Assembly: GCA_030524125.1 (NCBI GenBank)
Contig: JAUNHB010000017.1
Coordinates: forward strand, 1 to 38,216
Length of the DNA stretch: 38,216 nt
DNA from: Eubacteriales bacterium
GTDB taxonomy: Bacteria > Bacillota > Clostridia > Lachnospirales > Lachnospiraceae
Reading direction: 5' to 3'
The position numbers and the translations under genes are program-made. Under the pieces are notes generated by a model, which made no database searches, had not been told where the DNA came from, and saw nothing but the letters and a program-made list of their open reading frames with translations. Positions 1-38,216 of this stretch are shown piece by piece (positions within the stretch are counted from its first letter, which is position 1; each line of letters opens with the position of its first letter).

Positions 1-1
1 A

Positions 2-307
2 AGCGAAGAAAAAGGAGTCAAATATATGCAGGCGTGGGAAGAGAAGATGTATGAGAGGCTGGAGGGGAGAAAAGAAGGCAAAGCAGAGGGCATAAAAGAA
101 GGACAGAAAGAAGGCATTATAGTTGGTCGTGCGGCGGGGATGCTTGAGTTGCTCGTGGACCAACTGGAGACGCTCGGTTCGGTGCCGGAGGAAATGAAGG
201 AGAAACTTTCCTTAGAGAAGGATCCGGCCCGGCTCAAAGCGTGGAACAAGCTGGCGGCCGGTGCGGCTTCCATGGAGGATTTTGAGAGGAAAGCGGGATT
301 GTCGTAG
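2..307 (+). CDS. Rpn/PD-(D/E)XK transposase-like protein, C-terminal part (5' end outside window)
   Basis: The frame is open to the left edge, so this is only the C-terminal part of a longer gene; the ATG at 26 is very likely internal, because the codons before it continue the typical sequence of the family. What is visible is a run of Glu/Lys/Gly repeats of the type EGKAEGIKEGQKEG, followed by a short helical tail. Such KEG-rich tails follow the nuclease core of the Rpn/YhgA-like family (recombination-promoting nuclease, often labelled PD-(D/E)XK transposase), which is common in multiple copies in gut Clostridia. The catalytic core is not in the window, so activity cannot be judged. No terminator follows before the rpmF promoter. 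Confidence 0.6.
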   Translation, partial: SEEKGVKYMQAWEEKMYERLEGRKEGKAEGIKEGQKEGIIVGRAAGMLELLVDQLETLGSVPEEMKEKLSLEKDPARLKAWNKLAAGAASMEDFERKAGLS

Positions 308-414
308 GCATCAAACCAAAACGGCAAACCAATTTTCCACCCAAGTCATATCGGTGTCCTCCTTTTGCTATCAGCATACGATTTTGCGGAGCCGCGCATC
401 TTGAAAAAAATTGC

Positions 415-443
415 TTGACATTCCCATATCTGGTATGTATAAT
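415..443 (+). promoter_or_regulatory. Sigma-A promoter of rpmF
   Basis: TTGACA at 415-420 and TATAAT at 438-443 are separated by exactly 17 bp, a perfect consensus housekeeping promoter. Transcription would start near 450, giving a leader of about 80 nt before the rpmF GTG at 529. Confidence 0.9.
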
Positions 444-465
444 TAACAAAGTGTGAGTGAGACGG

Positions 466-521
466 ACCTCCTGTGCAGGTTCGACGAACGATGAACTGAA
501 TCGAGAAAGCATAGAGGAGGT
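466..521 (+). promoter_or_regulatory. rpmF leader with possible RBS-sequestering pairing
   Basis: ACCTCCT (466-472) is the exact reverse complement of AGGAGGT (515-521), which contains the rpmF Shine-Dalgarno. The same upstream segment can instead form a local hairpin, ACCT (466-469) with AGGT (477-480). The two pairings exclude each other, so the leader could switch RBS access. The complementarity is seen; regulation is inferred. Confidence 0.35.
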
Positions 522-528
522 GTAACCT

Positions 529-708
529 GTGTCTATTTGTCCTAAGAATAAATCTTCCAAAGGAAGAAGAGATCAGAGAAGAGCAAACTGGAAAATGAGC
601 GCTCCGAATCTGGTAAAATGCAGCAAGTGTGGTGCTCTGATGATGCCTCACAGAGTCTGCAAGGCCTGCGGCTCCTACAACAAAAAGGAGATTATCTCTG
701 TAGATTAA
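529..708 (+). CDS. rpmF: 50S ribosomal protein L32
   Basis: This 59-residue protein of the large ribosomal subunit has the L32 signature: a basic N-terminus with KGRRDQRRANWK, then a zinc ribbon made of C31xxC34 and C44xxC47 around PHRVC. It is therefore the zinc-binding (C+) form. The start is GTG at 529, chosen because AGGAGG at 515-520 stands 8 nt upstream and the N-terminus fits the family length (about 57-60 residues). It has its own promoter and a strong terminator, so it is monocistronic here. In many Firmicutes rpmF lies directly before plsX; here the two are about 6.9 kb apart, and the DUF177 gene that often precedes rpmF is not seen. Confidence 0.95.
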   Translation: MSICPKNKSSKGRRDQRRANWKMSAPNLVKCSKCGALMMPHRVCKACGSYNKKEIISVD

Positions 709-730
709 TTTGATAGAGACAGAAACGAAG

Positions 731-769
731 AAACCTCCCGATCTGGAAAATACGGATCGGGAGGTTTTT
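731..769 (+). terminator. Intrinsic terminator after rpmF
   Basis: CCTCCCGATC (734-743) pairs perfectly with GATCGGGAGG (755-764), followed by TTTTT at 765-769. AAA precedes the stem, so the structure may also work weakly on the other strand for the convergent response-regulator gene. Confidence 0.92.
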
Positions 770-778
770 CTGTCATCG

Positions 779-806
779 GGGATCCTGCGCGGCAGGATCC
801 CTTTTA
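779..806. terminator. Perfect hairpin between convergent genes
   Basis: GGATCCTGC (780-788) and GCAGGATCC (792-800) form a 9-bp stem with loop GCG, extended by a G-C pair at 779/801 and followed by TTTT on the plus strand. The minus-strand gene stops at 804-806, right beside it. It is probably a second, bidirectional terminator element. Confidence 0.55.
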
Positions 807-2387
807 GGAGTGTCCCGCCGAGCGATACTCCGACGGCGTCACTCCGTAGTACCGTTTGAACAGGCGGCTGAAGTAGAGCTGATCCTCGAAGCCCACGGAT
901 ACGGCCACTTCTTTTATGTAGCTGTTCTTATCCATCAGAAGCTCGCCGGCCCGGGTCATGCGCAGATTGTTGATGTAGGCGTTGATGCTGACGCCGGTCT
1001 CTTCCTTGAAGATCCGGCACAGGTAGCCGGAGCTTAAGCCCACATGCTCCGCCACGGAAGCGAGGCTGATCTTGTGATTGTAGCTCTCCCGGATGTAGGA
1101 GATGGATTGGAGCACCTCGGGGCTGTACTGTCCGGAGACGCAGGCCTCGGAGGCCGCAGGAGAGAAAACCGCCTGCAGCGCATCCTGAAGATGGCGCTCC
1201 AGTTCCTCCTTGCTGACCGCGGTCCTCATAAATTCGGCGCTCTCCACGATCTGGTCATGGGCCGGAGCGCTGACGTCCTGGAGCCGGTATTCCAGCTCGC
1301 CCAGAAACCGAACAAAATACTGGATGACTCTGGCGGGAAGCACGTTCTGCTTCTGGCAGGCGTCCAGAAGTCCGGACACCCGGTTGACGGCGTAGTCCAG
1401 ACAGAAGTCGGACGGGAGAGAGAGAATCTCGCTCGCCAGCTCCTTGTAGGAGACGTCGGGCACAGACGTGCCGGCCGTCAGCTCGCTGGCGTTCATAAGC
1501 CCGGCGGCGCCGTAGAAATTCAGCTCCAGAAGCTCCTGAAAGCCGTGGTACGCCCGTCTGGCCTCCTCCAGATCAGCGATCCCGTCCTTGTAGACGATGG
1601 AGGGCGAGAGAGGCATATAATATTGAAAGAGCTGGGAGATCCGCGCCGCCAGCCCCGCGATCGTATTCTGGTGAAGGGCGAGCTCGGACTGAGGCAGGAC
1701 CAGAAGCGTATTGCTGGAGCTGAAGAAAATGATCCTGCGCCGGTCGAACTGCTCCAGCGCATTTTTCAGCGTACTGCGGATCAGGTCGATGGGAGGGAGC
1801 GTCTCCAGCTGCTGAGCGTGCCAGTCGAAGGAGATCTGGCAGAGCGCCAGCGGTCCGAGGCTGTCGGGATCGAGGCCGGTGACTGCCGTCAGATCCTGGA
1901 GCGCATAGCTTTTGTGCGTGAAAAAATCCCGCCATGCGGAATGCCGTTCCTGATGGGCCATGGATTCCTGCATGACGTCCGTCTGCTTCCGGCGGTCCGC
2001 CTCCAGCCTGTCGTCCAGCTTTTTCCGGATCTTTTCAAGCTGGGAGGAGAGCTCCTCGGGGCTGATGCTCACCTTGAGCATGTAATCGGCGGCGCCCAGC
2101 ACCAGAGCCGTGCGCACATAGTTGAAATCCTCGTAATTGCTGATCACGAGAAATTCACAGTCCATTCCCCGCTCCCGGACGGTCCGGATCAGCTCGATGC
2201 CGTCCATGGCAGGCATCTTCAGATCGCAGATGATCAGATCCGGATGAAAGCGGCCCGCCATCTCCAGCGCCTCCTCGCCGTTGGAGGCGGTGGCGCAGAT
2301 GTGGAAGCCGAGAGCGCCCCAGTCCAGCATGGAGCGCAGCGCGATTTTTACGATAGGCTCATCGTCAACGATCAGTACTTGATACAT
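804..2387 (-). CDS. YesN-type response regulator (REC + AraC HTH)
   Basis: This 527-residue cytoplasmic transcription factor receives phosphate from the adjacent YesM-type kinase. The N-terminal receiver domain (about 1-120) has the acidic pair D8-D9, the phospho-acceptor D55 in IICDLKMP, and K104 in MLKV. A long linker of about 300 residues follows, and a double helix-turn-helix AraC domain fills 425-527 (LASVAEHVGLSSGYLCRIF and the YFSRLFKRYYGVTPSEYR signature). The length and layout are typical of YesN regulators of carbohydrate uptake genes. Its start overlaps the end of the kinase gene by 23 nt, which indicates translational coupling. The likely target is the divergent PTS promoter, where direct repeats at 21-bp steps are found; that link is inferred. 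Confidence 0.93.
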   Translation of the reverse strand: MYQVLIVDDEPIVKIALRSMLDWGALGFHICATASNGEEALEMAGRFHPDLIICDLKMPAMDGIELIRTVRERGMDCEFLVISNYEDFNYVRTALVLGAADYMLKVSISPEELSSQLEKIRKKLDDRLEADRRKQTDVMQESMAHQERHSAWRDFFTHKSYALQDLTAVTGLDPDSLGPLALCQISFDWHAQQLETLPPIDLIRSTLKNALEQFDRRRIIFFSSSNTLLVLPQSELALHQNTIAGLAARISQLFQYYMPLSPSIVYKDGIADLEEARRAYHGFQELLELNFYGAAGLMNASELTAGTSVPDVSYKELASEILSLPSDFCLDYAVNRVSGLLDACQKQNVLPARVIQYFVRFLGELEYRLQDVSAPAHDQIVESAEFMRTAVSKEELERHLQDALQAVFSPAASEACVSGQYSPEVLQSISYIRESYNHKISLASVAEHVGLSSGYLCRIFKEETGVSINAYINNLRMTRAGELLMDKNSYIKEVAVSVGFEDQLYFSRLFKRYYGVTPSEYRSAGHS

Positions 2388-3441
2388 AACTTTCCCCCCT
2401 GGTATCGAAGGCCGCCGGAGAGTCGATGGCCGGAATGCGGATCCGGCAGACGGTTCCCTCTCCGGGAGCGCTCTTTACGGCAAGACCATAGTCGTCCGAA
2501 AAATAAAGATGGATACGGTCGTTCACATTTCTGCTCCCGATACCGCCAAGCCCCTTGGGAACGGCGGTCTTGTCGTTCATATCAAACCCTTTTCCGTGAT
2601 CCTCCACCTCCAGGATCAGATCCTTCCCGTCCCGCAGGCAGCGGATATAGATTTCCATGACGCTCCCGTCGTTGTACGAGCCGTGCAGCACGCAGTTTTC
2701 GGCCAGCGGCTGCAGGATCAGCTTGGGAAGCATATAGCGGGAGAGCTCTTCGGGAATCTCATAATTTACATGGAAGCTTCCGGCGTACCGGATGGTCTGG
2801 ATCGAGAAATAGTGCTTCAGATTGTCGATCTCCTCCTGGATCGAGATAAACTCGTGGTCGTTGATCAGCGTGTTTTTCAGAAGCTCGCTCAGGGAGCGGA
2901 TGCCGTCGGCCACGACCCGGTCCTGGTTCATCTGCGCCACCAGCCGCAGCGTGTTCAGCGTATTGAACAGGAAATGTGGGTTGATCTGGTACTGGAGCAT
3001 CTTCAGCTCCAGCTCCCGCTTGCGCGCTTCGCTCGCCTGCTGCTGCTCCAGCAGAAGCTGGATCTCCGTGACCATGCCGTCGATGTTGTCGGACAGATAG
3101 GAAAGCTCGTCGCTGCCGCCGTCCCGGATCCGTGCCTCCATATCCCCCTCGGACACGGCCTGGCAGGTCTCCACCATATGCTGGATCGGATGCGAGATGC
3201 TCAGATAGGTGTAGGTGGTCATGGTCAGCGCCGCGCAGGCCATGAGGATCGAGACCGCAAGGAACTGACCCGTGAGAGTCGAATTTCCATATAGAAAATA
3301 GGAATATATGTACATAAACAGAAGAGGAAGGACGGTGGACACGAGATAGGATATGACCAGCCGGTTCTGTATGTTCAGGTTGCGCAGGCCCACGAGAGCG
3401 AAGTCTCTGAGAGCCTGAAATCCTTTGTCCTCCGGGTACAT
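2365..3441 (-). CDS. YesM-type sensor histidine kinase without extracellular sensor domain
   Basis: This 358-residue membrane kinase is the partner of the downstream response regulator. Two hydrophobic helices (about 28-50 and 58-80) are joined by an outside loop of only about 7 residues. A HAMP-like segment (82-134) follows, then the His_kinase motif QINPHFLFNTLNTLR with phospho-His 156, and a HATPase domain with N-box LAENCVLHG, DHGKGFD and GLGGIGSRN. Canonical YesM kinases are about 570-600 residues long with a large dCache-type domain between the helices; that domain is absent here. The signal may therefore come from the membrane, the cytoplasm or a partner such as the divergent PTS permease. 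An AAAGGAG ribosome binding site lies 7 nt before the ATG at 3441. Confidence 0.92.
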   Translation of the reverse strand: MYPEDKGFQALRDFALVGLRNLNIQNRLVISYLVSTVLPLLFMYIYSYFLYGNSTLTGQFLAVSILMACAALTMTTYTYLSISHPIQHMVETCQAVSEGDMEARIRDGGSDELSYLSDNIDGMVTEIQLLLEQQQASEARKRELELKMLQYQINPHFLFNTLNTLRLVAQMNQDRVVADGIRSLSELLKNTLINDHEFISIQEEIDNLKHYFSIQTIRYAGSFHVNYEIPEELSRYMLPKLILQPLAENCVLHGSYNDGSVMEIYIRCLRDGKDLILEVEDHGKGFDMNDKTAVPKGLGGIGSRNVNDRIHLYFSDDYGLAVKSAPGEGTVCRIRIPAIDSPAAFDTRGESYVSSTDR

Positions 3442-3520
3442 AAGAGATCTCCTTTCGTACGGCCGGATCCGCGATCGTAAGGACGCGCGGCCATTTTATA
3501 TATTTTAACCGGAAACACGA

Positions 3521-3641
3521 AAATAATCCATAGCAAACACAAAAAAATCCATATTCCGGAAATTTATAGAAAAATTTATTTATTTTATGAATATTTAAGA
3601 ATTCAAATAGTCCATAGGAAGGATAAGATTATAACTATACA
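3521..3641 (+). promoter_or_regulatory. Divergent control region with three phased AAAWARTCCATA repeats
   Basis: Three direct repeats, AAATAATCCATA (3521-3532), AAAAAATCCATA (3542-3553) and AAATAGTCCATA (3605-3616), start 21 and 63 bp apart, that is 2 and 6 helical turns. A possible -10 (TATAAC at 3630-3635 or TATACA at 3636-3641) follows the last repeat without a good -35 hexamer, so the repeat would take the place of the -35. This is the expected layout of an AraC-type activator site for the EIICB gene. The rest of 3442-3703 is AT-rich and shows no gene. Confidence 0.6.
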
Positions 3642-3703
3642 ACCGAGCGCATATTTTATAAAATAAAACCATCATAGAATTCCAAAAAGGAGGAAAAGTA
3701 GAT

Positions 3704-5155
3704 ATGATGAAATATTTACAGAAACTGGGAAGATCCCTGATGCTTCCGGTTGCCTGCCTTCCGGTATGCGGTATCTTAATGGGTATCGGATACGCGTTAT
3801 CGCCCCATGCAATGCAGGGCGGCGACATCACAGGCGTAGGCCCGATCATCGGATTTTTCCTGATCAAAGCAGGGGGAGCTCTGATTGACAATATGTCGTG
3901 GCTGTTTGCCATCGGCGTCGCCGTCGGTATGGCGGACGACAACGACGGAACCGCCGGTCTGGCCGGTCTGGTATCCTGGCTCATGATCACGAACCTGCTG
4001 GCAAGCGGAACGGTCGCAACGCTGACCGGCGCTGAAGCAAACCCGGCGTTCGCAAAGATCCAGAACCAGTTCATCGGTATCCTTGCAGGTATCATTGGTT
4101 CTTCCTGCTACAACAAATTTAAAGGAACGAGACTTCCGGACGCGCTGTCCTTCTTCTCCGGCAAACGCTGCGTTGCCATCGTGACGGCGGTCGTGTCCAT
4201 CATCGCGGCGGCGATCCTGTTCTTTGTATGGCCCATCGTTTACACGGCTCTGGTAGCGGTAGGCGAGAGCATCGTAAGTCTGGATGCAGTAGGAGTCGGC
4301 ATTTACGCGTTCCTGAATCGTCTGCTGATCCCGTTCGGTCTGCATCACGCTCTGAACTCCGTGTTCTGGTTTGACGCGGCCGGCATCAACGACCTTGGCG
4401 CTTACTGGGCGGGCGAGATCGTAAACGGTGCAGGCGGAAGCGCAGGTATGTACATGGCAGGTTTCTTCCCGTCCATGATGTTTGGTCTTCCGGCAGCGGC
4501 TATGGCGATCATTCACTGCGCGAAGCCTGAGAAAAAGAAAGCGGCGGCATCCCTCATGGGAGCGGCAGCGATCTGCGCCTTCATCTGCGGCGTGACCGAG
4601 CCCTTCGAGTTCGCATTCATGTTCCTCGCTCCGGCTCTGTACCTTGTATATGCGATCCTCTACGGAATCTTCGCGGCAGTAACGGTAGCTCTTGGCTTCC
4701 GTGCAGGCTTCTCCTTCTCCGCAGGACTTACGGACCTTGTGTTCAGCGCTTCCCTGCCGGCGGCGCAGAAGACTCTTTTGATCATCCCGCTTGGCATCGC
4801 GGCGGCGATCGTGTTCTATCTGGTGTTCCGCTTCGCGATCACGGCATGGAATCTGAAGACTCCGGGACGTGAGGACGATGATGTGGATGAGACCAAGATC
4901 GAGCTGGCAAACAACGACTTTACCGCAATGGCGACCATCATTCTCGAGGGACTCGGCGGAAAAGCAAACGTGACCAGCGTTGACAACTGCATCACCAGAC
5001 TTCGTCTGGAGATCAAAGACTACACTGCGGTAGACGAGAAGAAGATCAAATCCGCAGGCGTCAGCGGAGTCATCCGCCCCAGCAAGACCTCTGTCCAGGT
5101 CATCATCGGACCGAAGGTACAGTTTGTGGCAGATGAGCTCAAGAAGCTTATGTAA
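3704..5155 (+). CDS. PTS permease EIICB, glucose/GlcNAc/maltose superfamily
   Basis: This 483-residue protein imports and phosphorylates a sugar. The EIIC part (about 1-385) starts with the family signature GRSLMLPVACLPVCGILMG and contains about ten hydrophobic segments, the motif FGLHHALNSVFWFD and the substrate-site region GVTEPFEFAFMF. After a linker (TPGREDDD), the IIB domain (about 400-483) carries the phospho-cysteine C429 in SVDNCITRLRLEI. No IIA domain is fused; a separate EIIA gene lies at 6932. The exact sugar cannot be read from the sequence. AGGAGG at 3688-3693 supports the first of two adjacent ATG codons. Codon use is less GC-rich than in the paralogue at 5480, which may reflect high expression. 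It is divergent from the YesMN pair. Confidence 0.93.
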   Translation: MMKYLQKLGRSLMLPVACLPVCGILMGIGYALSPHAMQGGDITGVGPIIGFFLIKAGGALIDNMSWLFAIGVAVGMADDNDGTAGLAGLVSWLMITNLLASGTVATLTGAEANPAFAKIQNQFIGILAGIIGSSCYNKFKGTRLPDALSFFSGKRCVAIVTAVVSIIAAAILFFVWPIVYTALVAVGESIVSLDAVGVGIYAFLNRLLIPFGLHHALNSVFWFDAAGINDLGAYWAGEIVNGAGGSAGMYMAGFFPSMMFGLPAAAMAIIHCAKPEKKKAAASLMGAAAICAFICGVTEPFEFAFMFLAPALYLVYAILYGIFAAVTVALGFRAGFSFSAGLTDLVFSASLPAAQKTLLIIPLGIAAAIVFYLVFRFAITAWNLKTPGREDDDVDETKIELANNDFTAMATIILEGLGGKANVTSVDNCITRLRLEIKDYTAVDEKKIKSAGVSGVIRPSKTSVQVIIGPKVQFVADELKKLM

Positions 5156-5180
5156 GCCAATCCACTATCCTAACATATAT

Positions 5181-5219
5181 CGAAGAAGGGGCTCCGGATT
5201 TTCCGGGGCTCCTTCTTCG
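5181..5219 (+). terminator. Long hairpin terminator after EIICB
   Basis: A 17-bp stem (5181-5197 with 5203-5219, two G-U pairs) closes on the loop ATTTT, 25 nt after the EIICB stop. The U-rich bases lie inside the 3' arm rather than after it, so it departs from the textbook form. Confidence 0.7.
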
Positions 5220-5224
5220 TGGTA

Positions 5225-5386
5225 TAACAGTTCAGCCAGCCGAAAGCAGCAGGACAAAATCGTGCTCGCACGAATTTTGGTCTGCTGCTTTTGGCTGAGG
5301 GAGCGCCAGATCATGAGCAAAGATAGCCGCGCAGCGGCGGGGAGCGCGTCAGCGCGGCTTTGCGAATGGCGCGGGCTGAGCTGTTA
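5225..5386 (-). repeat. Structured ~161-bp element, copy C (inverted, diverged)
   Basis: The 162-bp unit is bounded by TAACAGTTCAGCC (5225-5237) and GGCTGAGCTGTTA (5374-5386), which pair at 12 of 13 positions. Read on the minus strand it has the same plan as copies A and B: terminal stem, AAAG...CTTT closing pair around two GC hairpins (GCGC/GCGC and GCCGC/GCGGC), a third small hairpin, and a 61-bp long hairpin (5237-5297) next to the other end. Stem bases differ from copies A and B but pairing is kept. It fills most of the 324-nt gap between the two EIIC genes. A further small hairpin, GTTAC/GTAAC, follows at 5383-5397. Confidence 0.65.
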
Positions 5387-5417
5387 CTCTTCGTAACGTT
5401 CAGCCCGGCCGCATTCG

Positions 5418-5446
5418 TTGACAGTTTTTCTCAGATTTGGTATGAT
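5418..5446 (+). promoter_or_regulatory. Sigma-A promoter of the second EIIC gene
   Basis: TTGACA at 5418-5423 and TATGAT at 5441-5446 have a 17-bp spacer. The start point would be near 5453, leaving a short leader before the ATG at 5480. The second EIIC gene can therefore be expressed independently of EIICB. Confidence 0.8.
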
Positions 5447-5479
5447 AATTCCAGAAGAAAACGAGGGGGAGCGCGGGAA

Positions 5480-6646
5480 ATGAAATACGCACATCGCCTG
5501 GGCAAGGCGCTCATGCTGCCGGTGGCGTGCCTGCCGGTGGCGGGTCTTCTGATGGGGCTTGGATACTGGGTAGAATCGATGGGATCCGCCGAGCTGTACC
5601 TGCTTTCGCAGGTCATGGTGAAGGCGGGTTCCGCGTTGATGGATCATATGAGCATCCTGTTTACGCTGGGCGTGGCCATGGGCATGGCGGACGAACAGGA
5701 CGGCGCGTCGGTGCTGGCCGGAGCGGTGAGCTGGATGATGATCCAGAACGTGCTGTCTCCCGCCAATGTGGTCGTGCTGACGCAGGGGAGACTGCCCTCC
5801 GTTCCCTTTGAGCATATCGACAATCAGCTGATCGGCATCCTGTGCGGCCTCATCGGCGCGCACTGCTGCAATCGTTACCGTCACCGGCACCTGTCCGGCG
5901 CTCTGGCCATCTTCGGAGGCAGGCGGCTGGCCGTGTTGGCGTCCTGTGCCTATGCGGCGGTGGCCTCGCTGGTGCTGTTGTTCGTCTGGCCGACGCTGTA
6001 CGGCGGATGCGTCTACATCGGAGAGTCGATGATCGGAGCCGGAGCTCTGGGGGCCGGGATCTACGGATTTTTGAACCGTCTTCTGATTCCTACGGGGTTC
6101 CATCACGCGCTCAACTCCATTTTCTGGTTCGACATGGCGGGCATCTCGGACCTGAACAATTTCTGGAACGGCACGGGAGTGTACGGGCAGACCGGCATGT
6201 ATATGACGGGCTTTTTCCCGGTCATGATCTTCGGGATGCCGGGGGCGGCTCTGGCTATGTATCACACGGCCCGGACCGAGAAGCGGAAAATGGCGGGGGG
6301 ACTTTTGCTGACAGCGTCGCTCTGTTCGGTGCTCACAGGCGTCACCGAGCCGCTGGAGTTCTCGTTTATGTTCCTCGCCCCGGAGCTCTTTTTGCTCCAC
6401 GCGTTTCTGACCGGGCTCTCGGCGTTTGTCTGCGCGGCGCTTCCGTTCCGGGTGGGATTTAATTTCAGCGCCGGGCTTTTGGATTATCTGCTGTCGCTGA
6501 ACGCGCCGCTGGCGGAGAATCCGTGGCTTTTGTGGCCCGTGGGACTGGGCTTTGGATGCCTGTACTACCTTTTGTTCCGATTTTGCATCCAGACCTTCCG
6601 GCTGCCGACGCCGGGAAGAGAGAAGGACGCGGAGGAGCAGACATGA
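5480..6646 (+). CDS. PTS EIIC permease lacking a IIB domain
   Basis: This 388-residue membrane protein is a paralogue of the EIICB at 3704: it shares the KALMLPVACLPVAGLLMGLGYW start, the TGFHHALNSIFWFDMAGISDLNNFW loop and the VTEPLEFSFMFLAPE region. It ends right after the linker (TPGREKDAEEQT), exactly where the paralogue continues into its IIB domain, so the phospho-cysteine domain is missing. It would need IIB supplied in trans, for example from the neighbour, or it may act as a sensor or a facilitator. The start at 5480 was chosen over an upstream one at 5360 because it matches the paralogue and sits just behind the promoter at 5418-5446; the GGGGGAG at 5464-5470 can serve as ribosome binding site. 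Its codon use is more GC-rich than that of the EIICB. Confidence 0.88.
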   Translation: MKYAHRLGKALMLPVACLPVAGLLMGLGYWVESMGSAELYLLSQVMVKAGSALMDHMSILFTLGVAMGMADEQDGASVLAGAVSWMMIQNVLSPANVVVLTQGRLPSVPFEHIDNQLIGILCGLIGAHCCNRYRHRHLSGALAIFGGRRLAVLASCAYAAVASLVLLFVWPTLYGGCVYIGESMIGAGALGAGIYGFLNRLLIPTGFHHALNSIFWFDMAGISDLNNFWNGTGVYGQTGMYMTGFFPVMIFGMPGAALAMYHTARTEKRKMAGGLLLTASLCSVLTGVTEPLEFSFMFLAPELFLLHAFLTGLSAFVCAALPFRVGFNFSAGLLDYLLSLNAPLAENPWLLWPVGLGFGCLYYLLFRFCIQTFRLPTPGREKDAEEQT

Positions 6647-6672
6647 TCGGGCGCATGGCTGGGAAGGCAGTG

Positions 6673-6833
6673 ATCCAGCCATGCATCTCGAAAGCCCGCT
6701 GCTGCGCAGCTTATCCGGCGCTTGCGCGCCTGCTTTCTCGATCACGGCTAAGCGCCGTATGCCCGATATAAAAAATGTCTGCTTACATGCAGGCATGACG
6801 CATCCATTTTTTATATCGGGCGCATGGCTGGAT
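6673..6833 (+). repeat. Structured 161-bp element, copy A
   Basis: The ends ATCCAGCCATGC (6673-6684) and GCATGGCTGGAT (6822-6833) are perfect 12-bp inverted repeats. Inside are a GAAAGC/GCTTTC pair enclosing the hairpins GCTGC/GCAGC and GGCGC/GCGCC, then ACGGC/GCCGT, then a perfect 17-bp stem (6761-6777 with 6805-6821) whose loop holds CATGC/GCATG. Bases 6676-6761 are identical to 16738-16823 in copy B. The element lies 26 nt after the second EIIC stop and upstream of the EIIA gene, and would be in the transcript. It could be a structured RNA or a short non-autonomous mobile element. Confidence 0.8.
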
Positions 6834-6931
6834 AGTTAGGATTTTCCATAAAAACGGGAAGATTTTGAATAGACGGGCGGGGCTTGTTCTGGTATTCTGA
6901 AAGGAAGAGGAAATATATCAGGAGGGTTTTT

Positions 6932-7420
6932 ATGTTTGGCATTTTTAAAAAGAAGAAAACGATTTATGAGATGAAGGCGGCGGCCGGCGGGGATGTGATC
7001 CCCATGTCGGAGGCCAAGGATCCCGTGTTCTCCTCGTGCGCGCTGGGGAACGGAGTGGTGATCCGCCCGGACGGGAGAGAGGTCGTGGCTCCGGCGGACG
7101 GCAAGGTGACGGTCACCATGGACGGCAGCAACCACGCGGTGGGGCTGGAGCTGAAGGGCGGAGTCGAGATCCTGATCCATATCGGCGTGGACACGGTGGC
7201 GCTGAAGGGGGAGGGCTTTGAGTCCCTTGTGAAATCCGGGGATGAGGTGAAGGAAGGCTCGGTGCTGATCCGCTTTGACCGGGAAGGGATGGAGGCCAAG
7301 GGCTACTGCATGGAGGTCATGCAGATCGTCATGGAGAACGAGGTGTCCGGGAAGGTACAGTACGTCACCGGACTGACGGCGGAGGCCGACAATAGGGGGG
7401 TGGGAAGCTGGGAAGCCTGA
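6932..7420 (+). CDS. PTS EIIA component, glucose type (Crr-like)
   Basis: This 162-residue soluble protein passes phosphate from HPr to the IIB domain. It matches the EIIA-Glc fold through VFSSCALGNGVVIRP, VVAPADGKVTV and ILIHIGVDTVALKGEGF. H83 in LIHIGVDT corresponds to the phosphorylated histidine of the family and H68 in SNHAVGLEL to the second active-site histidine. The start at 6932 follows AGGAGG by a few bases and gives the usual family length; the longer frame from 6884 adds an unrelated basic stretch. It is the only EIIA in the window and probably serves the EIICB at 3704, possibly with the IIB-less EIIC. It is separated from that EIIC by copy A of the structured element. A TGG-TATTCT sequence at 6890-6898 could be an extended -10, but no -35 was found. 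Confidence 0.93.
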   Translation: MFGIFKKKKTIYEMKAAAGGDVIPMSEAKDPVFSSCALGNGVVIRPDGREVVAPADGKVTVTMDGSNHAVGLELKGGVEILIHIGVDTVALKGEGFESLVKSGDEVKEGSVLIRFDREGMEAKGYCMEVMQIVMENEVSGKVQYVTGLTAEADNRGVGSWEA

Positions 7421-7433
7421 CGGAACGGACGCG

Positions 7434-7471
7434 GGGGCCGCGAAAAATGATCGCTCATTTTTCGCGGCCCC
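7434..7471. terminator. Long perfect hairpin after EIIA
   Basis: A 17-bp perfect stem (7434-7450 with 7455-7471) closes on a 4-base loop, with an A-rich 5' arm and T-rich 3' arm near the apex and GC pairs at the base. It separates the PTS block from the plsX operon. The U-run lies inside the stem, so the termination mechanism may not be the standard one. Confidence 0.65.
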
Positions 7472-7504
7472 GTCTGTGTATACGGGAACCGGACGCGCGG
7501 ATTC

Positions 7505-7548
7505 TTTTGATCAAAACTATTGACTTCACGAAAGTGTTTTCGTATTAT
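7505..7548 (+). promoter_or_regulatory. plsX operon promoter with two palindromes
   Basis: TTGACT (7520-7525) and TATTAT (7543-7548) have a 17-bp spacer. A perfect palindrome, TTTTGATCAAAA (7505-7516), lies just before the -35, and an inverted repeat, ACGAAA-GTGT-TTTCGT (7528-7543), fills the spacer between -35 and -10. The second is a classic repressor position. The regulator is unknown; lipid-synthesis regulators such as FapR or FabT are candidates by context only. Confidence 0.65.
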
Positions 7549-7615
7549 GGTATAGATAGCGCGGACGGACGGGAGAGAGCATCCGGTCAGGACGCGCCGG
7601 TAAGGAGGAAGAAAG

Positions 7616-8668
7616 ATGCAGGAGCTGATAAGAGTGGCCGTGGACGCCATGGGAGGAGACAACGCGCCCTCCGAGATCGTCAAAGGAGCCGTGGAGGCGC
7701 TGGACGCCAGAGCGGATCTGAAGATCTTGCTGGTGGGCCGCGAGGAGGACGTGCGCAGAGAGCTTTCCGGATATTCCTATGACGCCGCCCGGGTGGAGGT
7801 AGTGAACGCCAGCGAGGTCATCGAGATGGCGGAGCCGCCCGTACAGGCCATCCGCACAAAGAAGGATTCCTCGATCGTCGTCGCCATGAAGCTGGTGAAG
7901 AACGGGGAGGCGGACGCGTTTGTGGGAGCCGGAAGCACGGGAGCGGTCCTCGTGGGAGGCCAGCTCATCGTAGGAAGACTCAAGGGCGTGGAGCGCCCGC
8001 CTCTTGCGCCTCTTCTTCCCACCGCAAAAGGGGCTTCTCTGCTGATCGACTGCGGAGCCAACGTGGATGCGAGGCCCTCTCATCTGGTCCAGTTCGCAAA
8101 GATGGGTTCCATTTATATGGAGAACATTATGGGCGTCAAAAACCCGAGAGTCGCCATCGTGAACATCGGGGCCGAGGAGGAGAAGGGCAACGCGCTGGTG
8201 AAGGAGACATTCCCGCTCCTGAAGGCATGTCAGGACATCAATTTTATCGGAAGCATTGAAGCGCGCGACATCCCGACCGGGTATGCGGACGTGATCGTTT
8301 GCGAGGCCTTTGCGGGAAACATCATTCTGAAGCTGTACGAGGGAGTGGGCGCGACGCTGATCTCCATGGTGAAGGAGGGCATGATGAGCTCTCTTCGCAG
8401 CAAGATCGGGGCGCTGCTGGTCAAGCCGGCGCTCAAGAGCACGCTGAAGCAGTTCGACACAAGCCAGCACGGAGGAGCTCCGCTTCTGGGGCTTAAAGGT
8501 CTGGTGGTGAAGACGCACGGAAGCTCCAAGGCGACGGAGATCCGCAATTCCGTCCTTCAGTGCGCGACTTTCGTCGAGCAGGGGATGAATGAAAAAATCA
8601 AAGCCGGGATACAGGCGGAAGAAAAGAAGGAAGAAAATCAGGAAGGAATGAGAGATCATGGAATTTGA
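7616..8668 (+). CDS. plsX: Phosphate acyltransferase PlsX
   Basis: This 350-residue enzyme converts acyl-ACP to acyl-phosphate, the donor for the first acylation of glycerol-3-phosphate in phospholipid synthesis, at the inner face of the membrane. The signatures are [19 protein letters not shown] at the start, [36 protein letters not shown], and [16 protein letters not shown] near the C-terminus. The length is normal for the family (about 330-350). AAGGAGG at 7602-7608 stands 7 nt before the ATG. The end overlaps acpP by 11 nt, so the two are translationally coupled, in line with the need for ACP as acyl carrier. A promoter with palindromic operators lies upstream. Confidence 0.97.
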
Positions 8669-8888
8669 GAAATTACAGGAGATCATCGCGGAGGTGCTGA
8701 ATGTGGATCCGGAGGAGATTACGACGGAGACCAAGTTTGTGGACGATCTGGGAGCGGATTCTCTGGATGTGTTCCAGATTATTATGGGTATCGAAGAGGA
8801 GTTTGATATCGAGATCTCAAATGAAGATGCAGAGAAGATTGTAACCGTCGGGGACGCTGTCGAGCAGATTAAAAATGCATTAAACTAG
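8658..8888 (+). CDS. acpP: Acyl carrier protein
   Basis: This 76-residue acidic protein carries the growing fatty-acyl chain on a 4'-phosphopantetheine arm. S35 in the motif [14 protein letters not shown] is the attachment serine, and the downstream stretch [16 protein letters not shown] is typical of primary-metabolism ACPs. It overlaps the 3' end of plsX by 11 nt and is followed by a terminator-like hairpin before rnc. It differs clearly from the second carrier protein at 21475, which has LGFTSFD at the same site and belongs to a separate cluster. Confidence 0.97.
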
Positions 8889-8895
8889 ATCAGGG

Positions 8896-8925
8896 GGTGT
8901 TGCAGGTTCCTGCAGCACCTTTTTT
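8896..8925 (+). terminator. Terminator/attenuator between acpP and rnc
   Basis: GGTGTTGCAGG (8896-8906) pairs with CCTGCAGCACC (8909-8919; one G-U), followed by six Ts (8920-8925). It meets the criteria of an intrinsic terminator and ends just before the rnc ribosome binding site, so it probably lowers read-through and raises the acpP to rnc ratio. Confidence 0.85.
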
Positions 8926-8938
8926 AAAGGAGAAAACA

Positions 8939-9625
8939 ATGGACAAGATTCTTCTGACAAAGCTGGAGGAGAAGATCGGATACCGGTTTGCGGACAAGGG
9001 GCTTCTCAGACAGGCCATGAGCCACAGCTCCTATGTCAACGAACGCCATATGGGGAAGCTTCGCAGCAACGAGCGTCTGGAATTTCTGGGGGACGCGGTG
9101 CTGGAGCTGGTCACCAGCGAACATCTGTACCGCCATTTTCCACAGATGCCGGAGGGGGACGCCACGAAGATGCGGGCGAGCATCGTGTGCGAGCAGACGC
9201 TGGCCTTCTGCGCCAGGGCGATCCCGCTGGGAGACTACATCCTGCTGGGGAGAGGCGAGGAGAGCAGCGGAGGACGCGCGAGGGCGTCCATCACGTCGGA
9301 CGCCTGCGAGGCGCTGATCGGAGCCATCTATCTGGACGGTGGTTTTACTAACGCAAAAGATTTTATCTGCCGGTTCATCCTGAACGATCTGGAGAACAAG
9401 CAGCTCTTTTTTGATAGTAAGACCATTTTGCAGGAGCGGATCCAGGCGCACCATGAGGAGAGCCTGCACTATGAGCTGGTGGGAGAGGAAGGCCCCGATC
9501 ACCAGAAGAGCTTCGTGGTGGAGGCCATGCTGGGGGAGAAGGTCATCGGCCGGGGCAAGGGCCGCACAAAGAAAGCGGCGGAGCAGGAGGCGGCTTACCA
9601 CGCCCTGACGGGACAGGACACTTAG
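8939..9625 (+). CDS. rnc: Ribonuclease III
   Basis: This 228-residue double-strand-specific RNase processes rRNA precursors and structured mRNAs. The catalytic domain (about 1-150) has the signature NERLEFLGDAVLELV and the second acidic site in SDACEALIGAIYLDGG. The double-stranded RNA-binding domain (about 158-226) starts at KTILQERIQ and ends GRTKKAAEQEAAYHAL. The start at 8939 is chosen because AAAGGAG lies just upstream and the preceding in-frame codons fall within the terminator hairpin. It sits in the conserved order acpP-rnc-smc-ftsY. The long perfect hairpins in this window would be natural substrates if transcribed. Confidence 0.96.
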   Translation: MDKILLTKLEEKIGYRFADKGLLRQAMSHSSYVNERHMGKLRSNERLEFLGDAVLELVTSEHLYRHFPQMPEGDATKMRASIVCEQTLAFCARAIPLGDYILLGRGEESSGGRARASITSDACEALIGAIYLDGGFTNAKDFICRFILNDLENKQLFFDSKTILQERIQAHHEESLHYELVGEEGPDHQKSFVVEAMLGEKVIGRGKGRTKKAAEQEAAYHALTGQDT

Positions 9626-9650
9626 TAACAGGAATGAATGGAATGAGTAC

Positions 9651-12600
9651 ATGTATTTAAAAAGCATCGAGGTGCAGGGCTTTAAGTCTTTTGCAAACAA
9701 AATCGTATTTGAATTTCACAACGGGATCACGGGGATCGTGGGGCCAAACGGCTCGGGAAAGAGCAACGTGGCCGACGCGGTCCGCTGGGTGCTGGGAGAG
9801 CAGCGGGTCAAGCAGCTGCGCGGCGGCACCATGCAGGACGTCATCTTCTCGGGAACGGAGAACCGCAAGCCCTTAAGCTTCGCCTCCGTGGCCATCACCA
9901 TGGACAACGCGGATCACAAACTCCCGGTGGCCTATGAGGAGGTGACGGTCACAAGAAGGTTATATCGCTCGGGGGAGAGCGAATATCTTTTAAACGGGAC
10001 GGTCTGCAGGCTCAAGGACATTCAGGAAATGTTCTACGACACGGGAATCGGCAAGGAGGGCTACTCCATCATCGGACAGGGCCAGATCGACCGGATCTTA
10101 AGCACGAGGCCCGAGGAAGCCAGAGAACTGTTCGACGAGGCCACGGGCATCGTCAAGTTCAAGAAACGAAAGAAGACGGCGGAGAAGAAGCTGGAGGACG
10201 AAAAGCAGAATCTCCTGCGCGTCAACGACATCCTGACAGAGCTGGAAAAGCAGCTGGGCCCGCTGGAGCGCCAGTCTGAGAAGGCGAGAGAGTACCTGAA
10301 GAAAAAAGAGACGCTCAAAGAGTTCGAGGTACATATTTTCCTGATGGAGATGGAAAATATAAAAAAGCAGCTTGCGGAGCTTGACAAGAACCGGCTCATC
10401 ACGCAGGAGGATCTGGACGGGACGAAGGAAGCGTTTGAAAACACGAAGCTTGAGTACGAGCGGATCGAAAAGGAGCTGGAGGAGATCGAGCGCCGGATCG
10501 ACGAGGCCAGGGAGGCGGCCTCCGAGGCGCGCGTGGAAAAGCAGCAGATGAAAGGGCAGGCCGCGGTCCTGAAGGAGCAGATCCGCTCCGCCATGGCCAA
10601 CGCGAAGCACTATGAGGACCGGCTGTCGGGCATCGAGACCGAGCTTTCCGGGCGGGAGCGGGAAAAGAGCGGGCTCCTGACCGAGAAGGAAGAGCAGGAC
10701 CGGACGCTTTCGCAGGCGGAGCGGGTGCAGGAGGAGGCGCAGGAGCGTCTCCGCGAGATCCAGCAGCGCATCGCCGACAGCCAGACCAACATGGAGCACA
10801 GCAAGAACGAGATCATCGCCCTTCTGAACAGCCGTTCGTCCATCAAGGGAAAGCTCCAGCGCTACGACGCCATGACCGAGCAGATCCAGATCCGCATGTC
10901 GGAGCTGAGCCAGAAGCTGATCCGCATGAAGAGCGACGAGCTGGATCAGGAGGCGCTCCTTCAGGAGCGGGAGGCGGAGCTTGCGGCGGTCAGTCTCGAG
11001 CTTCAGGAAAAGACGCAGGAGCGGGAGGCGATCGAGCGGCGGATCGCCGAGCTCCAGCAGCAGATCACCGTGAGCCGCAAGCGGATGGAGGACGGCCAGA
11101 GCGCCTATCACAGGGAGGCGTCAAGGCTTGAGTCCCTGCAGAACCTGGCCGAGCGATACGACGGCTACGGCAACAGCATCCGGCGGGTCATGGAGCAGAA
11201 GAGCCGGGAAAACGGGATCTGCGGCGTGGTGGCCGATCTGATCCAGACCGATAAGAGATACGAGACGGCCATCGAGACGGCGCTGGGCGGCAGCATCCAG
11301 AACGTGGTGACCGAGGATGAGGAGACGGCAAAGCGGCTGATCCAGTATCTGAAGCAGAACCGGTTCGGACGGGTGACGTTCCTGCCGCTGACGGCGGTGC
11401 GAAGCCCGCAGGAGTTTGCGAAGCCGCAGGCACTCCGGGAGCCGGGCGTCATCGGCCTTGCCCACACGCTGGTGGAGACCGACGACCGCTACCGTGGCAT
11501 CTGCGCCCAGCTTCTGGGCCGTACCCTCGTGGTGGACCAGATCGACCACGCGGTGGAGCTTCAGCGGAAATACCGCTACAGTCTCCGGATCGTGACGCTG
11601 GAGGGCGAATCGCTGAATCCGGGCGGCTCCATGACGGGAGGCGCGTTCAAAAACAGCAGCAGCCTTCTGAGCAGGAAGCGAGAGATCGAGGAGCTGAAAG
11701 AAAAAGTGGACCGTCTCCGGCAGGAGCTCTCCGGCGTGCAGCGCAAGCTGGTGGAGCTCCAGAACGAACGGAGCGGCTGCTACTCCACGCTGGATCAGGG
11801 CGCCGAGGCGCTGCAGGCCATCCGGGTGCGGGAAAATACGGCCCGCATGAACGTGGAGCAGTTAAGATCCCAGAAAGAGGCGGCCGGGAGCGGCCGTCAG
11901 GCGCTGGAGCAGGAGGAGGCGGAGCTTCGCCGTCAGACAAGGGAGATCGAGCAGTTCCGAAAGGACAACCAGACGGAGCTCAAGGACTCGGAGGCCATGG
12001 AGAAGGCCCACACCTGCGCGGTGGAGACCTACCAGCAGCGGCTGGAGGAGGACCGGGAGAAGGAAGCGGCCGCGGTGAAGGAGCTGGAGGAGATCCATCT
12101 GGACACGGCGTCCGTCCGCCAGAAAGCGGAGTTCTCCGCGGAAAATTTAAGACGCGTGGAGAGCGAGATCGACAAGCTGCAAAGAGAGCGGGAGCAGCTC
12201 CGGACAGACCGGACGCAGGCGGACGAGGATACCAGAAGCCGCGAGGAGGGCGTGAGCGCCCTTCAGGAGCAGATCGACGCGGCGTCCGCCCGGATGGAGG
12301 AGCTGGAGCGGCGGACAGAGGAGCTCCAGCGCCAGAAGGAGGAGCAGTCCTCCTCCCACAAGGCGTTCTTCGGGAGACGGGAGGAGCTGTCCGGCCGCAT
12401 GAACGAGCTGGACAAGGAGCTGTTCCGTCTGGGAAGCCAGAAGGAAAAGCTGGAGGAAACGTCCGAGTCGCTCATGAACCACATGTGGTCGGAGTACGAG
12501 CTTACCTACAACGCGGCTCTGCCTCTCCGCAAGGAAGGCTTTGACAGCCTCCCGGCGCTCAAAAAAGACTGCGCGGCGGTGAAGGAGGAGATCAGGTCCC

Positions 12601-13211
12601 TCGGAAACGTCAACGTCAACGCCATCGAGGACTATAAGGAGATCTCGGAGCGCTTTTCGTTCATGGACGGCCAGCGAAAGGATCTTCAGGAGGCGGAGGG
12701 AGCCTTAAAGCAGGTGATCGGGGAGCTGGACAGCGGCATGAAAAAGCAGTTCATGGAGCAGTTCGCCCTGATCCAGAGAGAGTTTGACAAGGCGTTCAAG
12801 GAGCTGTTCGGCGGGGGAAAGGGCACGCTGGAGCTGATCGATCAGGAGGACATCCTGGAGACCGGCATCCGCATCATCTCCCAGCCGCCGGGGAAAAAGC
12901 TCCAGAATATGATGCAGCTTTCGGGAGGAGAGAAGGCGCTGACGGCCATCGCCCTCCTGTTTGCGATCCAGAACCTGAAGCCGTCGCCCTTCTGTCTCCT
13001 GGACGAGATCGAGGCGGCGCTGGACGACTCCAACGTGGTCCGGTTCGCGAAGTATCTGCATAAGCTTACGAAGGATACCCAGTTCATCGTCATCACCCAT
13101 CGAAGGGGAACGATGAACGCGGCCGACAGACTGTACGGCATCACCATGCAGGAGAAGGGCGTGTCCACCCTCGTGTCGGTCAATCTCATAGAAAATGATC
13201 TGGACAAATAG
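9651..13211 (+). CDS. smc: Chromosome segregation ATPase SMC
   Basis: This 1,186-residue protein forms a V-shaped dimer that organises and helps separate chromosomes together with ScpA and ScpB. The N-terminal head has Walker A GPNGSGKSN (about 32-40) and the QGQIDRIL region. Two long coiled coils (about 170-500 and 670-1010) flank a globular hinge (about 505-650) with VVADLIQTDKRYETAIETALGG and the GGSMTGG motif. The C-terminal head has the signature LSGGEKALTAIALLFA and Walker B PSPFCLLDEIEAALDD. The length is as expected for bacterial SMC. The ribosome binding site is weak (AGGAATG-like sequence before the ATG). It lies 25 nt after rnc and 14 nt before ftsY. Confidence 0.98.
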   Translation: MYLKSIEVQGFKSFANKIVFEFHNGITGIVGPNGSGKSNVADAVRWVLGEQRVKQLRGGTMQDVIFSGTENRKPLSFASVAITMDNADHKLPVAYEEVTVTRRLYRSGESEYLLNGTVCRLKDIQEMFYDTGIGKEGYSIIGQGQIDRILSTRPEEARELFDEATGIVKFKKRKKTAEKKLEDEKQNLLRVNDILTELEKQLGPLERQSEKAREYLKKKETLKEFEVHIFLMEMENIKKQLAELDKNRLITQEDLDGTKEAFENTKLEYERIEKELEEIERRIDEAREAASEARVEKQQMKGQAAVLKEQIRSAMANAKHYEDRLSGIETELSGREREKSGLLTEKEEQDRTLSQAERVQEEAQERLREIQQRIADSQTNMEHSKNEIIALLNSRSSIKGKLQRYDAMTEQIQIRMSELSQKLIRMKSDELDQEALLQEREAELAAVSLELQEKTQEREAIERRIAELQQQITVSRKRMEDGQSAYHREASRLESLQNLAERYDGYGNSIRRVMEQKSRENGICGVVADLIQTDKRYETAIETALGGSIQNVVTEDEETAKRLIQYLKQNRFGRVTFLPLTAVRSPQEFAKPQALREPGVIGLAHTLVETDDRYRGICAQLLGRTLVVDQIDHAVELQRKYRYSLRIVTLEGESLNPGGSMTGGAFKNSSSLLSRKREIEELKEKVDRLRQELSGVQRKLVELQNERSGCYSTLDQGAEALQAIRVRENTARMNVEQLRSQKEAAGSGRQALEQEEAELRRQTREIEQFRKDNQTELKDSEAMEKAHTCAVETYQQRLEEDREKEAAAVKELEEIHLDTASVRQKAEFSAENLRRVESEIDKLQREREQLRTDRTQADEDTRSREEGVSALQEQIDAASARMEELERRTEELQRQKEEQSSSHKAFFGRREELSGRMNELDKELFRLGSQKEKLEETSESLMNHMWSEYELTYNAALPLRKEGFDSLPALKKDCAAVKEEIRSLGNVNVNAIEDYKEISERFSFMDGQRKDLQEAEGALKQVIGELDSGMKKQFMEQFALIQREFDKAFKELFGGGKGTLELIDQEDILETGIRIISQPPGKKLQNMMQLSGGEKALTAIALLFAIQNLKPSPFCLLDEIEAALDDSNVVRFAKYLHKLTKDTQFIVITHRRGTMNAADRLYGITMQEKGVSTLVSVNLIENDLDK

Positions 13212-13225
13212 AGGAGGCGGGTGTA

Positions 13226-14164
13226 ATGTCTGAAGAAAGAAGAGGATTTTTCCGGCGTCTGACGGATGGTCTGGCGAAAACGAGAAACAACATCGTGGCG
13301 GGAATGGACGCTATTTTCAGCGGATTTTCGGATATTGACGACGATTTCTACGACGAGATCGAGGAGATACTGGTCATGGGCGACATCGGGATCAACGCCA
13401 CCACGTCCATCATCTCCAACCTGAAGCAGAAGGTGAGAGAGCAGCATATCAGGCGTCCGCAGGAGTGCAAGGAGCTGCTGATCAACAGCATCAAGGAGCA
13501 GATGCAGGTGGGCGAGACGGCCTATGAGTTCGAGCACAGGACGTCGGTGGTGCTGGTCATCGGCGTCAACGGCGTGGGAAAGACCACGTCCGTCGGAAAG
13601 CTGGCCGGAAAGCTGAAGGATCAGGGACGCCGGGTCATCCTGGCCGCGGCGGACACCTTCCGGGCCGCGGCGGGCGAGCAGCTCACCGAGTGGGCCAACC
13701 GGGCCGGCGTGGAGATCATCGGCGGAGCCGAGGGCGCGGACCCGGCGGCTGTGGTCTACGACGCGGTCAGCGCGGCAAAGGCGAGGAAGGCCGACGTGCT
13801 CCTGATCGACACGGCCGGCCGGCTCCACAACAAGAAGAATCTCATGGAGGAGCTGCGCAAGATCAACCGGATCATCGAGCGGGAATATCCGGACGCTTAC
13901 CGGGAGACGCTGGTCGTGCTGGACGGCACCACCGGACAGAACGCGCTGGAGCAGGCAAGGCAGTTCGGGGAGGTGGCGGATCTGACCGGCATCATCCTGA
14001 CCAAGCTGGACGGCACGGCCAAGGGCGGCATCGCCGTGGCGGTGCAGTCGGAGCTCAACATCCCGGTGAAATACATCGGCGTGGGAGAACATATCGACGA
14101 TCTGCAGAAATTTGACGCAGACACATTTGTAAACGCTCTGTTCCTGACGGGAGCCGGAGAATAG
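13226..14164 (+). CDS. ftsY: Signal recognition particle receptor FtsY
   Basis: This 312-residue SRP-type GTPase docks the SRP-ribosome complex at the membrane. It has the NG core only: a helical N domain (about 1-95) with LVMGDIGINATTSIISNLK, then the G domain with G1 GVNGVGKTTSVGKLA, the AADTFRAAAGEQL region, G3 DTAGRLHNKKNLMEEL and G4 TKLDGTAKGG. The acidic A domain of enterobacterial FtsY is absent, as is usual in Firmicutes. A GAGGAGG-like ribosome binding site precedes the ATG. In related genomes ylxM and ffh often follow; here ilvA follows instead. Confidence 0.97.
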   Translation: MSEERRGFFRRLTDGLAKTRNNIVAGMDAIFSGFSDIDDDFYDEIEEILVMGDIGINATTSIISNLKQKVREQHIRRPQECKELLINSIKEQMQVGETAYEFEHRTSVVLVIGVNGVGKTTSVGKLAGKLKDQGRRVILAAADTFRAAAGEQLTEWANRAGVEIIGGAEGADPAAVVYDAVSAAKARKADVLLIDTAGRLHNKKNLMEELRKINRIIEREYPDAYRETLVVLDGTTGQNALEQARQFGEVADLTGIILTKLDGTAKGGIAVAVQSELNIPVKYIGVGEHIDDLQKFDADTFVNALFLTGAGE

Positions 14165-14197
14165 AGGGACTTGCGACAACAAAGGAGAGTGGGGAAC

Positions 14198-15409
14198 ATG
14201 ATGACTTTGGAGAAATTCGAGGAGGCCTGCGAGATCGTAGGCCGGGTGACCAACAGGACGGGACTGATGTACAGCCAGTGCTTCAGCGACCAGTGCGGCA
14301 ACAAGGTATACCTGAAGCCGGAGAACATGCAGAAGACCGGAGCCTTTAAGATCCGGGGCGCGTACTATAAGATCAGCACGCTGTCCGAGGAGGAGAGGCA
14401 GAAAGGGCTGATCACGGCCTCCGCAGGGAACCACGCGCAGGGCGTGGCCTACGCGGCCAGAGAGTACGGCTGCCGCGCGGTCATCGTCATGCCCACGGCG
14501 ACGCCGCTCATCAAGGTGAACCACACGAAGGAGTACGGCGCGGAGGTGGTGCTGTACGGCAACGACTACGACGAGGCGTGCGCCCACGCGCTGGAGCTGG
14601 CAAAGGAGAAGGGCTACACCTTCATCCATCCCTTCGACGACCCGGACGTGGCGACGGGACAGGGGACCATCAGCATGGAGATCTTCAAGGAGCTTCCGCT
14701 GGTGGATTACATTCTGGTCCCCATCGGCGGCGGCGGACTGGCGGCGGGCGTGGCTACGCTGGCCAGAATGCTGAACCCGAAGATCAAGGTCATCGGTGTG
14801 GAGCCCGAGGGAGCCAACTGCATGGAGCAGTCGCTGAAAAAGGGAGAGGTCATCTGCCTTCCGCACAGCAGCACCATCGCAGACGGCACGGCGGTGCGGG
14901 AGCCCGGCAAAAAGATCTTCCCCTACATCCAGAAGAACATCGATCACGTGATCTCCGTACCCGACGACGAGCTGATCGTGGCGTTCCTCGACATGGTGGA
15001 GAACCACAAGATGATCGTGGAAAATTCCGGACTTCTGAGCGTGGCGGCCCTGAAGCATCTGAATGTAAAAAACAAGAAGGTGGTCTGCATCCTGAGCGGC
15101 GGCAACATGGACATCATCACCATGTCGTCGGTGGTGCAAAACGGCCTGATCCAGCGCGACCGGATCTTCTCTGTGTCCGTGCTGCTGCCGGATAAGCCGG
15201 GAGAGCTGGTCCACGTGGCTTCGGTCATCGCAAAGGAGCAGGGCAACGTGATCCGTCTGGATCACAACCAGTTCGTGAGCACCAACCGGAGCGCGGCCGT
15301 GGAGCTGAAGATCACGCTGGAGGCATTTGGAACCGAGCACAAGGAGCGGATCATCAGGGCGCTTCGGGAGGCGGGCTACACGCCGAAGGTCATCGGCGTC
15401 AACATCTAG
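14198..15409 (+). CDS. ilvA: Threonine ammonia-lyase with C-terminal ACT domain
   Basis: This 403-residue PLP enzyme converts threonine to 2-oxobutanoate and ammonia, either to start isoleucine synthesis or for threonine breakdown. K51 in KTGAFKIRGAYYK is the PLP lysine; SAGNHAQGVAYAA binds the substrate and GGGGLAAGVATLA the cofactor phosphate. A single ACT domain (about 325-403, starting FSVSVLLPDKPGELVHV) fits the short ilvA/tdcB class rather than the 510-residue E. coli IlvA. The start at 14198 is supported by AAAGGAG at 14181-14187; the open frame extends upstream to a TTG at 14171 that has no support. The following gene is homoserine dehydrogenase, so the pair links threonine supply and use. 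The symbol is assigned by family; whether the role is biosynthetic or catabolic is not settled. Confidence 0.93.
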   Translation: MMTLEKFEEACEIVGRVTNRTGLMYSQCFSDQCGNKVYLKPENMQKTGAFKIRGAYYKISTLSEEERQKGLITASAGNHAQGVAYAAREYGCRAVIVMPTATPLIKVNHTKEYGAEVVLYGNDYDEACAHALELAKEKGYTFIHPFDDPDVATGQGTISMEIFKELPLVDYILVPIGGGGLAAGVATLARMLNPKIKVIGVEPEGANCMEQSLKKGEVICLPHSSTIADGTAVREPGKKIFPYIQKNIDHVISVPDDELIVAFLDMVENHKMIVENSGLLSVAALKHLNVKNKKVVCILSGGNMDIITMSSVVQNGLIQRDRIFSVSVLLPDKPGELVHVASVIAKEQGNVIRLDHNQFVSTNRSAAVELKITLEAFGTEHKERIIRALREAGYTPKVIGVNI

Positions 15410-15430
15410 GAGACGGGGATGGAGGAAAAC

Positions 15431-16726
15431 ATGAGCAGATACAAAGAGATCAAAGCAGCGATTCTCGGAGCGGGCACGGTGGGCGGAGGCGTCTACAAGC
15501 TGATCGGGAGAAGACAGGACGAGCTGCCGGATAAAATACAGGCGAAGCTGACGGTCAGCAGGGTGCTGGTGAAAAATCTGAACAAGAAACGGGAGGGGAT
15601 CCCGTCGGAGCTTCTGACCGACGACTGGGAGAGCATCCGGAAGGATCCGGACATCCGGATCGTCATCGAGCTGATGGGCGGCATCGAGCCGGCCCGCACC
15701 TACATCCTGCAGGCGCTGGAGGCGGGAAAGAACGTGGTGACGGCCAACAAGGACCTGCTGGCGGAGCACGGCAAGGAACTGATGGACGCAGCGGAGAGAA
15801 GCGGCTGCGACCTGTATTTTGAGGCGGCTGTGGGCGGCGGCATCCCCATCATCCGGCCGCTGAAGGAGTGCCTCGCGGGAAATGAGATCACCGAGGTCAT
15901 GGGCATCGTAAACGGCACCACCAACTACATCCTGACGAAGATGACCAAAGAGGGCATGGATTTCGGAGAAGCGCTGGGACAGGCGCAGAAGCTTGGCTTT
16001 GCGGAGGCGGATCCCACGGCGGACGTGGAGGGACTGGACGCCGGCAGAAAGATGGCGATCCTCGCGTCGCTGGCGTTCCACTCCCGCGTGACGTTTCAGG
16101 ACGTGGAGGTGAAGGGCATCACGAAGATCACGGCCAGAGACATCCAGTACGCCGACGCGTTCGGCTACGTGCTGAAGCTTCTGGGCGTGGCGCGCAGCGA
16201 GGACGGCCAGATCGAGGCGGGCGTCTCGCCGGTCATGATCCCGAAGACGCATCCGCTGGCCAATGTGAACGACTCGTTCAACGCGGTGTTCGTCCACGGG
16301 GACGCGGTGGACGACGCCATGTTCCAGGGGCGCGGCGCGGGCGAATTTCCCACGGCCAGCGCGGTGGTGGGCGACGTGATCGCCGTGGCGCGGAACATGC
16401 AGTACGACTGCTGCGGCCGGATCGGCTGCAGCTGCTATAAAAACCTGCCCATGAAACCGGCGGGCGAGTCCAGACACAAATATTTCCTGCGGCTGATCGT
16501 GGAGGACCGGACCGGCATCCTGGCCGGAGTGGCCGGCGTGCTGGGCAACAACGGCGTGAGCATCAACCAGGTCATCCAGAAGCCCGCCGTGGACGGCGTG
16601 GCCGAGCTGGTGGTCATCACCGACAAGGTGGAGACCCGCCATCTGCACGACGCGCTCGTGATCTTCGGCGAAATGTCCATGATCCGCGAGGTGGCTTCCG
16701 TGATCCGGGTCTATACGCAGAAATAA
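15431..16726 (+). CDS. hom: Homoserine dehydrogenase
   Basis: This 431-residue enzyme reduces aspartate semialdehyde to homoserine, the branch point to threonine and methionine. It has an N-terminal NAD(P)-binding fold (AAILGAGTVGGGVYKLIG), the VTANKDLLAEHG segment, the catalytic core GGGIPIIRPLKECLAGNEI and GIVNGTTNYILTKM, and LGFAEADPTADVEGLDAGRK. A C-terminal ACT domain (about 350-431, RLIVEDRTGILAGVAGVLG) suggests feedback control by an amino acid. The start at 15431 follows GGAGG (15421-15425) by 5 nt; an ATG at 15419 with AGGAG at 15408-15412 is an equally possible start. It begins within about 20 nt of the ilvA stop, so both are in one transcript. Copy B of the structured element starts 8 nt after its stop. 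Confidence 0.96.
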   Translation: MSRYKEIKAAILGAGTVGGGVYKLIGRRQDELPDKIQAKLTVSRVLVKNLNKKREGIPSELLTDDWESIRKDPDIRIVIELMGGIEPARTYILQALEAGKNVVTANKDLLAEHGKELMDAAERSGCDLYFEAAVGGGIPIIRPLKECLAGNEITEVMGIVNGTTNYILTKMTKEGMDFGEALGQAQKLGFAEADPTADVEGLDAGRKMAILASLAFHSRVTFQDVEVKGITKITARDIQYADAFGYVLKLLGVARSEDGQIEAGVSPVMIPKTHPLANVNDSFNAVFVHGDAVDDAMFQGRGAGEFPTASAVVGDVIAVARNMQYDCCGRIGCSCYKNLPMKPAGESRHKYFLRLIVEDRTGILAGVAGVLGNNGVSINQVIQKPAVDGVAELVVITDKVETRHLHDALVIFGEMSMIREVASVIRVYTQK

Positions 16727-16734
16727 GCGGGGCG

Positions 16735-16895
16735 ATTCAGCCATGCATCTCGAAAGCCCGCTGCTGCGCAGCTTATCCGGCGCTTGCGCGCCTGCTTTCT
16801 CGATCACGGCTAAGCGCCGTATGGCAAATATGGGAAAGCTCTGCTTACATGCGAGCATGACGCAGCGCCTCCCCATATTTCCCGCATGGCTGAAT
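16735..16895 (+). repeat. Structured 161-bp element, copy B
   Basis: The ends ATTCAGCCATGC (16735-16746) and GCATGGCTGAAT (16884-16895) are perfect 12-bp inverted repeats. The length equals that of copy A, and 16738-16823 is identical to the core of copy A. The long hairpin (16823-16839 with 16867-16883) pairs at 14 of 17 positions; at eight of these the base pair differs from copy A but pairing is kept, and one outer-stem pair covaries as well (C-G to T-A). It lies in the 3' region of hom, before trx. Confidence 0.8.
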
Positions 16896-16938
16896 AGGTA
16901 GCTGGAGAAAGCTGGCTGTTTATTTTTCCGGACGGACG

Positions 16939-16976
16939 GGCACACTCACACTGTGCAGTTCAGAAAGGAGTGTGCC
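16939..16976 (+). promoter_or_regulatory. Hairpin over the thioredoxin ribosome binding site
   Basis: GGCACACTC (16939-16947) pairs perfectly with GAGTGTGCC (16968-16976), which covers the end of the AAAGGAG ribosome binding site and the spacer up to the start codon. A competing local pairing, GCACA with TGTGC, uses the same upstream bases. A role in translation control is possible but unproven. Confidence 0.35.
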
Positions 16977-16978
16977 GA

Positions 16979-17290
16979 TTGGAGATCAGACAGATTGCCG
17001 GGGACAATTTTCAGACTGAAGTGACGGAGGCCGGACGTCCGGTGCTGCTGGAATTTTATGCGGACTGGTGCGGCCCCTGCAAAGCACAGCTTCCGGTTCT
17101 TAAGGAAGCGGCGGAGGAAGCCTGCGACGTGAAGTTTGTCAGGGTCAATGTGGATCAGGATCCGGGGTTGGCCGAACGTTTCGGCGTAAAGCAGGTTCCC
17201 TCCATGCTGATCATGAACGGGGAGCAGATCTGCCGGCGGATCCCCGGATTCCAGCCGTTGGAAGCGGTGCTGGCCTATCTGGAATTGTAA
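16979..17290 (+). CDS. Thioredoxin
   Basis: This 103-residue cytoplasmic disulfide reductant has the active site C31-G-P-C34 in FYADWCGPCKA and the cis-proline motif KQVPSMLIMNG. The length is that of classic TrxA. The start chosen is TTG at 16979, because AAAGGAG (16964-16970) is 8 nt upstream; the GTG at 16970 overlaps that ribosome binding site and cannot use it. TTG and the hairpin over the ribosome binding site suggest low or controlled translation. No thioredoxin reductase gene is nearby. It converges on the IMPase-like gene across a long hairpin. Confidence 0.94.
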   Translation: MEIRQIAGDNFQTEVTEAGRPVLLEFYADWCGPCKAQLPVLKEAAEEACDVKFVRVNVDQDPGLAERFGVKQVPSMLIMNGEQICRRIPGFQPLEAVLAYLEL

Positions 17291-17297
17291 GAGATTA

Positions 17298-17354
17298 CAA
17301 CCGCGACGGGGCCTCCGCAGAAATAAGTTTTCTGCGGAGGCCCCGTCGCGGTTG
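17298..17354. terminator. 26-bp perfect hairpin between convergent genes
   Basis: Bases 17298-17323 and 17329-17354 are perfect reverse complements with a 5-base loop (TAAGT). It lies 8 nt after trx and 49 nt beyond the end of the minus-strand IMPase gene, so it can serve both. The A/T run is at the apex and no U-run follows the stem, as in the hairpin at 7434-7471. Confidence 0.75.
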
Positions 17355-17402
17355 AGGTCCGGCCTGCGTCCGTGCTTCCACCCCGCTCCGCCGCTGCCGT
17401 CT

Positions 17403-18176
17403 TTAGCCCCTCTGGCCGATCAGCTCCTTCAGCCGGTCGTAGATCTCCGGCGTGCAGGTCAGCACGTCGGAATTTTCAAGGACGGGCGGCTTCGAGCCGT
17501 CCCACCGGGTGATGCGTCCGCCCGCCTCTTCGATGAGGAGAAGCCCCGCGGCGTAGTCCCACGGCTTTAAGTTCCACTCGAAGAAGCCGTCCACCCGTCC
17601 GGCGGCCACGTAGCACAGGTCGAGAGCGGCCGAGGCGCTCCTCCGGAAATCTGCGGTCTCCATAAAGATCCGCTGGAACAGCGGGAAGAGCATGGCGGCC
17701 CGGTCCTTCTCATAGGGGCTTGAGCCGAAGGCAATGATGCAGGCGTCCAGTTCCGACCGGTGGGACACGTGGACGGGGCGGCCGTTTAAGTACGCGCCCT
17801 GTCCGCGGACCGCGTGGAAGGTCTCCTCGGTGAACGGGTTGTAGACCACGCCGAAGACGACCTGTCCGCCCTCGTAGAGCGCGAGGGAGACGGCGCTCAT
17901 GCGGTAGTCGTGGATCAGATTGGTCGTGCCGTCGATGGGATCCAGGATCCAGTAGGAGCGGGCCGGATCCAGATCCCGGTTTTCCTGCTCCTCCGATAAG
18001 AGGATCACATCCGGCGTCCGGAGCGACAGCTCCCTGCGCAGATATTCCTGTACGGCCACGTCCACCTGCGTCACATAGTCGGCGGCCCCCTTCACGGTGA
18101 CGGCGTGCGCCATCTCTTCATTGAAAATCAGTTTCCTGGCGCTGTGCACCAGTTCGATGATCTCGCGATAATCCAT
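17403..18176 (-). CDS. Inositol monophosphatase family protein
   Basis: This 257-residue Mg-dependent phosphatase of the IMPase/SuhB/FBPase superfamily hydrolyses a sugar or inositol phosphate, or possibly 3'-phosphoadenosine 5'-phosphate; the substrate is not clear from the sequence. The metal-binding motifs are present: LSEEQE (first Glu), WILDPIDGTTNLIH and, near the end, WDYAAGLLLIEEAGG. The start at 18176 follows AGGAGG (18189-18194 on the plus strand) by 12 nt; the frame extends to 18206, but that start overlaps the ribosome binding site. It lies 26 nt after tetR and is probably cotranscribed with it. Phosphatases of this class occur next to lipid and nucleotide salvage genes, so a link to the neighbouring cluster is only suggestive. 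Confidence 0.9.
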   Translation of the reverse strand: MDYREIIELVHSARKLIFNEEMAHAVTVKGAADYVTQVDVAVQEYLRRELSLRTPDVILLSEEQENRDLDPARSYWILDPIDGTTNLIHDYRMSAVSLALYEGGQVVFGVVYNPFTEETFHAVRGQGAYLNGRPVHVSHRSELDACIIAFGSSPYEKDRAAMLFPLFQRIFMETADFRRSASAALDLCYVAAGRVDGFFEWNLKPWDYAAGLLLIEEAGGRITRWDGSKPPVLENSDVLTCTPEIYDRLKELIGQRG

Positions 18177-18202
18177 TGATCTTTCGTTCCTCCTTTTTGT
18201 TC

Positions 18203-18817
18203 TCACAGAGTCTTCAAAAAATTCAGGGATCCGGACGGATTTCCGGTCCCCTTCTCCATCAGGGAGATCAGCCCCTCGATGGTATGCTCGATCTCCTCCT
18301 GCGTGCCGGGCACCAGCGTGTTGTCGATCTTGACGGCCAGCACGATCAGCGCGATCTCCGCCAGAGCGGCCGGATAGTCGAAGCGGATCTCGCCGTTTTG
18401 GATGCTCTGAGTGAGGATCTCGGTCAGGGCGGGCTTTAACTCGGTCACCAGATGGTTCAGATATTTCTGATGGATGTACGCCTTCTCGGGCGCGTCCATG
18501 GCCTCGCCGGCCGAATCCCTCCGGCGGAACGCCAGAGACGAATTGCGGCAGGCCTGAAAGATCATGGCCATGCGGGTAAAGGAGGGGATCTCCGTCCGTG
18601 AGGCCAGCTGCTTGGCCGTCTCCAGCGGCTTCTCATAGCTCCGCTCCACAAGAGCCTCCAAAATGGCGTCTTTGGACGGAAAGTAATAGTAGATGCTCCC
18701 CTTCCCGATGCCTGCCGTCTGGGCGATCTCGCTGACGGATATGGTGCGGATGTCCCTGGTTTCCAGAAGCGTCTGAAGAGCGTCCAGGATCATGTCGTAT
18801 TTTGCGGAACCTGCCAT
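18203..18817 (-). CDS. TetR family regulator
   Basis: This 204-residue repressor-type protein has the TetR helix-turn-helix near residues 26-47 (ISVSEIAQTAGIGKGSIYYYFPSKDAILEAL). The C-terminal ligand domain is variable and gives no hint of the inducer. The start at 18817 is supported by AAAGGAGGAG just upstream; the longer frame to 18853 has none. It is divergent from the hydrolase/acyltransferase/ACP/ligase cluster, and two matching palindromes lie in the shared 208-nt region. The simplest reading is that it represses that cluster, and perhaps itself. TetR proteins beside acyl-activating enzymes often sense acyl-CoA or lipophilic compounds; that is family knowledge, not evidence here. Confidence 0.93.
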   Translation of the reverse strand: MAGSAKYDMILDALQTLLETRDIRTISVSEIAQTAGIGKGSIYYYFPSKDAILEALVERSYEKPLETAKQLASRTEIPSFTRMAMIFQACRNSSLAFRRRDSAGEAMDAPEKAYIHQKYLNHLVTELKPALTEILTQSIQNGEIRFDYPAALAEIALIVLAVKIDNTLVPGTQEEIEHTIEGLISLMEKGTGNPSGSLNFLKTL

Positions 18818-18949
18818 GTATGTCTCCTCCTTTGTCAGTCCTCTCTGTATCATACACCAAAATCAGTGATTTTCACATCCCCAAAGAAGTTTTCTGGAAA
18901 TTTTAACAGAAAAACAAAAATCCTAACCGGAAATTCCGTGATAAATTAT

Positions 18950-19009
18950 ATTGACCACCGGTCGAAAAGGTGCTATTGTCATGGTAAAGACATTCGACTG
19001 ATGGTCGAA
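18950..19009. promoter_or_regulatory. Two TetR operator-like palindromes
   Basis: The downstream site, TTCGAC-N5-GTCGAA (18993-19009), is a perfect inverted repeat. The upstream site, ATTGAC-N5-GTCGAA (18950-18966), has the same geometry with two changes in the left arm. The sites are 43 bp apart (about four helical turns), and both continue with AAAAG. They flank the promoter -10, ideal for repression. Confidence 0.7.
18951..18979 (+). promoter_or_regulatory. Promoter of the hydrolase-acyltransferase-ACP-ligase cluster
   Basis: TTGACC (18951-18956) and TATTGT (18974-18979) have a 17-bp spacer. The -35 lies inside the first TetR operator-like palindrome, and the second palindrome lies just after the expected start point. 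Confidence 0.7.
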
Positions 19010-19025
19010 AAGAGAAAGGGAGAGG

Positions 19026-19973
19026 ATGATGAAAAATACAGGAAGGGCAGCGGCGGCGCTGCTGGGACTTCTCTCGGTCGCGGAGGCGGGAGGTTCCTTC
19101 TATTTCTACCGGAGGACCATGAAGCGGGGCGGCGCGAAGGTGGAGCGGACCATGAGCATGGCCGGGACCGACTGGGATCAGTACCGGCCCATGCTGGAGA
19201 AGAGAAGGGAATATCTGAACAGCCAGACGCAGAAGGAGGTGTACCTCACATCGGACGACGGACTTCGGCTGCACGCCACATGGATCCCGCAGGGAGAAAA
19301 GAAAAAAGTGGTCATCTGCTTCCACGGCTATACCAGCCGGGGCAAGGACGACTATGTGGGACTGTCCGATTATTATCTGAAGCGAGGGTTCTCCATGCTC
19401 CTGCCGGACGCCAGGGCGCATGGGGACAGCGAGGGCCAGTATATCGGCTTTGGCTGTCTGGACCGGTTTGACGCGCTCGCATGGATCCGCTGGGTGATCC
19501 GGCAGGCGGGCGAGGACGTACAGATCCTGCTCCACGGCACGTCCATGGGAGGAGCCACGGTGCTGATGGCAAGCGGCCTTGCGCTCCCGCCGCAGGTGAA
19601 GGCGATCGTCTCGGACTGCGGCTTTACTTCCGCGAAGGAGGTGTTCACCCATGTGCTCCATTCCATGTATCATCTTCCGGCATTTCCGATGATCGGGATC
19701 GCAAGCCTCGTCAACCGGTGGAAGGCGGGATACGGCCTGGACGACTGCAACGCGGCCAGAGAGGTGAGAAAGGCAAAAGTACCGGCGCTTCTCGTGCACG
19801 GCTCGGCGGACAGCTTCGTGCCGTGCAGCATGTGCGACGAGATCTATGAAAATTACGGGGCGGAAAAGCAGAAGCTGATCGTGGAGGGCGCGGCCCACGC
19901 GGAGAGCTATTACAAAAACAGGGAGGCGTATGAGAACGCCCTGGACCAACTGATAGGAGGGACCATACAATGA
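19026..19973 (+). CDS. Membrane-anchored alpha/beta hydrolase
   Basis: This 315-residue serine hydrolase probably acts on an ester or thioester outside or at the membrane. A single hydrophobic helix near the N-terminus (about 8-27) anchors or exports it. The catalytic fold starts at VVICFHGYTSRGKDD; the nucleophile is S173 in GTSMGG, and the other triad members are most likely D262 in HGSADSFVP and H291 in GAAHAESYY. Such proteins are annotated as lysophospholipase-like or YqkD-like, but the substrate is unknown. It is the first gene of the TetR-flanked cluster, and its stop overlaps the next start (ATGA), so it is translated together with the acyltransferase. By context it may release or edit the product of that enzyme. 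Confidence 0.88.
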   Translation: MMKNTGRAAAALLGLLSVAEAGGSFYFYRRTMKRGGAKVERTMSMAGTDWDQYRPMLEKRREYLNSQTQKEVYLTSDDGLRLHATWIPQGEKKKVVICFHGYTSRGKDDYVGLSDYYLKRGFSMLLPDARAHGDSEGQYIGFGCLDRFDALAWIRWVIRQAGEDVQILLHGTSMGGATVLMASGLALPPQVKAIVSDCGFTSAKEVFTHVLHSMYHLPAFPMIGIASLVNRWKAGYGLDDCNAAREVRKAKVPALLVHGSADSFVPCSMCDEIYENYGAEKQKLIVEGAAHAESYYKNREAYENALDQLIGGTIQ

Positions 19974-21376
19974 TGAGAAGGAGAAAAGGACATCCGGTGT
20001 ATCCGCTGACGGCGGCGCAGAAATTTCATTTCTTTTACCTGAATTTCTGCCCGAAAAAGGAAGTGCTGAACATCGGCACCAGCCTGACCATCCAGGTGGA
20101 GCTGGACCGGGAGGAGCTGAAAAAAGCCGTCTATAAGGCGTACGACCGGTGTGAATCCATGCGTCTGCGGTTTGCGCAGGACAAGGAGGGCACATGGTAT
20201 CAGTACGTGGCGGACAAGGAGGAGCGCGACATCGAGTTTGTGGATTTCTCGGAGGGGACGATGGAGGAGGCCGAGGAGACCATGAAGGCGTGGACGAGAG
20301 TGCCCTTTCAGCCGGTGGATTCGCCCATGAACCGGATCGTCATGATCCGGACGCCGGATGGTTTCGAGGGGCTTTATCTTCTGGTGGACCACCGGACGAT
20401 GGACGCCCAGTCGCTGATCTGCTTTTTGAAGGATGTGATCGAGCTCTACTGCAGCGCCAAATACGAGGGCGTTCCCTATCCGAAGGACATGGCCTCCTAC
20501 ATCGAGCAGCTTCAGAAGGATCTGGCTTATGAAGCCGGATGCAGGGCGAAGGAGCGGGACGAGGAGTTTTTCCAGAACCTGATCGACGGGACGCCGGAGC
20601 CCATCTACAACGGCATCGACGGCCCGGCGGCGCTTCTGGAGGAGAGAAGAAAAAGCGGGAATCCCGAGGCGCGGGCAGCCGTCAACGTGTCGGACAGCGT
20701 GGATTCGGCGCTGGACGTCTTCCATCTGGAGGAGGAGCCCACGCGCAGGCTTATGGATTTCTGCGAGAAATATCATGTGTCGCTGGTGTGCCTGCTCCTC
20801 ATGGGGCTTCGCACCTATTATCAGAAGATGAACGGAAACGACGACGTGTCCATCAACACGGCCATCGCCAGGAGAGCGACGCTGAAGGAGAAAAAGTCCG
20901 GCGGGACGAGGATCCACTCCTTCCCGTTCCGCACGATCATCCCGGCGGACCGCACATTCCTGCAGGGAATCTGCCAGATCCGGGACCAGCAGAACGAATA
21001 TTTCCGCCATGCAAATTACGATCCGGTGTCGTACTTCGCCTACCGGGGACGGAAATATCCCCATCCGGGCGGAGAGACCTACGAGCCCATGTCGCTGACC
21101 TATCAGCCGCTGACCCTGAAGGACAAGGGGCTCGATCAGCTGGGAGAGATCCGGTACAAAACCAAATGGTACCCCAACGGGGCGACGACGCAGGCCATGT
21201 ACCTGACCGTCATGCACCGTCCCGACGACAACGGACTGGATTTCAGCTTCGAGCATCAGGTGAAGGCCGTGTCCAGAGAAAAGCTGGAATATCTGTACTA
21301 CTATCTGTGCCGGATCATGTTCAAGGGAGCGGAAAATCCGGACATGACGGTAGGCGAGCTGATGGCGCAGGTCTGA
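19970..21376 (+). CDS. Condensation-domain-like acyltransferase (variant active site)
   Basis: This 468-residue soluble protein resembles the CoA/ACP-dependent acyltransferase superfamily that includes NRPS condensation domains, PapA proteins and wax ester synthases: an N-terminal YPLTAAQKFHFFY start, a LYLLVDHRTMDAQSL site at about residue 141, and a second half with DDVSINTAIARR and HSFPFRTIIP. The canonical HHxxxDG motif reads D140-H141-R-T-M-D145-A146, so the catalytic second histidine and the aspartate are kept while the first histidine and the glycine are replaced. It overlaps the hydrolase by 4 nt and is followed by a carrier protein and an AMP-forming ligase. It probably joins an ACP-bound acyl group to an alcohol or amine acceptor. 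The family is inferred by eye, and the acceptor is unknown. Confidence 0.75.
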   Translation: MMRRRKGHPVYPLTAAQKFHFFYLNFCPKKEVLNIGTSLTIQVELDREELKKAVYKAYDRCESMRLRFAQDKEGTWYQYVADKEERDIEFVDFSEGTMEEAEETMKAWTRVPFQPVDSPMNRIVMIRTPDGFEGLYLLVDHRTMDAQSLICFLKDVIELYCSAKYEGVPYPKDMASYIEQLQKDLAYEAGCRAKERDEEFFQNLIDGTPEPIYNGIDGPAALLEERRKSGNPEARAAVNVSDSVDSALDVFHLEEEPTRRLMDFCEKYHVSLVCLLLMGLRTYYQKMNGNDDVSINTAIARRATLKEKKSGGTRIHSFPFRTIIPADRTFLQGICQIRDQQNEYFRHANYDPVSYFAYRGRKYPHPGGETYEPMSLTYQPLTLKDKGLDQLGEIRYKTKWYPNGATTQAMYLTVMHRPDDNGLDFSFEHQVKAVSREKLEYLYYYLCRIMFKGAENPDMTVGELMAQV

Positions 21377-21474
21377 CGGCGAAAAAGCGCGTCAGCGCGG
21401 CTGCGGAAAAAGTGACGGCGGGGCGGGGAGTCCTTCGCCGGTGAGAGAGAAAAAAAGGGAAAGGAAAGCAGAGT

Positions 21475-21705
21475 ATGTTTGAAAAATTGGCGGAGATCAT
21501 TTGCAATTATGTGGAGGTGGAGCAGGAGGACGTCCGTCCGGAATCCCGCTTCATGGAGGATCTGGGATTTACGTCCTTTGATTTTATGAGTATGCTGGGA
21601 GAGCTGGAGGACACCTTCGACGTGGAGATCGATCAGCAGGAGGCGTCCGGCATCCGCACCGTGCAGGAGGCGGCGGACTATCTTGAGAAACTGTCGGAAG
21701 GCTGA
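21475..21705 (+). CDS. Stand-alone acyl carrier protein of the acyltransferase cluster
   Basis: This 76-residue acidic protein has the carrier fold with a phosphopantetheine serine at S34 in LGFTSFDFMSML. It is distinct from the housekeeping AcpP (LGADSLD), which suggests a dedicated role. It stands 98 nt after the acyltransferase and 22 nt before the ligase. By context the ligase loads it and the condensation-like enzyme unloads it. No phosphopantetheinyl transferase gene is in the window. The gap before it holds GC-rich hairpin sequence, including a 17-base match to the structured element (21386-21402). Confidence 0.9.
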   Translation: MFEKLAEIICNYVEVEQEDVRPESRFMEDLGFTSFDFMSMLGELEDTFDVEIDQQEASGIRTVQEAADYLEKLSEG

Positions 21706-21727
21706 CCGGAGAGGGGAGGGGACGAAG

Positions 21728-23245
21728 ATGACCGCATGTACCATATGGGAACTTTTGAAAACCGCGCAGGAGCAGCACGGGCCGCAGGACGCCGTCCGCT
21801 ACAAGGCGGGAAAGGGCGTCGTGGAGGGAAAGACCTACACGGAGCTTCTCAATGACAGCGAGAGCTTCTCCAAAGCCCTGTGCGCGCTTGGGGAGAGCGG
21901 GGGAAGAGTGGCGCTGACCGGGCCGAGCACCTACTCGTGGCTTACCGTCTATTTCGGGACGGTGAACATGGGAGCGACGGCGGTCCCGCTGGACGTGTCG
22001 CTGCCGGCGGAGGAGCTGTGCGAGCTGATCGACCGGGCGGACGCCACGGTGCTGGTATCGGATGAGCTTCGGGCCGACGTGCTTTCCATGGCGAAGGAGC
22101 GCTGCCCGAAGCTCCGGGCGGTGATCTCCATGGAGCGGGAGGAGGACGGGGACGGCGTCCTGTCTCTGAAAAGGCTTCTGGAATCGCACCGGGACGATCC
22201 GAAGACGTGGGAGGAGCCAGAGCCGGAGCAGCTCGCCACGATCCTGTTCACTTCCGGGACCACCGGAAAGAGCAAGGGCGTCATGCTGACTCACCGGAAT
22301 TTGGCGGAGAACGCCACCTGCCTCGATATGAAATTCCCGGAGCGCTGCGTGCTTTTGTCGGTGCTCCCGATCCATCACGCCTACTGCCTGAGCATGGACA
22401 TCCTGAAGGGGCTGTCGCTGGGAAGCGTCATCTGCTTCAATGATTCCCTTCTCCGGGTGGCCAGGAATATCAAGCTGTTCCGGCCCAACGTGATGCTGAT
22501 GGTGCCGATGATGATCGAGACGCTGGCGAAAAAGCTTCAGGATGCGGCGGCGCTTCCGCCGGAGGCCGTGAAAAACGAGGTGTTCGGGGAGCAGTTCCAC
22601 ACGATCTGCAGCGGCGGAGCCTATCTGCCGCCGGATATGCTGGATCTCTTCGCGAAGTACGGCATCACGATCCTCCAGGGCTACGGCATGACCGAGTGCG
22701 CCCCGGTCATCAGCACCACCGTGAGCTGGAACGTCCGGAAGGGCTCCGTCGGGCAGCTCATGCCCAACTGCAGGGCAAAGACGGTGGACGGGGAACTGTG
22801 GGTGCAGGGAAGCAGCGTCATGCTGGGCTATTATAAGATGCCGGAGGAGACGCGCGAGGCGCTGACGGAGGACGGGTGGTTGCGGACAGGAGATCTTGGA
22901 TATGTGGACGAGGAGGGCTTCGTCTACCTGACCGGCCGCCGGAAAAACCTGATCATCACGAAGAACGGGGAAAATGTGTCGCCGGAAGAGCTGGAAAACA
23001 AGCTGGGCGAGCACCGGCTCGTACAGGAGATCCTCGTGAGAGAGAGCGAGGGCGTCATCGAGGCGGAGATCTGGCCGGACGCCGAGTACGCCGCCGCCCA
23101 GGGGATCGCGGACGTCCGGGAGGCGCTTCAGGAGCTGGTGGACGGCTTCAACCGGACCGTGCCGCCCTACAAGAAGATCCTGCGTCTGAAGCTTCGGGAT
23201 ACAGAGTTTCCGAAGACGCCGTCGAAGAAGATCAAACGGTATTAG
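21728..23245 (+). CDS. AMP-forming acyl-CoA/ACP synthetase
   Basis: This 505-residue member of the ANL superfamily activates a carboxylic acid as acyl-adenylate and transfers it to CoA or a carrier protein. Core motifs are present: ILFTSGTTGKSKGV (about 172-185), GYGMTECAPVI, GDLGYVDEEGFVYLTGRRKNLI and, at the C-terminus, the catalytic lysine region PSKKIKRY. Overall it is closest in feel to FadD-like long-chain ligases. The placement next to a lone carrier protein suggests an acyl-ACP ligase. The start at 21728 follows a GGGAGGGG stretch. The last 14 nt overlap the 3' end of the convergent kinase gene, with no terminator between them. Confidence 0.9.
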   Translation: MTACTIWELLKTAQEQHGPQDAVRYKAGKGVVEGKTYTELLNDSESFSKALCALGESGGRVALTGPSTYSWLTVYFGTVNMGATAVPLDVSLPAEELCELIDRADATVLVSDELRADVLSMAKERCPKLRAVISMEREEDGDGVLSLKRLLESHRDDPKTWEEPEPEQLATILFTSGTTGKSKGVMLTHRNLAENATCLDMKFPERCVLLSVLPIHHAYCLSMDILKGLSLGSVICFNDSLLRVARNIKLFRPNVMLMVPMMIETLAKKLQDAAALPPEAVKNEVFGEQFHTICSGGAYLPPDMLDLFAKYGITILQGYGMTECAPVISTTVSWNVRKGSVGQLMPNCRAKTVDGELWVQGSSVMLGYYKMPEETREALTEDGWLRTGDLGYVDEEGFVYLTGRRKNLIITKNGENVSPEELENKLGEHRLVQEILVRESEGVIEAEIWPDAEYAAAQGIADVREALQELVDGFNRTVPPYKKILRLKLRDTEFPKTPSKKIKRY

Positions 23246-25142
23246 AAGAAACTAAAATCACAGATACGCGGAACGTGCGGTCGGTCACATCAAATTTGAT
23301 CTGGCCGCCGTTTCTTTTTGCCAGCGCCCGGACGGATTCTGTGCCGATGCCGTAGCCGTCATGCTTGGTGGACAGATACCGTCCCTGATGCGTGCGCACC
23401 GGATGGGAATGGCTGTTTTCCACGCGGACGTAGAGCTTCCCGTCCTTCCAGCCTGCCTGCACGCGGATGAAGGGATGGCCGGAGGCGTCGTTCAGGGCGG
23501 CCTCGAAAGCGTTTTCCAGAAGATTGCCGAACAGGATGGACAGATCGGTGTCCCCCACGGGAATGCGGGCCGGGATCGGCGCGCTGACGGACAGGGAGAT
23601 GCTCCTGTCGCGGCACAGCCCCATATAATACTGGAGGATCGCGTCGACGGTCAGATTGCGGCACAGCACCGTGCGGCCGCTCTGGCTGTCGGCGCGGAGG
23701 TATTCGGCCAGGTAGTCGCGCATCTGGCCGTACTGTCCGTTTTCCAGATAGGCGGACAGCGTCTGCATATGATGGCGCTCGTCGTGCCGGATGCGGATCG
23801 TCTCGTCGATCTTCTCGGTCAGAGCCTGATAGTGAGCCTGCTGGATCGCGACCTGGCGGGTCAGCTGCCGCCGCTCCTCCATGAAAATGTAGCGGAAGGC
23901 GTACGCGGAGGCCAGATCCTTCCAGAAGGTGTAGAGGATGGCCAACAGGAGGACCGCCGTGCCCCATTCGGAAAACCAGCCGCCGTAGACCGGTTCAAAG
24001 GACGGGAGCAGGCAGTCCCACAAAAACGCCGTCCCGTAGAAGGAGGCTCCGCACAGCAGACAGAACGTCTCCGGATCCTGACGGCGCACGGCTCTGGCCG
24101 CAGTCCCGATCAGGTAGAGCGAGAGGGCGGCCTTGTAGAGCACGGAGAGGACGGAGAACACGTCCATGACGGGAACGGTCAGCAGCGGGGAGCACAGACC
24201 GTAGAGGCCGGCGAGGACGAGCATGGAAAGCGCCGTTCCCTGGCTGATCAGAGCCGTTCTGCGGCCGGCGGCGCACAGCCGGTTGTGGAGAAAGACCACA
24301 AGGAAGGAGACCAGATACCCGCACAGGAGCTCCAGCGTGTACCACGGAAAGATCGAAAGCTCAAAGAACGAATGGAGGATCGGGTAGGAGATGAAGCCTA
24401 CGGTCGCCGCGCACAGAAGAGAAAAGGGGAGCGCGTTCCTGCGCTTCATGCGAAGTCCCAGATACAAAAGTCCGAGAGCAATCAGGGAGGTCAGCACACA
24501 GGCGGACAGGCTAAGACCGATCCGGAGGTTCTGGTAGGTGAGCACCGCCGCGGGAGTGCCGAAGGCGGGCGGATAGACGAGACCGCTGTAATAGTGGGAG
24601 TAGTCGCTGACCGACAGGATCAGTCGGGTGTGTCCTCCGGAGACGAAGGTGACCAGCCGGCTCTGCGTCCGGGCCTCATAAGCGTCGGGGTCCGGATTTC
24701 CCACCTCCGCCGCCAGCGTGTCGTCCACATAGAGACGGCATGCGCTGAACACCTCCGGAAGCTCCAGCGCGTAGGTCTTTCCGGCGGGAAGATTAAGATA
24801 GAGCACATAGGTGGCGCTTCCGTGAGGGGCCCGGCGCTGTCCCATCCGGTCGAAGCGGACGGACTGGCCGATCTGCGTGTAGGTCAGATAATGGTCGGGA
24901 AGCCCTTCGTCAAAATCCTCCGGCGTCAGGAGACAGTCGGGATAGCAGGCCCATCCGGAGGTCAGAAAGCGTAAAGGACGGCGGTCCAGATCGTCCTGCG
25001 AAAGAATCAGGAGACCGTCTGCAGGCTGGATCGCACGCTGCGTGTATTTGTTGTCAAACAGATAGAGAAAAAGGAAGAGACAGGAGGCCGCCAGCACACA
25101 GAGCAGGAGGCGGACCGGTCTTTTTTTCAGCATCGTCTTCAT
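23232..25142 (-). CDS. 7TM GHKL sensor histidine kinase
   Basis: This 636-residue membrane kinase begins with one helix (about 5-25) and an outside beta-rich domain of about 190 residues (with ALELPEVFSACRLYVDD, like the jelly-roll sensors of 7TMR-DISM proteins). About seven hydrophobic helices follow (about 205-400), then a coiled linker, the phospho-His motif IRHDERHHMQTLSAYL and a GHKL ATPase with GNLLENAFEAAL and GYGIGTESVRALAKRNGG. It is the likely partner of the LytTR regulator in the same operon. The start at 25142 overlaps the stop of the surface-protein gene as ATGA and has AGGAGG 10 nt upstream. The gene order regulator, surface protein, kinase suggests that the surface protein takes part in signal input. 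Confidence 0.9.
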   Translation of the reverse strand: MKTMLKKRPVRLLLCVLAASCLFLFLYLFDNKYTQRAIQPADGLLILSQDDLDRRPLRFLTSGWACYPDCLLTPEDFDEGLPDHYLTYTQIGQSVRFDRMGQRRAPHGSATYVLYLNLPAGKTYALELPEVFSACRLYVDDTLAAEVGNPDPDAYEARTQSRLVTFVSGGHTRLILSVSDYSHYYSGLVYPPAFGTPAAVLTYQNLRIGLSLSACVLTSLIALGLLYLGLRMKRRNALPFSLLCAATVGFISYPILHSFFELSIFPWYTLELLCGYLVSFLVVFLHNRLCAAGRRTALISQGTALSMLVLAGLYGLCSPLLTVPVMDVFSVLSVLYKAALSLYLIGTAARAVRRQDPETFCLLCGASFYGTAFLWDCLLPSFEPVYGGWFSEWGTAVLLLAILYTFWKDLASAYAFRYIFMEERRQLTRQVAIQQAHYQALTEKIDETIRIRHDERHHMQTLSAYLENGQYGQMRDYLAEYLRADSQSGRTVLCRNLTVDAILQYYMGLCRDRSISLSVSAPIPARIPVGDTDLSILFGNLLENAFEAALNDASGHPFIRVQAGWKDGKLYVRVENSHSHPVRTHQGRYLSTKHDGYGIGTESVRALAKRNGGQIKFDVTDRTFRVSVILVSSNTV

Positions 25143-27133
25143 CGGGTCTCGCACCTCCTGCGGCGGATGAAACAAAGCGCTCCTGCGGCGGTCACAGCCA
25201 GAAGCCCCAAAAGAGCGGAAGCGACGGCAAAGGCCGACAGGCCGTGGGAGACGCCGCCCGGCCGCGCGCCGCCGGACAGGGACGGGGAGCTTCCGGACAC
25301 GACGCCGGAGGAGCCGGAACCTGCGGATAAGGAGAGCTCCTGCGTCACACAGAACGTTCCGCCTCTGTGGACGGTAAACGTAAGGAGTCCGCTTTCCGCA
25401 TCATAGGAGCCCTCCGATAAAAGCTCCCCCTCCTCGTCCGTCAGGAAGAACGATCCGTCCGGGTCGGAGGCGGCATAAGGCAGCGTCAGGAGCGTGTCGG
25501 GAAGGGACGCGGCCTCCGCCCCGTTTTTCTGTACAGAGACAGACAGGGAGGAGAGGCCGTCCCAGAGGATCCGCACATCCAGCCGGTCCTGATCCCCCAC
25601 GTCCAGAAGGTCCAGCGCCTCCGGTGAGAGGGTCATCTGGACGCCGTGCTTGGAAAAGACGGCAGAGCCGCCGCTGCTCTCGCGCATAAGGCGGAGCCGT
25701 ACGCCGTAGAGGGTGTCGCCGTCTTCGGTGAAGGACTCCATGACGGGGGAGGAGCCGTCTGCATTCGCCGCGCCGCTGTCTGCCTGGGAGGAGTCTCCTG
25801 CGTCCGACGCGCCGCTGTCTGTCTGCGAGGAGCCGCCTGCATCCGCTCCTGACGAGCTGCCCGTCTGGGACGAGCCGCCCGCACTTCCGGAGCCGGTTCC
25901 TTCGGAAGTTCCGACGTCTCCTGATGAGCCGGAGCCGTCTCCGGGATCGGGCTCCCCGTCCGGTTTCTGGCCGTCCGAGCCAAGGCTTCCGCCGCCGGAG
26001 TCTCCCGGATCCGGGGAAGGCTGCACCGTGTCGCCCGGCGTGTTTCCGGACGATCCGCCTCCGTCCCGGTCGCCGCCGATGGTGGCCGACTCGTACTGCT
26101 CCCCGAGATCCCGGATCATGACGATGGCAGAGAGAGCGTCGCCGGACCGGAACCGGAAATAATAGTACCGGCCCTGCGTCAGAGAGCTCCGGTAAATCTT
26201 CAGAAACGGAAGTGAAAGATTTTCACCGCCGTCCGGATAGACCTCCCACCGGGCGGAAGTGAGCTGCTCGTCGGAGAGAGACGCGTCGCTCTCTGTATAC
26301 AGAAGCGACGCGGACCCGGACGGGAAGGAGAGCGTCTCCACGACGAACGCGCTGTTGGTCACGTTTTGGATCCAGAGCTCGAAATCTTCCGGGCGGGTGA
26401 TCTTGACGGGGACGCGGATCACGGCGAGATCGTCGGGGAGCGAGAAGCTCAGCGTATTCTTTTCCTCGGAAAGCTTCATGCGGATCACGATCTCATACTC
26501 GCCGGGAGCGTAAAGATCGACGCCGTCCGTATCGAAGATGTCCACATCGAGCGCGGCGGCCACGCCGTCCGCCGTGAGGCCGTACACCGACTTCAGGACG
26601 CTTTGCAGGGAGCGAAGCTCCCTCTCCCAGACTTCGGTGTCGCCGGGAGCCAGCAGGAGGCCAGACGTGCAGAGCCCCACGTTGACAAGGGAGGCGACGG
26701 CATACGTCTCTTCGGCGGAGCGCACGGTGCAGGGAACGACGATCTTGGTCAACACGCCGTCCGCAAAGACGCAGCCTGCGGGCGCGCAGAGCTGTCCGGT
26801 CATCTCGTACTCTCCGGGAACGGAGGGGTCGATGTCGGGCACGGTCCACTCTACGGAGAGCTCCGTCTCATATTCCGTCCCGTCCATGGACACGAAGCCG
26901 GTCACAGGCTCGATCACACTCTGGTAATATTCCAGATATGCGGCCACCTCCCCGGCGCTTTCGTCGGAATAGAAGACGACGGCGGGAATATCGGCGAGGA
27001 CGGACGCGTTTTTCACTCCGGTGACGACGCCTCCGGACAGCTCCATCTGCGCGGCCTCCGCGAAGAGCGGACAGAGCAAAAGCCCGATCAGCAGGGCCGG
27101 AAGAAGTCGTTTTAAACCGTATCTTTTGTTCAT
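25139..27133 (-). CDS. Membrane-anchored surface protein with Ig-like domains
   Basis: This 664-residue protein has a signal peptide (about 1-27, cleavage near AEA-A), beta-rich extracellular modules, a long Gly/Ser/Asp/Pro linker (about 350-465) with repeats of the type GSSQTDSGASDAGDSSQADSG, a second folded part, and a C-terminal helix (about 634-658) followed by RRRR. The segment VEWTVPDIDPSVPGEYEMTGQL looks like a Big_4-type Ig-like domain (W and G-x-Y positions). There is no LPxTG motif, so anchoring is by the helix. The gene lies between the LytTR regulator and the 7TM kinase, with its ribosome binding site overlapping the regulator stop. It may be a co-sensor or a ligand-binding partner of the kinase. 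No enzyme motif was seen. Confidence 0.8.
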   Translation of the reverse strand: MNKRYGLKRLLPALLIGLLLCPLFAEAAQMELSGGVVTGVKNASVLADIPAVVFYSDESAGEVAAYLEYYQSVIEPVTGFVSMDGTEYETELSVEWTVPDIDPSVPGEYEMTGQLCAPAGCVFADGVLTKIVVPCTVRSAEETYAVASLVNVGLCTSGLLLAPGDTEVWERELRSLQSVLKSVYGLTADGVAAALDVDIFDTDGVDLYAPGEYEIVIRMKLSEEKNTLSFSLPDDLAVIRVPVKITRPEDFELWIQNVTNSAFVVETLSFPSGSASLLYTESDASLSDEQLTSARWEVYPDGGENLSLPFLKIYRSSLTQGRYYYFRFRSGDALSAIVMIRDLGEQYESATIGGDRDGGGSSGNTPGDTVQPSPDPGDSGGGSLGSDGQKPDGEPDPGDGSGSSGDVGTSEGTGSGSAGGSSQTGSSSGADAGGSSQTDSGASDAGDSSQADSGAANADGSSPVMESFTEDGDTLYGVRLRLMRESSGGSAVFSKHGVQMTLSPEALDLLDVGDQDRLDVRILWDGLSSLSVSVQKNGAEAASLPDTLLTLPYAASDPDGSFFLTDEEGELLSEGSYDAESGLLTFTVHRGGTFCVTQELSLSAGSGSSGVVSGSSPSLSGGARPGGVSHGLSAFAVASALLGLLAVTAAGALCFIRRRRCETR

Positions 27134-27149
27134 GATCTGTATGCTCCTC

Positions 27150-27869
27150 CTATATCATGTGTTCAAACTGAAAATCGATGAAGGCGTCTCTGACCGCTCC
27201 GTACAGCCGGCGGCTGATGGGGAGAAGCTCCCCGTTGTCCATCAGAAAGCTGTCCTCCCGAAGCTCTCTGACGTGAAAGAGGTTGACGACGACGCCTCTG
27301 GCGCAGGAGAGAAAACGGAAGTCCCGGAGAAGCGGCTCCACGGTCTGCGAGAACGTATGCCGGGCGGAGAGATTCAGAGAGCCGTCCTGAAAATGGAGTT
27401 CGATGTGATTTCCTACCGACAGGATATAGCGGATCCTGCCGTAAGGGATTTCCCGGGTCTTTTTTCCGACGGTCACTGTGAGACGGCGCCTCTCCAGCAC
27501 CAGCGAGCGGGCGCACTCCCTGACGACGGCCATGACGCTTTCCCGGGTGGGAGGCTTCCGAAGATAGCGGAGCGCCCGCACCTCGTAGCCCTCGTAGACA
27601 AATTCGTCGCTGCTCGTCAAAAAGACGATGGCAAGCTCCGGATCCAGTTCCCGGAGCCGCCGCCCCGCCTCCATGCCGTTCTGGCCGTTCATATAAATAT
27701 CCAGAAAGCACAGATCGAAAAGCTCCGGCTCAAACACGGAGAGAAATTCCTCTGCGCTCTCATATTCTGAGACTTGAAAGACGAGTCCCGTCGGCTCCAG
27801 CGCCTCCTGAAGAAGCGAAAGGAGACCGGCGCGGTCCGTCTGTTCGTCGTCCACGATCGCTATGTTCAT
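27150..27869 (-). CDS. LytTR-type response regulator
   Basis: This 239-residue regulator has a receiver domain (about 1-120; D7-D8, phospho-acceptor D57 in LCFLDIYMNG, K107 in LRKPP) and a LytTR DNA-binding domain (about 135-235) with IPYGRIRYILSVGNHIELHF and FLSCARGVVVNLFHVREL. The start at 27869 is preferred over the MIIR start 12 nt upstream, because the AAAGGA sequence would touch that codon. It is the first gene of the minus-strand operon with the surface protein and the kinase. LytTR-like half-sites lie in the divergent region in front of luxR, so it probably controls that gene and perhaps its own operon. Confidence 0.93.
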   Translation of the reverse strand: MNIAIVDDEQTDRAGLLSLLQEALEPTGLVFQVSEYESAEEFLSVFEPELFDLCFLDIYMNGQNGMEAGRRLRELDPELAIVFLTSSDEFVYEGYEVRALRYLRKPPTRESVMAVVRECARSLVLERRRLTVTVGKKTREIPYGRIRYILSVGNHIELHFQDGSLNLSARHTFSQTVEPLLRDFRFLSCARGVVVNLFHVRELREDSFLMDNGELLPISRRLYGAVRDAFIDFQFEHMI

Positions 27870-27905
27870 TCGTATGATCATCCTTTGGAAAATAAACTTT
27901 TCTCC

Positions 27906-27934
27906 AGTATAGCACAGCGGAAAAAACTTATCCA
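27906..27934 (-). promoter_or_regulatory. Promoter of the LytTR operon
   Basis: On the minus strand, TGC-TATACT forms an extended -10 (27906-27914) with TGGATA (27929-27934) 17 bp upstream as a weak -35. It is oriented toward the LytTR gene. Confidence 0.55.
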
Positions 27935-27971
27935 GAACCATTTCCATGGAAAAAGAAAGGGCAGGCCCGCG

Positions 27972-28042
27972 CCGCCGTTTGTCCAACTCTGCCCGCCGTT
28001 TGCCGAACCTTCGTTGCGATTTGCTTCCGGGAAGAGTATAAA
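27972..28042 (+). promoter_or_regulatory. LytTR-like direct repeats and luxR promoter
   Basis: CCGCCGTTTGTCCAAC (27972-27987) and CCGCCGTTTGCCGAAC (27993-28008) repeat at exactly 21 bp. The embedded 9-mers GCCGTTTGT and GCCGTTTGC match the LytTR consensus [TA][AC][CA]GTTN[AG][TG] at 8 and 7 of 9 positions, with a 12-bp gap. TTGCGA (28014-28019), a 17-bp spacer and TATAAA (28037-28042) follow directly. This is the usual layout of a LytTR-activated promoter. Confidence 0.65.
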
Positions 28043-28065
28043 AGAAGCATGAGGGCGGGAAATTC

Positions 28066-30474
28066 ATGACACGAATGAAAAATGGAGAAGAAATCCATAT
28101 TGAAAATCACAGTCTGGCGGACCGGGTCCGCCGGGATCTGAAAAAATACGATATGATCTATATGCAGGCGCCTCTCGGCTGGGGGAAGCACACGTTTCTC
28201 GCGGATTTTTCGCGGAAACATCCGGAGCTGAACATCTGCCTGCTGGAGCCGGGGAGCGTCCGGGAGCGCCTCGGGGATCCGGCCGCGTCCGGAAGCCTTG
28301 TGATCGTCCCGAGGCTGGAGCCGCTTCTGCTCTCCGGAGAGTGGAAGCTTCTGTGGCAGAGGATCGCCGCGCGGGACCGGCGGGAGAAATATATCCTGGC
28401 CGCGTCGGTGGATCTGCCGGAGGAGCTTCTGGCTTTCCGGGTGTCCGGAAGCCTGATCTCCTACGGCGTCCGGGAGCTCCGGCCCGACAGCGGGGAGATC
28501 CGGGCTTATTTTGAGCAGAAGGACATCCGGCTGAGGGAAGGGGAGCTTCTCCGGATCGAGCGGGACTTCCATAATATGCCGCTTTGCGTCTATCTGCTGG
28601 AAAATCCGCTGCGCATGTCGGAGAACGGGTACAGCCGGAAGGTGCGGGAGCAGTGTTTCGAGGACGTCTATTCCTGGATCGACGTGACCTTTTTCCGAGG
28701 CTTCCGGGTGGAGGATCAGAACGCGCTCGTCTGCCTCAGCTGCTTTGAGGAACTGACCGAGGAGCTGGTCTGGACGGTCCTCGATCTGCCGGTGGAGCAG
28801 GCCGCGGGGCTTCTGCGCCGGGTTACCGCCAGAGGCAGCGTGCTGGAGAGCGACGGGCGCGGGAGATGGCGCTTCACGGAGCTGTTCCGGCGCTTCTTAA
28901 ACCGGCTCGTGCACAAATACACGGACTCGGAGACGATGCGGACCATCTACCGCAGGGCGGCGGATCACTGCGAGAGAAAGGGACAGTACAAGGAGGCGCT
29001 CCGGTTTGCCGGGCTTCTGGAGGACCGGGACCGCATGGTCCGCAATATGGAGCGGATCCTGTCCGGAGAGATGGGATACGACAGTTTTCTGGCGCTGGAG
29101 GAATATTTCCTGCGCCTGCCCGGGGAATATGTGCGGGATTTCTGCCCGGAGCTGGCGGCCACGGGAGCCTTGCTGGAGGCGCTCGGAGGAAGCCTTCCGG
29201 GCTATCGGAAATACGAGCGCCTGCTCCAGATCCGGAAGGACGGGCAGGAGGATCCTGAGGAGAGGGAGCGGCTCGGCCGCAGGCTCTTCCGCCTGCGCAT
29301 GATCCGTCCGGGAGGGATCACGCCGGAGGCGTTAAAGACGTATCTTGAGGAGCTGGAGGCGGACGCTCCTTCGTACAGAGGCGCCCTGATGGACGGCATT
29401 CCGGGAAATTTCCGGCCCGGAGGAGTATCGCTGCTCCACGGGGACCGGGATTACTGCGCGTTTTTCATGGACGGCGCGGACGGCTCCGGACTTTCGGGAC
29501 GGGCGGGAGAGACGTTCGGCGGAGCGGACGCCGCGGCCGGGCTTTTGCTCCGGGCGGAGGTGAGCTATGAGAGGAACCGGCTCGACGAGACGCTGGACCT
29601 GCTCTCGGAGAGCCTCCGCCGGGCGCGCGAGAGCGGAAGCAGGCGGATCCGCCTGCTCTGCGGGCTCAAACTGTCCGAGCTTCTGATCGCGAGGAATCAG
29701 GCCGACAGCGCGGAGACGTTCCTTCTGGAGCGTCAGGACGACGAGCATCCGGCGGAGGCGCTGTGGGAACAGGACGCGGCGGCGCACCGGATCCAGTACG
29801 CGCTGCTGAAAAGCGACGAGGCGGCCGTGGAGACATGGATGCGGGAGCGCGCGCCCGACGAGGGCGGACGGTTCTATACGACCTGCTGCTACCAGTATCT
29901 GATGAAGGCGAAGGCCTATATCTGGCAGGAGAATTATGTGCTGGCGCGGATGCTCCTTCAGTCCCTTCTGGAGTTCTCCGGGCAGTACGGCATGTATTAC
30001 CTCGGCATCCAGACCCGGATCCTGAAGGCGGTCGTCTACTACCGGGAGAAAAACGAGCAGTGGCGGGAGGAGCTTTCGGAGGCGCTGGAGAGAGGGCGGC
30101 GTACCGGGTTTGTCCGGGTGTTCGCCGACGAGGGGGACGCGCTCTACGAGCCGCTGGCAGAGCTTTTCGGAGGCCGGGAGGCGAGAAATCTCGAAAAGTA
30201 CAGAAAGGACGTGCTGACGGCGGTGCGCGCGCAGGCGCTTCTCTACCCCGGCTATCTGAGGCGGAAGCGGGCCGTGAAGACGGACAGCTTCACCGTCCAC
30301 GAAAAAGATGTGCTCCGCCTTCTGGCGCTGGGCGAGAAGAACGCGGAGATCGCCAGAGCGCTGTGCGTCTCGGAAAACACGGTCAAATACCATCTGAAGA
30401 ACATTTATCAGAAGTTGGGCGCCAAAAACCGCAGTCAGGCCATCAACCTGATCACCGAATATCATCTGCTGTGA
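28066..30474 (+). CDS. MalT-like LuxR family transcriptional regulator
   Basis: This 802-residue cytoplasmic regulator has a MalT/LAL-like plan: an N-terminal P-loop region with APLGWGKHTF (35-44, close to a Walker A), a long helical repeat region rich in Leu/Arg/Glu like TPR-type sensor arms, and a C-terminal LuxR helix-turn-helix (about 741-802) with HEKDVLRLLALGEKNAEIARALCVSENTVKYHLKNI. The Walker A is atypical (GWGKHT), so ATP binding is uncertain. The ribosome binding site is poor; a 6-codon open frame (28049-28069) overlaps the start as ATGA. Its promoter carries LytTR-like sites, and it precedes the coiled-coil/AAA+/surface gene set, so it is the probable local activator. A terminator follows. 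Confidence 0.9.
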   Translation: MTRMKNGEEIHIENHSLADRVRRDLKKYDMIYMQAPLGWGKHTFLADFSRKHPELNICLLEPGSVRERLGDPAASGSLVIVPRLEPLLLSGEWKLLWQRIAARDRREKYILAASVDLPEELLAFRVSGSLISYGVRELRPDSGEIRAYFEQKDIRLREGELLRIERDFHNMPLCVYLLENPLRMSENGYSRKVREQCFEDVYSWIDVTFFRGFRVEDQNALVCLSCFEELTEELVWTVLDLPVEQAAGLLRRVTARGSVLESDGRGRWRFTELFRRFLNRLVHKYTDSETMRTIYRRAADHCERKGQYKEALRFAGLLEDRDRMVRNMERILSGEMGYDSFLALEEYFLRLPGEYVRDFCPELAATGALLEALGGSLPGYRKYERLLQIRKDGQEDPEERERLGRRLFRLRMIRPGGITPEALKTYLEELEADAPSYRGALMDGIPGNFRPGGVSLLHGDRDYCAFFMDGADGSGLSGRAGETFGGADAAAGLLLRAEVSYERNRLDETLDLLSESLRRARESGSRRIRLLCGLKLSELLIARNQADSAETFLLERQDDEHPAEALWEQDAAAHRIQYALLKSDEAAVETWMRERAPDEGGRFYTTCCYQYLMKAKAYIWQENYVLARMLLQSLLEFSGQYGMYYLGIQTRILKAVVYYREKNEQWREELSEALERGRRTGFVRVFADEGDALYEPLAELFGGREARNLEKYRKDVLTAVRAQALLYPGYLRRKRAVKTDSFTVHEKDVLRLLALGEKNAEIARALCVSENTVKYHLKNIYQKLGAKNRSQAINLITEYHLL

Positions 30475-30521
30475 GGCAGGGAGAAGACTACCCGTTCGGG
30501 CAGTGCGCTCCCTGCCTTTTT
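30475..30521 (+). terminator. Terminator after luxR
   Basis: GGCAGGGAG (30475-30483) pairs with CTCCCTGCC (30508-30516), followed by TTTTT (30517-30521). An inner hairpin, CCCGTTCGGG, lies at 30491-30500. It separates luxR from the next operon. Confidence 0.88.
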
Positions 30522-30578
30522 GTGGGAGAATCTAGGGTAGAATAGACTGAGTATGTCACGGGATCCGGAGGTGAGCGG

Positions 30579-31484
30579 ATGGCAGACAGAGAAGCGCTTC
30601 AGAGCGGCGAATACCAGAAGGAGCAGGAGCGGCGGCTGGAGAGAGAAAAATACAAGGATTTCCGGGAGACCATGGACCGGCTGACGGCGGCGAGCCATGT
30701 GACGGTGGATTATTTCGCGCGTCACGAGAAGATCGAGGGCTATTACGAGAGCCAGATGACCGGAAACCTGTTCGGCTGCGACCGTCTCATGAAGCAGGAC
30801 AATCTGTTCGGGACGCTGCAGCTTGGCTACAATCCCAACCGGGAGCGGGTCTTTTTGTTTGCAAACCTGAAGACGTCCCGGTACGATACGGTGGCCAGCC
30901 GCTACCAGAAGGAGATGAAGGAGTACCAGCAAAGGGCGCTCTTAAAGGGCGACAACGAGAACCGGGCCTACGTCTCCAAGAGGTGGGAGAACGCGGCGGT
31001 GCTGATCGAGAAGAAGGAGAACAAGCCGTGGACGGCCCGCTCGGTCCGCACGTATCTGTCCCGGGCCAACACCGAGGCCGTGCGAAAGACGATGCCGTTT
31101 TTCCAGACCGGGGAGGAGCGTAAGGAACGGCAGCAAAAGCAGCGCCGCAGAAAGGAGATCCAGGAGCAGATCCGCGCGCTTCGCGACCGGACGTCTCTTT
31201 CAATGGAGGAGGACCGGGCGCAGGCGGAGCGGGAGAGAAGCGAGGAGATCCGGGCGCTCCGGCGGGAGGCCGTGGAGGGACTTTCCAGGGAGCAGCTTCT
31301 GGAGGCCATCCTGATCCGGAAGGAGACGGCGGCAAAGCTTTTTTTGAGGCGCGTCAACTACGCCTACGATTTCCAGAAAAAGGACATCGAGCTTTATTAC
31401 AGAGAGCGGCGCAAGACGCTGGAGGAGACCTCGGCCAGAGAGGGCGCGGACGAGGATGAGGACAGACCGGAGGACAGAAGCTGA
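30579..31484 (+). CDS. Charged coiled-coil protein of unknown family
   Basis: I do not recognise this 301-residue protein. It has no signal peptide or membrane helix. The N-terminal half (about 1-165) looks folded and mixed (VTVDYFARHEKIEGYY, GNLFGCDRLMKQDNLFG, LGYNPNRERVFLFANLKT), and the second half (about 170-300) is almost wholly charged helix (ERKERQQKQRRRKEIQEQ and similar), likely a coiled coil, ending in an acidic tail. A very strong ribosome binding site, GGAGGTGA, lies 4 nt before the ATG. The end overlaps or touches the start of the AAA+ gene at 31484, so they form a translation unit. The pairing suggests an adaptor, scaffold or substrate of the ATPase. Confidence 0.75.
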   Translation: MADREALQSGEYQKEQERRLEREKYKDFRETMDRLTAASHVTVDYFARHEKIEGYYESQMTGNLFGCDRLMKQDNLFGTLQLGYNPNRERVFLFANLKTSRYDTVASRYQKEMKEYQQRALLKGDNENRAYVSKRWENAAVLIEKKENKPWTARSVRTYLSRANTEAVRKTMPFFQTGEERKERQQKQRRRKEIQEQIRALRDRTSLSMEEDRAQAERERSEEIRALRREAVEGLSREQLLEAILIRKETAAKLFLRRVNYAYDFQKKDIELYYRERRKTLEETSAREGADEDEDRPEDRS

Positions 31485-33367
31485 TGGAATATACCGGGAT
31501 ATTGAACCGCAGGCTGAAAAAGGCCGGGCGGGATTTTGTGAGGAGCCAGTCGGCGGCAAGGGCCGCGCTTCTGGAGGCAGGCATCGAGGAGATCCTGCAG
31601 GAAGCGGAAGGGACGGGGACGTTCTTTCCGTGGACGAAGGCGTGCGAACTGCTTCTGGAGAGGGACGGAAAAAGAGAGGAGATGCTTCTGTGCGCGGTCT
31701 GGGGGCAGGAGGCCGCGGGAGCGCCGGTGAGCATCAGCGAATTTCGCAGACTGTATATGGAGCTTTTCGGGGAGGAGCCGGACAGCGTGCAGTCGCTGCC
31801 GGTCTGGTACTATCCGGCGGACGGACAGATCCGGCTCTCGCCGGTGCTGACCGGGTGGCTGGAGGGCCGCGCGCCGAAGCTTCCGGACGGGACAGCGCTT
31901 CGGATCCCGAAGGAGGAGACCGCCTACGGACTGGGGGAGATCCTGACGGACGCGGGAGCGGTCTTCCGGGCGGCGGACGGCGGAGCGGGTCCACTGATCC
32001 TCTGTGTGGCGGGGGAACCGGGCAGCGGACGTACCTTCTGCATGGAACAGATCTGCAGGGAGCAGGGGATGACGCTTCTGCTGGCGGACGGGGACGTCTT
32101 CGAGGGGACGGAGCGGGAGCTGAACGCCTGCGTACTCTGCACGATGCTCTACGACGCGTTTTTCTGCATCCGGCTGGGACAGAGGAGACGCGACGGACTG
32201 ATGGAAGAGCTGGAGGACTGCTTTTCCTTTTTCGGCGTGGTGCGGGACAGCGACAGGGAGCTTTCGGAGCGCCCGTCCGCCCCGGTGGTGACGCGGACGC
32301 TGGAGCGCCCGGACGGCCGGAGCAAGGAGGAGATCGCAAAGGCACTGCTCGGAGAGCTTCTGGAGAAGCTTCCGGAGGGGACGAAGCGAAGCCAGATCAC
32401 AGGCAGACAGCTTCCGGCCGGAGATTACATACGATATGTGCGCGCGGTGCGCGCGGAGCTTCTGGCAGGCACGGCGGGGGAGACGCTGCTTCTGCCCCAG
32501 CCGGCGGGCGCGCGCCTGAACCTTCTCCCGGCCACGCGGACCTTCGGGGAGCTGAAGCTTCCGGAGAGCCAGTACGGACAGCTGCGGCAGATCTGCCGTA
32601 TGATCGGCGCGCGGGAGCGGGTGCTGGAGGAGCGCGGCTTCGGCCGGAGATTTTCCTATGGAAACGGGATCTCGGTGCTGTTCTACGGAGCGCCCGGGAC
32701 CGGCAAGACCATGGCCGCGCAGGTCATGGCCTCGGAGCTTGGGATGCCTCTCTACCGGGTGGATCTGTCCCAGCTGATCAGCAAATATATCGGGGAGACT
32801 CAGAAAAATATCGGGCGGATCTTCGACGAGGCGGCCAGATGCGACTGCATCCTGCTCTTCGACGAGGCCGACGCGATCTTTGCAAGGAGAAGCGAGGTGT
32901 CCGACGCGCAGGATCGGTACTCCAACGCGGAGACGGCCTACCTGCTCCAGCGGATCGAGCAGTACGGCGGCGTCTGCGTGCTGGCCACCAATCTCCTCCA
33001 GAACTTTGACGAGGCGTTCCGGAGGCGGATCTCCTACATGGTGCATTTCCCCATGCCGGACGGACGGCTGCGGGAGGAGCTGTGGCGGGACATCTTCCCG
33101 GCGGACGCGCGTTTGGAGCCCGGCGCGGACTTCCGCATGCTGGCGGAAGCCTTTGAGCTGTCGGGAGCGTCCATCAAGAACGCGGCCTTCCACGCGGCCC
33201 TCCTGGCGGAGTCGGAGGGAAGGCCGGTGGCAATGGGACACATTCTGGACGGCGTCAGAAACGAGTACGGCAAACAGGGCAGGAACCTAAGTCCCTCCCA
33301 GAGGGAGCTTCTGGAGGCGTTCGCCGCCGGAGGCAGTCACACAGGAACGAAAGGCGGATTGGCATGA
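31484..33367 (+). CDS. Two-domain AAA+ ATPase resembling eCIS (Afp15-type) ATPases
   Basis: This 627-residue cytoplasmic ATPase has an N-terminal module (about 1-150) and two AAA regions. The first has a degenerate Walker A, GEPGSGRTF (177-185), with Arg in place of the catalytic Lys. The second is complete: Walker A GAPGTGKT (402-409), pore-side region SKYIGETQKNIGRIFDEA, Walker B CILLFDEADAIF, then SEVSDAQDRYSNAETAYLLQRIEQYGG, sensor 1 LATNLLQNFDEAFRRR and FPMPDGRLREELW. As recalled, this second domain closely matches the ATPase of extracellular contractile injection systems (Afp15/PVC15). No sheath, tube or baseplate gene is in the window. The start is coupled to the coiled-coil gene, and the end overlaps the next gene as ATGA. 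Confidence 0.85.
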   Translation: MEYTGILNRRLKKAGRDFVRSQSAARAALLEAGIEEILQEAEGTGTFFPWTKACELLLERDGKREEMLLCAVWGQEAAGAPVSISEFRRLYMELFGEEPDSVQSLPVWYYPADGQIRLSPVLTGWLEGRAPKLPDGTALRIPKEETAYGLGEILTDAGAVFRAADGGAGPLILCVAGEPGSGRTFCMEQICREQGMTLLLADGDVFEGTERELNACVLCTMLYDAFFCIRLGQRRRDGLMEELEDCFSFFGVVRDSDRELSERPSAPVVTRTLERPDGRSKEEIAKALLGELLEKLPEGTKRSQITGRQLPAGDYIRYVRAVRAELLAGTAGETLLLPQPAGARLNLLPATRTFGELKLPESQYGQLRQICRMIGARERVLEERGFGRRFSYGNGISVLFYGAPGTGKTMAAQVMASELGMPLYRVDLSQLISKYIGETQKNIGRIFDEAARCDCILLFDEADAIFARRSEVSDAQDRYSNAETAYLLQRIEQYGGVCVLATNLLQNFDEAFRRRISYMVHFPMPDGRLREELWRDIFPADARLEPGADFRMLAEAFELSGASIKNAAFHAALLAESEGRPVAMGHILDGVRNEYGKQGRNLSPSQRELLEAFAAGGSHTGTKGGLA

Positions 33368-36300
33368 AGATCAGAGAATGGATGAAGAAACGGACAGGGA
33401 GAAAGGGATACGCGGCAGCCGGGATCCTCTGCCTCGCGGCGGCCATTCTGGCGCTGTCCTTCGGCCCGGGGCTGTGGACGCAGGCGGAAGCGCTTCCGAT
33501 GGGGAGCGACGGTGAGATGATGGATTTTACCGTGGAGGCGGACGGCAGCTTCGCCGTAGACAGCGAAATGCAGCTCAAGGCGCTTGGGAGCGCCACGGCG
33601 GCGCAGACGGAGGGAAAAACCTTTGTCCTGACGGAAGATATTGAAATGAAAGAGATCGACAGCGCGGCGGTGGGAACCTTTGCCGGGATCCTCGACGGAC
33701 AGGGACACGTGATCGCAATACAGGAAATATCTATCCATGACAGCACGACGGATCCATCGGAAGGAGTCTCTCAGGGAGTCCTCTTCGGCACGGTGTCCGG
33801 GACCATCCAAAACCTGATCGTGGACGTGCAGGACGAGGAGGCCTCGTACACGCGCACGTCGGATGCGGGCGTGGAGCAGGACGGAACGCCAACGGTAAGG
33901 ACCACGGATGCGGCGCCCCGGTATCAGCTGAATCTGAATGAGACGGTCAGCGAGCTCGATGGGGAAGGGACGGACACAGCCAAATACGACGCGTATCTGG
34001 ATCTCCAGTATGGCAAGAACTACACGGAGGTGTATCTGGATGAGAATATGACAGAGGTAGAAGAGGGGACGCCCGGAGCGGTCAAATATAAAAAGTACGA
34101 GAGCAATGCGGAGGTGAGTACGGAGACGGCATATCAGGCGGCCGGCAGTTCTGTGGAGGACAGCTTTGGTATTCTGTGCGGAACGCTGGCAGAGAATGGA
34201 AGGATCCTGCAGGTCAGTCTGAACGGCAGCGAGGTCAGGGTGGAGCAGACGGGCAAGGAGCACAGCGCGTCTGTGGCGCAGGTGGACAGGACGCCCCATT
34301 ATTATTACTACGAGATTGGCCAGATGGATAAGGTAGAGGCGGCGGACGTGGAGACGGATCCGGTGTCTCTTGGAGTTATGAAGGATGATCCTGGCGAGAG
34401 CTCCGAAGAAGCGGCAAACGCCACGGTGAGCCAGATCCTGAGGCTGAGTGCGGCTGTACCCGGGGGCGTGCTGGCGGATGAGAGAGGAAATTATTCGATC
34501 CGTTACAGACTTACGGTGTCTCCGGAAGCAGGCGGGACGCTTGAAAATGTGACGATCGCGATCAATGGCTTGGAAGCGGAGAGCGTAAGCTGGAGCGGAG
34601 GAGGAACGACGGGATCCGGGGAGTCCTTTTCTCTGGGAGAAGTGATTGCCGACACGGAGGTCATCTGCACGGTCACGGGAAATCTGGGGAGCTCCGGCGA
34701 TGAGATAGAAAAAAACCTTGGATTTACAGCAAAGGCGGACGTTGGGGAACAGACGGTGGCGGCAAAGGTGGAGAATGTCGGGACGACGATCAGAAGCGGC
34801 GCGGCCATAGATGCGGACATCAAGGTGGAAAATCCGGATGTGCGCGAAGGAGTGCTGAACCTCTCCGTGTCAGCGGAGGAGGGAAAGCCGAACGATGGAA
34901 AAGCGACGATTACATACACGGTCACGGTTCAGAATAACAGTACTCGGATTCTGGAGGGTGTGACCGTCGCCTATCCGTCAGATGCAACCTATTCGGGAGA
35001 TTTGTCGGAAGAAACCGTAGGGGACGACAACACGGTTACTCGGTCCGATACTTTAAATGGGGATAGAAATTGGACAGTCAAGTTTACCCGCGAAGTACGC
35101 GAAGGCGATGATACAAGCGCATCTTTCCGTGCGTGGGCGACGTTGAGTACGGGCGGAGCACAGCAGACGGTTTCCACGGGCAGCGTCACGTCGACCGCGA
35201 ACATCACAGGGCCCTCGCAGGAAAGTGGAACGGAGGCTCTGAGAAAAGGCGCCTCGACAGGAAACGTCAGGAATGCGGCCGCTGCTTCTAAAGCCCCCGG
35301 TGACTCGGGCGCGCTCGCAGGAGGAACGCTGATACTGACCGTCCAGAATCCGAAGAACGCCATCAGAGGAGAACAGATCGAGTATGATCTGACATTGACG
35401 GCGCCTGCAGGACAACAGGTCACGTTGACTTCTGATCAGGAATTGTACTGGGACGGGATGGGGACTTCCTATACTTACACGGTAATTGGAACAGGAGAAG
35501 CGCAGGAGATTCAGGCGGCCATAACTGCTCCTGCGGATGGAGATGAGTTTACGTGCAGATTCTCCGCCAAAACAGACGGCGGCTATGCGACTTCCGTGGC
35601 GGAGACGAAGACAGGACTTCTGGATGGGAGAGAGATTTCTGACAGCGGAAGCAATGAATCGATTGCAGGCAGAGGTCTTCTGCTGGAAGTGTCGGCAGCT
35701 CAGGAAGCGGCCGGAACATCCGGAGACGCACAGATTGTCTATACAGTGCAAACGACGGTACCGAATCTTACCGGAACGCTCACCCTGCAGGCGCTGGACG
35801 AAAACGGCTCTCCCGTGTCTGGAACGTGGACGAATGAAACCTCCACAACAGAAGGCGACGCCTACGAGACGCCTGGCACATCGAGAACTTCCATCGTTAA
35901 GTTTACCCGTACGGTGTCGGATCCGGAGGGACTTACGGAGAAAATCGGCACGTCCTTCCGCGCCGTCTATACGCAGACGAACGGCAATGTGCTGACGGCC
36001 AGGACAGAGAAGCTTGAAACGACGGTCTACCGTTCCTCCGTTAGCTTGCAGGATGCGGATGATGCTCTTGAAGTGTCTCTGACCAGAACAGGAACGAACA
36101 GCTTCACATTGACGCTGACGAACAGCGGGACGGGGCCGGTGGCGATCAAGAAAGACTGTCTCACTGGCTGGGATCTGGCGACAGAGAACGGCTGGCTGGA
36201 AGAATCCTATGAGGTCAACAGCGGAACGAGCTATAAAGGAGGTATCTTCAGCGAGGATGCTGGCTATTATATTCTGGCCGGAACCGCGAGCGAAAGCGCC

Positions 36301-38216
36301 CAAAAGACAGTGACGCTGACCAGAAGCGTCGCCGAACCGGCGGAGGATCCGGTCACGGTCACTATTACGGGCGTGCGTCTGACCGTCACGAAGATCGCCA
36401 CCTACACCTACCGTAAGGAAACGACAGGAAGACCGACGGGAGCTCCGGTCGAAAGCGGCACGGTCCGGTCAGCGATCGATCTGGCCGCCGGAGCGCTGGC
36501 CGGAAAGACGGAGGCGGGCAGCAGTATCGAAGCGTGCAGGCAGGAGATTCATCTGACTGGTGCGACGACGACCGACAACGATGCAAAGCTGACGCTGGGC
36601 GGTATATCGGGAAGAAGTGATGGCAGCGATTACAAAGATCTCTATGTGAAGGGATCGGTGAGCGGCGGATCCGACGGAGCTAAGGGGCTGGTGTCCGGAG
36701 CAGCAGCCGATACAGCACTTACATATGCGGTCGTCGCAGAGGCGGCGGAGCTGGAGGATCTGGGCGCTGGCCTGACGCTTGAAGCGGGTACGCTGCGTCT
36801 GGGAAGCGACGGCGCTCCGGAGGAATCGTGGGATGCATGGACGTCGTTTGAACTGTATGACAAGGCGGATGCAGACAAGTCGGAGACGGCCTTTGACCTG
36901 GGCTGGCTGGTGAAAAAGAGAGAGGCGGGAGACGAAGGACTGTTCGACTATAACAATCCTTCCGCCACATCCGCGTCCCCGAAGGTGACCGTGTCCCTGC
37001 ACAGCGGAGCGGCTGTGACAAAGCAGCCGCTGGATTTTACCGTAGTCTATCGGGCGAGAAAGATGCTGGCGGACAGTATATATACGCAGTATATCAGCGG
37101 TCTGGAGGAGAAGAACACCTTCGATCTTGAAGCAAGCGGATATTATCAGCTGGTGTCCGCCTATGCCACCGACGGTTACTACCACTATGTACAGTCCTAC
37201 GGGACGACGGGGGACGACGGAACGGTCTCCTACACGACGGTCTATCCCTACACGACGGAACGTCCGGTCTTTTATGACGAGACGGAAGGAGCAACTCCAT
37301 GGAGCGTGGAGCGCGAGGATACGGGGCTGGAGGATCAGATCGTGCTGCAGCTGACGCCGAATGGATGGACCGTGAACGATCTCAAGGTGTGGTACGGAGA
37401 AGAAGGGGGCAAGCCGGCGGAGATCTCCGACAGCAAGGCGAGATTCGAGTTTCAGGAGGAGGCGGTGATAATCACTGCGGTTCCGGAGCTGAACGAGAAG
37501 ATCTACGAGGAGTTTACCTCTCCGGAGTTCACGTCCAAAGACCGGGAGCCGCTGCCAGGACCGACTCTGACGGATGAAAACTATTATGACGCGGAAGGGA
37601 ATACGGTGACCAGCGAATGGTCGAAGACGAATTCCTATGAGTCGGGCGGGAGCCTTACGATGACGGAGAGAGCGTCTGGCTGTGATTACACCTATCAGTT
37701 TTCTGAGGAAAGTCCGATGACGGAAGAAGGCAGCATCTGGACGACTGCAGGGGACGGCGTCTGGCGTACGACAGATACCGTCGGGGCCGGACTTTCGGAA
37801 GGATGGGAGTCTGTCGGAAGCGATTTCAAGATCCCGATCCCGGAAGTGACGGAGGACTCGGTGAAGTATTTATATATTCTGGTATCGAGAGAAAACTACC
37901 CCGATACCGTGTACTGCTACGGGCCGGTCAACATCGTACCGGCGGCTTCCGGAGAGCCTCAGTTTTATTATAATTACTATCAGAATGACGCCGGAGATTG
38001 GGAAGGCGATCCCATTGAGGACAACGATCCCATCGTGGCGGGCGACACGCTTGTCATCAACGTAAAGGCATCCGACAATCTGAAGACGGCGGAGTATAGG
38101 CTGGCGGAAAATGAGCTCCCGCAAAGCGAGCTGGCCGATACTGAGCGTTGGACAGAATATACAGAACCGGTCGCGATTGAAAAAGAGGGAGAGTGGGCCG
38201 CCTGCTATCTCTATGT
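33364..38216 (+). CDS. Giant secreted protein with GLUG-like and Ig-like repeats (3' end outside window)
   Basis: The frame starts at ATG 33364 (overlapping the AAA+ stop as ATGA) and stays open to the window end, at least 1,617 codons. A signal peptide is evident: basic start MKIREWMKKRTGRKG, hydrophobic run AAAGILCLAAAILALSF, probable cleavage near TQAEA. At about 100-160 GTFAGILDGQGHVIAI and GVLFGTVSGTIQNLIV match the GLUG pattern. Then come repeated beta-rich modules with a shared VKFTR.V...TSFRA pattern (also found as SASFRA), Thr/Ser-rich and DUF11-like. The visible end (SELADTERWTEYTEPVAIEKEG) resembles a CHB_HEX_C_1-like module. GC content looks lower than in the neighbouring genes. 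A surface adhesin or large appendage is likely; anchor and function are unknown. Confidence 0.85.
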   Translation, partial: MKIREWMKKRTGRKGYAAAGILCLAAAILALSFGPGLWTQAEALPMGSDGEMMDFTVEADGSFAVDSEMQLKALGSATAAQTEGKTFVLTEDIEMKEIDSAAVGTFAGILDGQGHVIAIQEISIHDSTTDPSEGVSQGVLFGTVSGTIQNLIVDVQDEEASYTRTSDAGVEQDGTPTVRTTDAAPRYQLNLNETVSELDGEGTDTAKYDAYLDLQYGKNYTEVYLDENMTEVEEGTPGAVKYKKYESNAEVSTETAYQAAGSSVEDSFGILCGTLAENGRILQVSLNGSEVRVEQTGKEHSASVAQVDRTPHYYYYEIGQMDKVEAADVETDPVSLGVMKDDPGESSEEAANATVSQILRLSAAVPGGVLADERGNYSIRYRLTVSPEAGGTLENVTIAINGLEAESVSWSGGGTTGSGESFSLGEVIADTEVICTVTGNLGSSGDEIEKNLGFTAKADVGEQTVAAKVENVGTTIRSGAAIDADIKVENPDVREGVLNLSVSAEEGKPNDGKATITYTVTVQNNSTRILEGVTVAYPSDATYSGDLSEETVGDDNTVTRSDTLNGDRNWTVKFTREVREGDDTSASFRAWATLSTGGAQQTVSTGSVTSTANITGPSQESGTEALRKGASTGNVRNAAAASKAPGDSGALAGGTLILTVQNPKNAIRGEQIEYDLTLTAPAGQQVTLTSDQELYWDGMGTSYTYTVIGTGEAQEIQAAITAPADGDEFTCRFSAKTDGGYATSVAETKTGLLDGREISDSGSNESIAGRGLLLEVSAAQEAAGTSGDAQIVYTVQTTVPNLTGTLTLQALDENGSPVSGTWTNETSTTEGDAYETPGTSRTSIVKFTRTVSDPEGLTEKIGTSFRAVYTQTNGNVLTARTEKLETTVYRSSVSLQDADDALEVSLTRTGTNSFTLTLTNSGTGPVAIKKDCLTGWDLATENGWLEESYEVNSGTSYKGGIFSEDAGYYILAGTASESAQKTVTLTRSVAEPAEDPVTVTITGVRLTVTKIATYTYRKETTGRPTGAPVESGTVRSAIDLAAGALAGKTEAGSSIEACRQEIHLTGATTTDNDAKLTLGGISGRSDGSDYKDLYVKGSVSGGSDGAKGLVSGAAADTALTYAVVAEAAELEDLGAGLTLEAGTLRLGSDGAPEESWDAWTSFELYDKADADKSETAFDLGWLVKKREAGDEGLFDYNNPSATSASPKVTVSLHSGAAVTKQPLDFTVVYRARKMLADSIYTQYISGLEEKNTFDLEASGYYQLVSAYATDGYYHYVQSYGTTGDDGTVSYTTVYPYTTERPVFYDETEGATPWSVEREDTGLEDQIVLQLTPNGWTVNDLKVWYGEEGGKPAEISDSKARFEFQEEAVIITAVPELNEKIYEEFTSPEFTSKDREPLPGPTLTDENYYDAEGNTVTSEWSKTNSYESGGSLTMTERASGCDYTYQFSEESPMTEEGSIWTTAGDGVWRTTDTVGAGLSEGWESVGSDFKIPIPEVTEDSVKYLYILVSRENYPDTVYCYGPVNIVPAASGEPQFYYNYYQNDAGDWEGDPIEDNDPIVAGDTLVINVKASDNLKTAEYRLAENELPQSELADTERWTEYTEPVAIEKEGEWAACYLY

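Follow-up and report, generated by a model that had tools for sequence, protein, structure and literature searches.

Short gene-less mobile elements with a conserved branched fold on one strand in Clostridia genomes

Two copies of a folded repeat

The window, a stretch of 38,216 nt of contig JAUNHB010000017.1 from a Eubacteriales bacterium (assembly GCA_030524125.1), carries two copies of a repeat, copy A at 6673–6833 and copy B at 16735–16895. Re-measurement confirmed the first-pass annotation in that each copy is 161 bp long and that the two share an uninterrupted run of 86 identical bases. Both lie just downstream of a gene, as had been noted: copy A begins 26 nt past the stop codon of a PTS EIIC gene, and the distance from the homoserine dehydrogenase stop codon to copy B is 8 nt. 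Only mechanical ORFs are listed across the copies, the eight scanned window proteins around them carry names other than reverse transcriptase, and no promoter-like site was found adjoining either copy.

The predicted fold of copy A is closed by a 12 bp terminal helix (6673–6684 pairing with 6822–6833). Within it lie a predicted two-hairpin domain with a CGAG/CGAG internal loop, conserved in alignment A2 (6685–6742, minus strand), a predicted small hairpin (6744–6758, minus strand) and a long hairpin, whose variable arms (6761–6777 and 6805–6821) pair perfectly over 17 bp and whose tip (6778–6804, minus strand) is conserved in the family alignment and of the CTGCGTCATGCYYGCATGTAAGCAG type within the family. 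The corresponding parts of copy B are a predicted two-hairpin domain (16747–16804) and small hairpin (16806–16820), both on the minus strand, and variable arms at 16823–16839 and 16867–16883. Covariance model R1 scored the copy A core at 174.7 bits on the minus strand and 25 bits on the plus strand, and the copy B core at 180.8 bits on the minus strand. The folding of both copies exceeds chance, with z-scores of −9.0 (A) and −6.8 (B) for the minus strand and −7.2 (A) and −4.1 (B) for the plus strand.

Comparison of the long-hairpin arms between the copies gave eight pairs changed on both sides, the number originally claimed, and six unchanged. Two further pairs had changed on one side only, to G-T wobbles, and one copy B pair was broken (G opposite G); these three had gone unnamed. 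The single covarying pair claimed for the terminal stem, a C-G to T-A change, was likewise recovered.

The real outer ends lie about 6 nt beyond the 161 bp limits on each side and are of the form GTAAC/GTTAC, decayed in both copies, so that the elements extend over 6667–6839 and 16729–16901 (folding strand minus in each). Relative to the outer ends of the family, GTAACNRTTCAGCC, the copy A end CTAACTATCCAGCC (6826–6839, minus strand) has two mismatches and the copy B ends (16729–16742 and 16888–16901) have three and two; these ends were placed by position, a scan at three mismatches being at chance level for the window. A 17 nt leftover of a tandem neighbour of copy A is present at 6646–6662 (minus strand) and is identical to 6815–6831. 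A third element, on the plus strand at 5224–5387, shares this architecture and these ends (ATAACAGTTCAGCC ... GGCTGAGCTGTTAC, one mismatch per end) but is of a second sequence family (R1 61.7 bits, E 2.6e-14), and a fragment of a further family-2 end (GTAACGTTCAGCCCGGCCGCATTCG) was identified by sequence at 5393–5418.

Ends, target duplications and mobility

The genome contains 30 full-length copies of the family (E<1e-29), and genome-wide blastn returned 48 places, one of which was the copy A hairpin matching itself. The end pattern GYRACNRTTCAGCC occurred 121 times in genome G000, 168 in G067, 178 in G029, 20 in G312 and twice in G296, compared with zero in all five for the reversed pattern used as a control. 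At 161–173 bp, the elements are too short to encode a transposase.

Among 53 elements in which both ends conform to this pattern, an AT-rich 8 bp target duplication was present at 7/8 or better in 30 and was exact in 18, against 0.44 % and 0.11 %, respectively, for mismatched flank pairs. Per-base flank agreement peaked at a length of 8 (0.748, vs 0.434 at 7 and 0.394 at 9). Only 4 of 25 G000 copies reached 6/8 in a first flank test, and the duplication has been lost from both copy A (0/8) and copy B (1/8). Reading by eye of the equivalent sites in same-genus genomes found them free of the element at 8/8 hom-trx loci and 5/5 PTS loci. In genome G231, 15 end pairs were spaced 164 bp apart and, of five 152 nt cores read, four were identical and one carried a single difference. 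A nested insertion was seen at locus L145. The terminal repeats, exact duplications, empty sites in relatives and near-identical G231 copies together identify a mobile element, and the copies are non-autonomous, MITE-type transposable elements with no gene of their own, present in tens per genome.

Elements sharing these ends with other bodies also duplicate 8 bp (8/8, 7/8 and 8/8 at three loci, L427, L435 and L416), which argues against mobility strictly requiring the fold. Elements in genomes G016 and G115 have the same ends and bodies that a broad model does not recognize, and several deletion derivatives of 43–105 bp retain exact duplications, so that insertion does not strictly depend on the fold. 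The deletion forms were not taken to have transposed by themselves, as the 43 and 76 bp junctions seem, by eye, to fall at short repeats and independent deletions could account for them.

The search for a mover covered two transposase families, IS66 and ISL3. The IS66 family shares the 8 bp duplication and ends starting GTAA with the elements described here. Its DDE transposase had no match in G000, G312, G303 or G029 and only fragments in G067 and G296, and in G067 the sequence after an IS66-like relic (L138), which we take to be the end of that relic, is GTAAGCGCTC rather than GTAACNRTTCAGCC; IS66 was therefore rejected both as the mover and as the source of the ends. The sequence GTAACAATTCAGCC near a second IS66 relic (L140) proved to be a family-2 MITE fragment and not the relic's own end. 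ISL3 was set aside because its transposase was found in none of four genomes. Larger inverted end pairs of 761 bp (L142) and 2.5 kb (L143) contain ordinary-looking genes and were dismissed as autonomous elements, and matches to a longer end pattern in G016 and G115 were, where read, elements of about 194–255 bp with other bodies. In G231, 13 contig ends with the same end run into two other interiors (seven and six times), and a longer multi-copy element with these ends is probably the autonomous partner, although reading 11 small contigs did not recover its interior. For one G231 end the only hits were 25-base partial matches to Lactococcus plasmids (E 0.09), and the other had no match among phages. 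Against viral contigs, a 19-base IS end had no match, and a 14-base end matched at least 120 stretches, judged to be chance for a 14-mer.

Conservation and strand of the fold

The first-pass annotation had proposed collecting further copies with a covariance model and asking whether their arms pair. Over 28 copies, helix 2 was paired at 96.4 %, and double changes were seen in 19 of 61 pairs, whereas shuffles averaged 9.7 and none of 500 reached 19. Divergence among these copies was 0.36 in the long-hairpin arms and 0.07–0.08 in the remainder. Across genera, 64 distinct sequences displayed double changes in 59 of the 61 pairs, with covariation of 0.657 compared with 0.156 when shuffled and at most 0.091 when slid; this alignment was fitted to the structure, and the shuffled and slid controls are not phylogeny-aware. 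Cross-genus compensatory change extended to the terminal helix, the small hairpin and the two-hairpin domain, including stems of 5–6 bp. Compensatory change has thus preserved the branched fold of one strand, both inside genera and from one genus to another. The fast-changing long hairpin would need its pairing and not its sequence, whereas the tip, small hairpin and two-hairpin domain are conserved and probably bind protein or are otherwise active.

The folding, conserved strand is the minus strand of the window. Folding was better on this strand in 28/28 copies, and alignment folding gave −85 vs −66, −79 vs −60, −85 vs −78 and −71 vs −64 kcal/mol for the folding and opposite strands in four genomes. 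Wobbles in the arms were G-U in 39 cases and A-C in 4 (37 vs 4 over 27 distinct arms). Across genera the counts were 139 vs 57 (42 rows vs 8, with 15 ties), from an alignment (A3) built with a model of the folding strand and hence leaning towards it. As the copies are related, neither wobble nor covariation counts are independent events. Pairs predicted from the opposite strand gave G-U:A-C ratios of 23:22 in A2, 13:29 in G312, 2:13 in G067 and 7:9 in G029, and pairs common to both strand predictions gave 23:10, 13:6, 1:4 and 6:1, respectively; G067 is the one genome of the four that lacks the bias, and the wobble measure does not support the strand claim there. A retron-like reading of the terminal helix, short hairpins and long hairpin was rejected, since a retron-like order of parts is seen only on the plus strand, whose folding is poorer.

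A covariance-model survey of 299 same-family and 391 class genomes, our own included, found relatives in 74 and 24, respectively. In three genomes of another family, relatives start 9–17 positions downstream of a 5S rRNA gene. A hit in a Roseburia hominis strain An869 record (L055) scored 59.1 bits with R1. Fold and ends are separable, with other genera carrying the fold with other ends, or the ends with other bodies. The suggested comparison with Rfam gave no match at gathering score in the window, and for 40 related loci the 15 matches among those listed all fell outside the element; the best sub-threshold matches at copy A were miRNA models. Copy A had no match in phage and plasmid collections, nor did a relative from genome G046 in the plasmid collection. 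Literature searches found no publication on these repeats among the papers listed, and GTAACAGTTCAG occurred in none among the matches listed.

Possible roles of the fold and relation to known systems

The initial suggestion, based on the compensatory changes, was that the repeats could be structured RNAs forming a family, or else a mobile element dependent on its fold. Each half stands in part, as an element that is mobile and as a fold that one strand has kept across genera. We consider it likely that the repeats are non-autonomous transposons carrying a selected structured RNA, or its single-stranded DNA equivalent, with the job of the fold itself inferred. An IS transposase with the same ends would move the elements in trans, and the body would be carried because the folded strand does something, most probably as RNA. 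This RNA would be made by transcription entering from outside, a placement that reflects the lack of promoter-like sites next to copies A and B.

The main alternative to an RNA form is that the strand does its work as folded single-stranded DNA, such as a form recognized in replication-coupled excision or insertion, which we regard as a real but lesser possibility. With DNA parameters, folding of the minus strand is again strong (z −8.3), no promoter-like site adjoins either copy, and single-stranded DNA would accommodate both a wobble asymmetry and GNA-type loops. However, an exact 8 bp duplication points to a transposase that makes staggered double-strand cuts and requires no single-strand fold. 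Gene orientation, counted from codon-scored ORFs, also favours RNA: in the two genomes whose copies are more diverged, 26 sites had the folding strand antisense to both flanking genes and 3 had it sense to both, compared with 7 and 6 in the two with more uniform copies (Fisher p 0.016, the grouping having been made after seeing the data), as if sense copies had been lost because the RNA matters.

Arm complementarity could instead stem from a mutational process, such as template switching or arm-to-arm conversion in a quasi-palindrome, with no selection on the fold. Long palindromes are known to be corrected arm against arm, and the arms here diverge about five times faster than the remainder yet remain paired. 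Such a strand-blind process is not expected to produce the excess of G-U over A-C wobbles in the arms, an excess not seen in G067, or to compensate the other helices across genera, short stems included, and we therefore hold it to be improbable. Least likely of all is that the repeats are no mobile element but regulatory RNAs or terminators of the host, recruited as a family to gene borders, for although the copies are intergenic, often right after a stop codon, and relatives in three genomes closely follow 5S rRNA genes, this reading sits poorly with the exact duplications, the near-identical G231 copies, the nested insertion and the absence of the element from both the A and B sites in related species.

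Among known systems, the OMEGA/HEARO and bridge RNAs of IS200/IS605 and IS110 sit beside a nuclease or recombinase gene. The present elements are analogous in that a putative structured RNA would reside on a transposable element, but their copies are gene-less, are flanked by 8 bp duplications and have no Rfam match at gathering score. The bcr1 repeats of the Bacillus cereus group, about 155 bp long, are likewise dispersed repeats with mobile-element traits, a likeness drawn by description only, and belong to a different host group. QMITE2 of Coxiella burnetii and Correia/NEMIS of Neisseria are gene-less MITEs with terminal inverted repeats and short target duplications, of 7–9 bp for QMITE2; prokaryotic MITEs occupy AT-rich intergenic sites and give stable stem-loop transcripts, and Correia transcripts are cleaved by RNase III (PMC10969869). 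As far as that account describes them, our elements resemble QMITE2 and Correia/NEMIS in lacking genes and in their terminal inverted repeats, short duplications and AT-rich intergenic sites, and differ in an inner fold that is multi-branched, strand-specific and compensated across genera; the strings 'covari' and 'clostrid' do not occur in its main text.

A broader reading, which we offer tentatively, is that structured RNA modules found Clostridia-wide ride on mobile elements with differing ends, the RNA being the unit of selection. The modules would be marked by the small, palindromic tip of a hairpin, a small GGCG..GCC hairpin and the CGAG/CGAG domain, and may be bounded either by GTAACNRTTCAGCC with 8 bp duplications or by other ends, in some cases directly downstream of 5S rRNA genes. 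If true, this would be a bacterial counterpart of eukaryotic SINEs, that is, a gene-less, structured and repeatedly mobilized RNA gene, whose activity (self-cleavage, or recruitment of a host or transposase protein) would still have to be found. MITEs are usually viewed as decayed IS scraps with an unimportant interior. In these elements it is the interior that has been conserved, as a branched fold of one defined strand that occurs together with different kinds of end. The existence in bacteria of mobile RNAs that lack genes yet have their own function thereby becomes a testable question, and a large class of short repeats between genes of gut Clostridia would gain a name.

Copies A and B and the repeat family in the source genome

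The two 161-bp copies described in the first-pass annotation, A (6673-6833) and B (16735-16895), were borne out, as was their identity over an 86-bp run. Its claim of 17-bp hairpin arms with eight pairs changed on both sides between the copies also held, but left out one pair broken in B and two one-sided wobble changes. Copy A is flanked by PTS EIIC and PTS EIIA genes, and copy B by homoserine dehydrogenase and thioredoxin genes. A 17-nt remnant of a tandem neighbour (6646-6662) lies upstream of copy A, overlapping the PTS EIIC stop codon by one base. A related second-family element (5224-5387, folding strand plus) shares its ends with A and B, differs from them in body sequence, and is followed by a fragment of another such element (5393-5418), also with these ends. 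Elsewhere in the window, a plus-strand ORF of 4851 nt (33364-38214) runs past the window end.

In the source genome (95 contigs, 80 % complete), blastn identified 48 places, one of which was the copy A hairpin against itself. R1, a covariance model built from 28 full-length copies, returned 94 rows at E<=1e-3, 30 of them with E<1e-29, and the remainder including truncated copies, opposite-strand hairpin echoes and the second family. A tandem array of four copies, three full and the outermost partial, was present on contig 48 (29804-30434), with an 11-bp spacer and arms that are unlike between some units. At C27:5904-6106 and C59:45768-45973 the small hairpin was swapped for one about 45 nt longer, which also looks self-complementary.

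Fold, covariation and strand

The body comprises a terminal helix, a long hairpin whose tip is conserved, a small hairpin and a two-hairpin domain closed by a CGAG/CGAG internal loop. Among the 28 copies, double changes occurred at 15 of 21 pairs of helix 2 and at 19 of 61 pairs of the whole structure (9.7 in shuffles, 0/500 as high), and divergence between copies was 0.36 in the arms and 0.07-0.08 in other parts. Across genera, 64 distinct rows, aligned by fitting to the structure and including a weak opposite-strand row and a weak partial one, displayed double changes at 59 of 61 pairs, with 93.6 % of cells paired versus 62.0 % when shuffled and at most 42.8 % when slid.

The conserved strand is the window minus strand. 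R1 scored copy A at 174.7 bits on the minus strand versus 25 on the plus, and the minus strand folded better in 28/28 copies, by a mean of 11.5 kcal/mol; consensus energies agreed in four genomes. Arm wobbles were G-U in 39 cases versus A-C in 4 (37 versus 4 over 27 distinct arm pairs), whilst wobbles counted on opposite-strand structures were even or reversed. On pairs common to both strands' predictions, the G-U:A-C ratios were 23:10, 13:6, 1:4 and 6:1 in the source genome, G312, G067 and G029, respectively, and by this measure the asymmetry is therefore unsupported in one of the four.

The folded strand would most likely act as RNA, with transcription that would enter from outside, because no promoter-like site was found adjoining A or B. 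It may be single-stranded DNA instead, as the minus strand also folds with DNA parameters (z -8.3). A mutational process rather than selection, as a source of the arm covariation, predicts neither the strand bias nor change in every helix. By codon-scored ORFs, and with the tandem array entered once, 18 of the 27 source-genome sites had the folding strand antisense to both flanking genes and 2 had it sense to both; the remaining 7 were of mixed orientation or missed a neighbour. The corresponding counts were 8 and 1 of 14 in G312, 4 and 4 of 9 in G067, and 3 and 2 of 9 in G029; the first two genomes differed from the last two at p 0.016, a grouping chosen after the data were seen. This suggests that sense-oriented copies may have been lost over time because a folded RNA would harm the operon.

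Ends, target duplication and a probable mover

The repeat family fits the usual definition of a MITE. The copies have the outer end GTAACNRTTCAGCC in common, and five genomes gave counts of 121, 168, 178, 20 and 2 for the end pattern GYRACNRTTCAGCC, with 0 for a reversed control. Amongst the 53 elements of the non-viral loci covered in which both ends match this pattern (decayed ends excluded), an 8-bp direct repeat was present at 7/8 or better in 30 and exactly in 18, versus a mismatched-flank background of 0.44 % and 0.11 %, and the signal was sharp at length 8. An earlier source-genome count that included decayed ends found 6/8 or better in just 4 of 25 copies, A and B not among them. By eye, same-genus relatives lacked an element in the homoserine dehydrogenase-thioredoxin gap (8/8 loci) and the PTS gap (5/5). 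At locus L145 (823-1189), a third kind of element, with ends like GTTACGATTCACAGCC, was nested within a second-family element. Deletion forms of 43-105 bp occurred in G067 (L342-L352), and several of them had kept exact 8-bp duplications. By eye, the junctions of the 43- and 76-bp forms appear to coincide with short repeats.

In genome G231, 15 end pairs were spaced 164 bp apart, and four of five cores examined were identical, the fifth having a single-base difference. Here, 13 contig ends (L396-L402, L404-L406, L408-L410) carried the 14-base MITE end followed by one of two other sequences (7 and 6 ends). The natural reading is that a longer multi-copy element broke the assembly, and this element is the probable mover of the MITEs. 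Its interior was absent from the 11 small G231 contigs examined, and searches for two transposase families, IS66 and ISL3, found none in the source genome, G312 or G029. The MITEs would be mobilized in trans by this unseen longer element.

Spread of the fold and its separation from the ends

At E<=1e-3, R1 had matches in 74 of the 299 genomes of the same family. Within the genus it matched 11 of 17; both counts include the source genome. At E<=1e-6, a broad cross-genus model (R2), built from a stricter 60 rows without the two weak ones, had matches in 24 of the 391 class genomes: the source genome, 14 of the same family, one of the order and eight of the class beyond. By eye, each of the 23 R2 loci examined had a hairpin with a short palindromic tip, which in most resembled AAGCTTGCTT or AAGTTTACTT. 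The exact tip pattern of the A/B family occurred in 12 stretches, assigned to Lachnospiraceae, Eisenbergiella, Roseburia, Hungatella or Clostridiales, all matched by R1 at E<=1e-6. In three genomes of another family (L358, L362, L375), fold relatives started 9-17 positions downstream of the 5S rRNA gene end.

Stable stem-loop transcripts of MITEs, some cleaved by RNase III, are described in PMC10969869. The A/B family is not described in the relevant passages of PMC2267715 and PMC2864571, and no description was found in the literature searched outside subscription journals and ISfinder.

This family shows both the marks of mobility and a folded strand that is conserved. Its fold and its ends can occur apart: G402, G494, G046 and G642 have elements that combine the same fold with different ends. 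Conversely, in G115 (L427 and L435) and G016 (L416, L419 and L422), elements that measure about 194-255 bp had GTAACAGTTCAGCC ends around other bodies, with 8-bp duplications at 8/8 for L427 and L416 and at 7/8 for L435. R2 matched none of the 13 G115/G016 loci searched at E<=1, some of which are possibly not elements. The bodies of L427 (z about -11) and L416 (z -8.6) were strongly folded, and CGAG...CGAG recurs in the G115 minus strand. Given these same ends and duplications around unmatched bodies, insertion does not strictly require the A/B-type fold, and something else must keep it.
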